A stretch of 64,000 bases of DNA from Siphonodentalium dalli (Eukaryota; Mollusca; Scaphopoda; Gadilida; Siphonodentaliidae): assembly GCA_032622095.1 (NCBI GenBank), contig CP136064.1, positions 48,552,073 to 48,616,072 on the forward strand, in the 5' to 3' direction. The notes beneath the pieces were generated by a model. That model was not told the origin of the DNA. It did no database searches and saw nothing but the letters and a program-made list of their open reading frames with translations. Position numbers and translations under genes: made by a program. Within the stretch, counting starts at the first letter, position 1. Each line of letters opens with the position of its first letter. This document shows positions 1-64,000 of the stretch, one piece after another.

Positions 1-84
1 CAAGCCATATTTCCGACTAAATCCTGAAAAGTTACCCATAATTCTGCTTTGGTTAAGAGGTCGATTAATTAGAGCATTACTGTA
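1..84. mobile_element. MITE family A, half copy cut by window edge
   Basis: Right half of the TA-flanked palindromic MITE described in full at 26349. It ends in the diagnostic gcattactgta, and the other arm lies outside the window. Confidence 0.85.
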
Positions 85-136
85 CTTACAGCAGTGCTTG
101 GTTTGGTTTTCCAGTATTTTGCAGGATCATTGAAAG

Positions 137-379
137 TTAACTCTTTCATGACGGAAGCTGCACTGGTGCAGCATTAAAGATCCTGTGCCAGTGCATTCTC
201 TTATATATGCGAGTGAGCCTCGTGTATATAAGACAATGCATTGGCTTACAAGGTCAAGGTCAAGGTAAATATTGTTAGGCCAATGTATTCTGTTCTATGG
301 GAGACTCGCATATATAAGAGAATGCATTGGCACAGGGTTTTCGCAAAATTTCAGGAAGCTCCAGTCATGGAAGGGTTAA
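137..379 (+). mobile_element. TTAA-flanked MITE family B3
   Basis: Begins ttaactctttcatgacgg and ends gtcatggaagggttaa, so TTAA lies at both ends as in piggyBac-type insertions. Inside are two hairpins built from ccaatgcattctcttatata and its complement, joined by a spacer containing aaggtaaatattgttaggcc. Related copies lie at 8702, 21281, 31249, 34029, 35022, 37846 and 38117. No coding capacity, so it must be moved in trans if it is active. Confidence 0.85.
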
Positions 380-870
380 AACAATGATAATTTTTCCAGG
401 AGATTCAAGAACATGGAATTTATAATCTTTATTTTCCAGTAGTTTCCAGGATAGGTGTACGATTCTGATCGTGTTGATTGCATATAATTTGTGAGCCCTG
501 GACGTGTTATTTTTGCATGATAGCCTTCATTATTTGATGATAGGCGTATTAATGATTCTATTGATTCTTTACATACATCATTCTTATTCCCCACCAGAAG
601 GTATATCGGCTATCAAATAAATAGATTAGATTGTTCCCATGATGGAATCAGACAACGACCCAGATCTCACTGATGAAATAGTGGTCTATCTGACAACAGT
701 TAATACATTGATATGGCTTTGATTGACTTTTCAAGGCACACAAATGTCTTGGTGTATGTGCGTGGGTGAACGTGGTGGGTGAGTACATCATATATGGCGT
801 TAGACCCATGGGTGAATATATTTATCAAATAAACCATATAAGGCCAAACAAAAAAAGATATATGATTCTC
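380..870. other. No gene recognised
   Basis: AT-rich sequence with only short open frames on either strand. I see no splice-flanked open segment that resembles a known protein and no member of the repeat families defined here. Confidence 0.5.
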
Positions 871-871
871 A

Positions 872-2262
872 GGCAATTATTTTTTAAATCAATGCGGGAG
901 CGATGGCTTTATTTTTATTTTTTATTTTTTCTGCCCATAGACTGGCATAGTAAGCATGGGTTATTATACCTTCCCAGGTCCAGAAAATGTGGGCAGAACT
1001 TGGATATAAACTAATTTAATTTGATATATAAAAAAAATGACAAATTATGACATTTTACTACTGGTACATCATATAGGGATTACCTAGAATGATATATATC
1101 ATTCGATAAAAGCAGGAAGTTGGATATTGAATGAGTCGTCCGCCAACCTGACCTTGGCGACCTTTGCACAGTAAGTAAGTAGCCCTGCAAGCTAGAGTTC
1201 CCCCATTGCTAGGCTATTGCGATCGAAGCATTCTATTTAAAAAGCCGACAAAAATACAATATTTACGTCTCAGGATATCTCATTCATAATCAGTTACTGA
1301 ATGGATGGGATTCCCTCCATTTCATTGGAGAGTGGCTAAGCACACGCGTGATTTCAGTGGTATATGGTATAACAGATCACTTCACAGATCAGAGGTCAAT
1401 GACGTGTTGACAAGTTTCCCACACATTGTCAAACTCAACTATTGTTTGAAAACTGAATACAGGCGATATATCCGTGACTCATTTTACTCATCGCAATATA
1501 GGAGACATCATCTTCGAGTTTTTATTAGTCAACGATATTAGTGACTGATTATTCTTTCGCAACTTGCTGTAGTTATAACTATTTCTAAATACTATGATTC
1601 TCACAAACATTTACTATACCAGGAATGCACTCCATATTTGGAAATGGTTTATTACGTCATGTTGGCAATGCCGCATCATAGAAATGAAATTTAGTGTACA
1701 CATCTGGAGACGTACTTCCGTTAGGATTATCTTCGTCTTTTTAAAGAGACTGCGATTGAAGGTACGAAAACTGGAGCAGTTTGACAAGCGGTGTACATGT
1801 ATATTGACTATGTTTATGATGGTTATTTGAAGTTTTATTGTCTGTCATCCATTGCGCGGTACATATACAGTCTCTAATTAGTCAGTGGAAAAAGTTAATC
1901 AAGACTTTCTATGTTAGTTTGGAAGATCACTTTATATTTTCATTTCAACTGTATATACGCTCCGTATTTTTATATGAATCTGATATGTAGTTCTGCGTGT
2001 TAAAAGTTATTGTGCTGATATTTTAAAATTATATCAATATATATATCATTCTAGGTAATCTCTATATGTTGTATGGGCAGTACAATGTCATAATTTGTCA
2101 TTCTTTATTTCAGATTAAATTAGTTTATATCCATTACAAACATTTTCCCTACATTTTCTAGACCTGGGAAGGTATAATAACCCATGCTTACTCTGGGCAG
2201 AACAAAATTAAAATAGAAATAAAACCCTCACTCCCGCATTTATTTAAAAAAAATTTGCAGTG
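872..2262. mobile_element. DNA transposon with about 230-bp terminal inverted repeats
   Basis: The left 230 bp (872-1104) reappear in reverse complement at 2036-2262. Shared landmarks are aatgcggga, gcatgggttattatacct, tatataaactaattta-like and gattacctagaatgatatat. The arms differ at scattered positions, so the element is not recent. The 930-bp core carries only short open frames, the longest of 78 codons at 1305-1541 with no recognisable domain, so this is a non-autonomous element. I could not define a target-site duplication and do not assign a superfamily. Confidence 0.75.
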
Positions 2263-2543
2263 TTAAAATCTCTTAGTATGTTCCATTGTTATCGGAAATT
2301 ATGCTTCACAAACATAGAGCAGCTTCATCTCTTCGTTTCAGACTCAAATTTCCAAACAGCTAGTGTATATGTTTATCATAATTTATGAATTAGAACATTA
2401 CATAAAATCAGGAGCCGTTGAGCCCTAGCGAGGTTTGTGAGCTATTGTTGTTGTTGGTTGAATATTCCTTTGTTATCTGGAGCATCGGAGCACCCTGTTG
2501 GTACAGTCAGTTACAGTTTATCTCAGTTCTTTGATCTCTATTA
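2263..2543. other. No gene recognised
   Basis: Spacer between two mobile elements. Nothing protein-like or RNA-like was recognised. Confidence 0.5.
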
Positions 2544-2758
2544 TTAACTCTTTCAGTGCCAAGTCTGATTTTTGTATCAACCCATATTTCCTTGATCATT
2601 TTTCAAATTTATTGATTATAATAATGTGATACATTGATGGAAAGAGCTCTTAGAGATCTTTCCATCAATGTATCACATTATTATAAACAATATATTTGAA
2701 AAATGATCAAGGAAATATGGGTTGATACAAAAATCGGACTTGCCCCTGAAAGGGTTAA
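2544..2758. mobile_element. TTAA-flanked palindromic MITE
   Basis: Starts ttaactctttcagtgccaag and ends cttgcccctgaaagggttaa. The two arms are complementary over about 100 bp, including caacccatatttccttgatc, around a centre at aagagctcttagagatcttt. It is a one-hairpin member of the same TTAA class as families B1 and B3, with its own arm sequence. Confidence 0.85.
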
Positions 2759-3070
2759 CCTCTTAACTGCTGAATAACGTCATGATATCATGTGCTGGGC
2801 CATTGATGCTATGGCCATTTTCCAGTGGAAAATATGATAGAAATATAACGACAACCCTAAAACTGATTTTGTTGAAAGGCTATTATCATTCACAATCCTG
2901 GAATATAATACACAGTTTCAAATGTTGAGATACAATGCTTCCAATGAACTAATTTCTTATTCCTGTTATGAATAATGGCCAACTGCTGGTGCTCTAAAGT
3001 AGGTTCATAGGTATTAGGACCATATAGCATTAAGTCAGTAAAAGTTATGGACCTTTTAGCAATGAATATG
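2759..3070. other. No gene recognised
   Basis: Short intronic-looking spacer with no clear open frame or repeat. Confidence 0.45.
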
Positions 3071-3211
3071 TTAACCCTTTACCCAACAGAAAGGCCCTGT
3101 GCCAATGCATTCTCTTATATATGCGAGTCGACCATAGGTCGCCTCGCATATATAAGAGAATGCATTGGCTTAATACATTAAAAATTATAAAATTGTTAGA
3201 GAATGTAAGAA
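3071..3211 (+). mobile_element. MITE family B1, left half (split copy)
   Basis: Begins ttaaccctttacccaacaga, then the 70-bp hairpin, then the AT-rich linker, which stops at gaatgtaagaaa. The missing right half is at 7315-7574, and a 4.1-kb array element lies between. Intact copies at 49244, 50941, 57526 and 58659 show the two halves were once contiguous. Confidence 0.9.
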
Positions 3212-3339
3212 ATGAAAGTGTCAATGACACTGTAGCTCAACTTGGAAAGGGAATAATTTAATGTATTACAGTCAATGGAGCCATTAGGAATGTGGAAAGT
3301 TGAATATCTAATACATGTTTATAGACATGAAGAGAAAAG

Positions 3340-6300
3340 TAAAATCCAAGATGGCTGATGGCGGCCATGATTTCGGCCGAATGACCCCAAAATGAGTCGT
3401 TCCCATCTACATGTCATCGTTAACATCCATGACAAATTTTATGACGATCAGACTAAAGGTACGACCTGTAGCCCATGCTAAAGAATTTAGTCATACAAAG
3501 AGTAAAATCCAAGATGGCTGCTGGCGGCCATGTTTTTTGGCCGAATGATCCCAAAATGACTCGTTCCCATCTACATGTCATTATTAACATTCATGACAAA
3601 TTTTATGATGATCAGACTAAAGGTATGACATGTAGCCCGCGCTAAAGAATTTAGTCATACAAAGAGTAAAATCCAAGATGGCTGCTGGCGGCCATTTTTT
3701 GGGCCGAATGACCCCAAAATTACTCGTTCCCATCTACATGTCAATATTATCATCCATGACAAATTTCATGATCATCAGACGAACAGTACGACCTGTGGCC
3801 CGTGCTAATGGATTAAATTTTTAAATCCAAGATGGCCACTGGCGGCCATGTTTTTTGTCCGAATGACCCCAAAATGACTTGTTCCCATCTACATTCCAAT
3901 TTCAACAACCATGACAAATTTTATGATGATCAGACTAAAGGTACGACCTGTAGCCCATGCTAAAGGATTTAGTCATACAAAGAGTAAAATCCAAGATGGC
4001 TGCTGGCGGCCATGTTTTTCGGCCGAATGACCCCAAAATTACTCGTTCCCATCTACATGTCATTGTTAACATCCATGACACATTTTATGATGATCAGACT
4101 AAAGGTACGACCTGCAGCCCGTGCTAAAGAATTTAGTCATACAAAGAGTAAAATCCAAGATGGCTGCTGGCGGCCATTTTTTGGGCCGAATGACCCCAAA
4201 ATTACTCGTTCCCATCTACATGTCAATATTATCATCCATGACAAATTTCATGATCATCAGACGAACAGTACGACCTGTGGCCCGTGCTAATGGATTAAAT
4301 TTTTAAATCCAAGATGGCCACTGGCGGCCATGTTTTTTGTCCGAATGACCCCAAAATGACTTGTTCCCATCTACATTCCAATTTCAACAACCATGACAAA
4401 TTTCATGATGATCAGACTAAAGGTACAACCTGTAGCCCGTGCTAAAGGATTTAGTCATACAAAGAGTAAAATCCAAGATGGCTGCTGGCGACCAGGTTTT
4501 TTGGCCGAATGACCCCAAAATTACTCGTTCCCATCTACATGTCATTGTTAACATCCATGACACATTTTATGATGATCAGACTAAAGGTACGACCTGCAGC
4601 CCGTGCTAAAGAATTTAGTCATACAAAGAGTAAAATCCAAGATGGCTGCTGGCGGCCATGTTTTTTGGCCGAATGACCCCAAAATTACTCATTCCCATCT
4701 ACATGTCAATATTATCATCCACGACAAATTTCATGATGATCAGAAGAACAGTACGACCTGTGGCCCGTGCTAATGGATTAAATTTTTAAATCCAAGATGG
4801 CCGCTGGCGGCCATGTTTTTTGTCCGAATGACCCCAAAATGACTTGTTCCCATCTACATTCCAATTTCAACAACCATGACAAATTTTATGATGATCAGAC
4901 TAAAGGTACGACCTGTAGCCCGTGCTAAAGGATTTAGTCATACAAAGAGTAAAATCCAAGATGGCTGCTGGCGGCCATGTTTTTCGGCCGAATGACCTCA
5001 AAATGACTCGTTCCCATCTACATGTCATTATTAACATTCATGACAAATTTCATGATGATCAGACTAAAGGTACAACCTGTAGCCCGTGCTAAAGGATTTA
5101 GTCATACAAAGAGTAAAATCCAAGATGGCTGCTGGCGTCCAGGTTTTTTGGCCGAATGACCCCAAAATTACTCGTTCTCATCTACATGTCATTGTTAACA
5201 TCCATGACACATTTTATGATGATCAGACTAAAGGTACGACCTGCAGCCCGTGCTAAAGAATTTAGTCATACAAAGAGTAAAATCCAAGATGGCTGCTGGC
5301 GGCCATGTTTTTGGGCCGAATGACCCCAAAATTACTCGTTCCCATCTACATGTCAATATTATCATCCATGACAAATTTCATGATGATCAGAAGAACAGTA
5401 CGACCTGTGGCCCGTGCTAATGGATTAAATTTTTAAACCCAATATGGCCGCTGGTGGCCATGTTTTTTGTCCGAATGACCCCAAAATGACTCGTTCCCAT
5501 CTACATTCCAATTTCAACAACCATGACAAATTTTATGATGATCAGACTAAAAGTAGGACCTGTAGCCCGTGCTAAAGGATTTAGTCATACAAAGAGTAAA
5601 ATCCAAGATGGCTGCTGACGACCATGTTTTTTAGCCGAATGACCCCAAAATTACTCGTTCCCATCTACATGTCATTGTTAATATCCATGACAAATTTTAT
5701 GATGATCAGACTAAAGGTACGACCTGCAGCCCGTGCTAAAGAATTTAGTCATACAAAGAGTAAAATCGAAGATGGCTGCTGGCGGCCATGTTTATTGGCC
5801 GAATGACCCCAAAATTACTCGTTCCCATCTACATGTCATTATTAACATTCATGACAATTTAATGATGATCAGACTAAAGGTACAACCTGTAGCCCATGCT
5901 AAAGGATTTAGTCATACAAAGAGTAAAATCCAAGATGGCTGCTGGCGGCCATGTTTTTTGGCCAAATGACCCCAAAATTACTCTTTCCCATCTACATGTC
6001 AATATTATCATCCATGACAAATTTCATGATGATCAGACGAACAGTATGACCTGTGGCCCATGCTAATGGATTAAATTTTTAAACCCAATATGGCCGCTGG
6101 CGGCCATGTTTTTTGTCCGAATGACCCCAAAATGACTCGTTCCCATCTACATTCCAATTTCAACAACCATGACAAATTTTATGATGATCAGACTAAAAGT
6201 AGGACCTGTAGCCCGTGCTAAAGGATTTAGTCATACAAAGAGTAAAATCCAAGATGGCTGCTGGCGACCATGTTTTTTAGCCGAATGACCCCAAAATTAC

Positions 6301-7170
6301 TCGTTCCCATCTACATGTCATTGTTAATATCCATGACAAATTTTATGATGATCAGACTAAAGGTATGACCTGCAGCCCGTGCTAAAGAATTTAGTCATAC
6401 AAAGAGTAAAATCCAAGATGGCTGCTGGCGGCCATGTTTATTGACCGAATGACCCCAAAATTACTCGTTCCCATCTACATGTCAATATTATCATCCATGA
6501 CAAATTTCATGGTGATCAGACGAACAGTACGACCTGTGGCCCGTGCTAATGGATTAAATTTTGAAATCCAAGATGGCTGCTGGCGGCCATGTTTTTTGTC
6601 CGAATGACCCCAAAATGACTCGTTCCCATCTACATTCCAATTTCAACAGCCATGACAAATTTTATGATGATCAGACTAAAGGTACGACCTGTAGCCCGTG
6701 CTAAAGGATTTAGTCATACAAAGAGTAAAATACAGGATGGCTGCTGGCGGCCATGTTTTTTGGCCGAATGACCCCAAAATGACTCGTTCCCATCTACATG
6801 TCATTATTAACATTCTTGACAAAATTTATGATGATCAGACTAAAAGTACGACCTGTAGCCCGTGCTAAAGAATTTAGTCATACAAAGAGTAAAATCCAAG
6901 ATGGCTGCTGGCGGCCATGTTTTTGGGCCGAATGACCCCAAAATTACTCGTTCCCATCTACATGTCAATATTAACATCCATGACAAATTTCATGAAGATC
7001 AGACAAACAGTACGGCCTGTAGCCCATGCTAATGGATTGAATTTTGAAATCCAATATGGCCACTGGCGGCCATGTTTTTTTTCCGAATGACCCCAAAATT
7101 AAATATTCTGGTCTAAATGTTGATGTCAACAGCTATGACAAATTTCATAATGATCCGACGAAAGGTATGA
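3340..7170 (+). repeat. Tandem array of about 24 units of about 160 bp
   Basis: Units begin at ccaagatggctgctggcggc, spaced about 157-169 bp apart from 3340 to 7047. Each carries gaatgaccccaaaatgactc, cccatctacatgtca, ttatgatgatcagactaaag and cctgtagcccgtgctaa. A distinct variant with gattaaatttttaaatccaa in front and tctacattccaatttcaaca inside recurs at about 3819, 4297, 4777, 5427, 6071, 6556 and 7033. This gives a higher-order period of three or four units. Open frames of 60-92 codons in the array follow the repeat and are not genes. Confidence 0.95.
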
Positions 7171-7185
7171 CCTGTAGCCTGCATT

Positions 7186-7272
7186 GTTGACGCCTTACGT
7201 ACACACGTACACACGCACACACACACACACACGCACACACGCACACACGTACACACGGACGACGGACGACAA
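7186..7272 (+). repeat. AC-rich microsatellite followed by CGGACGA repeats
   Basis: Interrupted (AC)n with gtacac steps, then cggacgacggacgac. It sits between the 160-bp array and the terminal hairpin of the same element. Confidence 0.9.
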
Positions 7273-7314
7273 AGCCATGGCAATAGCTCAAACTTTACAA
7301 AGTAAAGTTGAGCT

Positions 7315-7574
7315 AAAAATGGTAAAAAGTGTTAAAAAAAGATTTTTTTTAGGCCAATGCATTCTCTTATATATGCGAGGCGACCTATGGTCGACTCGCA
7401 TATATAAGAGAATGCATTGGCAGAGGGCATAACTGTAACTATCACAATGTGGTCAAGGAGCCGGTTCCAATGATATCCATATTTGTATGGTTCTATTGAG
7501 ACAGACCGAAGATATTTTAGGCTGTTGAAGCTTTATTTGGCCGGTTTTGGACGGTTTGTTGGGTAAAGGGTTAA
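7315..7574 (+). mobile_element. MITE family B1, right half (split copy)
   Basis: Resumes at aaaatggtaaaaagtgttaa, then the second hairpin, then gtggtcaaggagccggttcc, and ends ggtttgttgggtaaagggttaa-type sequence with TTAA at 7571-7574. That TTAA begins at the ninth base of the intron following the SGSM exon at 7583-7650. Confidence 0.9.
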
Positions 7575-7582
7575 ATACATAC

Positions 7583-7650
7583 CAAGAAGAGAAGCAAATA
7601 TTGGTCCATCAACTGGATCAGCAAGCAGAGCATCCGAATCGTAGTATTTT
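7583..7650 (-). CDS. SGSM1/SGSM2-like gene, RUN-domain exon (third of three seen)
   Basis: A 68-nt internal exon on the minus strand with a pyrimidine-rich acceptor (tttttttcag) and a donor reading G|gtatgt. One base completes the codon from the previous exon, 22 codons follow, and one base is left over. The peptide begins KYYDSDALLADPVDGPI and ends FASLL. It closely follows the SGSM1/SGSM2 RUN-domain segment with the pattern KYY, ALL-DPV-GPI-ASLLV. SGSM proteins are RUN plus TBC (Rab GTPase-activating) proteins that bind Rap and Rab GTPases at membranes. In human SGSM2 the next residues are GPCALEYTK; no matching exon is visible down to position 1. A piggyBac-type MITE ends only 7 bp beyond the donor GT. 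Confidence 0.88.
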
Positions 7651-8200
7651 CTGAAAAAAAGATATGATACTAGAACAGATAACAAACAACGTAACGTTCG
7701 TTGTATTTCATCACATAAATTAGTAGTAATTAACCCTTTCTTTACTAAATGGATTCTTCTATTCTGCGCATGTATCAAAATGTATAGCATGTATGATGGC
7801 GATGAATATCACTTTGTAATTTTTCGTAATATTATGAAAGAACTTCTTTTAAAATATATATCACTGTACTAGTTGCGGTCCCCTAGCATTGAACAAGTTT
7901 GAGCATAAAAATACTAATATTTATATGAAAAGGAATGAAATTTATTAAATAAAATGTTTCCCAAGAATTAGAGAAATATTTATTTATTATCCATATAGTA
8001 GCTATAATGATATAATATTTATAGAACGTTCATACAATAATTATAATAATTTAATATTAAATATATTATGATAATTATAACTTGATATATTTGGAAATAG
8101 TTTATTGTAAAATCTAATTGGATAACAGCGACAGTATAACGGCGGATTATCCACAAAACCTTTGGCGTCAATCTTTACCGTTGCCCATTTGTATATATGT

Positions 8201-8416
8201 ACACTAATGCCCTAAATAATCGACTTCTTTTACCATAGCAGAATTATGGGTAACTTTTCAGGATTTAGTCAGAAATATGGCTTGTTGCCATTCATCGGAA
8301 AGCTCTTACTGAGAGCTTTCCGATGAATGGCAACAAGCCATATTTCAGACTAAATCCTGAAAAATTACCCATAATTCTGCTGTGGTTATGGAGTCGATTA
8401 TTTAGGGCATTACTAT
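8201..8416. mobile_element. MITE family A, full palindrome, in an SGSM intron
   Basis: Runs from tacactaatgccctaaataa to ttagggcattactat, with both arms meeting at gaaagctcttactgagagct. It lies in the 882-bp intron between the exons at 8533-8661 and 7583-7650. Confidence 0.9.
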
Positions 8417-8532
8417 ATATATATCGGTTTATGCTGTTTGTCGTGATATGTGTTGAAGTACTATGACACAAAATATTGGTATATATGGTAATAAACCATC
8501 TATCGATATTGAATGTCATACAGAAAGCTTAC

Positions 8533-8661
8533 ATATGATGCTTCACAATATAGTCAAGAATTTTTGCGAGCTGCTTTTCAAAGATGGCGATCCTGATCCA
8601 GAGATGCTTCATGTTTGGGTTCACCTTTGTTGTAATATTCTTGTTGGAATCAACAGATTTT
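8533..8661 (-). CDS. SGSM1/SGSM2-like gene, RUN-domain exon (second of three seen)
   Basis: A 129-nt internal exon with acceptor ttttttttcag and donor AT|gtaagc. It has one leading base, 42 codons and two trailing bases. The leading A joins the AA left by the exon at 25667-25829 to make Lys. The trailing AT joins the first A of the exon at 7583-7650 to make Ile, so all three exons splice in one frame. The peptide contains NMKHLWIRIAIFEKQLAKIL followed by DYIVKHH. This matches the SGSM RUN-domain helix with KHLWIR, FEK and a hydrophobic run ahead of KYY. The first 13 residues (KSVDSNKNITTKV) are a linker with no match I know. A B3 MITE starts 38 bp upstream of the acceptor AG. Confidence 0.9.
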
Positions 8662-8701
8662 CTGAAAAAAAATCCTGAATATTGAGATATTGAATCTATT
8701 A

Positions 8702-8912
8702 TTAACCCCTTCATGACGGGAGCTGTGATGGTGCAGCATTAAAAATCCTGTGCCAATGCATTCTCTTATATATGGGAGTCTCCCATATGGAGCTTACAAA
8801 GACATGGTAAATATTGTTTGGCCAATATATGCGAGGCTACCTATGGGAGACTCGCATATATAAGAGAATGCATTGGCACAGGGTTTTCGCAAAATTTTAG
8901 TAGTAAGGTTAA
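8702..8912 (+). mobile_element. TTAA-flanked MITE family B3
   Basis: Starts ttaaccccttcatgacggga and ends at ttttagtagtaaggttaa. The first hairpin is internally deleted (tatatgggagtctcccatat). Its right TTAA is also the left TTAA of the next element (family D). Confidence 0.8.
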
Positions 8913-9075
8913 CCCTTTCTATACTAAATTGGTGCCCCACTCAGTGATAACAGTATATATTGGAATGGTCTATTCTTCATCTGGAGGGTTTTTTATGAAA
9001 AATAGATAGACAGACAACAAAAGTGCAAAATAAGACGTATTTATTGGAAGGAAATGTTCAGATAATAAGTTCAAC
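8909..9075 (+). mobile_element. Family D element, one arm
   Basis: Begins ttaaccctttctatactaaa and includes ataacagtatatattggaat, then aaatgttcagataataagtt. The same arm occurs at 26603, and in reverse at 35565-35808 and 53693-53857. The opposite arm is missing here. Confidence 0.7.
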
Positions 9076-9656
9076 AAATGATCTGTGTTCACCGTGTTCA
9101 GTTTATAGGATAATTGATGGTCATTTTCGAGATTGTACATTATTTTACCAAAAATGATCCAGTATTTTAACCCTTTGAGTGCCCTAAACCTACAAAATAA
9201 GTCTGTTAAAGAATATAAGAATAAATTATTAAAATTGTAAAAAAAAATTGTGAATTTGAGCATCTATGCTCAGGGTGGGAGGGGGATTTCTTACTTCAAA
9301 TTTTGGGCACGTTGTTTCAAGCAGGCATTAAAATTCAGCTGGTAAATTATCTTGAATGTTGTAACACCCCCTCATGACAAAACCTAACCTAATATGGTAA
9401 TTTACATGTAAATGTAGTCCTCCAGTAACGATCCAAAATGGCCAAATCACAGATTAGGCATACCGCGTGCACTAATTAGTCATTCAATTTAAAATTCTCC
9501 GCCAAATCTGAAATATGTTGCATAAATAATTTAATTCAATAATTGAATGTAAGAGCAAAACTTGGAGGATATAGGTTAACTTTATAACAGAAATAGCTTA
9601 TGATTGGTACATCGTGTTCAGCCAGAGGTTGGAAAAACAATGGAGTACTGCTATAT
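9076..9656. other. No gene recognised
   Basis: Intronic sequence of the SGSM-like gene, with a TTAACCCTTTGAGTG motif at 9168 that may be the end of another TTAA element. The 97-codon minus-strand frame at 8970-9263 overlaps family D and lacks recognisable protein features. Confidence 0.5.
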
Positions 9657-9835
9657 AGTCTGAACATGGCAGTTATATGGTTTGAGCATGTCTGTTATAT
9701 GGACTGAGCATGTCGTTTATGGTCTGAGCATGTCGTTTTATGGTCTGAGCATGTCGTTTTATGGTCTGAACATGTCTGTTATATGGTCCGAACATGGTGC
9801 GAACATGTCAATTATATGGTCTGAACATGTCGGTT

Positions 9836-10030
9836 ATAGAATAGAATAGAATATAATTTATTAAGCAAAATACGTCCCTGGGTTGGGACAGGTTGCCATA
9901 CATAGATATAATATTCAAGTGATACATGTACATAAACACACATAACATGTATAATAATAACATCACTTAGTCATGTAACTTAATATGCATTATATAATAA
10001 TATCAATATAATGTTCAATCTGCACTCGAT
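9836..10030 (-). mobile_element. LINE-like 3' tail inside the 21-bp array
   Basis: Read on the minus strand this ends cttaataaattatattctat, an AATAAA signal followed by an (ATTCT)n microsatellite tail. Upstream on that strand is ggcaacctgtcccaacccag. It interrupts the array, and the array resumes at once on both sides. Microsatellite tails of this kind are typical of CR1/L2-type LINE ends; the family itself is not identifiable. Confidence 0.6.
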
Positions 10031-11510
10031 CTGATCTGATCATGTCTGTTATATGGACTGAGCATGTTGTTTATGGTCTGAGCATGTCGTTTTATGGTCT
10101 GAGCATGTCGTTTATGGTCTGAGCATGTCGTTTTATGGTTTGAGCATGTCGTTTTATGGTCTGATCATGTCTGTTATATGGACTGAGCATGTCGTTTATG
10201 GTCTGAGCATGTCGTTTATGGTCTGAACATGTTGTTTTATGGTCTGAACATGTCGTTTTATGGTCTGATCATGTCGTTTTATGGTCTGATCATGTCGTTT
10301 TATGGTCTGAGCATGTCGTTTTATGGTCTGAACATGTCGTTTTATGGTTTGAACATGTCGTTTTATGGTCTGAACATGTCGTTTTATGGTTTGAACATGT
10401 CGTTTTATGGTCTGAACATGTCGTTTTATGGTTTGAACATGTCGTTGTATGGTTTGAGCATGTCGTTTTATGGTCTGAGCATGTCGTTTTATGGACTGAG
10501 GATGTCGTTTTATGGTCTGAACATGTCGTTTTATGGTCTGATCATGTCTGTTATATGGACTGAGGATGTCATTTATGGTCTGATCATGTCGTTTTATGGT
10601 CTGATCATGTCGTTTTATGGTCTGAACATGTCGTTTTATGGTCTGAACATGTCGTTTTATGGTCTGAACATGTCGTTTTATGGTCTGAACATGTCGTTTT
10701 ATGGTCTGATCATGTCTGTTATATGGACTGAGGATGTCATTTATGGTCTGAACATGTCGTTTTATGGTCTGAGCATGTCGTTTTATGGTCTGAACATGTC
10801 GTTTTATGGTCTGATCATGTCGTTTTATGGTCTGAACATGTCGTTTTATGGTCTGATCATGTTGTTTTATGGTCTGAGCATGTCGTTTTATGGTCTGATC
10901 ATGTCTGTTATATGGACTGAGGATGTCATTTATGGTCTGTACATGTCGTTTTATGGTCTGAGCATGTCGTTTTATGGTCTGAGCATGTCGTTTTATGGTC
11001 TGAGCATGTCGTTTTATGGACTGAGGATGTCATTTATGGTCTGAGCATGTCGTTTTATGGTCTGAGCATGTCGTTTTATGGTCTGAACATGTCGTTTTAT
11101 GGTCTGAACATGTCGTTTTATGGTCTGAACATGTCGTTTTATGGTCTGAACATGTCGTTTTATGGTCTGATCATGTCTGTTATATGGACTGAGGATGTCT
11201 GTTATATGGACTGAACATGTCGTTTTATGGTCTGAGCATGTCGTTTTATGGTCTGAACATGTCGTTTTATGGTCTGATCATGTCGTTTTATGGTCTGAAC
11301 ATGTCGTTTTATGGTCTGATCATGTTGTTTTATGGTCTGAGCATGTCGTTTTATGGTCTGATCATGTCTGTTATATGGACTGAGGATGTCATTTATGGTC
11401 TGAACATGTCGTTTTATGGTCTGAGCATGTCGTTTTATGGTCTGAACATGTCGTTTTATGGTCCGAACATGGTGCGAACATGTCAATTATATGGTCTGAA
11501 CATGTCGGTT

Positions 11511-11705
11511 ATAGAATAGAATAGAATATAATTTATTAAGCAAAATACGTCCCTGGGTTGGGACAGGTTGCCATACATAGATATAATATTCAAGTGATAC
11601 ATGTACATAAACACACATAACATGTATAATAATAACATCACTTAGTCATGTAACTTAATATGCATTATATAATAATATCAATATAATGTTCAATCTGCAC
11701 TCGAT
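11511..11705 (-). mobile_element. Second copy of the LINE-like tail, made by array duplication
   Basis: Essentially identical to 9836-10030 and offset by 1,675 bp, with the same flanking array units on both sides. It therefore arose by duplication of the host array segment, not by a second insertion. Confidence 0.85.
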
Positions 11706-14700
11706 CTGATCTGATCATGTCTGTTATATGGACTGAGCATGTTGTTTATGGTCTGAGCATGTCGTTTTATGGTCTGAGCATGTCGTTTATGGTCTGAGCA
11801 TGTCGTTTTATGGTTTGAGCATGTCGTTTTATGGTCTGATCATGTCTGTTATATGGACTGAGCATGTCGTTTATGGTCTGAGCATGTCGTTTATGGTCTG
11901 AACATGTTGTTTTATGGTCTGAACATGTCGTTTTATGGTCTGATCATGTCGTTTTATGGTCTGATCATGTCGTTTTATGGTCTGAGCATGTCGTTTTATG
12001 GTCTGAACATGTCGTTTTATGGTTTGAACATGTCGTTTTATGGTCTGAACATGTCGTTTTATGGTTTGAACATGTCGTTTTATGGTCTGAACATGTCGTT
12101 TTATGGTTTGAACATGTCGTTTTATGGTTTGAGCATGTCGTTTTATGGTCTGAGCATGTCGTTTTATGGACTGAGGATGTCGTTTTATGGTCTGAACATG
12201 TCGTTTTATGGTCTGATCATGTCTGTTATATGGACTGAGGATGTCATTTATGGTCTGATCATGTCGTTTTATGGTCTGATCATGTCGTTTTATGGTCTGA
12301 ACATGTCGTTTTATGGTCTGAACATGTCGTTTTATGGTCTGAACATGTCGTTTTATGGTCTGAACATGTCGTTTTATGGTCTGAACATGTCGTTTTATGG
12401 TCTGATCATGTCTGTTATATGGACTGAGGATGTCATTTATGGTCTGAACATGTCGTTTTATGGTCTGAGCATGTCGTTTTATGGTCTGAACATGTCGTTT
12501 TATGGTCTGATCATGTCGTTTTATGGTCTGAACATGTCGTTTTATGGTCTGATCATGTTGTTTTATGGTCTGAGCATGTCGTTTTATGGTCTGATCATGT
12601 CTGTTATATGGACTGAGGATGTCATTTATGGTCTGAACATGTCGTTTTATGGTCTGAGCATGTCGTTTTATGGTCTGAGCATGTCGTTTTATGGTCTGAG
12701 CATGTCGTTTTATGGACTGAGGATGTCATTTATGGTCTGAGCATGTCGTTTTATGGTCTGAGCATGTCGTTTTATGGTCTGAACATGTCGTTTTATGGTC
12801 TGAACATGTCGTTTTATGGTCTGAACATGTCGTTTTATGGTCTGAACATGTCGTTTTATGGTCTGATCATGTCTGTTATATGGACTGAGGATGTCATTTA
12901 TGGTCTGAACATGTCGTTTTATGGTCTGAGCATGTCGTTTTATGGTCTGAACATGTCGTTTTATGGTCTGATCATGTCGTTTTATGGTCTGAACATGTCG
13001 TTTTATGGTCTGATCATGTTGTTTTATGGTCTGAGCATGTCGTTTTATGGTCTGATCATGTCTGTTATATGGACTGAGGATGTCATTTATGGTCTGAACA
13101 TGTCGTTTTATGGTCTGAGCATGTCGTTTTATGGTCTGAACATGTCGTTTTATGGTCTGATCATGTCGTTTTATGGTCTGAACATGTCGTTTTATGGTCT
13201 GAACATGTCGTTTTATGGTCTGATCATGTTGTTTTATGGTCTGAGCATGTCGTTTTATAGTCTGAGCATGTCGTTTTATGGTCTGAACATGTCGTTTTAT
13301 GGTCTGAACATGTCGTTTTATGGTCTGAACATGTTGTTTTATGGTCTGATCATGTCTGTTATATGGACTGAGGATGTCATTTATGGTCTGAACATGTCGT
13401 TTTATGGTCTGAGCATGTCGTTTTACGGACTGAGCATGTCGTTTTATGGTCTGAGCATGTCGTTTTATGGACTGAGGATGTCATTTATGGTCTGAGCATG
13501 TCGTTTTATGGTCTGAGCATGTCGTTTTATGGACTGAGGATGTCGTTTTATGGTCTGAACATGTCGTTTTATGGTTTGAGCATGTCGTTTTATGGTCTGA
13601 GCATGTCGTTTTATGGACTGAGCATGTGGTTTTATGGTTTGAGCATGTCGTTTTATGGTCTGAGCATGTCGTTTTATGGACTGAGGATGTCGTTTTATGG
13701 TCTGAACATGTCGTTTTATGGTTTGAGCATGTCGTTTTATGGTTTGAACATGTCGTTTTATGGTCTGAACATGTCGTTTTATGGTTTGAACTTGTCGTTT
13801 TATGGTCTGAGCATGTCGTTTTATGGTCTGAACATGTCGTTTTATGGTTTGAGCATGTCGTTTTATGGTCTGAGCATGTCGTTTTATGGTGTGGGCATGT
13901 CGTTTTATGGTCTGATCATGTCGTTTATGGTCTGAGCATGTCGTTTTATGGTCTGAGCATGTCGTTTTATGGTTTGAGCATGTCGTTTTATGGTTTGAGC
14001 ATGTCGTTTTATGGTCTGAGCATGTCGTTTTATGGTCTGATCATGTCGTTTATGGTCTGATCATGTCGTTTTATGGTCTGAGCATGTCGTTTTATGGTCT
14101 GAGCATGTCGTTTTATGGTCTGAGCATGTCGTTTTATGGTCTGAACATGTCGTTTTATGGTTTGAGCATGTCGTTTTATGGTCTGAGCATGTCGTTTTAT
14201 GGACTGAGAATGTCGTTTTATGGTCTGATCATGTCGCTTTATGGTCTGAGCATGTCGTTTTATGGTCTGAGCATGTCGTTTTATGGTCTGAACATGTCGT
14301 TTTATGGTCTGAGCATGTCGTTTTATGGTCTGAACATGTCGTTTTATGGTCTGATCATGTCGTTTTATGGTCTGAGCATGTCGTTTTATGGACTGAGGAT
14401 GTCGTTTTATGGTCTGAACATGTCGTTTTATGGTCTGAACATGTCGTTTTATGGTCTGATCATGTCTGTTATAGGGACTGAGGATGTCATTTATGGTCTG
14501 ATCATGTCGTTTTATGGTCTGAACATGTCGTTTTATGGTCTGAACATGTCGTTTTATGGTCTGAACATGTCGTTTTATGGTCTGAGCATGTCGTTTTATG
14601 GTCTGAGCATGTCGTTTTATGGTCTGAACATGTCGTTTTATGGTCTGAGCATGTCGTTTTATGGTCTGAACATGTCGTTTTATGGTCTGATCATGTCGTT

Positions 14701-17700
14701 TTATGGTCTGAGCATGTCGTTTTATGGACTGAGGATGTCGTTTTATGGTCTGAACATGTCGTTTTATGGTCTGAGCATGTCGTTTTATGGTCTGAGCATG
14801 TCGTTTTATGGTCTGAGCATGTCGTTTTATGGTCTGAACATGTCGTTTTATGGTCTGAGCATGTCGTTTTATGGTCTGAACATGTCGTTTTATGGTCTGA
14901 TCATGTCGTTTTATGGTCTGAGCATGTCGTTTTATGGACTGAGGATGTCGTTTTATGGTCTGAACATGTCGTTTTATGGTCTGAACATGTCGTTTTATGG
15001 TCTGAGCATGTCGTTTTATGGTCTGAACATGTCGTTTTATGGTCTGATCATGTCGTTTTATGGTCTGATCATGTCTGTTATAGGGACTGAGGATGTCATT
15101 TATGGTCTGATCATGTCGTTTTATGGTCTGAACATGTCGTTTTATGGTCTGAACATGTCGTTTTATGGTCTGAACATGTCGTTTTATGGTCTGATCATGT
15201 CGTTTTATGGTCTGATCATGTCTGTTATATGGACTGAGGATGTCATTTATGGTCTGAGCATGTCGTTTTATGGTCTGAACATGTCGTTTTATGGTCTGAA
15301 CAAGTCGTTTTATGGTCTGATCATGTCGTTTTATGGTCTGATCATGTCGTTTTATGGTCTGATCATGTCTGTTATATGGACTGAGGATGTCATTTATGGT
15401 CTGAGCATGTCGTTTTATGGTCTGAGCATGTCGTTTTATGGACTGAGGATGTTGTTTTATGGTCTGAGCATGTCGTTTTATGGTCTGAGCATGTCTGTTT
15501 TATGGTCTGAGCATGTTGTTTTATGGTCTGAGCATGTCTGTTTTATGGTCTGAGCATGTTGTTTTATGGACTGAGGATGTCGTTTTATGGTCTGAACATG
15601 TCGTTTTATGGTCTGAGCATGTCGTTTTATGGTCTGAGCATGTCGTTTTATGGTCTGAGCATGTCGTTTTATGGTCTGAACATGTCGTTTTATGGTCTGA
15701 GCATGTCGTTTTATGGTCTGAACATGTCGTTTTATGGTCTGATCATGTCGTTTTATGGTCTGAGCATGTCGTTTTATGGACTGAGGATGTCGTTTTATGG
15801 TCTGAACATGTCGTTTTATGGTCTGAACATGTCGTTTTATGGTCTGAGCATGTCGTTTTATGGTCTGAACATGTCGTTTTATGGTCTGATCATGTCGTTT
15901 TATGGTCTGATCATGTCTGTTATAGGGACTGAGGATGTCATTTATGGTCTGATCATGTCGTTTTATGGTCTGAACATGTCGTTTTATGGTCTGAACATGT
16001 CGTTTTATGGTCTGAACATGTCGTTTTATGGTCTGATCATGTCGTTTTATGGTCTGATCATGTCTGTTATATGGACTGAGGATGTCATTTATGGTCTGAG
16101 CATGTCGTTTTATGGTCTGAACATGTCGTTTTATGGTCTGAACAAGTCGTTTTATGGTCTGATCATGTCGTTTTATGGTCTGATCATGTCGTTTTATGGT
16201 CTGATCATGTCTGTTATATGGACTGAGGATGTCATTTATGGTCTGAGCATGTCGTTTTATGGTCTGAGCATGTCGTTTTATGGACTGAGGATGTTGTTTT
16301 ATGGTCTGAGCATGTCGTTTTATGGTCTGAGCATGTCTGTTTTATGGTCTGAGCATGTTGTTTTATGGTCTGAGCATGTCTGTTTTATGGTCTGAGCATG
16401 TTGTTTTATGGACTGAGGATGTTGTTTTATGGTCTGAGCATGTCGTTTTATGGTCTGATCATGTCGTTTTATGGTCTGATCATGTCGTTTTATGGTCTGA
16501 TCATGTCGTTTTATGGTCTGATCATGTCTGTTATATGGACTGAGGATGTCATTTATGGTCTGAGCATGTCGTTTTATGGTCTGAACATGTCGTTTTATGG
16601 TCTGAACAAGTCGTTTTATGGTCTGAACATGTCGTTTTATGGTCTGAACATGTCGTTTTATGGTCTGATCATGTCTGTTATATGGACTGAGGATGTCGTT
16701 TATGGTCTGAACATGTCGTTTTATGGTCTGATCATGTCTGTTATATGGACTGAGGATGTCATTTATGGTCTGAGCATGTCGTTTTATGGTCTGAACATGT
16801 CGTTTTATGGTCTGAACATGTCGTTTTATGGTCTGAGGATGTCGTTTTATGGTCTGAACATGTCGTTTTATGGTTTGAGCATGTCGTTTTATGGTTTGAA
16901 CATGTCGTTTTATGGTCTGAACATGTCGTTTTATGGTCTGAGCATGTCGTTTTATGGTCTGAGCATGTCGTTTTATGGTCTGAGCATGTCGTTTTATGGT
17001 CTGAACATGTCGTTTTATGGTTTGAGCATGTCGTTTTATGGTCTGAGCATGTCGTTTTATGGTCTGAGCATGTCGTTTTATGGTCTGATCATGTCGTTTA
17101 TGGTCTGATCATGTCGTTTTATGGTCTGAGCATGTCGTTTTATGGTCTGAGCATGTCGTTTTATGGTCTGAACATGTCGTTTTATGGTTTGAGCATGTCG
17201 TTTTATGGACTGAGGATGTCGTTTTATGGTCTGAGCATTTCGTTTTATGGTCTGAACATGTCGTTTTATGGTCTGAGCATGTCGTTTTATGGTTTGAGCA
17301 TGTCGTTTTATGGTCTGAGCATGTCGTTTTATGGTCTGATCATGTCGTTTATGGTCTGATCATGTCGTTTTATGGTCTGAGCATGTCGTTTTATGGTCTG
17401 AGCATGTCGTTTTATGGTCTGAGCATGTCGTTTTATGGTCTGAGCATGTCGTTTTATGGTCTGAGCATGTCGTTTATGGTCTGATCATGTCGTTTTATGG
17501 TCTGAACATGTCGTTTTATGGTCTGAGCATGTCGTTTTATGGTCTGAGCATGTCGTTTTATGGTCTGAACATGTCGTTTTATGGTTTGAGCATGTCGTTT
17601 TATGGACTGAGGATGTCGTTTTATGGTCTGAGCATGTCGTTTTATGGACTGAGCATGTCGTTTTATGGTCTGATCATGTCGTTTATGGTCTGATCATGTC

Positions 17701-20700
17701 GTTTTATGGTCTGAGCATGTCGTTTTATGGTCTGAGCATGTCGTTTTATGGTCTGATCATGTCGTTTATGGTCTGATCATGTCGTTTTATGGTCTGAACA
17801 TGTCGTTTTATGGTCTGAGCATGTCGTTTTATGGTCTGAGCATGTCGTTTTATGGTCTGAACATGTCGTTTTATGGTTTGAGCATGTCGTTTTATGGACT
17901 GAGGATGTCGTTTTATGGTCTGAGCATGTCGTTTTATGGTCTGAGCATGTCGTTTTATGGTCTGAACATGTCGTTTTATGGTCTGAGCATGTCGTTTTAT
18001 GGTCTGAGCATGTCGTTTTATGGTCTGAACATGTCGTTTTATGGTCTGAGCATGTCGTTTTATGGTCTGAACATGTCGTTTTATGGTCTGAACATGTCGT
18101 TTTATGGTCTGAGCATGTCGTTTTATGGACTGAGGATGTCGTTTTAAGGTCTGAGCATGTCGTTTTATGGTCTGAGCATGTCGTTTTATGGTCTGATCAT
18201 GTCGTTTATGGTCTGATCATGTCGTTTTATGGTCTGAACATGTCGTTTTATGGTCTGAGCATGTCGTTTTATGGTCTGAGCATGTCGTTTTATGGTCTGA
18301 ACATGTCGTTTTATGGTTTGAGCATGTCGTTTTATGGACTGAGGATGTCGTTTTATGGTCTGAGCATGTCGTTTTATGGTCTGAGCATGTCGTTTTATGG
18401 TCTGAACATGTCGTTTTATGGTCTGAGCATGTCGTTTTATGGTCTGAGCATGTCGTTTTATGGTCTGAACATGTCGTTTTATGGTCTGAGCATGTCGTTT
18501 TATGGTCTGAGCATGTCGTTTTATGGACTGAGGATGTCTGTTATATGGACTGAGCATGTCGTTTTATGGTCTGAACATGTCGTTTTATGGTCTGAGCATG
18601 TCGTTTTATGGTCTGAACATGTCGTTATATGGACTGAGGATGTCGTTTTATGGTCTGAGCATGTCGTTTTATGGTCTGAGCATGTCGTTTTATGGACTGA
18701 GGATGTCTGTTATATGGACTGAGCATGTCGTTTTATGGTCTGAACATGTCGTTTTATGGTCTGAGCATGTCGTTTTATGGTCTGAACATGTCGTTTTATG
18801 GTCTGAGCATGTCGTTTTATGGTCTGAACATGTCGTTATATGGACTGAGGATGTCTGTTATATGGTCTGAACATGTCGTTTTATGGTCTGAGCATGTCGT
18901 TTTATGGTCTGAACATGTCGTTTTATGGTCTGAGCATGTCGTTTTATGGTCTGAGCATGTCGTTTTATGGTCTGAACATGTCGTTTTATGGTCTGAGCAT
19001 GTCGTTTTATGGTCTGAGCATGTCGTTTTATGGACTGAGGATGTCTGTTATATGGACTGAGCATGTCGTTTTATGGTCTGAACATGTCGTTTTATGGTCT
19101 GAGCATGTCGTTTTATGGTCTGAACATGTCGTTATATGGACTGAGGATGTCGTTTTAAGGTCTGAGCATGTCGTTTTATGGTCTGAGCATGTCGTTTTAT
19201 GGTCTGAGCATGTCGTTTTATGGTCTGAGCATGTCGTTTTATGGACTGAGGATGTCTGTTATATGGACTGAGCATGTCGTTTTATGGTCTGAACATGTCG
19301 TTTTATGGTCTGAACATGTCGTTTTATGGTCTGAGCATGTCGTTTTATGGTCTGAGCATGTCGTTTTATGGACTGAGGATGTCTGTTATATGGACTGAGC
19401 ATGTCGTTTTATGGTCTGAACATGTCGTTTTATGGTCTGAGCATGTCGTTTTATGGTCTGAACATGTCGTTTTATGGTCTGAGCATGTCGTTTTATGGTC
19501 TGAACATGTCGTTATATGGACTGAGGATGTCGTTTTATGGTCTGAACATGTCGTTTTATGGTCTGAGCATGTCGTTTTATGGTCTGAACATGTCGTTATA
19601 TGGACTGAGGATGTCGTTTTAAGGTCTGAGCATGTCGTTTTATGGTCTGAGCATGTCGTTTTATGGTCTGAGCATGTCGTTTTATGGACTGAGGATGTCT
19701 GTTATATGGACTGAGGATGTCGTTTTATGGTCTGAACATGTCGTTTTATGGTCTGAGCATGTCGTTTTATGGTCTGAACATGTCGTTATATGGACTGAGG
19801 ATGTCGTTTTAAGGTCTGAGCATGTCGTTTTATGGTCTGAGCATGTCGTTTTATGGTCTGAGCATGTCGTTTTATGGTCTGAGCATGTCGTTTTATGGAC
19901 TGAGGATGTCTGTTATATGGACTGAGCATGTCGTTTTATGGTCTGAACATGTCGTTTTATGGTCTGAACATGTCGTTTTATGGTCTGAGCATGTCGTTTT
20001 ATGGTCTGAGCATGTCGTTTTATGGACTGAGGATGTCTGTTATATGGACTGAGCATGTCGTTTTATGGTCTGAACATGTCGTTTTATGGTCTGAGCATGT
20101 CGTTTTATGGTCTGAACATGTCGTTTTATGGTCTGAGCATGTCGTTTTATGGTCTGAACATGTCGTTATATGGACTGAGGATGTCGTTTTATGGTCTGAA
20201 CATGTCGTTTTATGGTCTGAGCATGTCGTTTTATGGTCTGAACATGTCGTTATATGGACTGAGGATGTCGTTTTAAGGTCTGAGCATGTCGTTTTATGGT
20301 CTGAGCATGTCGTTTTATGGTCTGAGCATGTCGTTTTATGGACTGAGGATGTCTGTTATATGGACTGAGCATGTCGTTTTATGGTCTGAACATGTCGTTT
20401 TATGGACTGAGGATGTCGTTTTATGGTCTGAGCATGTCGTTTTATGGTTTGAGCATGTCGTTTTATGGTCTGAGCATGTCGTTTTATGGTCTGAGCATGT
20501 CGTTTTATGGACTGAGGATGTTGTTTTATGGACTGAGGATGTCGTTTTATGGTCTGAGCATGTCGTTTTATGGTCTGAGCATGTCGTTTTATGGACTGAG
20601 GATGTTGTTTTATGGACTGAGGATGTCGTTTTATGGTCTGAGCATGTCGTTTTATGGACTGAGGATGTCGTTTTATGGTCTGATCATGTCGTTTTATGGT

Positions 20701-20784
20701 CTGATCATGTCTGTTATATGGACTGAGGATGTCATTTATGGTCTGATCATGTCGTTCACATGATATGAGCATGTCGTTTATATG

Positions 20785-20854
20785 TCAATTACTTGAATAA
20801 CAACTAAACCATGCCCCTTGAAAAGGTTCATTATAGTGTAGGATGCATATGCAC
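20785..20854. other. Spacer after the minisatellite
   Basis: Short non-repeated sequence between the array and a B1 MITE; no feature recognised. Confidence 0.4.
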
Positions 20855-21093
20855 TTAACCCTTTACCCAACAGAAAGGACCTGTGCCAATGCATTCTCTT
20901 ATATATAAGAGAATGCATTGGCTTAACACATTAAAAATTATAAAATTGTTAAAGAATGTAAGAAAAAATGGTAAAAAGTGTTAAATGCATTCAATGCATT
21001 CAATGCATTCTCTTATATATGCGAGGCGACCTATGGTCGACTCGCATATATAATAGAATGCATTGGCACAGGGCATAACTGTAACTATCACAA
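20855..21093 (+). mobile_element. MITE family B1, right-truncated
   Basis: Starts ttaaccctttacccaacaga. The first hairpin has lost its loop (tcttatatataagaga). A triplet of gcattcaat precedes the second hairpin. The copy stops at gtaactatcaca, about 150 bp short of the usual right end. Confidence 0.85.
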
Positions 21094-21280
21094 ATATAGG
21101 CCAATATCAGTACTATTCTGTTCAAAACCAAACATCGATGTACATGTACATGAAAATATAATAAAATATTTGTGTTGTTCTATACATGGCATAGTACATG
21201 TATATATACATGTACATAATATATACTGTCAACTCAATTATATGTAGACATATAAGAATATTTTTTATGCAAACAATGTA
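21094..21280. other. No gene recognised
   Basis: AT-rich intronic sequence with several tacatgta palindromes. Confidence 0.4.
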
Positions 21281-21528
21281 TTAACCTTTCATGATGGCAG
21301 CTGCGCTGGTGCAGATTTAAAGATCCTGTGCAAGTGCATTCCCTTATATATGCGAGTCTCCCATATGTAAGAGAATGTACTCACTTACAAGGTCAATGTA
21401 AATATTGTTAGGCCAATGTATTTTCTAATATATGCGATGCTCCATATCGGAGACTTGCATGTATAAGAGAATGTATTGGCACAGGGTTTTCGCAAAATTT
21501 CAGGAAACACCAGTCATGGAAGGGTTAA
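21281..21528 (+). mobile_element. TTAA-flanked MITE family B3
   Basis: Starts ttaacctttcatgatggcag and ends ccagtcatggaagggttaa, with two diverged hairpins in between. Confidence 0.85.
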
Positions 21529-21775
21529 TAACATTGTCGCTAGCAACAGAACTGTAACTTTATTACTTTCTTTAGAAAGCTGGTGTGACATGTTTTTCAT
21601 GCTGTAAATCATCTGCATGCTCCTATTGACAAGAATATGAATAGCTTGGGGTTCATAAAGCTCTATGCAAATGTCCTGGTTTGTTGGCGGAGTGGAAATT
21701 CATCAGAAATGCACAAGTCAGAGGTCTTAGTGTGGGCTCATTGTGCATAAATTGTTGAGACATGCAAGCCTGAAT

Positions 21776-22217
21776 TTAGTGTGCCTGTCATTTGCAGAAT
21801 GAGGTCCCCATAAGGTGAATTAGTTACGCTATCCCGCATAGCGGGCTTGCATCACTAATTTCACACTCTGGGGACCTCATTCTGCTTAAGCCTCATCTTC
21901 TCTGGAAAGTTTCTTTATTATCAAATATCTATAGAAACTTCTTCAAATATATTCCATTTCTTTTTTAGCCTAATTTCTCTATATCCCCAAATTAGCAGAT
22001 GATACATTGTATAATCGAGGTTCCCAATGGTTGTACATCACAATATTCACCATTTGGGAACTTCAATCTGAGTCTATGTCTCCCATAGCAGATGAGACCA
22101 TGCAGAATGAGGTTTCCAGGGGGTGAATTTGGTGATGCTAGCCCAATATGCGGGATAGTGTCACTAAATTCTCCTTCTGGGGACCTCATTGTGCAAATGA
22201 CAGGCACACTAAACTCA
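21776..22217. mobile_element. MITE family C1, full length
   Basis: Terminal inverted repeats of about 60 bp: tttagtgtgcctgtcatttg at the left and its complement caaatgacaggcacactaaa at the right. Each end is followed by a hairpin made of gaggtcccc...gggtgaattt and its complement. The middle contains cccatttgggaacttcaat-like sequence. Other copies lie at 36440-37412 (split), 52992 and 56576. Confidence 0.85.
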
Positions 22218-22322
22218 GACTTTGAGTCATGAATATTCTAGTATAAAGTTCCCATTCAGAAAAAATAATGTGAAAGCTAGAACATGCAACCACCGGAGCG
22301 TGGTCACGATTGATATAAACAA

Positions 22323-22735
22323 GCCTTGATATAATGTGTCTGACATTTGCAGAATGAGGTCCCCAGAGGATGAATTTAGTGACGCTACCCTCCATTGTGG
22401 GCTAGCATCACCAAATTCACCCTCTGGGAACCTCTACTTAGGGCTCATTGCTATGGGAGACCTAGGATCAGATTGAAGTTCCCCAGTTTATGTTAGTCAC
22501 GTCGATTAATATTCATTTTATCTTCTGCAAATTAGGGGATATAGAAACTGAACAGAAGGGAAAAAGTAACTAAAATAAAAGTTAAATTTGAGACTATAGA
22601 TACCCCCAGAAGATGAGGACTAAACAGAATGAGGTCCCCAGAGGGTGAATTTGGTGATTTTAGCCAGCTGCAAATTCACCCTATGGGGACCTCATTTTGC
22701 AAATGTCAGACACACTATTCCAGGGCTTGGATATA
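22323..22735. mobile_element. MITE family C2, full length
   Basis: Related to C1 but with ends agtgtgtctgacatttgcag, and a different middle containing gatcagattgaagttcccca. Both ends carry the gaggtccccagagggtgaat hairpin arm. Other copies lie at 35926, 43722, 55555 (split) and 58312. Confidence 0.85.
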
Positions 22736-22935
22736 AATTGTTATGATGTTATCTGAAGTCTTTGGTCACAGACCGAATCCAAAATCAACCTATTAAAGCC
22801 CCACAAGGCAATTGCAATGTCAAGTTATTTGGAATTTTGCAGCTCAGCTGGCAAATAACAACTTCTACTAGTACATCACCCAAATATCATACCTATTTCT
22901 TCAGGTGTCAAAATTGTACTCATTACCGTATTTAC
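22736..22935. other. No gene recognised
   Basis: Intronic sequence between a C2 MITE and the possible membrane-anchor exon. It contains a short plus-strand frame with no recognisable domain. Confidence 0.4.
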
Positions 22936-24078
22936 CTGAATATTTATGCAAATTGCTACAACTAATGTTTTCCTGTGTTTTAATACCAGAACAGAATAAC
23001 AGACGACTAGTGTTGCAATTAATGTAATAGGCAGCACACTGCTACTGATCGTGATTAACGATATTTGTATTTTAGAGTTATTGTTCGTTGGCTTCCCCGT
23101 TACAGTTATGTGTGTAAACAATGGCTTCCCTGTTACAGTAATGTGTGTAAACAATGGCTTCCCTGTTACAGTTATGTGTGTAAACAATGGCTTCCCTGTT
23201 ACGGTAATGTGTGTAAACAATGGCTTCCCTGTTACAGTAATGTGTGTAAACTCTGGCTTCCCTGTTACAGTAATTTGTCTAAACAATAGCTTCCCTGTTA
23301 CAGTAATGTGTGTAAACAATGGCTTCCCTGTTACAGTAATGTGTGTAAACAATGACTTCCCTGTTACAGTAATGTGTGTAAACAATGGCTTCCATGTTAC
23401 AGTAATGTGTGTAAACAATGGCTTCCCTGTTACAGTAATGTGTGTAAACAATGGCTTCCCTGTTACAGTAATGTGTGTAAACAATGGCTTCCCTGTTACA
23501 GTAATGTGTGTAAACAATGACTTCCATGTTACAGTAATGTGTGTAAACAATGGCTTCCCTGTTACAGTAATGTGTACAAACAATGGCTTCCTTGTTACAG
23601 TAATGTGTACAAACAAAGGCTTCCCTGTTACAGTATTGTGTGTAAACAATGGCTTCCCTGTTTCAGTAATGTGTGTAAACAATGGCTTCCCTGTTACAGT
23701 AATGTGTGTAAACAATGGCTTCCCTGTTACAGTAAGGTGTGTAAACAATGGCTTCCCTGTTACAGTAATGTGTGTAAACAATGGCTTCCCGGTTACAGTA
23801 AGGTGTGTAAACAATGGCTTCCCTGTTACAGTAATGTGTGTAAACAATGGCTTCCCTGTTACAGTAATGTGTGTAAACAATGGCTTCCCTGTTACAGTAA
23901 GGTGTGTAAACAATGGCTTCACTGTTACAGTAATGTGTGTAAACAATGGCTTCCATGTTACAGTAATGTGTGTAAACAATGGCTTCCCTGTTACAGTAAT
24001 GTGTGTAAACAATGGCTTGCCTGTTACAGTAATGTGTGTTAACAATGGCTTCCCTGTTACATTAATGTGAGTAAACAA
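22936..24078 (-). pseudogene. Possible exon: Thr-rich 11-residue repeats plus transmembrane anchor
   Basis: On the minus strand, the frame through the 33-bp array (THITVTGKPLF repeats) continues without a stop into single-copy DNA. There it encodes KIQISLITISSSVLPITLIA, then TLVVCYSVLVLKHRKTL, then VVAICINIQ. That is a hydrophobic segment of about 25 residues followed by a basic stop-transfer KHRK, as in a type I membrane protein. A possible donor CAG|gtaaat follows at 22935. Against a working gene: a 2-bp deletion near 24086, and in-frame stops at 24275-24277 and 24704-24706, break the frame further into the array. I recognise no family. It could be a decayed exon, a short exon using a splice site inside the array, or chance. 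Confidence 0.3.
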
Positions 24079-25262
24079 TGGCTTCCGTTACATTAATGTG
24101 AGTAAACAATGGCTTCCCTGTTACAGTAATGTGTATAAACACTGGCTTCCCTGTTATAGTAATGTGTGTAAACAATGGCTTCCCTGTTACAGTAATGTGT
24201 GTAAACACTGGCTTCCCTGTTACAGTAATGTGTGTAAACACTGGCTTCCCTGTTACAGTAATGTGTGTAAACACTGGCTACCCTGTTACATTAATGTATG
24301 TAAACACTGGCTTCTCTGTTACAGTAATGTGTGTAAAGACTGGCTTCCCTGTTACTGTAATGTGTGTAAACACTCGCTTACCTGTTACAGTAATGTGTGT
24401 AAACACTGGCTTCTCTGTTACAGTAATGTGTGTAAACACTGGCTTCTCTGTTACAGTAATGTGTGTAAACAATGGCTTCTCTGTTACAATAATGTGTGTA
24501 AACACTGGCTTCTCTGTTACAGTAATGTGAGTAAACAATGGCTTTCCTGTTACAGTAATGTGTGTAAACAATGGCTTCTCTGTTACGGTAATGTGTGTAA
24601 ACAATGGATTCCCTGTTACGGTAATGTGTCTAAACAATGGCTTCCCAGTTACAGTAATGTGTGTAAACACTGGCTTCCCTGTTACAGTAATGTGTGTAAA
24701 CACTGGCTACCCTATTACATTAATGTATGTAAACACTGGCTTCTCTGTTACAGTAATGTGTGTAAAGACTGGCTTCCCTGTTACTGTAATGTGTGTAAAC
24801 ACTCGCTTACCTGTTACAGTAATGTGTGTAAACACTGGCTTCTCTGTTACAGTAATGTGTGTAAACACTGGCTTCTCTGTTACAGTAATGTGTGTAAACA
24901 ATGGCTTCTCTGTTACAATAATGTGTGTAAACACTGGCTTCTCTGTTACAGTAATGTGAGTAAACAATGGCTTCCCTGTTACAGTAATGTGTGTAAACAA
25001 TGGCTTCTCTGTTACGGTAATGTGTGTAAACAATGGATTCCCTGTTACGGTAATGTGTGTAAACAATGGCTTCCCAGTTACAGTAATGTGTGTAAACAAT
25101 GGCTTCCCTGTTACAGTAATGTGTGTAAACAATGGCTTCCCTGTTACAGTAATGTGTGTAAACAATGGCTTCCCTGTTACAGTAATGTGTGTAAACAATG
25201 GCTTCCCTGTTACAGTAATGTGTGTAAACAATGGCTTCCTTGTTACAGTAATGATTGTAAAC
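23085..25262 (+). repeat. 33-bp minisatellite, about 2.2 kb and about 66 units
   Basis: The unit contains acaatggcttccctgttaca followed by gtaatgtgtgtaa. Variants include actggcttctctg and cactggctaccctg. The segment 24140-24530 recurs at 24569-24959, a shift of 429 bp or exactly 13 units. Long frames on both strands (MCVNNGFPVTV, CKQWLPCYSNV and THITVTGKPLF units) reflect the period being a multiple of three. Confidence 0.97.
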
Positions 25263-25666
25263 AATGGCTTCAACATACAGAATCTCATTACTGGAGGGTT
25301 ATTGATTGATAAAGAGAAAAAGAACGAATTCCTTTATTTTTTTCTTGTTCTTCTTGATTATACTGGTTTAACAAACTTTATATAATTTACCAGCTGCACC
25401 GACAGTGAACACCTTCCATATCAGTAAGTCCAACAAAGGCTAGCAGCGAACAACAGGTGTATATAAATGCTATCGGTTCCTTTTCATTTGTGGAAATGTT
25501 CAGATAAAAAGTTCAACTTAAATAAATGGATGGGAAATAAAAAATACCCAACTTCAAATAAATGGATCGGAATTAAAAAATACCCCATCAGCAAGTATTC
25601 AGTCATTAAAAGATTTAAAAACAGCATCATAGCTAACATCACCAGCATTATTGCAAAAAGACTTAC
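25263..25666. other. Intronic spacer with a family D fragment
   Basis: Contains aaatgttcagataaaaagtt near 25495, a piece of family D. It also holds a duplicated segment around aaatggatgggaaataaaaa and aaatggatcggaattaaaaa. No gene seen. Confidence 0.45.
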
Positions 25667-25829
25667 TTTGAATCATTGAGGGCCTGTGTCTGTGTAAGTA
25701 CTGTGAGCGTGTGACCAGCCGGTTCACAAATCTTGGCAATCTTCTGAAGTAAGGCATTGGTGCTCCCATGCTTGAACAAACCCAGGGCTCGTTTTCGTAA
25801 CTTGTGTAACAGACAGGCATCAATTGCAC
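25667..25829 (-). CDS. SGSM1/SGSM2-like gene, RUN-domain exon (first of three seen)
   Basis: A 163-nt internal exon with acceptor aattcatttcag and a strong donor A|gtaagt. Two leading bases (GT) finish a codon, 53 codons follow, and two bases (AA) remain. The peptide begins AIDACLLHKLRKRALGLFKH, continues GSTNALLQKIAKICEPAG, and ends with a Thr/Gln/Leu-rich stretch. It matches the SGSM RUN-domain pattern AxEAC-LH-LRRRA-G, AL---VGK--P, where basic residues and the Cys-Leu-His core are conserved. The frame used is not the longest open one: the frame starting at the acceptor's GTG also stays open but gives no family match. The upstream exon (usually ending VHEDSSHII) was not found as far as 64000. 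Confidence 0.9.
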
Positions 25830-26348
25830 CTGAAATGAATTATGTATAAAAGTAGGATGATTTCTGACATTGTTCCGGTGTATCGTGCCTTGATAAAGGT
25901 CGAAAAATTAAGTAACATATGCGTGATATGTTGCAGTATCAACAACTTGCAACTGTCTGTCATTATGATCCTACTGATAGTTTGGCTTGTTAATCGTCTT
26001 TCATGTTTTCTAATTTAACATCCTTTTCGAATGTGTGTTCAAACTTTTTTCTAAAATCTTTTAAACTGCTCCGGGGTCTAGCTTGCTCTCTGAATGGGGA
26101 ACAATTTGTCTGCTCTAAATTGGGTCCCTGCCTTAATAATCCCCTTATCTTTCATATGTCTTGTAGACATCTTCCGCTTTCTCTTGACATATATATCTGG
26201 ACTTGCATTTTGTGTGCACCTCTATCATGTGAACAAATAACATAATAACATAATAACTAAATAGTTATAGCCATTTTATCTATCTTTAACCTAAGTTGAC
26301 TTTTACAAAGCTGGCCATCATTCAAATCAGATTAAGTTTTGTGTCACT
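25830..26348. other. Upstream intron of the SGSM-like gene, no gene recognised
   Basis: Directly upstream of the exon acceptor. The plus-strand 80-codon frame at 26003-26245 is Cys-rich but has no family match and lies antisense to the intron. Confidence 0.45.
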
Positions 26349-26565
26349 CTACAGTAATGCCCTAAATAATTGACTCCTTAACCACAGCAGAATTATGGGT
26401 AATTTTTCAGGATTTAGTCGGAAATATGGCTTGTTGCCATTCATCGGAAAGCTCTCAGTGAGAGCTTTCCGATGAATGGCAACAAGCCATATTTCTGACT
26501 AAATCCTGAAAAATTACCCATAATTCTGCTGTGGTTAAGGAGTCGATTATTAAGGGCATTACTGT
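26349..26565. mobile_element. MITE family A, reference full copy
   Basis: Flanked by TA on both sides. It begins cagtaatgccctaaataatt and ends with the complement ...gggcattactg. The arms (gcagaattatgggtaatttt, aggatttagtcggaaatatg, gcttgttgccattcatcgga) pair almost perfectly around gctctcagtgagagc. The TA duplication and CAGT start fit a pogo/Tc1-mariner-type non-autonomous element. Transcribed, it would fold into a hairpin of about 105 bp. Confidence 0.93.
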
Positions 26566-26602
26566 AGCTTGCCATGTGATGGGGTGACTTAATTACCCTG
26601 CC

Positions 26603-26790
26603 ACTATACTAAATTGATTCTCCCACTTAGTTATAAAAGTATATATTGGAATTGTCATTTGAAAAATAAGCAGACAACAGATAATAAAAGTGCAGAAGGA
26701 GAACTATTTATTGGCGGGAAATGTTCAGATAATAAGTTTAACAAACATTCGCTTTTTGAACTTATTATCTGAACAATTCCTAAGGGAACT
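26603..26790. mobile_element. Family D element, partial
   Basis: Contains ctatactaaattgattctcc, taaaagtatatattggaatt and aaatgttcagataataagtt. It closes on itself at ttgaacttattatctgaaca, so the inner hairpin is preserved. Confidence 0.65.
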
Positions 26791-27127
26791 ACATTTTGTA
26801 CTTGTCAATGAGTATTTAGTTTAGAAACGGTTAAACCTAGTTTGTGATCTATCGAAACCACTGAGCTAAACTGTAGAGGCACGAAATAGAACATTGTTCA
26901 ACTTAATGTCTATGCCAACCAAGCTTAGGTGACTAGTTGGCGAATTTGAAGGGCAGTTGGTTTGCCAGAGGAATACTAGCAGAAATTAAATTTTCCAACT
27001 TTTCTCTACCATGTCCATGATAATTTTGTTCCAGAAAAAAAAAAAGAATGAGTAAAAATACAAATACTAATATATTTGTTTTGAATTCATATTTAAATTC
27101 TTTCCTTTTCCTAAGTAAATACATAGT
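26791..27127. other. No gene recognised
   Basis: AT-rich spacer. The 63-codon minus-strand frame here is low-complexity and unsupported. Confidence 0.4.
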
Positions 27128-27602
27128 TTAAAGGTACTCAATCCAATTAAACACCTTTAAATTACTATTTCTTTGGCTTCAGGGGTAAAAAATATTTGAT
27201 TCGAGTCGAGGAACCTACCTACCCATCAAAGCTCAGAGTGATCAGATATCAATTTTTGAAGTTTGTTATTTCAATTGTTTGTGGCCCAGAAACACGCCGT
27301 CAAACGAATGGTCTCGGTCAAAATTGCAGATGAAGATGGATAACTCTAAAAACAAGTGGTAATACCACAAAATTTTGTGAATACTCAAGTGATAATACGG
27401 TCATATTTCGTTGAACAAAATGTTGATAAATAACACATTTTGGAAAATTTGATACCATAGTTGACAGTGGTTAGCATTATTTTGTTACAATTAATCGATT
27501 CTGAGTCAGAATTTCGGACAACTAAAGCGTATTTGAAGAAATGTTGTTGTTGTTGTATCTTAATGATATGGGGACCCTCTGATCGGATTGAGTACCTTTA
27601 AT
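27128..27602. mobile_element. TTAA-flanked element family E
   Basis: Starts ttaaaggtactcaatccaat and ends atcggattgagtacctttaa, with TTAA at both ends and a terminal inverted repeat of about 14 bp. Inside is ttgattcgagtcgaggaacc. A second full copy is at 50268 and a fragment at 43966. No coding capacity. Confidence 0.85.
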
Positions 27603-28078
27603 TTCTTTTTGATATTTGTTCAATATGACTGCTATCGAATTTAAATTGATTAATGTGCAGCTCATTTAAGAATGTGAATTGGTGACTTCTCGAGTATAAA
27701 AATCAAATGGCAATAATTTTAAGATGGTGTTGAAGCAATCCCACAGTTCCAGGGAACTTGTGCGGTTTTATCAATTTACCGAGAAGTCAAGCGATGATTG
27801 CGTTGATGCGACCATCAGTTTTCTTTGGCTCAGTAATTCGTGTCTGATTGTCATTCACCGACGTATTCCCATGAGATATTTCTTCCAATAGGGCAATTAT
27901 TGATGGTGCACATGATTTGATAGAGATGTGTGATTTTGAGGCTTACAATGTAATTAACCTTTTCTGGTCTAGGCAGTGCTGGACGGTAGGTGTAAATACT
28001 TGTGAGTGGTGACACAACTACCCCCAGGTGCGTAGCAGCCAATAAATTATTGGTACGGCTATATAAATATTGGGTACA
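27603..28078. other. No gene recognised
   Basis: Unique-looking sequence. Short frames only; nothing recognised. Confidence 0.4.
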
Positions 28079-28086
28079 TTGACTTC

Positions 28087-29122
28087 GAGTGGCGTAGCGG
28101 CGAGATGGGAGGATGTTTTGGAAGGGGGGGGTGTCTCCCTACCAAAATGAGAAAACAAATTTCATTCTTGGATTGAAATGGAGCGATCCTGTGCAATCTA
28201 GAGCGCTTTTAACCGACATCCATTTACTTTGACAATTCGCTTGTATGACGAGAGTACCGGTACTTACTTTTCAGCGATAGTACACTTGTCAACCTAATGA
28301 TATGTATGACAATGATGAGACAATCATTTTGAAAACATGAACGATGCCAACCTCATAAATACGACTTTGGGTTGCGGTAGGCCTACTACAAGTAGTATTT
28401 TCATGTTCACTAGACAAGGGTCTGATGGATTCAGTCTCAGTGGCCGTACTCTTAGCTGTATTGGCCGTTTCGGATAGCATTTGTTCATGTTCGACAGAAT
28501 CAACACCAGGCATAACTTGATCTTGTCCTGTGTTTTCATTAGCTGTGCTAACAGTAACAATTGATTTGAAATAATTCAAAAGTTTCTTCTGTTTCGAATT
28601 TTCAGTTGACATAATTGATCATTTGATGGTGACAACTGAAAGTCACGAAGTCTGGTGCAGGGATATATAGTCAGACTATAGTAATAGCATTGAACTAGCA
28701 TTGAACTAGCATTGAACCCTCCCTGGGCATTGTAGCTTTCAGCAATTACCATTTCAAACAACGCGCGACAAAAACATTCGGTTCTGCCCCTTTGAACGCG
28801 CAGTACATCGTGCATGCATTGTTCGACGTCGGAATGTAATCGATTGCCGTACGTTATACAACGTGACATGTAATCGCTATACGACAACGTATCCTTAATT
28901 CCTTATAAACCCAAATGAACTTGAGGCATAACACGATGTAAATAATCTGGGTTACCTATATATAGATGGTTAAATGTGTGACTGAATCACATTGTAACAC
29001 GTTGTGCATCATTTATCAAGTGATTGGAGAACATGACCGGTAATATTGGACCTATTCAGTATTATTTTTTGGTGAAATATTGGTATGGCCAAAACCTTCC
29101 GGCCGTACCTAAAACTACGCCC
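28087..29122 (-). mobile_element. hAT-like DNA transposon remnant
   Basis: The left end gagtggcgtagcggcgagat with a following run of G resembles the common hAT terminus CAGTGGCGTAGC. The right end reads, in complement, gggcgtagttttagg. Direct 8-bp repeats flank it: ttgacttc at 28079-28086 and ttgactac at 29123-29130 (7 of 8 match), the target length expected of hAT elements. At about 1.04 kb it is far shorter than an autonomous element. Confidence 0.65.
28289..28612 (-). pseudogene. Transposase-like N-terminal exon in the hAT remnant
   Basis: A minus-strand frame of 107 codons starting MSTENSKQKKLLNYFKS. The QKKLLNYF stretch fits the PIP-box pattern Q-x-x-(L/I/M)-x-x-aromatic-aromatic. Basic-aromatic starts of this kind are seen in hAT and ZMYM-like transposon proteins. 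The remainder is acidic and Ser/Thr-rich with no domain. A likely donor is GAG|gttggc, with the exon ending at 28352, since the frame stops soon after. No BED finger or RNase-H-like core is present within the element, so the gene is broken. Assignment as hAT transposase rests mainly on its position inside the element. Confidence 0.4.
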
Positions 29123-29130
29123 TTGACTAC

Positions 29131-29416
29131 CCCATTCTAGTCTAGATACTCATTGATAAGTAGTTACTTTAGGAAATTTTCAAATGCGTGTAATAAGTTT
29201 TAAATATTTACCTTCAACTGCGCCAATTTTACTATACTTTATGAACCTTCAAAAGTTTATTTAAATAAACACTACATTTGGCATAACACATACATGTATG
29301 TGGGGGTTGTGGGGTTAATATTGATATTTGTATATGTTATGAAGAACGTGGTGTTTATTTAAATAAACTTTTAAAGGTTCATAATTAAAGTATAGTAAAA
29401 CTGGCGCAGTTGAAGG
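29131..29416. repeat. Inverted repeat around a short spacer
   Basis: The left arm near 29210-29275 (ttcaactgcgccaattttac, then tatactttatgaaccttcaa) is repeated in complement at about 29345-29416 (ttttaaaggttcataattaa, ctggcgcagttgaaggta). It is a further MITE-like hairpin of about 200 bp. Confidence 0.65.
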
Positions 29417-29639
29417 TACAGTAAAGCCCTAAATAATGGACTCCTTAACCACAGCATAATTATGGGTAACTTTTCAGGATTTAGTCTGAAATATGGCTTG
29501 TTGCCATTCATCGGAAAGTTCTCACTGAGAGCTTTCCGATGAATGGCAACAAGCCATATTTCAGACTACATGTAAATCCTGCAAAGTAACCCATAATTCT
29601 GCTGTGATAAAGGAGTCGATTATTTAGGGCATCACTGTA
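29417..29639. mobile_element. MITE family A, full palindrome
   Basis: tacagtaaagccctaaataa to gggcatcactgta, TA-flanked. The right arm carries a 5-bp extra acatg within actacatgtaaatcctgc. It abuts the end of the preceding inverted repeat. Confidence 0.88.
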
Positions 29640-29838
29640 CATAAAGGCCTATCATGTATATGAAATTTAAAGTGACATACGCAATGATATAATATCAACT
29701 TTTAGTTTGCTACTTGTTTTCCGATAACGCCACTAAAAAGATGTATCGCAAGACATTGCAGTCCAGAGTGATGAATTAGACTGAATATTGCAAACTTTTT
29801 TGGGAGAAGGGAACTAAGTTTAGACTGTTTAGGAATAG
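29640..29838. other. No gene recognised
   Basis: Short AT-rich spacer ahead of the U2-like sequence. Confidence 0.4.
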
Positions 29839-30020
29839 GTCGGTCCCGGAGGTACTGCAATACCGGGACAGCCCGTGGTGAGGTTAGAGCAATCTCTATC
29901 TAGGCCACTCGCCTACTGTCAAAATTCAGTTTAATATCGAAGTCCCCAGTTGGGGACATATCAAACATTAAGTTACACACATATGTGTCTGAACCTGCTT
30001 AATGACAGATTTTATTTGTT
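29839..30020 (-). ncRNA. U2 snRNA-like sequence (diverged copy or pseudogene)
   Basis: On the minus strand, cccggtattgcagtacctcc is the terminal stem-loop of U2 spliceosomal RNA. Upstream, tatgtccccaactggggac matches the U2 stem IIa/IIb region in layout, followed by gatattaaactgaattttga at the place of the Sm-site region (AUUUUUGG in U2). The 5' third is poorly conserved: neither the cap-proximal atcgcttctcggcc nor the branch-point-pairing guagua can be found. The order and spacing fit one diverged U2 gene. A degenerate retrocopy is the simplest explanation. Confidence 0.6.
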
Positions 30021-30326
30021 TTACACGTGCTTTGCATATACCCATTACAACTGGGTCACATTCAAATATGATACAGAATTATACTAATACTACGATATAC
30101 GGTTAACATTTTACAATTCAATGATAGGTATTCCAAGAAATTCAGTTACGTCATAGACGTCCGTAATGTTAAAGCTACAATGAAAGTGTAATTTTCTATA
30201 TCATCAAAGCTAGTGGTGGATAACCATTTTTATCTGTTGGCGATTTCTTCTATAATCTATTGTGGAGCATATAATAAAAAATAATATCATTTTTGTTATT
30301 GAAAAATTAACTTAAATTTAACAAGG
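30021..30326. other. No gene recognised
   Basis: AT-rich sequence with no clear frame. Confidence 0.4.
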
Positions 30327-30845
30327 GGTGTGCACTCGAGTGCTTGCATACCCCCACCATGGCAAATTCAACCCGCATTATCCGTAAACCCAACAAAAAA
30401 GATTTTTAACTTTAAAGAAATATTCGGACTAATAATATCGATATGGTGTCACAAGAAGCTTGTACAGAAAAAAATAAATAAGTCAAAATAAGTCGAAAAT
30501 GAAGTGTAATATTACGAAAAACAGTCTGAGCCAATCCCTAGCCATATCATGTAGAGAGGGTATTATGAGAAGCATGTATACCAAAAATTATTTAAATCGG
30601 TTCATATTTGTTAAAGTTATTAAGTCGGACAGAATTTTCTAAGTCAAAATAAGTAGCATCATGCGGAGAGGCAGTCCTAAGGAAATTGTATACAAAACAT
30701 TATTGAAATCGGTTCATAGTTGTTCGAGTTATGAGGTTGGACGGTCGGACACACCGAGGGAGAAAGCGTGACGGACGGTCGGACGGACGCAGTCAATCCA
30801 GTATACCCCCCCCCCCATTTTCTTCGAAAGTGGGGGTATAATAAA
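30327..30845 (+). mobile_element. Helentron-like non-autonomous element with GACGG repeats
   Basis: Begins near aaggggtgtgcactcgagtg with tacccccacc. It has two loosely repeated segments (aagtcaaaataagt, atcggttcatagttgtt) and a GACGGACGG stretch. It ends in a hairpin, tatacccccc...gaaagtgggggtata, followed by ataa. The same ending style occurs at 48760, 45930 and 54640. Confidence 0.5.
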
Positions 30846-30950
30846 TAATTTTTGGTGTCCCTCTAAAACATCAAAACTATATGAAATAAATACATAGAAA
30901 ATTCAATTTCAAACAAAACAGCGTCTTATAACTTCTTGTTCCAAACATGC

Positions 30951-31173
30951 TACAGTAATGCCCTAAATAATTGACTCCTTAACCACAGAAGAATTATGGG
31001 TAACTTTTCAGGATTTAGTCTGAAATATGGCTTGTTGCCATTCATCGGAAAGGTCTCATTGAGAGCTTTCCGATGAATGGCAACAAGCCATATTTCAGAT
31101 TACATGTAAATCCTGAAAAGTTACCCATAATTCTGCTGTGGTTAAGGAGTTGATTATTTAGGTCATTACTGTA
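30951..31173. mobile_element. MITE family A, full palindrome
   Basis: tacagtaatgccctaaataa to ggtcattactgta. The right arm carries the same acatg insertion as the copy at 29417, so these two share a sub-lineage. Confidence 0.9.
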
Positions 31174-31248
31174 TTTCATACACTAGAATCTGAATAAAAA
31201 GTAAAATAAGTTCTGCAAAAATTAGCCTCAGGAGCCATGAATGCATCT

Positions 31249-31666
31249 TTAACCCTTTCATGGTTGATTGTGACGATGATGATGATGATGATGATGATGA
31301 TGGTGTTGATGATGATGGTGTTGATGATGACGATGATGATGATGTAAGTGACCCAATTTTATATATGTATATATCCATGTTCTGCATTAATTTGCAGCGT
31401 TAACAATTAAAGCATTCATTCAGCTCTCTAAAATTTTGCGAAACACCTGTGCCAATGAATTTTCTTATATATGCAAGTCGCCCATAGGGCGCCTCATATA
31501 TATAAGAGAATGGATTGGTCTAATAATATTTACCTTGATCTTGTAAGCCAGTGCATTATCTTATATATGTGAGGCTCCCTATGGAAGACTTGCATATATA
31601 AGAGTAAGCACTGGCACAGGGTCTTCAATGTTGCACAAGCGCAGCTCCCCATCATGAAAGGGTTAA
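31249..31666 (-). mobile_element. MITE family B3 with a (GAT)n expansion inside
   Basis: Outer TTAA sites, ttaaccctttcatggttgat and catcatgaaagggttaa, enclose both B3 hairpins in reverse order. A GAT/GATGGT microsatellite and about 80 bp of other sequence are added near the left end (31269-31345). Confidence 0.8.
31269..31345 (+). repeat. (GAT)n microsatellite
   Basis: About 25 GAT-type triplets with two interspersed ggtgtt steps. Confidence 0.95.
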
Positions 31667-31703
31667 TTTATGACATGTTCAGACATAATAACGCACCTCA
31701 TGT

Positions 31704-31839
31704 TACAGTAATGCTCTAAGTAATCGACTTCTTAACCACAGCAGAATTATGGCAACAAGCCATATTTCCGACTAAATCCTGAAAAGTTATCCATAATTCT
31801 GCTGTGGTTAAGGGGTCAATTATTTAGGGCATTGCTGTA
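31704..31839. mobile_element. MITE family A, centre deleted
   Basis: The left arm stops at gcagaattatgg and continues directly with caacaagccatatttccgac, so about 85 bp around the centre are gone. Both TA-flanked ends remain. Confidence 0.88.
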
Positions 31840-32026
31840 AATCACATGGTGGGATACTGCTTCAATCTCTAGAACTGTCTACGGCCATTTATGTTAGCAA
31901 GAATAAAATATAAAAAATAAATTTGCCGATAGCTCCAATTTAAAACAATTTTTTTTTTTTTTTATATTGGCTTTGAATTTTTGATTGTGAAATATACTCA
32001 ACAATCAACCAACAGACTAGTGGTTT
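31840..32026. other. No gene recognised
   Basis: Spacer with a poly-T tract. Confidence 0.4.
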
Positions 32027-32145
32027 ATATGGCTTGTTGCCATTCATCGGAAAGCTCTCGGGGAGCCATATTTCCGACTAAATCCTGAAAAGTTACCCAT
32101 AATTCTGCTGTGGTTAAGAAGTCGATTACTTAGAGAATTACTGTA
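32027..32145. mobile_element. MITE family A, fragment
   Basis: Only the inner part of the left arm (ggcttgttgccattcatcgg) and most of the right arm to gaattactgta are left. Confidence 0.85.
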
Positions 32146-32666
32146 CTTCCAAACCAAACTCGATTGCACAAAGTCAACACAGAGTGAACGCATCAAACAC
32201 TGATGAGGCCAAAATAAAAAAGACCTGTGTTTCTGGTGACCCGGCCGCCCCTATTCCGGCACCCCCGACCGTTTTCATTATATTGATTTTGCAAAATTAG
32301 TTCGCATTCAATTTTATTTTCCGTGTAAACTGTTTCATTTCCATGTAAAGCAGACACATCGTGTGTACTGTCAAACTGGAAATTATACCACACGTCAATT
32401 AGGTCACAGCCGAATCAAACTTATTTTCTCATGTTTTATTCAATAAAACAATAAATTACACTATTTTCTAATATTATGTACTTAGTTTTATTATTTTATA
32501 GTACATTAAAATCAATGAGAAGCAGTCTTGGGGGTATTTATATTTATTTTGAGCAAAGTTGAAAATAAAATGAAAACATAAAATAAAACGAAAAGCCACC
32601 CGCCCGCCCCTATTTTTTTCTTGCATGTCACCAGAAACACAGGATTATTTTGTTTTGGCCTGAAGA
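32146..32666. other. No gene recognised
   Basis: Contains an approximate inverted repeat: agacctgtgtttctggtgac near 32221 and gtcaccagaaacacaggatt near 32626. This suggests another element of about 430 bp with ends aggcc(a)aaataaaaa / ttattttgttttggcctga. Confidence 0.5.
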
Positions 32667-34032
32667 TTAACACGTTCGCTGCCATTACGAGTTAACTCGT
32701 AGTAAACGGTTCCATGGGGACTGCTACTACGAGTTAACTCATAGTGATGTCCATACCACATAAATAACAACAGAAACCAGAAGCAACGTCGGTTTACGCG
32801 CAAATACATACCCAACGATCCCATTGGTCGATTGTATATGTATAATTAGAATGGCTTCAGATACAACGCTTTCTGCATCCCAATAAAGGGGTGGGGTGTC
32901 ATTTTAAATCTTGCAAGGACACTCCAATTCACCAGGACCTCTTCCGTACATCACTCACCCATGGTAGACATGTGCAAATAGACCTTTTCCGGACATTATA
33001 GAGGGTTTTTTCGTTGCATAGATCAGTAACCAGTTAGCTCTAGAGTTTTCCGGTCTCACTTGAAGCTATATAAACATATACTGATAATACACCCAGTGTT
33101 TGAGGGGTGTGTGCAAACCACTGCAAGGTTCGCCAATTATCCAATTTTGGCTATATACTATATAATAGAACAACACTTACATGAATCTTGAGATTAGTTA
33201 GAAATCAGTACCAAGCTTGAGTTCGCTAATTTCTAAATTCTAACTAATCTGATTATCAGATCTGGTTCTATGTTTATTACACATCTCGAACTTACTCAAC
33301 TGGTTTTATAACTGCATGGTTACATTCTGAGAGTGGATGAAGGCGAATATAGTGCTAGAGGCTGTTGGAATCTCGAGCCAGCCCTACATCAAGTATAGGC
33401 ACAAACGAATACCTGTGGCTTGTTTACCATGCATGCGCGTTCAGTTCTCTGGTAATGAGTGTACAAGTTTGTATACATGTATATAATCCATGTATCGTGA
33501 CTTATACAAATGTTTAGTCGACCAAAATTGGGTGATATGATGCTGAAACGTGTTGTAGAGCTACACGATAACTCGTAGTCGGCACCTGGGACGCAATTTA
33601 CCAGTGTTCATCGCTGATGCCAGCTACGAGTTATCTCGTAGGTAAATCAGTATTACATTTGCGACGTCTTAGATGACATAGAGTGTACCAATGTTTGTAC
33701 ATAAATTAATTTACCGTGTCTTATACACGATATGGTTGCACCTGTATAGCACTCTTTGTCATCTATGTCATAGAAAACGTAATTTTATTTACCTACGAGA
33801 TAACTCGTAGCTGGCACCAGTGATGAAACACTGGTAAATTCCATCCCAGTTGCCGACTACGAGTTATCTCGTAGTAACCTTGTGACATGTTTCAGCATCA
33901 TATAACCCGATATTGGTGGAACTATCACTCATACATACGTCAAATAGTAACTATACTATCGGAAAAACATGCAATCCCATGTTGGCATACGGGATGGAAT
34001 TACCAATTGGTTTTCGGCAGTGAACGTGTTAA
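32667..34032. mobile_element. TTAA-flanked element of 1.36 kb with TACGAGTTAACTCGTA palindromes
   Basis: Ends are ttaacacgttcgctgcc and, in complement, ttaacacgttcactgcc, a 13-bp piggyBac-style inverted repeat with TTAA on both sides. Palindromes of the form tacgagttaactcgta or tacgagataactcgta recur at about 32686, 32730, 33575, 33630, 33803 and 33858. Segments 33573-33650 and 33800-33876 form a large inverted repeat. No transposase-like frame; non-autonomous. Confidence 0.8.
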
Positions 34033-34281
34033 CCCTTTCATGACGGGAGCTGCACGGGTGCAACATTAAAGATCCTGTGCATTATGTTATATCACAATAG
34101 GCTCACATATACATGTATAAGAGATTGCACTGGCTTACACGATCAAGGTAAATATCGTCAGGCCAATGCATTCTCTTATATATGCTAGGCACCCAATGGG
34201 CTACTCGCATATATAAGAGAATGCATTGGCACAGGATTTTATTAAACTTTCAGGAAGCTCCAGTCATCAAAGGGTTATTAA
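34029..34281 (+). mobile_element. MITE family B3 sharing a TTAA with its neighbour
   Basis: ttaaccctttcatgacggga to gtcatcaaagggttattaa. Its left TTAA is the right TTAA of the 1.36-kb element. Confidence 0.85.
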
Positions 34282-35021
34282 CAGGTGAAATTACATGTTT
34301 CATGGTTTTTCATGTTGAATGACATACCATATGTATATGTATACTTTAATATGATATGTACAAGGTATTATTTTAACCAATTAAACTAAAACATATATAT
34401 ATGATTCATAAGATTTATTGAATCTAATGACTGTCACCATTAATAATTTAATTTAAAATAATGAATGAATGAATTAAATTTCACATGATTTTAGCACCCT
34501 GACAGTTTTTTTCTGGAATTTTGAACTGTGACAGAATTGTAGTAAACAGAAAAGATAGGGGGAAAGTAAATGCACTGCGAAAATAATTGGTATCATGCCA
34601 AGCAACAATTGTGGGTCCGCAGCAATTATAACTTGGGGGTACGTGCTATGTTGCCTATAAAAATCAATATATATTGACATGTGTGGTCATAAGTATAGCC
34701 TCATCATGTCATGCTCAATATATTCTAATACATTAACCAGAAAACCAACGATCAAGGTGTTCTATAAGATCGTCTGGACTTGATGAAATTATAACCTGTA
34801 CTTACACGAAGGGGACTCATCGTATCCTATCCCATCTGGGCAGTGCTCAGTATGGGTGCAAGATTTTAAACATAGGTCATACAGCAGGGCTTATTAAGGA
34901 ACACTAGAGTAGGGGTATATATGGGGCAGCTGCTTGGGGGGGGGCATGAGTGCATTTCTATCCTTCTCAAAATTATAAAATCTGAAATTTCAAATATATC
35001 CATTCTGATGATATCTTAATT
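34282..35021. other. No firm gene; one possible minus-strand exon
   Basis: Mostly AT-rich. At about 34807-34880 on the minus strand, a Cys-containing stretch (LLYDLCLKSCTHTEHCPDG) ends at a donor-like T|gtaagt, but its acceptor is poor and no family is recognised. I do not call it a gene. Confidence 0.3.
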
Positions 35022-35275
35022 CTTAATCCTTATGATCATGACTGAAGCTTCCTGAAATTTTGCGAAAATTTCCCTGTGCCAAAGGATTCTCTTATATATG
35101 TGAGTCTCCAATAAGGAGCCTCACATATATAAGAGAATACATTGGCCTAACAATATTTACCTTCACCTTGTTAGCCAAAGTATTCTTTTAATGGGAAACT
35201 CCTATAAATAAAAGAATGCACTGGCACAGGATATTTAATTCTGCAACAGCACAGCTCCCATCATGAAATGGTTAA
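35022..35275 (-). mobile_element. MITE family B3, degraded
   Basis: Reverse copy with actgaagcttcctgaaattt at the left and atcatgaaatggttaa at the right. The second hairpin is shortened. Confidence 0.75.
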
Positions 35276-35564
35276 ACGTTGTTTGAGCAGTTTGGTGCGG
35301 GTAGAAAATTTTTCTCTGTTCTGTGTTAATGCTCTACATTTAAACCTTTAACTAAAAAAATGCCGGGAGTTCCTGAAACCAGTGTACATGTATCTCGTGC
35401 TTGAAACAGTATTTGATATTCCAGGATTGGTTATAATAATAGCATTTGCATGGAGTCAGTTTTAGTGTTTTCGCAATATTCCACCAAAATATAACGGCTC
35501 AGCACATAATATCATGACATCATTCAGCATTGGGGGGGGGGGGGTAATTTTTCATATTAATCCA
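35276..35564. other. No gene recognised
   Basis: Spacer with an 11-base G run at 35530-35543; nothing else of note. Confidence 0.4.
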
Positions 35565-35808
35565 TTCTACACTGACTACTCATTCATGAGTGGTTCCCTT
35601 AGGGAATGTTCAGATAATAAGTTGTGGAACTTATTATCTGAACATCTCCCACCAAATAATACGAGTCCTTCTGTACTAATTTATCTACTACATCACACTG
35701 TCGTCTGTTCGCTCATTTTTTATGAACACCCATTCAAATGAATAATAGACCATTCCAGTATATACTCTTATAACTGATGGGAGAATCTATTTAGTATAGA
35801 AAGGGTTA
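35565..35808. mobile_element. Family D element, mostly complete palindrome
   Basis: The inner hairpin gttcagataataagtt...aacttattatctgaac lies at the left. The right arm runs through accattccagtatatactct to atttagtatagaaagggtta. Confidence 0.7.
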
Positions 35809-35925
35809 TCATAATACAATCTGGCAGTTTCACTGAATAACACCTGCATTTTTCTCTTGATTGCAGCAGACTTGTTATTTGGGTGGACAAATCTGTCGTG
35901 AACATCATACCAAACAAGCCTGGAT

Positions 35926-36345
35926 ATAGTGTGTCTGACATTTGCAGAATGAGGTCCCCAGAGGGTGAATTTAGTGACACAGTGGGCTAGCATCACCAAA
36001 TTCACCCACTTATGTCCCTATTTTGCTTAGGCCTAAACTGCTGTAAGAAACCTGTAAGATCAGATTGAAGTTCCCCAGTTGAAGTTGGTGATGTTCATCC
36101 ATTAGTCACCTCGATTATGAAATTTATCTTCTGAAAATTTGGCAATATAGAAACTGAACAGAAGATACAAAGTAACTAAAAACAATGTTAATTTGAAACT
36201 ATAGACACTTCCTAGAAGGAGGACTGAGCAGAATGAGGTCCCCAGAGGGTGAATTTGGTGACGCTGGCCCACTGTTGAGATAGCGTCACTAAATTCACCC
36301 TCTGGGCACCTCATTCTGCAAATGTCAGACACACTATATCCAGGC
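35926..36345. mobile_element. MITE family C2
   Basis: From tagtgtgtctgacatttgca to gcaaatgtcagacacactat, with the two gggtgaattt hairpins and the gatcagattgaagttcccca middle. Confidence 0.85.
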
Positions 36346-36439
36346 TAGCACAAGGGAGCCTTAAGTTACTTTTTTCCTGTGTAAGCAGGGGGAAAACATG
36401 GACCACTCCGGGATCGATGGCTTATGTTGGACCAAGCTT

Positions 36440-37412
36440 GAGTTTAGTGCGCCTGTCATTTGCAGAATGCGGTCCCTAGAGGGTTAATTTAGTGGCGCTA
36501 TCCCGCATAGCATCACTAAAGTCACCATCTGGGGACGTCTTTCTGTATGGCCTCATCTGCTATGGGAGACATAGACTCAGGTAAATATTCTCAAATGGTT
36601 ATCTGTGAAAACAAATTATGCTTCATTTGCAGTCGGCAAAAATCCACATGACTCAATAATCTGCCAAGGTTAACTTTTAACTCATAGTATTATGCACCCC
36701 AGTTATCACCCTGAACATCTTAGATAGCCCTGTGTCACATGCACGGTGCTGTCCGCGAATGTGACGCAGTACTGTCGCAACAACCTCACTAGTTTTGTTT
36801 CAATATCTTAAACTTGTCCAAAATCTCTATTACGGTACAGAATTGTTCAAAACTCAACACAGTCTTGATTAAAAGTCTTGATTAAAACGAATACATAAAA
36901 TATTAAAGTAGGCACCAACCGGCCATCCAAATACCAAATAGTCTGTGTCAAATTGTAAATACGCCATTACATTTATCATTCAGGGGCAGCAGTAAGACGG
37001 CCAGTTAGGTCATGCTGCTCCTGTGCAATAAAAATATACTTTTGTTTACTATTTTGTTAATGTATTGTATTTTAATATTATTGTGCAAATAAAGATCTAT
37101 CTATCTATCAGAAGTTCCAAATGGTGAATATTGTGATGTGCACCCATTGGGAACCTCAATTATGCAAAGTGTCGATAGCCAATTTGGGGATATAGAGAAA
37201 CTAAACTAAAACAGAAATAGAATCTATGTGAAGAAGTTTCTATAGAAATTTGATAATAAAAAAACTTTCCAGAGAAGATGAGGCCTAAGCAGAATGAGGT
37301 CCCCCAGAGGGTAAATTTAGTGATGCTAGCCCGCTAAGCGGGATAGCTTCAGTAAATTCACCATCTGGGGACCTCATTCTGCGATTGAGAGGCACACTAA
37401 ACTCAGGCTAAT
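36440..37412. mobile_element. MITE family C1, split by a LINE tail
   Basis: Left part 36440-36590 (gcgcctgtcatttgcagaat) and right part 37110-37412 (ending gaggcacactaaactcagg) together make one C1 copy. The interruption carries the target sequence caaatggt on both sides. Confidence 0.8.
36591..37110 (+). mobile_element. LINE-like 3' end with (TATC)n tail
   Basis: About 520 bp inserted in the C1 MITE. It ends gtgcaaataaagatctatct, a poly(A) signal plus a tetranucleotide tail as seen in CR1/L2-like LINE ends. There is no reverse-transcriptase frame, so it is 5'-truncated, as LINE copies usually are. Confidence 0.65.
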
Positions 37413-37639
37413 GTTGGCCTATTATATGTGCCATGCACCTCACCAAATGAGCCACCATGGTGACCAGTATGCCGGATTATCTTTAGAAGATAAATCTCAA
37501 AGCATGGTGGGCACCAGGCTGATGTCAATGGGAAGGCACAGTAATTAGTTTCTGATTCCTTATATGTGTATATGGATGAGCTTCCATACAGTTATGGTAC
37601 ATTTATTGATCGCATGGACATAGCTAAGCACTACGTGGT
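37413..37639. other. No gene recognised
   Basis: Short spacer; nothing recognised. Confidence 0.4.
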
Positions 37640-37795
37640 CTATGAATGAGCGATTGAATGATTTATTATAGTCACATGCATAAGAGTATAAATAATTAAT
37701 ATCACCATATAAAATAATTAGACCATGCGCGGCCCATAGGGCCTATATGTCACTTCATATGCACATATAAATACAACTAATTGCGCTTCGTTAAT
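37640..37795 (-). mobile_element. LINE-like 3' end, minus strand
   Basis: Shares cccatagggcctatatgtca with 60755-60785. On the minus strand it ends in an AATAAATCATTC signal and tail. Confidence 0.5.
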
Positions 37796-37845
37796 AAAAG
37801 AGTTTGACTTGTTCTATAGGATTCATGGAGGAATTATGCAATCTC

Positions 37846-38078
37846 TTAACCCTTTCATGACTGAAGCTTCCTGAAATTTTGCGAAAACCCTGTGCTCCCA
37901 TAGGGAGCCTCGCATATATAAGAGAATGCATTGGCCTAAAATATTACATTGACCTTGTAAGTCAGGCATTCTGTTATATATGCGAGGTTCCCTATGGGAG
38001 ACCCACATATATAAGAGAATGCACGGGCACAGGATTTTTAATGCTGCACCAGAGCAGCCCCCATCATCAAAGGGTTAA
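37846..38078 (-). mobile_element. MITE family B3, deleted copy
   Basis: ttaaccctttcatgactgaa to catcatcaaagggttaa. The first hairpin has lost its left arm (ccctgtgctcccatagggag). Confidence 0.8.
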
Positions 38079-38116
38079 GGGAATTCATTAAATAAATAAT
38101 CGTACGGCAACAACAA

Positions 38117-38326
38117 TTTACCCTTTAATGATGGGAGCTGCACTGGTGCAGCATTAAAGACCCTGTTCCAGTGCATTATGTTATATATGCGAGTCTCCCA
38201 TAGACAGCCTCGCATATATAAGAGAATGCACTGGTCTACAAGGTTAAGGTAAATATTTTTTTGTTAGGCCAATGTACATGTATTCTCTTAATAGACTCTT
38301 ATATATGCGAGGCATGAAAGGGTTAA
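38117..38326 (+). mobile_element. MITE family B3, right hairpin truncated
   Basis: Starts ttaccctttaatgatgggag and ends gaggcatgaaagggttaa. The second hairpin lacks its right arm. Confidence 0.75.
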
Positions 38327-38445
38327 TAACCTGGTTTACGAACCGAACCCATCCTGCAACTTTTTTTTCAATTTTGCAAACAAAATATTTTTTTTACTTG
38401 ATTAGTATAATTATGTTCATGTTGAATACGCCCTGTCACTAACTC

Positions 38446-38574
38446 GCGGACATATTGGATCCACCCTGTCTGGTTCCATGGATTTAGTGCGGACATATTG
38501 GATCCACCCTGTCTGGTTCCATGGATTTAGTGCGGACATATTGGATCCACCCTGTCTGGTTCCATGGATTTAGT
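38446..38574 (+). repeat. Three perfect tandem copies of a 43-bp unit
   Basis: Units start at 38446, 38489 and 38532 with gcggacatattggatccacc and continue ctgtctggttccatggattt. The copies are identical, so this is a recent duplication. Confidence 0.95.
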
Positions 38575-38575
38575 G

Positions 38576-38682
38576 CTACAGGTCAAAGTTCTAGAGATGC
38601 ATTTCCATACATTGAAGTCATGAATATTCAAAAGCTCCATATATGGAAATGGTACTCCAGAACTTTGACCTGCAGCAGTAAA
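38576..38682. repeat. Hairpin-forming inverted repeat
   Basis: ctacaggtcaaagttctaga with gcatttccata pairs with tatggaaatggtactccaga and actttgacctgcag. Confidence 0.8.
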
Positions 38683-38984
38683 ACCACGGAACCGCAGCTG
38701 GTTGAATCTCTGAAACCGCGGAACAGGGACATGATGAATAATATGGTTGTGACTTATTGATCTCGCTTATATGAACCATGTGGTCAGAACGGTGAAGAAA
38801 GTTGATGGCAGATTCTCTTTTTTGCTTTCACCTTCTTTTCTGTTAATGTTTATACAGTTCTGTGGGATAACGTACAGTATTGCCCTAAATAATCAACTCC
38901 TTTAACTCTTTCACTGCCATGCAGCACCACAGACAGCTCTGCTACTGCCAAACATACTATACATGTACATGTAGCATATTGCTG

Positions 38985-39656
38985 CTAAATACATATGGAT
39001 TGGGTATTTCTCAATAACTTTTTTATCTGCCGAGCTATTTTCATGAAACTTGGTATGCATGTAGGTATTGGTCTGGGGAATCGAAAACACGCCCTAGTCC
39101 ACCATTGTCACGTGACCACGATCACGTGACCACAAACAAGATGACCGCCACCCCAAAATATAATAAAATTTCAGTATTTCTCAATAACTCTTGTATTTGT
39201 AGAGATATTTTCATGAAAGTTGGTATGTAAGTACTAAGTAGGTATCAGTATTGGGAATAGAAAATATGTTCTAGTCCGCCAGTGTCACATTTCACGTGAC
39301 CACGATCATGTAACCACAAAACAAGATGACCGCCATCCCGAAATATAAGATAATGTTAGTATATTGCTGCTAAATACATATTGATTGGGCATTTCTCAAT
39401 AACTTTTGTATCTGTAAAGGTATGTTCGTGGAACTTGGTGCACAGTTAGATATTGGACTTGCGAATTGAAAACACTCCCCTGTGAGTCTGCCAGGGTCAC
39501 GAGACCATGACCACATGAGGGTCACGAGACCGTGACCACATGATCACAAAACAAGATGGCCACCACACCGAAATATAAGGAAAAGTCATTATTTCTCAAT
39601 AATTTTAGTATCTGCAGAGATATTTTGACGAAATTTGGTATGTAAATTGGTGTTAG
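38985..39656 (+). repeat. Four diverged tandem units of about 170-215 bp
   Basis: Each has tatttctcaataac, aacttggtatgca-like, a gtcacgtgaccacgatcacg-like palindromic stretch and acaagatgaccgcca. They restart near 39005, 39172, 39388 and 39589; a fifth unit is at 42360-42570. Confidence 0.85.
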
Positions 39657-39689
39657 TATTGACATAGATGAAGGAAGGATAGATACGTC

Positions 39690-39750
39690 ACTCGACGTCA
39701 TTTGATGGGCCAATCGGTAACGCACTCCGATTCTGTCCGCCATTGCTAAA
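39690..39750 (+). promoter_or_regulatory. Promoter-like cluster: CRE-type, CCAAT box, YY1-type site
   Basis: cgacgtcatt (CRE half plus), gggccaatcgg (CCAAT box) and tccgccattg (YY1-like) lie within 60 bp. They are about 100-160 bp ahead of a spliced open frame and have no TATA box. These are recognised by eye only. Confidence 0.35.
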
Positions 39751-39856
39751 GGTAGTTCAACTCCGATTGTTCTAATCAAAACAGTGCTTTCTCATCGCAA
39801 TAAAAAGAGAAAACTCTGGCGTATATTGCAGCTGAATTAATTGTTCACCAACTGTC

Positions 39857-40793
39857 ATGAATTATCAGAATCTCACGTTTCCAAGGGTGTCCGTTGGGGA
39901 GTCAGAAAGGTGAGTTTTTATGCCGTTTGAGACCATTTTTGTAATAAACAACACGACATTCTGGATTCTATTTTTGTCATTTTCACCTGGATGAAGACTG
40001 AAGTTATGTTAGTAACGACTTTCAAAATGAAATTAATTTAATATATCTCACCATTCATGATTGCATTGGTAATTTGAATATCATGTATACCGGGTACCGA
40101 CCCAAACGTGTTTTACGGAAGAAATATTTCAATGACAGCTGTCATATTTCAAGAATTCCATGTGACTGCCAGTGCCAGGTGTGATCAGGTGTAATACAGC
40201 AATATAATAAATTTAGAAATGAACAGTCAAAACAATTCACCAATTTGGCAGTTTACATGTCCTACTCCTAGATTCTAATTGTAATGATCATACTATTCAT
40301 AGTTTGACTTGTTTTTCATGTCCACTTTTTGTAATATATAACATTTGTTGATAAACATATTTTTCATAATGATAATCATAATTCATGTGTCTTTTGATCA
40401 TTAGACTCACATAGTAATTTTTTAGTATACTCACATTCATAATGTTAATAAATGACATTGAGACTGCGTGGGCATTACTTATAATGTATACAAGTACTGG
40501 TCAGCTATGTTGAAATATAATATCATTAGCCTTATTTATTATTATATTAGCAATAGCATTATTTTTGTATAAGTTACACTGCTATCATAAAGAGGTATGA
40601 ACAACTGAATATTACATGGTTTGCCAATGTAGGCACTGGTGAGTGGTGTGTACTGCCTGGGAAATATCCCAATATAACATATTTCATACCTGTTACCTGT
40701 AAATTAATTTATAATTAAAATTAAATACTTCAAATTCTGTATTATTTCAGGAAGTGGACAGATCTATACCGTATGCCAATGGCAACACCTTAA
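39857..40793 (+). CDS. Possible two-exon small ORF inside the 2.7-kb element
   Basis: Exon 1 ends GAAAG|gtgagt at 39909 and exon 2 begins after attctgtattatttcag at 40751, defining an 841-bp intron with consensus sites. From the ATG at 39857 the joined frame gives 31 residues (MNYQNLTFPRVSV, GESERKW, then TDLYRMPMATP) and a stop at 40791. The alternative frame reads SHVSKGVRWGVRK, then EVDRSIPYANGNTL and MILVGHKVMCATCMSRK, but lacks a start codon. Neither is a known family. A non-coding transcript or a truncated transposon gene is as likely as a real small protein. An AATAAA lies near 41467. Confidence 0.3.
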
Positions 40794-41849
40794 TGATATT
40801 GGTGGGTCACAAAGTGATGTGTGCAACATGCATGAGCCGAAAATAATCCAGATGAGACAAAATGAGATGCAGAATGCAAGGATGTGTTCAAGATAAAGAA
40901 GGAATTGAACTATACTTGTGCGGAAATCCTGGATAAAAAGTAGCTGATGTCTCATTGACTGTCAAGGAAAGAGCCACAAATGATACACATTTATAAGTTC
41001 ATCATTAAATTAATTATAGATTTCAAACATTGTCTCTCCATCACATGGTACTTATCCATACTAAGGCAACACCCAGGTTCATTTGCAGATTGTGTGTCCC
41101 TCCAGTCTGAAAAAAATATCCTCTAGGCTAGTAGCTCCCAATAGCATGCATGATCCCATTCAGCTTTAGTAACTGTAATTCTCCAATGTAAATGGACTAT
41201 AAGTATGTTATCTTACTAGTATATTTTACAAATTGTACCATAATCATTAACTATTTTATTACTGTATGGATTATCTCGCTCAGTTTCAAAGTACCTGTAG
41301 CCTATACAATTAACTGTTCTTCGTTGATATCTATTTTAATATCATGGTGGACAGAGATACCCTTTATATTAATGTTTAGGTTAATTCATATAACAAGACC
41401 ACATACACACCTGTTTGTTGAAACACCCTACTGTGACCCAAATATACAAAAGAATCATGGAACTCAAATAAATAATCATTGGTTATTCATTTATGTATAT
41501 AAATATGATATATATGTATGTTTTTATAAGATGAAATTAATTACTATGAGATATTAAAGGACATGTTTATAATACTCGTATATGTTAGAATACAAGATAG
41601 AATGAGGTGCAGTGGTCCTGTGACATTTATTTAATTTTACGGAAAATTATTTTATTTTTATATATATATATACCGGTATATATAAAAGTTAAAAAGTTCC
41701 CGGTTGAATCGGGCTAGTGATTCAACTGTGGAGGACATGAGACTCATATATATCCATTGATTAATTTCATCAACGTACGTGTGTACGTTTATGAGAAAAA
41801 TCACTCTGAATTATGTGCTTCAGTATACTGTATACCTCCAATACTTATA

Positions 41850-42002
41850 TGTGCGCCAGCTGATCTGGGAAAACTACAAAATTAAATCCCCACTACACGT
41901 AAGAAATCAGATCATCCAATACTTGCACTAGCTGATCGAGGAAAATTACAAAACTAAATACCCACAACACGTAAAAAATCAGAGTAAATAAACCTGGACG
42001 CA
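41850..42002 (+). repeat. Two tandem copies of about 75 bp
   Basis: cagctgatctgggaaaacta with cacgtaagaaatcaga, then agctgatcgaggaaaattac with cacgtaaaaaatcaga. Lies inside the 2.7-kb transposon. Confidence 0.85.
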
Positions 42003-42916
42003 AAATACGCACAACTTGCCACAAGAGAGTTTGATTTAGCGCAGTAATTGACGTCGAATTACGGACACTTTCCATTCCAGAAAATGCATATCACGGACCA
42101 AATCGTATTTAGTGGCATTAATTCAATGTCACATTGAAAGCATTATGATTAAAAGTTAATATAAAGTACTTTATTACGAGTATTTCGTCACAACCGTACA
42201 CGAACCCTATGTAAATATAACGTAAAATTATCTCCCCCTACTTTTCTGAACTACCTTAACGCTTGAGGGCCAAAGCAATGGCGACGTCCAGTAGCGTTAC
42301 AGATTGATAACCATGAGTGCGACGTCTATCCTATTTTTAGTCTATGGTATTGAGAACCAAAAACAAGTTAGTATATTTCTGCTAAATACATATATTATTG
42401 GGTATTTCGCAATAACTTTTGTATATGCAGAGGTATATTCCTGAAACTTGGTATGCATGTAGGTATAGGTCTCTGTGAAATGGAAAACACTTCCCATACC
42501 AGGAGGGTCACTTGACCGCCACCACTTAAATAACAAAACGAGATGGCCGACATCCCGAAATATAAAAAAAATAAACCGGGAGTTTCTCGTTACAAAATTG
42601 ATTACATCACGTACACTGTTTTCACAGAATAATATAGAGTTACTTCCCATGGATTGATGTTACGGGACGAAGGTGTCAGGAATCGACTCAAGTCGCGATC
42701 GGCAGTGTATAGGTAATTCGACTCAAGTCGCGATCGGCAGTGAAACAGTTACCACAGCAGAATTATGGGTAATTTTTCAGGATTTACTCGGAAATATGGC
42801 TTGTTGCCATTCATCGGAAAGCTCTCAGTGAACAAGCCATATTTCCGACTAAATCCTGAAAAATTACCCATAATTCTGCTGTGGTTAAGGAGTCGATTAT
42901 TTAGGGCATTACTGTA

Positions 42917-43721
42917 CAGTTCTGTGGGATAAAGTACCTCAGTTCATTTTTAATAAATTGAGTAAAACTACTAGTCTTCACAAATTATGTTCTATCTGTG
43001 AATTGTTGTAGCGGTGATGCATATTTTTATTTAAATTTGTGTTTTATACGTCGAGCTGAACAGAAACCGTGCCAGGCATTTCGGTGTAAATATGATAAAG
43101 TCCAAGAAAGAGCATGTAAGGCTCAATGTATAAAACCACCTGGCTTGACGAGTTTTCCATGGCATGAGCTATTAAATGTCTGGCACATCTGGTCCAGACA
43201 TGCTACGACAATCTATCGGACACGTTACTTTTGTGGTTCGTCACATAAAATGTCACGTTAACAAGCACCGAGACATTGAAAGTCGTTACCCATTGAATGA
43301 CAAAGGGAGTTTCACAAAATTACATGGGATTACATATATTGCAGAGGTTCAAGGATATCATGACAATATCCCTATTTTGAAACAAACGGAAGCGTCAAAC
43401 TCCGATATTTACCATAGACATTTATAAAGAAACAGCGAGGTCCATTTCATACCGCATTGTCAGAGAACACTATTACGGCAATTTTTAATGTACTTCCCAA
43501 GGTAAATGGTTATAGCAGACTATATTTTGTTATCAGAAATTATAAAACTGTTTGAAATATTATTACTCGTGTTAGCTAGCATGTCATATAAAACAAACTC
43601 TTTGTCGACTCACTGACCATGCGTCGAGCCAGGTAGAGATAGCGCGGCTCGTGTTTATCGCGATGTATAAAACAGGCCTTATATAGACTACTAAAAGCAA
43701 GAAGTGTGAAAGTCGCCAAGC
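42917..43721 (+). other. No firm gene; Cys-bearing open frames
   Basis: Two overlapping plus-strand frames at 42998-43261 and 43176-43427. The first has CQAFRCKYDKVQERACKAQC, the second NKHRDIESRYPLNDKGSF. I recognise neither and see no good splice pair. This could be a decayed element or an exon. Confidence 0.25.
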
Positions 43722-43965
43722 CTTGAAATAGTGTGTCTGTCATTAGCAGAATGAGGTTCCCAGAGGGTGAATTTAGTGATGCTATCCTGCACAATGGGCT
43801 AGCATCACCAAATTCACCCTCTGGGCACCTCATTCTGCTAAGGCCTAAGCAGAATGAGGTCCCCAGAGGGTGAATTTGGTGATGCTAGCCCACTATGCGG
43901 GGTAGCATCACTAAATTCACCCTCTGGGGACCTCATTCTGCAAATGACAGACACACTATTTCAAG
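43722..43965. mobile_element. MITE family C2, short form with two back-to-back hairpins
   Basis: tagtgtgtctgtcattagca to gcaaatgacagacacactat. The middle segment is missing, so the two gggtgaattt hairpins adjoin at ctgctaaggcctaagcag. Confidence 0.85.
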
Positions 43966-44115
43966 GCTTGAAAGTCGCCAAATATTCCAGGTGGTGACAA
44001 ATAACAGATTTAAAAAATCAATATCTGGTAACTCTGAGCTTTGATAGGTGGGTTCCTCAACTCGAATAAAATATTTATTACCCCCCCAAGCCCAAGAAAT
44101 AGTAATTTAGGAGCG
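43966..44115. mobile_element. Family E fragment
   Basis: Contains aactctgagctttgataggt and gttcctcaactcgaataaaa, matching the 27128 and 50268 copies in reverse. Confidence 0.65.
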
Positions 44116-44374
44116 TTAATTCGGATTATGTATCTTTAGAACAACGTCCTTGACGGAACGCTTTAAGCAGGCTTGGTGCCAGAATTCAATATTGCCACTT
44201 TCTAAATGATGCCTGATCAGTTGGATGTTACTATCAATAGCTGTGAACAATTCAACATCTGAGGGAATCAATGGCAACAATTTCTTAACATAATAAATCT
44301 GCCTTCTCCAGCTGATCAAAACAAAAGAAGCTGAAGACTCTCTCAGAAACATGCAGTGCATTACAACAGGTCAA
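44116..44374. other. No gene recognised
   Basis: An 81-codon minus-strand frame (IPSDVELFTAIDSNIQLIRH) is open but is not a family I know, and it has no clear splice sites. Confidence 0.3.
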
Positions 44375-44525
44375 TAGAGTAATGCCCTAAATAACCCACT
44401 CCTTAACCACAGCAGAATTATGGGTAACTTTTCAGGAATTAGTCGGAAATATGGCTTGTTGCTGAAAAGTTACCCATAATTCTGATGTGGTTAAGGAGTT
44501 GATTTATATTTAGGGCATTACTGTA
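44375..44525. mobile_element. MITE family A, centre deleted
   Basis: tagagtaatgccctaaataa to gggcattactgta. The left arm goes directly from ggcttgttg into ctgaaaagttacccataatt. Confidence 0.88.
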
Positions 44526-45790
44526 CTATAATTGAGTGGAAAAGTTAAATTTGTGTGATCAGCAAGATGGGGGGAAATTTGATGATTTCTTAAGTGACTT
44601 TAGACAGTTGGCAAAACTGTGAGTGTTCTGAGTCTCAGTCAGAGTTAATGGACTTGTGACTGGACATGAATGGTAAGGTCTTCTAGTTTCCGAATGTCCA
44701 ATCGTGAGTCCATTAACTTTTTTGCTGCTGCATGATGGCGACAAAAGTTGAATTACCCATAAATTGCTGATAGTGACTTGAGTCGAAATCAAGCAAATTC
44801 TGGCAGCAGGACGTATGTGACGTATATGAGTCCCATTTGAGGGCAGATGCATGTCATGCTTATAAGTTCCTGACTATATAATACCATGAAAAGTCCCATC
44901 TAAAGGTCATCACGAAGATCCATATAAAGTTTGGTGATGATCGGATGAGGGATGTGGCGTGAGAGGTGTGCCAAAGGAAATTGTTGAATTATACGTATGG
45001 CCAGATGCATGCACGAATGGACACCAACTCATGACAATAGTTCAAACTTGACTTTGTCATGATGAGCTAAAAATAAACTATTCCACATGCTCTATATAAA
45101 TCCACCTTTTTGATCCTTTGCTGCCATATCGATTAAATATAAGTGATATCTTTCACCAAAAATAGAACATCTACTTGTTTTATCTATTCGGAATGAGTCT
45201 GGACAACCTGATAATCAGAGAGAATGAGAAAGACCAGATATGTACTCGGGAATACCTTGGAGAGAACAAAACAATTAATCAATATTCCGATAAAGTTTCA
45301 CATTGAAATACCTCATTAACTAGTTTAAAGGCCTATTGATCTTAAGGATTTAAACTGAGTAAAGCTCACACACCCTTATAATCACTTTGATCAATCAAGG
45401 TGTCTGAATATAGCAGACAGCTGAAGAATTATGCCATGAATTGAATGAAAACAGATATGTATCATCGATCTCCTGGAAACTATATATAAAGAACTCACAA
45501 CAAAGTGTTAGAATTCACAACAAAGTGTTGTCAATGAAATATACCATCTCAAATGTGATGGTATTACACATGTAAGTATATAGTGTTGTTTTGACAGCAG
45601 GGTCCTATATCAAATGGCCTGACCTTCGATACTAGAAATAGAGATGTATCTTGAACTCCCAGGGATTTCTAAATAAACCTGCAGGCTATAATATTGGTGA
45701 GGTCCAACTTAATAATTTACAGTCTGGTGTATAAACAAGAAGAGACATACATGGTCAGGGAATATCGGTTGATCACTAGCCAAGAACATC
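44526..45790. other. No gene; probable decayed element ends
   Basis: At 45020-45072 acaatagttcaaacttgact and catgatgagctaaaaataa resemble the right end of the 160-bp-array element at 7280-7315, so 44870-45072 is likely a related remnant. The rest is unrecognised, with loosely repeated gatatgtat/ctcctgg segments. Confidence 0.4.
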
Positions 45791-45839
45791 GGTTCATCAA
45801 TAGCCATTGAATATTAGGCCAGAAAAATAAAATAGTTTG

Positions 45840-46090
45840 TTTCTCAGCACTAGCCTTGTCATCCAAAAAAACGCGGATGGACGGACAGACTCACAGATGT
45901 ATGGATGGACAGAGCCCATTTCAATATCCCCCGCCAAACTTTGTTTGTGGGAGATAATAAATATATAAATACTGCTCATCCCTATTCATCTGACAGATGT
46001 CTCTTTGACAAAAGTTGACAACTCACAAAATTCAGCAATATAATTTTTCTTTAAAAATAAATCAACCATCTAATAAGTCATTGTTTAGTC
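45840..46090 (+). mobile_element. Helentron-like 3' end followed by dispersed repeat G
   Basis: A GGATGGACGGACAGA stretch and the hairpin tatcccccgccaaactttgt / gtgggagata are followed by atatataaatactgctcatc and gacaaaagttgaca. The latter recurs at 56960-57098. Confidence 0.5.
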
Positions 46091-47880
46091 CGGCCACCAA
46101 ACCGCAAGTTTTTACTAATGCTTATTTTCGAGTATAAAGTTTTTTTTCCTGGCGGATTCTGATGGTCCAGTCAGGCCTCAGCTCACAAGGCGACTCGGGC
46201 GAGATTGTCGCTTTACTGTCGCTGACTTCGCCCTATCGTCGCTCTAAGGCGAAATCGAAGTCGCCTTCAATTTTAGGGGGAATTTTTTTTCTTTTTTTTC
46301 TTAATTTTTTTTCCGGACATGTCTGGACATGTCCGTATATAGATGAATTGTGGCGGCCATCCCAAAAAGAAACAGACGATGCAGAGCCAAAGACCCAAGT
46401 GTTTAAAATAAAAAAATAAAATATGACCTATTGTTTTGTGTTGTTATTCCATCGCCTTTGTTCCCTTTGCGGTAATGAATGTTAATCACGAATGTTTTGA
46501 CACGCTGAAAACACGATGAGATGTTCCCATCTGTGTTGTTACTGACCATCGTGAGTGTCACAAATAAATGTTTTAATTAACTTAAAAGACCGCCGTCCCG
46601 CTTTTCAGATATAAAACAATTACGACATTATCAGAGTATGTACCAGGCGCTTCGGAAGTTCGTTTCGGTAACGCGTCGGACTTTTTGAAGAGACCGCGTC
46701 GGACTTTTTGAAGAGACCGACTTCCGTAAATAAAATAATGTCAAGTTTATTGCTTTAATCGGATTATACCAGTGATGTTGGCATTAATTAAGGGAGGCCA
46801 TTAATTAATAAAAGCTTTTGCAACTCCTTTGTTAGTTAGTCCTTATTTTTTATTTTAGCGGACACCCACATTACAGCCGTGACCAAATTAAACTTAAAAA
46901 GTTACATGCATCATGATTCAGAGTCCTGTACAAACGTATCTTCCAAGCTGCAGTCTAGGAAAGGAAATAATACTACTTTCATTTAGTTAAAAAAGTAACT
47001 ATTACTGTAACTTGATAATTGTCTTGCTTAAATGATAGCTACACAAAACATTTCCAAAATTTTTAAATGTATAATAACAATTAAACTAATTTCAGATATA
47101 AAGTCAATTTTTTTTAGTTTTATTTGTTATTTTATCTTTTTAAATTTTTTATTGTCAGATGTTATAAAATAAAGCGATATTTGAAAATTGTCAATTTTTG
47201 GTAGTCTCCCCACCCTGAAGTCTCCCTAAATTTCCTGAAGTCTCCCTAAATTTCCTGGAGGGAGACTTCAAGTCTCCCTGTTCTGGACCCTTAGGCTGAG
47301 GCCTGGGTCCAGTGTCCCCTTCGAAGAATCTATCGGCTGACACCAGGTCAGCCTTGGGGAATTTGAGAAATCGGGATAAACAAAAATAGTGGTCAAAATA
47401 GCCGAATTTGTCAAGACAAAATGACTGTTAAATCCATGGAATTGAAAATAAATATATAAATAATGATTTGTCACAATTGTTATGCTCGATGGACCTATAT
47501 AAATACAAATATAAATACAAATCTATATAAATTTTAGCTCAACATTACTCAAAGATCGCCACAAGATGGCGACGTAAAATAGCGAAAATCTTAGTTTTGA
47601 CCAAATTCCCACAAACGAACCTCAGTATAATCTTGCGTTTTATTTATTAACATGTTTGACAAATTAATTCTTCATTCCAAAAGTAAATAGATCTCGAGCC
47701 ATTCTGACCAGTGGGTGATAATTAATGAGACCAAAGAAAGATGATGCGATAGAACAAAATATGTTAATAAACAGTACGTGTGAGTCTGAGGTATCGACTG
47801 TTGCATTACAATGACAAGCTGTGGTATCACCGTGAGCATCCAATCACCGACTGTGTTGTGCCTAAATAAACTAGAGGTGT
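46091..47880. other. No gene recognised in 1.8 kb
   Basis: Contains a locally CpG-rich patch at 46190-46260 (cgggcgagattgtcgcttta) within an 85-codon plus frame, and a 26-bp tandem duplication at 46668-46725 (gcgtcggactttttgaagag). At 47215-47280 there are short repeats of ctgaagtctccctaaatttc and their complement. None gives a supported gene. Confidence 0.4.
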
Positions 47881-48800
47881 AACTGTCCCAATGGGACTAC
47901 GGATACCCCCCTGTTTTTAAAATACTAAGATGTTTCACATGTCAGTAAACATTTAGTTAAAATAATAAAATAACAGTTCCCATTGCAGGTGTACAACCAT
48001 AACCCTAATCTTAAACCTATTGACAAAAAAATGTAGGAATAAAAGCTTGGACAAAATTATGTATGTTGCGAAAAACATTCTAAGTCGAAAAAGGGGAATA
48101 ACTCCACAAAAAAAATGTCGGACAGACGTCATAATCGCAGGTGCACAGGTTCCCATGGTACTAAATATCAGTGCCAAGATTAAAAAACATTGACCGAAAA
48201 ATGTAGGAATAAAAGCTCGGACAAAATTATGCATGTTGCAAAAAAAGTTTCTAAGTCGAAAAAGGGGAATAACTCCACAAAAAAAATGTCGGACAGATGT
48301 CATAATCGCAGGTGCATAGGTTCCCATGGTACTAAATATCAGTGCCAAGATTAAAAAACATTGACCGAAAAATGTAGGAATAAAACCCCGGACAAAATTA
48401 TGCATGTTGAAAAAAAAGTTTCTAAGTCGGACAGATGTCATAATCGCAGGTGCACAAGTTCCCATGGTACTAAATATCTGTGCCATGTTTTAAAAAAATT
48501 GACCGAAAAATGTAGGAATAAAAGCTCGGACAAAAGTATACATGTTGCGAAAATTTTCTAATTCGAAAAAGGGGGGATAACTCCACCAAAAATGTCCAAC
48601 AGACGTCATAATCGCAGGTGCACAGGTTCCCATGGTGGTTGATGTCTGTGCCAAGTTTCACGGAAATTGATCAAAAAACGACTGAGAAAAACTCCGGACA
48701 AATTTGTGTCCACGGACGGACGACGGACGGACGACGGACGACGGACGGACAAGCTGACTCCAGTATACCCCCCCTAACTTCGTTGCGGGGGGTATAACTA
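47881..48800 (+). mobile_element. Helentron-like element with a 180-bp tandem array
   Basis: Starts near ggtgtaactgtcccaatggg with tacccccctg and ends with a GGACGGACGAC stretch plus hairpin gtatacccccc...gcggggggtata. The core (about 47980-48690) is four diverged units carrying gaccgaaaaatgtaggaata, gcaggtgcacaggttcccat and cataatcgc. The architecture matches 3212-7314 and 30327-30845. Frames of up to 177 codons on the minus strand follow the repeat. Confidence 0.6.
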
Positions 48801-49243
48801 AGTGTTAACTAAACGACAAAGAACATTGTTTGATCCAATGAAAAACACCATGGCATATTCCATAGTAAAGCACATAATTCAGTGACATATGTATATAATA
48901 CTTACAGTGCGACCATTGTGTGGGCTATATCAGTGACACTATGTATACATGCATAGCGGTCAAGAAAACTATGAAAAAAAGAATAATGTAAACTTTTTCG
49001 GCTATTCAAATATACATGCACATTTCTATTAACTTTTACGACTCTAAGATGGGTAGGAGACTATTTGGGAGCATGCCATCCAAAAGTTTTCATGTTGTTT
49101 ATCCCATAACTTGATAATATACATATAATTCCCTTACTCCATTGATTCGCAAAAGTCATGATAAATTCAGTCGTTAGATGTGCCAAAACACCCTTCCATA
49201 TGATAGACAGATATAGTGTGAAACTTATTATTAGTGTGAAAGA
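48801..49243. other. No gene recognised
   Basis: AT-rich spacer. A donor-like gtaagt on the minus strand at 48904 has no open exon before it. Confidence 0.4.
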
Positions 49244-49644
49244 ATTAACCCTTTACCCAACAAACCGGCCAAAACCGGCCAAATAAAGATTCAACAGCCT
49301 AAAATATCTTGGGTCTGTCTCAATAGAACCATACAAATATGGATATCATTGGAACCGGCTCCTTGACCACATTGTGATAGTTACAGTTATGCCCTGTGCC
49401 AATGCATTCTCTTATATATGCGAGTCGACCATAGGTCGCCTCGCATATATAAGAGAATGCATTGGCCTAAAAAAAATCTTTTTTTAACACTTTTTACCAT
49501 TTTTTCTTACATTCTTTAACAATTTTATAATTTGTAATGTGTTAAGCCAATGCATTCTCTTATATATGCGAGGCGACCTATGGTCGACTCGCATATATAA
49601 GAGAATGCATTGGCACAGGGCCCTTCTGTTGGGTAAAGGGTTAA
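49244..49644 (-). mobile_element. MITE family B1, full length, inverted
   Basis: ttaaccctttacccaacaaa to ttctgttgggtaaagggttaa-type end, with TTAA at both sides and both hairpins intact. About 97 percent like the copy at 50941 by eye. Confidence 0.93.
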
Positions 49645-50267
49645 TGGAAACAATGAGTGTCTTTTTTGGTGTTACTTATATACACATGCGATTCACTCTT
49701 GTGCTTCAAAATTGGCAGCTCTTTTGGCACCAGATAATAGTGATATGGATGTGATTTCAAGTTATTCTGAGCTTATGATTAAATTTGTAGCTGAAGATAC
49801 CAATATATCATCTCAAACTTTAAACTGAGCACCCATTTGGGATGGGGTTGGGGGGTGCTTGATGAGTAAATTTTGGCAATATAGCAAGAGGTTGTTACCA
49901 AAGATACCGAGATTGATCAACTTTACAATCGCCCATGCATGCTACGTATATAGTTGGGAGGCGAAAAGAGAAGTTTAACTTACCAACCGGACACTCCTTC
50001 TCACTCCATGAGTCAAACATTTTTGAGAGATACCATCTATTTGGAGAACAGTCCCGAATTTAGTGGCTATAATGCGACATCCTAACGTGAGAACGACCAG
50101 TGTCCAGAGAGCAGTCAGCAAAAGCACTATCTTTCACATACATGTAAGCATTCGACCGGCTGCTCCAGAAACAATAGCAACTGTCATATGGAAGCATATT
50201 ATCTCACAACTGATCAGCAGCTGTAAGGTTTCCCTTAGGTTCTGTTGCAGGTGACATAATCCACAGA
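49645..50267 (-). other. Possible minus-strand exon, unrecognised
   Basis: At about 50076-49985 a strong donor (gtccggttg|gtaagt) is preceded by a frame reading CRIIATKFGTVLQIDGISQK. A plausible acceptor, gttctcacgttag, gives an exon of about 95 nt. A second frame gives FDSWSEKECPV. I know no family for either. It lies upstream of and on the same strand as the SGSM exons, but neither frame resembles the expected SGSM N-terminus. Confidence 0.25.
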
Positions 50268-50736
50268 TTAAAGGTACTCAATCCGTAAAGAGGGTCCCAT
50301 TCTTAACAGATTCCAACAACAACAATCCGATCAGAGGGTCCTATATTACTATTTCTTTGGCTTTGGGGGTAAAAAATATTTGATTCGAGTCGAGGAACCC
50401 ATCAAACAAAGTTATTAGATATTGATTTTTGAAATTTGTTATGTTCTCGAGATGAGTACTAATAACTGCCGTAATCTGCTCTGGATGTGTACTCCAAATC
50501 TATTCAAACAGACAAGGATGGATAACTCTAAAATCAAGTGGTAATTTTAACGCAATTTTGACTGAGTTCTGGGCCAGATAGTATTCCCGATAATGAAAAT
50601 AATAGATTTCTAAAATCGATATCTAACAAATCTGAGCTTTGATGGGTGACTTCCTCGACTCGAATCAAATATTTTTGACCCCCGAAGCCATTGAAATAGT
50701 AATTGAGAGGAGTTTTATCGGATTGAGTACCTTTAA
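50268..50736. mobile_element. TTAA-flanked element family E, full length
   Basis: ttaaaggtactcaatccgta to ttatcggattgagtaccttt with TTAA. Inner arms ttgattcgagtcgaggaacc and its complement near 50640-50665 pair. Confidence 0.88.
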
Positions 50737-50799
50737 TTACATGCCTTGCACGTCCTGCTGACTTTCGTTGGTTCTGTTGGTACACTGGTGACCTGCTGC

Positions 50800-50872
50800 T
50801 GACTTTCGTTGGTTCTGTTGGTACACTGTTGGTACACTGTTGGTACACTGGTGGTACACTGGTGGCCAGTGA
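50800..50872 (+). repeat. Short tandem repeats of tgttggtacactg
   Basis: Units of 12-14 bp (ttggtacactg) recur five times, preceded by a duplicated cctgctgactttcgttggtt. Confidence 0.85.
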
Positions 50873-50940
50873 GTGATTATTCGATGTTCTTGAATCGGTA
50901 CTTTGATCATTCAGGGAATTAAATTTGGAGTAATATGCTT

Positions 50941-51340
50941 TTAACCCTTTACCCAACAAAATGACCAAAACCGGCCAAATAAAGCTTCAACAGCCTAAAA
51001 TATTTTTCGGTCTGTCTCAATAGAACCATACAAATATGGATATCATTGGAACCGGCTCATTGACCACATTGTGATAGTTACAGTTATGCCCTGTGCCAAT
51101 GCATTCTCTTATATATGCGAGTCAACCATAGGTCGCCTCGCATATATAAGAGAATGCATTGGCCTAAAAAAATCTATTTTTAACACTTTTTACCATTTTT
51201 TCTTACATTCTTTAACAATTTTATAATTTGTAATGTGTTAAGCCAATGCATTCTCTTATATATGCGAGGCGACCTATGGTCGACTCGCATATATAAGAGA
51301 ATGCATTGGCACAGGGCCCTTCTGTTGGGTAAAGGGTTAA
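50941..51340 (-). mobile_element. MITE family B1, full length, inverted
   Basis: ttaaccctttacccaacaaa to cttctgttgggtaaagggtt plus AA, with both hairpins intact. It is 1.3 kb from the similar copy at 49244, with a family E element between. Confidence 0.93.
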
Positions 51341-52328
51341 AGACCTCATTTGTGGCTACAGCGATCCGGTGCCATACATACATACATGCCACTCACACCT
51401 TTGGTCACTGTGGGCAAGTAATGATTCGGTACACAATCTCACACTCTTGCAAAAAGGTCAGGTTACTACGAATTAGGCGGTTGGTTCACTTGGGTCAAGG
51501 ATAAGTCTAATGCGTGAAATTCGGCATCAGTGTCTAATTTTCTACTTCACGGAAGTAAAAGTGCATTTTAATAACAGATTGTCATCTCAACCTTGATTTA
51601 ATTGCTTAGTGAGTGTATATTGCTATATATTTGTCACCCGCCATTAATTTTTGTGACCCCAAAAACCGCTTAACTGATCTCCAATGGATTGTATATTACC
51701 TATAACGATATTAATGCCTCTTCTGCGCAATATGCATGCATCTCATTTTCCTCATAAGTATTGATGGGTGCAAATCATTGAATGCGATGAGTGGGCGATG
51801 TGGAGTAAATCTTTACAATGCCCTTTAGAACTTTCGTAGTTGGCAAACCTCTGTTGCACTGAAATCTGCCATTTAAATTCTATCATTCTGAACTCCTTGA
51901 CCTATATGTGGCAGTATATGGAATGTAGACTTGTGAGGTTTGCCAAATGAGTTTGGCTGTAATTTCATTACATTCACTCCCGGCATCAGGTTGGGTTTAC
52001 GTCATTCTTACTGAGATTATCATGCATACAAACACCAACCCTGTTGAATAGCATTTGATGCTGGTACTTATTAAGAGACAAGAGGTTATATCAAATTATA
52101 AGGATGAAGTTTCCATGTCTTAAAGAGTAATATTGCATCCGCACAACTTGTATTACAAATCTGTGGCTTGAAATTAATGATAAAAATAATGATGGACATT
52201 AGTCCCGATTCAGTATATTGCCCATCTGTAATGACAGTGTTTGGTGAATATTGGATTAAAATAATGGATTTATATAAATACATGCCACCTCACAACAATA
52301 ATTTGCAATAAATAATAAATCATAATAT
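51341..52328. other. No gene recognised; part of dispersed repeat G
   Basis: 52027-52127 (tgttgaatagcatttgatgc, atgaagtttccatgtcttaa) recurs at 57112-57213. The rest is unrecognised. Confidence 0.45.
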
Positions 52329-52543
52329 ATGTAATGCTCTAAATAATCAACTCCTTAACCACAGCAGAATTATGGGTAACTTTTAAGGATTTAGTCGGAA
52401 ATATGGCTTGTTGCCATTCATTGGAAAGCTCTCACTGAGAGCTTTCCGATGAATGGCAACAAGCCATATTTCCGACTAAATTCTGAAAAGTTACCCATAA
52501 TTCTGCTGTAGTTAAGGAGTCGATTATTTAGGGCATTACTGTA
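52329..52543. mobile_element. MITE family A, full palindrome
   Basis: atgtaatgctctaaataatc to gggcattactgta, with the centre at gctctcactgagagc. Confidence 0.9.
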
Positions 52544-52991
52544 TATATATATGCCTCATCACTTTGAAAAACATATTCCATGAGAATCAAACTATTTTGT
52601 TTATCTGGCCTTGGTGAGCACTCAATATAATTGTTTCTCACCACAGCCGACGTATGCGTCACTCATTTAAGATGGACACGATAGCGATATCGAACCATGA
52701 CGTCAATAGGCGGATAAGAAGAAGTCAACCTAACTCAGTAACGGTTCCCGAGAGATTATTCCATGTATTCAGCGTATGTTAGCACTCAGAATGAATGTGT
52801 TGGCAAGAATTTGGTGTGGATCATGCCAACACACAACAATCCCAGAATTATTATTCTTTAAGAGTGCTTGTGCATGAGGTATTATAAGGAGAAATGTTTT
52901 AACGAAACTTTTTGAAGGATCAACACAGGTGATGGATTTAGGACGGCATATAGTAAAGATAGTGCACCCCTTACCCCTCCAAACCTGAGTT
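52544..52991. other. No gene recognised
   Basis: Spacer with unremarkable sequence. Confidence 0.4.
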
Positions 52992-53405
52992 TGATGTGCC
53001 TGTCATTTGCAGAATGAGGTCCCCAGAGGGTGAATTTAGTGACTAGGCCTAGCCTCACTATACTCACCCTCTGGGGACCTCATTCTGTTTAGGCTTCATC
53101 TTCTCCAGAAAGTTTCTTTACTATCAAATTTCTATAGAAACTTCTTCACATAGATTCTATTTCATTTTTAGTTTAGTTTCTCTATATCCCCAAATTGGCA
53201 GACGACACATTGCATGATCAAGGTCCCCAATGGGTGTACATCACAATATTCACCATTTGGGAACTTCAATCTGAGTCTATGTCTCCCATAGCAGATGAGA
53301 CCATGTAGATTGAGGTCCCAAGAGGGTGAATTTGGTGATGCTAGCCTGCTATGCTAAATTCATCCTCTGTGGTCCTCATTCTGCAAATGACAGGCACACT
53401 AAACT
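52992..53405. mobile_element. MITE family C1, full length
   Basis: gagtttgatgtgcctgtcat to caggcacactaaactc, with both hairpins and the cccatttgggaacttcaatc-like middle. Confidence 0.85.
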
Positions 53406-53490
53406 CTGTACTCCTCAGTGATTCCACCACTCCTGATCATCAATGCAGCTGTACCCTTTCTATACTAAACACTCAAACTACTCAAGTAGT

Positions 53491-53672
53491 TACAGTAATT
53501 ATGGGTAACTTTTCAGGATTTAGTAGGAAATATGGCTTGTTGACATTCATCGGAAAGCTCTCTGGGAGAGCTTTCCGATGAATGGCAACAAGCCCTATTT
53601 CCGACTAAATCCTGAAAAGTTACCCATAATTCTGCTGTGGTTAAGAAGTCGATTACTTAGAGCATTACTGTA
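53491..53672. mobile_element. MITE family A, left end deleted
   Basis: The start tacagtaa joins directly to ttatgggtaacttttcagga, and the right arm is complete to gagcattactgta. Confidence 0.88.
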
Positions 53673-53692
53673 TCTCTGAGGAAATCTTCATA

Positions 53693-53857
53693 TAATAAGT
53701 TCAACAAAGGATCATAGGTTGTTTGATAAACATATTATCTGAATATTTCCCACCAATAAATAGGACTACCTGTACATCCCTCCAAATCAATAATAGACCA
53801 TTCCGATGTACAATTTTTTATCTTAGTGGGAGAATCCATTTATTATAGAAAGGGTTA
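53693..53857. mobile_element. Family D element, one arm
   Basis: ataataagttcaacaaagga through ttcccaccaataaataggac and agaccattccgatgtaca to tattatagaaagggttaa. Confidence 0.7.
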
Positions 53858-54032
53858 AAACTGTGTGTTGGTTTCGTACTTGAAATTATGCTCATATTCA
53901 TCTGGTTCTGGGTGTGAAAATAGGCCGCCAAAGATTTTGACATTTTGTGCTGATTATTCTTCTGAAATAATGTCAAATGGCCATGAAACTAACATGGTGA
54001 GACATTGAAGTTCAACGTCATTGCTCCGCAAT

Positions 54033-54260
54033 TACAGTAATGCCCTATATAATGAACTCCTTAACCACAGCAGAATTATGGGTAATTTTTCAGGATTTAG
54101 TCGGAAATATGGCTTGTTGCCATTCATCGGAAAGATTTCAGTGAGAGCTTTCCACAGAATGGCAACAAGCCATAATTCCGAAGAATTACTCATAATTCCC
54201 GAAGAATTACCCATAATTCTGCTGTGGTTAAAGGAGTCGATTATTTAGGGCATTACTGTA
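54033..54260. mobile_element. MITE family A with a rearranged right arm
   Basis: tacagtaatgccctatataa to gggcattactgta. In the right arm cataattccgaagaattact is followed by a second cataattcccgaagaattac. Confidence 0.88.
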
Positions 54261-54377
54261 GGTTGAACATAAACCACGATAACATATAAAATAATGTTTA
54301 TTATGTTTTGGATATTTCGCTGACATATTGGACTTAAAGGTTACACAGAGTTTCTGTTTTTGGGGCAGCGGATCCCT
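54261..54377. other. No gene recognised
   Basis: Short AT-rich spacer. Confidence 0.4.
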
Positions 54378-54530
54378 TTTAGGGTCCCTTTACCCCTCAC
54401 CCAAATATAGTCGTTTGACATTAGGTGGTCATTTTTCCCCTCACCCATATGTAGTCGTTTGAAATTAGGTGGTCATTTTTCCCCTCACCCAAATGTAGTC
54501 GTTTGACTTAGATGGTCATTCATGTCAAAC
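54378..54530 (+). repeat. Three tandem units of about 48 bp
   Basis: Each carries tttcccctcacccaaatgta and gtcgtttgacattaggtggt with small differences. Confidence 0.9.
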
Positions 54531-54559
54531 TTTCTTTTGTTTTAGGCTCCTCCACGGAC

Positions 54560-54665
54560 CACCTGAGGCTCAAATGTGCACCCGGACGGACTCACAGACA
54601 TCTGGACTCATGGACGGAACCCATTTCTATGCCCCACGCAAACTTTGTTTGCAGAGGATAATAAC
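54560..54665 (+). mobile_element. Helentron-like 3' end
   Basis: cccggacggactcacagaca, then a hairpin-like atgccccacgcaaactttgt / ttgcagaggataataa. Same style as 45930. Confidence 0.45.
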
Positions 54666-55554
54666 TTAACCGAATAAGCCACCGGCGATGCCTTATATGG
54701 TATTAATCATTAACTGATGAGCTTTTCGTCTTCCCATTAGCGATCTGTCGAAAACATCTGCCGATCTTAATTGGGAAACACTGTGCAATTGAGTGCTGCC
54801 ATTTTCACGGAATAATAGATAATAACATACCAGGCCTATTTCCATTTGCTGCATGCAGTTTTATTGTCATTAGGCCATATCGGGACATAATGTCAGTTTG
54901 TTTGGTGCAGAATTCGAGACCGCATAGAGTGTCAATTTCACTGGAAAATCACTGCATGTAGAAACCACAAACCCGGCAAGCAACAGATTGACTTTCCCAG
55001 ATACAATAATCTATATATATAAAAGAGTACGATCTGTCTGTCTATCTGTCTGTACACAATTTTTCTCCCAGATCCCTGGACCGATTTCAACCAAATTTGG
55101 TGTGATGACATGGGGGTACCCTGGTGGAGGTTATAGTTTAAAACAATTTAATTAAAACAAATCATAAATAAACAATCTTTTTGTTAAATTGAGCAAGGAG
55201 TTCAATGAAGAAAAAAAAATTTAAATTAAAAAAATATATATTTTTTTTTTTTAAATCAAAATGTTTAAATGATAAAAATTTGGGCGAAGCACACAAAGGG
55301 GCCGTCGATGGATAAAGGCTCTGTCTAAGATCAAAATATTCTAGGCCCCTAATGAGCAAGAGATGCAAGTCCCTGCATGCTGAATAAAGACACACAAAGG
55401 GAGCCTGTTTCAGCTTGATCCTTATAAATAAGGTAATAATAATTCCAGTTGGCAAAACATTTTCTCATTTGGCAATCCTTTTTGGCAAGTGGAATTCCAT
55501 GGTAAGTTTCTAAGAATGACCATATTACTAAAGGTTCGGAATAGAATCAGGGGC
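54666..55554. other. No gene; probable dispersed-repeat fragment
   Basis: 55010-55130 has tatatataaaagagtacgat, a (CTGT/CTAT)n run and gaccgatttcaaccaaattt. Sequence of this style is common in decayed invertebrate mobile elements. A poly-A/T stretch follows at 55210-55260. Confidence 0.4.
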
Positions 55555-56118
55555 ATTGGGGAATTTGGAGCAGAGGTGAATTTAGTAACGCTATCCCACA
55601 CAGTGGGCTAGCATCACCAATTCACCTTCTGGGGACCACATTCTGCTTAGGCCTTATCATCTGGGAAGTGTCTATAGTTTCAATTAATTTTTTTTTTTAT
55701 TTACTTTTTCCCTTCTCTTCATTTTCTACAGTAATGCCCTAAGTAATAGACCCCTTAACCACAGCAGAATTATGGGTAACTTTTCAGGATTTAGTCGGAA
55801 ATATGGCATGTTGCCATTCATCGGAGAGCTTTCCGATGAATGGCAACAAGCCACATTTCCGACTAAATCCTGAAAAGTTACCCATAATTCTGCTGTGGTT
55901 AAGGAGTCGATTACTTTGGGCATTACTGTATATCCCCTAATTTGGAGAAGATAAATTGCACAATTGACACTGCATCAAGCTGAATAATGGGTGAACATCA
56001 CCAACTTCAACTGGAAAACTTCCATAGAGGTCTCCCATAGCAAAATGAGGTCCCAAGAGGGTAACTTTGATGATGCTAGCCCACTGTGCATTCTGCAAAT
56101 GTCAGATACACTTATCCA
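55555..56118. mobile_element. MITE family C2 split by a family A MITE
   Basis: Left part 55555-55726 with gtgaatttagtaacgctatc, and right part 55931-56118 ending tgcaaatgtcagatacactt. The two join across the TA duplication of the family A copy at 55727. The left terminus is degraded. Confidence 0.75.
55727..55930. mobile_element. MITE family A inside a C2 MITE
   Basis: tacagtaatgccctaagtaa to gggcattactgta. The centre is shortened to ttcatcggagagctttccga. It sits inside the C2 copy, so it is the younger insertion. Confidence 0.9.
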
Positions 56119-56291
56119 GGCTTGCATAAAGTTTATCTTCTATAGAATGGCAAGAAAAAAAAGAAATATCAACAGAAACAAATTCAGAGAGCAAAAATAT
56201 CCATTTAGTAGCTTGATACGTACTGACATGGAAAGTGTGATTTTTAATCACTACTTGTTATCAAGTTCATTGTAAGGCAAAATAAATAAAA

Positions 56292-56508
56292 TACAGTAAT
56301 GCTCTAAATAATCGACTCCTTAACCACAGCGGAATTATGGGTAAATTTTCATGATTTAGTCGGAAATATGGCTTGTTGCCATTCATCGAAAAGTTCTCAG
56401 TGAGAGCTTTCCGATGAATGGCAACAAGCCAAATTTCCGACTAAATCCTGAAAAGTTACCCATAATTCCGCTGTGGTTAAGGAGTTGATTATTTAGGGCA
56501 TAACTGTA
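56292..56508. mobile_element. MITE family A, full palindrome
   Basis: tacagtaatgctctaaataa to gggcataactgta. Both arms share the variant gcggaattatggg / cccataattccgc, a compensated change within the hairpin. Confidence 0.9.
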
Positions 56509-56575
56509 GTTGGTTTATCAGTGAAAGTCTCATCCCCAAAGAGCCCGCTCCTCAAGCATATTTATATTCAAGTCT

Positions 56576-56945
56576 GAGTTTAGTGTGCCTGTCATTTGCA
56601 GAATGAGGTCCCCAGAGGGTGAATTTAGTGACGGTATCCTGCATAGTGGGCTAGCATCACCAAATTAACCCTCTTGGGACCTCATTCTGCATGGCCTCAA
56701 CTGCTATGAGAGACATAGACTCAGATTTAAGTTCCCAAATGGTAAATATTGTGATGTAGACCCATTGGAAACCTCGATTATGCAATGTATCTTCTGCCAA
56801 TTTGGTGACATAGAGAAACTAAACTAAAAAAGAAATAGAATTTTTTTATAGAAATTTGATAATAAAGAAACTTTCCAGATAAGATGAGGCCTAAGAAGAA
56901 TGAGATCCCCAGAGGGTGAATTTAGTGATGCTAGCCCGCTATTTA
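56576..56945. mobile_element. MITE family C1, right-truncated
   Basis: gagtttagtgtgcctgtcat at the left. The second hairpin stops at gatgctagcccgctatt, where dispersed repeat G begins. Confidence 0.8.
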
Positions 56946-57213
56946 CATGCCATAAATATGTGTAAGTAAATATATAAATACTGCCCATCCCAATTCATCA
57001 GACAGAAGTTACTATGACAAAAGTTGACAACAAGCAAAATGCACCAATGCCTTAGTTCTATAAAAAATAAAACACCATCTAAAAAGTCATTGTTTTGTAC
57101 TAATTCATGTATATTGCACATAAACACCAACACTGTTGAATAAAGTTTGATGCTGGTGATCACTTAGAGACCGAGGTTAGATAAAATTATACGGATGAAG
57201 TTTCCATGTCTTA
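56946..57213. mobile_element. Dispersed repeat G
   Basis: Shares atatataaatactgcccatc and tgacaaaagttgaca with 45962-46090, and tgttgaataaagtttgatgc and gatgaagtttccatgtctta with 52027-52127. It probably shows more of one element than either other copy. Confidence 0.55.
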
Positions 57214-57510
57214 AAGATACAGGCGGCCTTAGTGGTGGGTATAGCTGTTAAAATAATCACATCCACTAAAACCGCCATAAACAGAAAGAATTATATTATA
57301 AACGGATGCTAATTTTACATTAATAAAATGTGATCCGATCTCAGGGCTGAAATAATTTGCGAACCCGCTATGTGTGAATTAGTAGATATATGACATAACG
57401 GGGTCCAAGAATGACTGTATATAAGTGTTTACACCACCATAACCAACACAATATCATCGTCATCATCACCGTCATCTTCTTCAGCATCATGTCACTAATT
57501 AGTTGTTTTT
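57214..57510. other. No gene recognised
   Basis: Spacer with a short tcatcatcaccgtcatcttc run near 57465. Confidence 0.4.
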
Positions 57511-57525
57511 TAATTTACTAACATG

Positions 57526-57925
57526 TTAACCCTTTACCCAACAGAAGGGCCCTGTGCCAATGCATTCTCTTATATATGCGAGTCGACCATAGGTCGCCTC
57601 GCATATATAAGAGAATGCATTGGCTTAACACATTAAAAATTATAAAATTGTTAAAGAATATAAGAAAAAATGGTAAAAAGTGTTAAAAAAAGATTTTTGT
57701 TTAGGCCAATGCATTCTCTTATATATGCGAGGCGACCTATGGTCGACTCGCATATATAAGAGAATGCATTGGCACAGGGCATAACTGCAACTATCACAAT
57801 GTGGTCAAGGAGCCGGTTCCAATGATATCCATATTTGTATGGTTCTATTGAGACAGACCGAAGATATATTAGGCTGTTGAAACTTTATTTGGCCGGTTTT
57901 GCCGTTTTGTTGGGTAAAGGGTTAA
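57526..57925 (+). mobile_element. MITE family B1, full length, with 20-bp flanking repeat
   Basis: ttaaccctttacccaacaga to ttgttgggtaaagggttaa. The flank ttaatttactaacatgttaa occurs on both sides, so the direct repeat is 20 bp and not the 4-bp TTAA alone. Confidence 0.93.
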
Positions 57926-58311
57926 TTTACTAACATGTTAATGTTACAGACTGATTTATGGCTGAGGCATAATAAACATTTGCAACAAATGGCCTAAAAT
58001 TTAATAAGTAATTACTGTTCAGAGTTTCACAATTTTCTCTTTTCGTCATTTATGTAATACTAGCTGATGTACCCGACTTCGTCCAGGCTATTTAGGGATT
58101 TCTTTGTGATCGGCAGCGGAATTTGTATTTATGAAATTGTCCACGAAATTAATTTATCAAGGTTAATTGCACACGATTTGTTGCAGCTGAACATGTACTA
58201 AACAACTCTTTTTAGATTTAAGTTCCATCTTTTTTGTTATGGCACAAAAACTGGATCTGTTTTACAGACCACCACCCCCCCCCACCCCACCAACCTACCG
58301 GAAACCCTGCC
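57926..58311. other. No gene; retroelement-like fragment
   Basis: At 58062 tactagctgatgtacccgac and ttcgtccaggctattta look like a widespread decayed retroelement or Helitron terminus. Unassigned. Confidence 0.35.
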
Positions 58312-58517
58312 TCAGGGGACATCATTCTGATCAGGCCTCATCTTCTGAGAAGTAGCTATAGTCTCAAATAAACATTGTTTTAAGTTACTTTTTCCTTTCT
58401 GTTCAGTATCACCCAGAGAGTGAATTTGGTGATGATAGCCCACCATGCAGGATAGCATAACTAAATTCGCTGTCTGGGGACCTAATTCTGCAAATGACAG
58501 ACACATTATATCCAGGT
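58312..58517. mobile_element. MITE family C2, left part missing
   Basis: gaatttggtgatgatagccc and gcaaatgacagacacattat at the right; the left hairpin is reduced to ctcaggggacatcattctga. Confidence 0.7.
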
Positions 58518-58658
58518 TTAATTCCCCTTTCAGAGGACCCACTATCTTTGGGGCTAAGATTATCATTGTTATTGTTTTGAATTGTCCTTACTGACAGAAA
58601 CTAGCAGATGGTCATGCAGCCACTGACGTGTTATTATTTTAAAGGAAAACTTGCATCC

Positions 58659-59049
58659 TTAACCCTTTACCCAACAGAAGGGCCCTGTGCCAATGCATTC
58701 TCTTATATATGCGAGTCGACCCATAGGTCGCCTCGCATATATAAGAGAATGCATTGGCTTAACACATTAAAAATTATAAAATTGTTAAAGAATGTAAGAA
58801 AAAATGGTAAAAAGTTTTTTTTTTAGGCCAATGCATTCTCTTATATATGCGAGGCGACCTATGGTCGACTCGCATATATAAGAGAATGCATTGGCACAGG
58901 GCATAACTGTAACTATCACAATGTGGTCAAGGAGCCGGTTCCAATGATATCCATATTTGTATGGTTTTATTGAGACAGACCGAAGATATTTTTAGGCTGT
59001 TGAAGCTTTATTTGGCCGGTTTTGGCCGGTTTGTTGGGTAAAGGGTTAA
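58659..59049 (+). mobile_element. MITE family B1, full length
   Basis: ttaaccctttacccaacaga to gtttgttgggtaaagggtta plus A. Compared with 57526 the linker between hairpins has lost gtgttaaaaaaag and gained a T run. Confidence 0.93.
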
Positions 59050-59351
59050 AGGCCCAATTAATTTTTGAATCCCCAGCTCGCATTAAATACAACATATTCC
59101 ATATTATATACCATTTGTAAGAGGAAGCTCCAAAACTTTGTATTATCAACTTATCAGGTCAAATAAACTGTGAACATGTTGTTTTTGTCAAGGTACCGAC
59201 ATGTGTTCTGTGCTTAATTTCAATCTGGTCTGTACTGTCAGTTTATCATTCTCAATGGAAGGGGAATAACTCTATCTCTTAGTTGTGAATTATGATGCAT
59301 TCTGGGATAACTATTGGGGGAAGTCTTAGTGTGAAGTCTTAAGAGTTCCGT
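59050..59351. other. No gene recognised
   Basis: Spacer between a B1 MITE and a SINE. Confidence 0.4.
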
Positions 59352-59815
59352 ATTCTAATAATAATGTATAGCATTTGTAAAGCGCCTTTCCCATGAGGCC
59401 CAAAGCGCTCAAAGTTTTACAATTATTACCCTGATGAGCCTGAACATTCAGTAACCATCTACTGCTCCCCGGGGACAGGGGGAGGTACAGCCGGGAGTAT
59501 GCGAGGATACCATATGGCTAGCATACTGACAAGATCTTTCACTGCTCATTATCAGGTACCCTTGTAATGCATGGGTGGTGCAAAGCAGACACAGTACGAG
59601 CGACCTTGCTCAAGGGTCACATCTTGGCGCGAGATTCAAACAGTGTACAATCCAACAATTGCACATCGCTCAAGTCGGCCAAGCCACTGCTGTGTGGAAA
59701 CTCATAACAGACCACCAGCCAGCCGCGAACTCGCCTCGCTTCGTGCCATATATGCTGTGTTGACAGCGAAGACAAGTCCAACGCGCTAACCACTGGACCA
59801 CGGAGCTCCACTTCT
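59352..59815 (-). mobile_element. tRNA-derived SINE
   Basis: On the minus strand the head reads ggagctccgtggtccagtgg then ttagcgcgttggact, the 5' half of a tRNA with an A box (TGGTCCAGTGGTTAGCG). A GTTTGAATCTC B-box-like sequence occurs about 140 bp on. The 3' domain has gagcgctttgggcctcatgg and aaaggcgctttacaaatgct, the paired AGCGC motif typical of several metazoan SINE tails. It ends in an A/T-rich ATT repeat (cattattattagaat). It is CpG-rich compared with its surroundings. Box spacing is unusual and may indicate a composite head. Confidence 0.75.
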
Positions 59816-60660
59816 GGTGGTATATGTAAATATTTGGTTCCTCTTCCAAATGGTATATAATATGGAATATCTTGTGTATAATGTGATCTGGGCATTCGAA
59901 AATTAAGTGGGCCTTTAAGTATGTTCATTTTTGTTTTCATCCCATATGCCACAGTAATGCTATATGTGATAGTTGGAAAGCATTCTTTCCAAAATTTGAA
60001 TTGAACAATATGCTTTTAAGTAGATAGATCTAACTTAGAATGCATAATCAGAAAATAGGACAAGATGGTACCAAATATTTCATTTTTCACAGTACAATGG
60101 ATAAATATAGTTGCTTTTTAGTATTATTAAAGGCACGGGCATCGTTCGTTGCAGAACTATTCATATTTGTTCAAATCGCCATCAACAGAATGAATATTAA
60201 AATAAATATAGTTTTGTTCATATGCCAAACATAATCAGCACATAAATAGTCTATTGTCGTATTTTGGTGTACGTAAACAAGAGCCTGCTTGTGTTACAGA
60301 AGTTGTGCTTCTGTTTACATAACACAGCGCAATTCTATTGGTTAATCACACAAAAATGATATAAACGCTCTTTATTATTTCCATATCAGGAAAACAGTAA
60401 CGAATAACGCTCTTTATGTTTACCATATCCGGATCTAAACAAAAGCCAGGAAATGTAACGTTTTTTGCTTTTGTTTACATAACAAGGGGAAAACAATCAC
60501 AATAACATACTGTTTATGCCATATTTCTGATTGGTATAAGAACAAGATCTGTCTATATTTTACTATTCTTTCTGTTTATGACGGTTTTGTGACGGAGTTG
60601 AATATTTTAACAGCATACCCACCGCCAATGCCACCCATATCTTTAAGAACATACATACAA
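59816..60660. other. No gene recognised
   Basis: Includes inversely repeated segments around tgtttacataac and aacgctctttat at 60260-60485. Nothing codes recognisably. Confidence 0.4.
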
Positions 60661-60663
60661 CTA

Positions 60664-60810
60664 AAGGAGAGAGAGAGATAATCATTTATTAACGTGACAT
60701 GTGCAATACATAAATCATCAATATATATATTATATATGTTTCAATTACAATTAGCACCCGGCCCATATGGCCTATATGTCACGCTTAATAGTATAAGTAT
60801 GTACATGGTT
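60664..60810 (-). mobile_element. LINE-like 3' end, minus strand
   Basis: Shares ggcccatatggcctatatgt with 37735-37765. On the minus strand it ends with an AATAAATGATTATC signal and a (TC)n tail. Confidence 0.5.
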
Positions 60811-61104
60811 TGGTCCAACACATGTGGACTATCCTCAGTGATGATATTAAGAGAATTTTATAAAGTAGAGAATTTCATTTTAATCTTACACAATTTGGAG
60901 ATATTTGGATTTATATATTTTGTATTCTTATATGTTGATACGTTTGGTGTATAATTTATCTGTATATGAATTGTTTTCTTCGCATAAAAGCATCAAACAG
61001 AAATTTTGCTAGTTGTCGGGGAAATAACATTAGCTCACTAAAAGAGTCGTCGATGCAGTCTGTTTTATATGGCAAGCCAAACCGCTATTTAATATTAATT
61101 TTAC

Positions 61105-62606
61105 TTAAGTAAAATAAAATTACACTTTATTTTACTTAAGTGAAATAAAATGTCATTTTCTATTTTACTTAAGTAAAGGTCATTTTCTATTTTACTTAAG
61201 TAAAAAAGAATTTTACTTAAGTAAAATTAACCATGTTTTAACTTAAGTAGAATTCTTTTTTACTTAAGTAAAATAAGAAATGACCTTTATTTTACTTAAG
61301 TAAAAAAGAATTCTACTTAAGTAAAATAATGCGTTAATTTTACTTAAGTAAAATAAATGACATCTATGGATGACCGGTAGATGGCGTTTATTTCACTTAA
61401 GTAAAATAAGAAATGACCTTTATTTTACTTAAGTAAAAAAGAATTCTACTTAAGTAAAATAATGCGTTAATTTTACTTAAGTAAAATAAATGACATCTAT
61501 GGATGACCGGTAGATGGCGTTTATTTCACTTAAGTAAAATAAAGCGCCCACTATGGGAGTCATCTTGCAAACTAACAATTGCTCCCTTGGCACGTGCGCC
61601 GGGAGTGCTGTTCATGTTCGTGAGAAAGTTAACCCAGGCTACAGTCGTAGCCGGCTAGGCATGCGCAGTAGAAAGCTACAGAAAACTGCAGCCGGCCACA
61701 GCTGGTGGTCACTAACTATTGTACCGCAACTCCGAACTTGGAATGTCGGCATAATGTTGGCATTATGTTGCTATATCAATTCACCAATGGTCTCGCTCGC
61801 TGCAGCAAGCACATTTGAAGCAATTAACACTCATACTAAGTCCATGCCTCCATAAATCTGATATTTAAAAGAGTATGATATGTGATTATATCTCGTTCTC
61901 AGCACAATAAGCATCAAACACAAACGCATCACACATTTTAGCAGTTTTCTCTGATTATTGCGGTAATGGCAGTGGGTGTGGAATGTTCTCAATTTTATTG
62001 CATGAGGTTGGTGCTAATCCCGTTCTGTCAGCTATATATCATAAAACACTCGCTGTCCTTATAACAAGGTCACATGTGGTTTGGTGGGATTTGGCGTTGG
62101 TCTCTAAACTGATTGGGGGGAAATCATTAATAACTCTTAACACCTGGTTGCACACTATTTTACTTAAGTAAAATAAATGACATATATCGATGACCGGTAG
62201 ATGGCGTTTATTTCACTTAAGTGAAATAAACCCAAATGTTCATTTATTTTACTTAAGTAAAAAAGAATTTTACTTAAGTTAAATAAAAACTGTGTTTTAT
62301 TTCACTTAAGTAAAATTCTTTTTTACTTAAGTAAAATAAAAAAAGGCGTAACATAATGGTAAATTTATTTCACTTAAGTAAAATTAGTGTGCGTTTTAAT
62401 TTTACTTAAGTAAAATAAAATGTCATTTTATTTTACTTAAGTAAAATAAAGTGTCATTTTATTTTACTTAAGTTAAATAAAACCATGTAGATGGCGCTTT
62501 ATTTCACTTAAGTAAAATAAAATGACACTTTATTTTACTTAAGTAAAATAAAATGTCATTTTATTTCACTTAATTGAAATAAAGTGTCATTTTATTTTAC
62601 TTAAAG
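61105..62606. repeat. Array of TTTTACTTAAGTAAAA palindromes (27 CTTAAG cores)
   Basis: Palindromes of form tttta(c)cttaagt(g)aaaa recur 27 times in two blocks, 61105-61530 and 62155-62606. Spacing is irregular, at 15-60 bp. Linkers are short and partly repeated (aatgacctttattt, aatgcgttaatt, atgaccggtagatggcgttt). One 133-bp compound unit is duplicated in tandem at about 61273-61405 and 61406-61535. I see no coding frame. The unit is not a known telomere, CRISPR or satellite that I can name. Confidence 0.9.
61531..62154. other. Non-palindromic segment between the two palindrome blocks
   Basis: Higher GC (tggcacgtgcgccgggagtg, gcagccggccacagctggtg) with a plus-strand frame of 100 codons at 61553-61855 that is not recognised. 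It could be the body of an element whose ends are the palindrome blocks. Confidence 0.4.
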
Positions 62607-63690
62607 GGGTACTGTACGCCATTTTCATTAAATTTCCGGTGACAACAACGATCTAATGCACCCAGGGCCGATAAGGTTCGGGGTGATTTATGTGGTTCTT
62701 TGATCCTGTCATCCGGCAGACATTCCGGATTTTCGGTACGATCCGTTCCGTATCGGCCGAACTTAAAAGTCCGCATTTTACATCCGCCCGGAATGCTGCC
62801 TCCTTCCGGTAACTGAAAAAAGCAATTCACTCTTGAATTATACGCATCGCGCTCGGTTGTGTCGTCAATTCCTATCTGTTTCCATCCGTCACCGTGTTTC
62901 TTCGCCAGCCTTCATTTATTCGTCTATCATCTTGTTCCTTGTGCGCTCTGTCTGCGTCCTGTTCCGTCGGCGTTACCTATTTTCGTGGGTCGTGCACGTG
63001 TTTTCCCTGTTTGTGTTTGTCGTTCGGTGGCATTCCCGTATTTCTCCTATGGTTCGTACAGGATCTCGCGGTCGGGCCCGCGACCGTTCGTCTCGTAGCA
63101 GTCGCCAGGATGCGTCTGCCAGCTCGTCTCGTGCTGGTCCTGCTTCCAGTGGCCGTGTTAGGCCTTCTTCTCGGGTTTTCGGCCAGTGTGTCATCTGTGG
63201 CTGATTCACGGGTGCGCTGCCGTGGTCAGCATTCGCGTGGCAGGCCTGCTCGTGGCTCTGGACGGGGATGCCACGCCTCTCGTGGCCGCGATCCTGTTCG
63301 TCAGCCTCGTTGTCGGCCCAGTCGCCAGGCTCGTCGCCGACAGGACGTTTTCTGCGCTATGAATCCAGGTCACCACTAGCGTCTCCTTTGTCGTCCTGTC
63401 CCCGCCGCAGTTCTGATGACAGCTCCACTTCTCTCCGCCGCCGCGAGGATTCCCGTGTGGCTTCAGTGATAAACCGACCGAACGCTCCGGCAAGAGACAG
63501 AACTGATCCGGGTAATGCCTTATTTAGCTTTCCATCCTCGCTGGTCTCCCCTTGGGACGCCCCCTTGCCGATTCCTACGGCGGCAGATGGCCTTGGCTCT
63601 CACGTTTCCCGATCTTCGCGACAAAATTTTCTGGGGGCGTCGTGCTTCCGGGCGAATCCGTGTTGCGCCCAAGGCTTAAAATAAGTGGTC
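62607..63690 (+). other. CpG-rich segment with basic Ser/Arg-rich open frames
   Basis: GC content rises sharply and CpG is frequent, unlike the rest of the window. Three overlapping plus frames exist: 62833-63204 (containing MVRTGSRGRARDRSSRSSRQ and ending CVICG), 62894-63379 and 63268-63684 (containing SSCPRRSSDDSSTSLRRRED and VINRPNAPARDRTDP). The Ser/Arg-rich sequence across two frames suggests one coding region with frameshifts, for instance the gag-like N-terminal part of a retroelement, or a first exon with its CpG island. No domain is recognisable, so I do not name it. Confidence 0.35.
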
Positions 63691-64000
63691 TGATATGGCC
63701 AATTGTCAGACACCAAATTCAAATTTTTATAGGTTGTCAGGCTCTGCTTTGAAACTGTCTGACATAATGTCTGGTTGAGAAATTGATGTATTTTTATGAA
63801 AATATCACTGGTAATGTGATATTTTGCAAAAATTTATAGAGCATGCTGTTAGATGAAATTGGATTGCATAATTTATGGATCCAGTAACACCACTGGGATC
63901 AGAGCAATTGAAGACTTCTATAACCTTAGAATTGAAATCGGCAAGTATGTTTAATGTTGTCAAGGTGGGGCAGATTTGCATTAAAAAAAAAAAGTAAAAA
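63691..64000. other. No gene recognised
   Basis: The base composition returns to AT-rich; there are repeats of gtctgac/gtcagac near 63700-63770. Confidence 0.4.

Follow-up and report, generated by a model that had tools for sequence, protein, structure and literature searches.

The 1.5-kb stretch at positions 61105-62604 is made up of 28 mostly tiny units lying between 29 TTAA cores, and we explain it best, with moderate confidence, as a chain of MITE-like remnants, that is, of 28 apparently noncoding, TTAA-bounded units with inverted ends. Positions are those of the window, by which we mean the whole 64-kb stretch of DNA that was analyzed, and which is itself probably noncoding eukaryotic DNA. 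In the mechanism we propose, a new unit would insert at a TTAA bordering an existing unit, and end, TTAA, and end would together form a palindrome. The middle of a unit would later be lost with both ends spared, shrinking units to 17 to 49 nt, and units would be duplicated, inverted, or removed as near-identical junctions recombined or slipped against each other, with a 133-bp duplication as the most recent of the recombination events between junctions. The insertions would presumably have been made by a TTAA-specific transposase, the change in units would have run from long to short, and the array is likely to be without present function.

Layout of the array

The array contains 27 CTTAAG cores, from 61104 to 62543, and two extra cores at its right end, CTTAAT (TTAA at 62570) and CTTAAA (TTAA at 62601). 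When it was cut at the TTAAs, 27 units of 17 to 49 nt and one of 630 nt were obtained, arranged as follows.

61105-61533, no strand assigned: left block, 14 short units and 15 TTAA cores
61534-62163, no strand assigned: long unit, 630 nt, G+C 43%
62164-62604, no strand assigned: right block, 13 short units and 14 TTAA cores
62605-62620, plus strand: right flank, AGGGG exactly from the last common TTAA

The ends of the long unit are GTAAAATAAAGCGCC and GCACACTATTTTAC, which give perfect inverted ends of 8 nt, and AGGGGTACTGTACGCC directly follows the last core of the right block (62601-62604). The G+C content is 21% for both blocks together versus 43% for the middle unit, and the 27 CTTAAG palindromes in two blocks around a GC-richer segment that had been reported in the original prediction were counted again here. 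Allowing up to three mismatches, TTTTACTTAAGTAAAA had 30 matches in the window, 28 of them at 61099-62579, compared to 1.11 expected by chance in the whole window and a maximum of 4 in 100 shuffles. The description of the region as an array of 16-bp palindromes therefore holds for the 28 near-matches, but the exact 16-mer is present in only 14 of them, with 11 others carrying one mismatch, 2 carrying two, and 1 carrying three.

The spacings of the cores in the left part, in bp, are 31, 33, 27, 21, 26, 21, 32, 21, 27, 53, 32, 21, 27, and 53, followed by 634 for the long unit and then by 53, 36, 21, 32, 21, 47, 32, 31, 31, 40, 31, 31, and 31. Apart from the single value of 634 bp, the spacings vary between 21 and 53 bp; they are thus irregular, as had been noticed originally, there is no fixed period, and TRF returned conflicting periods of 26, 27, 31, 53, 62, 102, and 133 over the array. 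No satellite monomer of fixed length, which had been named as a finding that would speak against the original prediction, was seen in either the core spacings or the TRF periods.

Unit ends and the common TTAA

Units have the form TTAA-GTRAAAT...ATTTYAC-TTAA, with variants, and neighbors have one TTAA in common, so the palindrome ATTTYAC-TTAA-GTRAAAT is the product of two unit ends meeting across a single TTAA. The conserved half-site is GTRAAAT, often extended to GTRAAATAAA (27). Among the 56 unit ends, position 1 was G in 55 and T in 1, position 2 was T in all 56 (with 55 beginning GT), position 3 was A in 43, G in 10, and T in 3, position 5 was A in all 56, position 6 was A in 55, position 7 was T in 48, and positions 8 to 10 were mostly A (43, 40, and 43). 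GTNAAAT was found at both ends of 19 of the 28 units, and the remaining units deviated at some position. The 29 cores had been picked as TTAA beforehand; the count of GTRAAAT copies adjoining TTAA is independent of that choice. All 43 exact copies of GTRAAAT in the array (1 of the 43 in the left flank) adjoined TTAA, versus none of the 40 copies in the rest of the window, and all 27 exact copies of GTRAAATAAA in the window lay within the array and adjoined TTAA. Outside the array, the window held neither GTRAAATAAA nor GTRAAAT beside TTAA, nor a solitary copy of a unit away from the array. Covariation of half-sites showed no excess either way, whether across a core (15/29, p 0.45) or within a unit (13/28, p 0.86).

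As in MITEs of the TTAA type, the units are flanked by TTAA, the putative target, and carry terminal inverted repeats, here the GTRAAAT consensus over the 56 ends. The terminal motifs of the two superfamilies compared were absent from the ends: piggyBac has the hallmark CC[C/T]T (PMC2872659, in excerpt), while 55 of the 56 ends begin with G and one with T, and T2-MITE/Kolobok elements have the terminal motif AGGRR, with AGGGGAACTATCATGA as a listed end (PMC6004289, in excerpt), while 55 of the 56 begin with GT. Since neither motif was found, we file the array under neither piggyBac nor Kolobok.

Unit families and a recent duplication

From comparisons of the units, we grouped 21 of the 27 short ones into six recurrent families (A, 6 units; B, 6; C, 3; D, 2; E, 2; G, 2), the membership being our own grouping. 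The units discussed below are the following.

61200-61216, plus strand: family A unit (17 nt), from unit comparison
61247-61263, minus strand: family A copy
61300-61316, plus strand: family A copy
61433-61449, plus strand: family A copy, within the 133-bp duplication
62257-62273, plus strand: family A copy
62310-62326, minus strand: family A copy
62410-62436, plus strand: family B unit (27 nt)
61109-61135, minus strand: family B copy
62441-62467, plus strand: family B copy
62512-62538, minus strand: family B copy
62543-62569, plus strand: family B copy
62574-62600, plus strand: family B copy
61348-61396, plus strand: family C unit (49 nt)
61481-61529: family C copy, within the 133-bp duplication
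62168-62216: family C copy
61140-61168 (29 nt) and 61173-61195 (23 nt), plus strand: family E pair (units 2 and 3)
62378-62405, minus strand: unit 22 (28 nt), fits the joined ends of the 630-nt unit
62472-62507, plus strand: unit 25 (36 nt), fits the family C unit minus part of its middle
61264-61396 and 61397-61529, plus strand: tandem duplication of four units, 133/133 identical

Families A and B are present in both orientations, and three pairs of units (4 and 20, 6 and 8, and 24 and 26) are exact reverse complements. Units of family A fit exactly between TTAAs next to several different neighbors. The ends of the remaining six short units and of the long unit are of the same kind, but their interiors are for the most part peculiar to each. 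Of the 21 family units, 4 come from the second copy of the 133-bp duplication, one each in A, C, D, and G; when this copy is omitted, 15 of 23 short units fall into four families, because D and G recur only through this duplication. Identity between the two copies extends 2 nt further to the left and 13 nt further to the right, which places their boundaries inside junction sequence. The perfect duplication looks recent, and this one clearly recent event needs only recombination.

These families bear on the statement in the original prediction that the palindrome is conserved and the linkers are not, which is half correct. Linkers differ from one family to another, but within A, B, and C the interiors vary like the ends, and equal conservation of linkers, which had been named as grounds for rejection, is accordingly found within families and not across the whole array.

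Long-short pairs and constraint on the ends

Three short units fit longer units from which the middle is missing and both ends are kept, as judged by comparison with shuffled interiors. The joined ends of the 630-nt unit fit unit 22, with 7 of 3,000 interior shuffles as good, and with part of the middle missing the family C unit fits unit 25 (1 of 1,500 shuffles as good) and unit 2 fits unit 3 (0 of 1,500). The latter two pairs were chosen by eye ahead of the shuffle test. Of the ten short units that were compared to the 630-nt unit, unit 22 was the sole clear match; unit 25 gave a weak result (25 of 1,500 shuffles as good), and derivation from the 630-nt unit received no support for the eight others. 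Interior shuffles of this kind reveal common sequence and are silent on the direction of change.

With duplicate copies omitted, variable columns within families A, B, and C made up 4 of 42 at the ends and 4 of 51 in the interiors (Fisher p = 1; small numbers). Since the ends are as variable as the interiors, these families give no visible sign of selection on the palindrome, and the unit ends look as if they were common by descent without visible extra constraint, although the numbers are small. This bears directly on the proposal in the original prediction of a multi-site protein-binding array. In such an array, palindromes of 16 to 18 bp would be dimer sites under selection. The palindromes are indeed dense and near-exact, a half-site of 7 to 10 nt is conserved, this half-site resembles NK-type homeodomain sites, and the family C units contain a CTCF-like stretch. 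However, beyond the equal variation of ends and interiors, CTCF-like matches in the window were at the level of chance (6 matches, of which 4 lay within the array, versus 4.09 expected, with 25 of 100 shuffles giving as many), and no Pfam domain exceeded the cut-off in six frames over 25.3-64 kb. The protein-binding proposal thus has no positive support beyond the density of palindromes itself, and we consider it unlikely.

A hairpin-rich replication or recombination site had also been suggested. Folded as single-stranded DNA, the left block is indeed much more stable than its 100 shuffled versions (z = -21), but this strong folding follows from the palindromes themselves, and such a site is possible. 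The 23 Rfam matches (E up to 1) in 60000-64000 lay nearly all within the array; they were mostly to microRNA families, far below gathering scores and several on both strands, and we take them as an effect of the palindromes.

Order of units in the two blocks

The two blocks, at 429 and 441 bp, are about equally long and lie on either side of a richer middle, and a BLAST match of 202 bp at 70% joins them in inverted orientation, which is what would be provided by a foldback element whose two inverted arms consist of short subrepeats and enclose a 630-nt loop. Palindromic units yield inverted matches by themselves, however, so this match is no proof of a foldback. We aligned units 1 to 10 of the left block with the right block and compared the scores with those obtained after shuffling the units of the right block. 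The inverted alignment scored 341.5, equalled by 225 of 400 shuffles of unit order and orientation, and the direct alignment scored 320.5, equalled by 278 of 400 unit shuffles; in local alignment, the inverted score was equalled by 325 of 500 shuffles and the direct score by 399 of 500. In addition, the family C units on either side of the middle have the same orientation rather than opposite ones, and we regard a foldback element as highly improbable. Duplication of a whole block was likewise rejected by the unit-shuffle tests, and the colinearity of units 2-7 with units 17-21 that was apparent by eye scored no better than shuffles. The unit order fits changes by single units or short runs and speaks against inverted arms and a large duplicated block, without amounting to proof, since older events may be blurred.

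Other TTAA-bounded elements and the right flank

TTAA-bounded elements of other kinds are present in the window. The TTAA-CCCTTTACCCAACA family has 11 arms and four paired elements of 391-400 bp whose outsides are unrelated; TTAA-CCCTTTC.. and similar sequences have 14 arms; and there are two elements of TTAA-AGGTACTCAATCC and one of TTAA-AGGCCC. The elements at 58659-59049 (CCCTTTACCCAACA ends) and 59046-59918 (AGGCCC ends) are unrelated and have the TTAA at 59046-59049 in common, which is an example of chaining. TTAA-bounded inverted pairs are not special in the window as a whole (TTAA 36, AATT 41, TATA 66, ATAT 74), and doubly bounded sites outside the array numbered 5 for TTAA, 41 for AATT, 13 for TATA, 31 for ATAT, and 8 for TGCA. 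Because real repeats inflate the counts for all words, only named families with unrelated outsides were used as an argument. From the five doubly bounded TTAA sites outside the array, we used only 59046 and left aside 54228 (in a dropped family), 57526 and 57922 (in a 20-bp flanking repeat), and 38902. The dropped family, CCACAGCAGAATTATG (21 arms), had been a candidate for chained TTAA-bounded units; conservation extends to the sequence outside its arms (GGAGTCGATTATTTAG), which makes the family more likely to be an internal portion of some longer inverted-repeat element.

The segment to the right of the array, 62605-63680, is GC-rich (G+C is 51% in 63001-64000), begins with AGGGGTACTG at the last TTAA of the array, and has arginine/serine-rich open frames with no Pfam match over the cut-off. 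Its start is like a Kolobok/T2 end in form, and it is possibly a Kolobok-like element with its other end beyond the window; no partner for the AGGGG end was found in the window.

Several further repeats were observed. A 400-bp CCCTTTACCCAACA element at 57510-57941 has the same 20-bp stretch, TTAATTTACTAACATGTTAA, on both sides, which is longer than a 4-bp target duplication. Many copies of a family with inverted ends containing CTAAATAATCGACTCC-TTAA-CCACAGCAGAATTATG lie at 26378-56480, the paired copies measuring 80 to 171 bp from TTAA to TTAA. Palindromes of 39-40 bp (TATATATGCGAGGCGACC...GTCGACTCGCATATATA and variants) occur in about a dozen places at 3116-58880, several of them within CCCTTTACCCAACA elements. 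Large tandem arrays occupy 3338-7179 (164-bp units), 10035-20784 (21-bp units, about 10.7 kb, strongly strand-skewed), and 23089-25271 (33-bp units). A match to U2 spliceosomal RNA at 29830-30012 on the minus strand, of full model length and scoring 52.2 versus a gathering score of 46 bits, is perhaps a pseudogene.

Discussion

The original prediction had raised the possibility of a transposable palindrome that seeds into itself at TTAA. Of the ideas put forward there, this one fits best, with the change that the unit is the linker with both of its ends and not the palindrome. The anatomy of the units, their recurrence in both orientations, the three long-short pairs, and the lack of block-level order all speak for a chain of MITE-like elements. 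Against it stand unit lengths much smaller than those of coral MITEs (roughly 100 bp; PMC2872659, in excerpt), the nine units without GTNAAAT at both ends, ends that match neither the piggyBac nor the Kolobok/T2 motif, the confinement of GTRAAAT beside TTAA to the array within the window, and the sufficiency of recombination for the 133-bp duplication. No transposase domain was found by Pfam in six frames over 25.3-64 kb, where the four matches were weak (best E-value, 0.0098) and all below the cut-off. Non-autonomous elements need no transposase nearby.

The main rival is a palindrome-rich minisatellite that arose without transposition, in which the TTAA would be a mere dyad center; a dyad repeat such as a 31-bp unit would have been duplicated, inverted, and deleted through replication slippage, hairpin-guided template switching, and unequal exchange. 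The strong hairpin potential of the left block, the perfect tandem duplication with its boundaries within junction sequence, the adjacency of similar units at the right end and in the pair of units 2 and 3, and the location of every copy at one locus in the window are all as this origin would have it. But the interiors of the long unit and of units 17, 19, 21, 22, and 25 bear little or no relation to the 31-bp unit, the best whole-unit partners of these five short units scoring 0.35-0.62 with the common ends included, and all six nevertheless carry the same kind of ends as the rest. Family A moreover recurs singly, exactly TTAA-bounded, beside several different neighbors, and other elements in the window have TTAA as their boundary. 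We consider the minisatellite origin possible but rather doubtful. A quite improbable further alternative is that a TTAA-specific or host-domesticated transposase moves sub-segments as cassettes between the 29 junctions in either orientation; such an array would be comparable in function to an integron or shufflon, but in a eukaryote. The internal eliminated sequences of ciliates, which are excised by transposases, offer a likeness for such an exchange.

The nearest analogue we found is the M1/M2 system of pithoviruses, in which palindromic, noncoding, MITE-like repeats form (M1-M2)n-M1 chains with the target dinucleotide TA common to neighbors, and in which transposition versus recombination is discussed as open (PMC10664404, in excerpt). 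Both are chains of short, noncoding units in which neighbors share one target or, in the array, putative target, but the M1/M2 repeats use TA, have inverted ends that are 54 and 47 bp long, come in two types, and occur in giant viruses, whereas the array has TTAA, ends of 7-10 nt, mostly 17-49-nt units of many types, and apparently a eukaryotic host. The CMITE elements of corals, piggyBac/TTAA MITEs of which some are in tandem arrays, resemble the array as small, noncoding, TTAA-flanked elements with inverted ends; they differ in having units of about 100 bp, CC[C/T]T ends, interiors more conserved than ends, and arrays probably derived from slippage (PMC2872659, in excerpt), whereas in the array the ends are alike and the interiors differ between families. 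T2-MITE/Kolobok elements have in common with the array the TTAA target, and the right neighbor of the array begins AGGGG after the common TTAA, but array units begin GTRAAAT and not AGGRR (PMC6004289, in excerpt). Satellite DNAs of bivalves resemble the array in their abrupt junctions, which in one satellite fall inside a palindrome, but they have defined monomers and the array has no fixed one (PMC5139131, in excerpt).

No related array was found in IMG/VR or in GTDB contigs. The exact string ACTTAAGTAAAATAAA occurred in 33 stretches of IMG/VR, with one match each and no cluster. Gapped double patterns gave no matches in IMG/VR and, in GTDB contigs, none in one search and four in another; none of the four was an array, all being single bacterial hairpins, three of them beside sequence that by eye was like a tRNA 3' end. 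At least one short array string occurred in each of 30 papers, and the matches listed were judged from titles to be chance, and strings of the other window repeats were not found in the literature searched.

If the array is a chain of MITE-like remnants, it is an example of the extent to which TTAA-bounded elements can be shortened and strung together, and it would illustrate how transposon ends can give rise to an irregular array that resembles a satellite but in which the repeated "motif" is no more than the junction of two ends. It also calls for caution, in that dense arrays of palindromes need not be regulatory.
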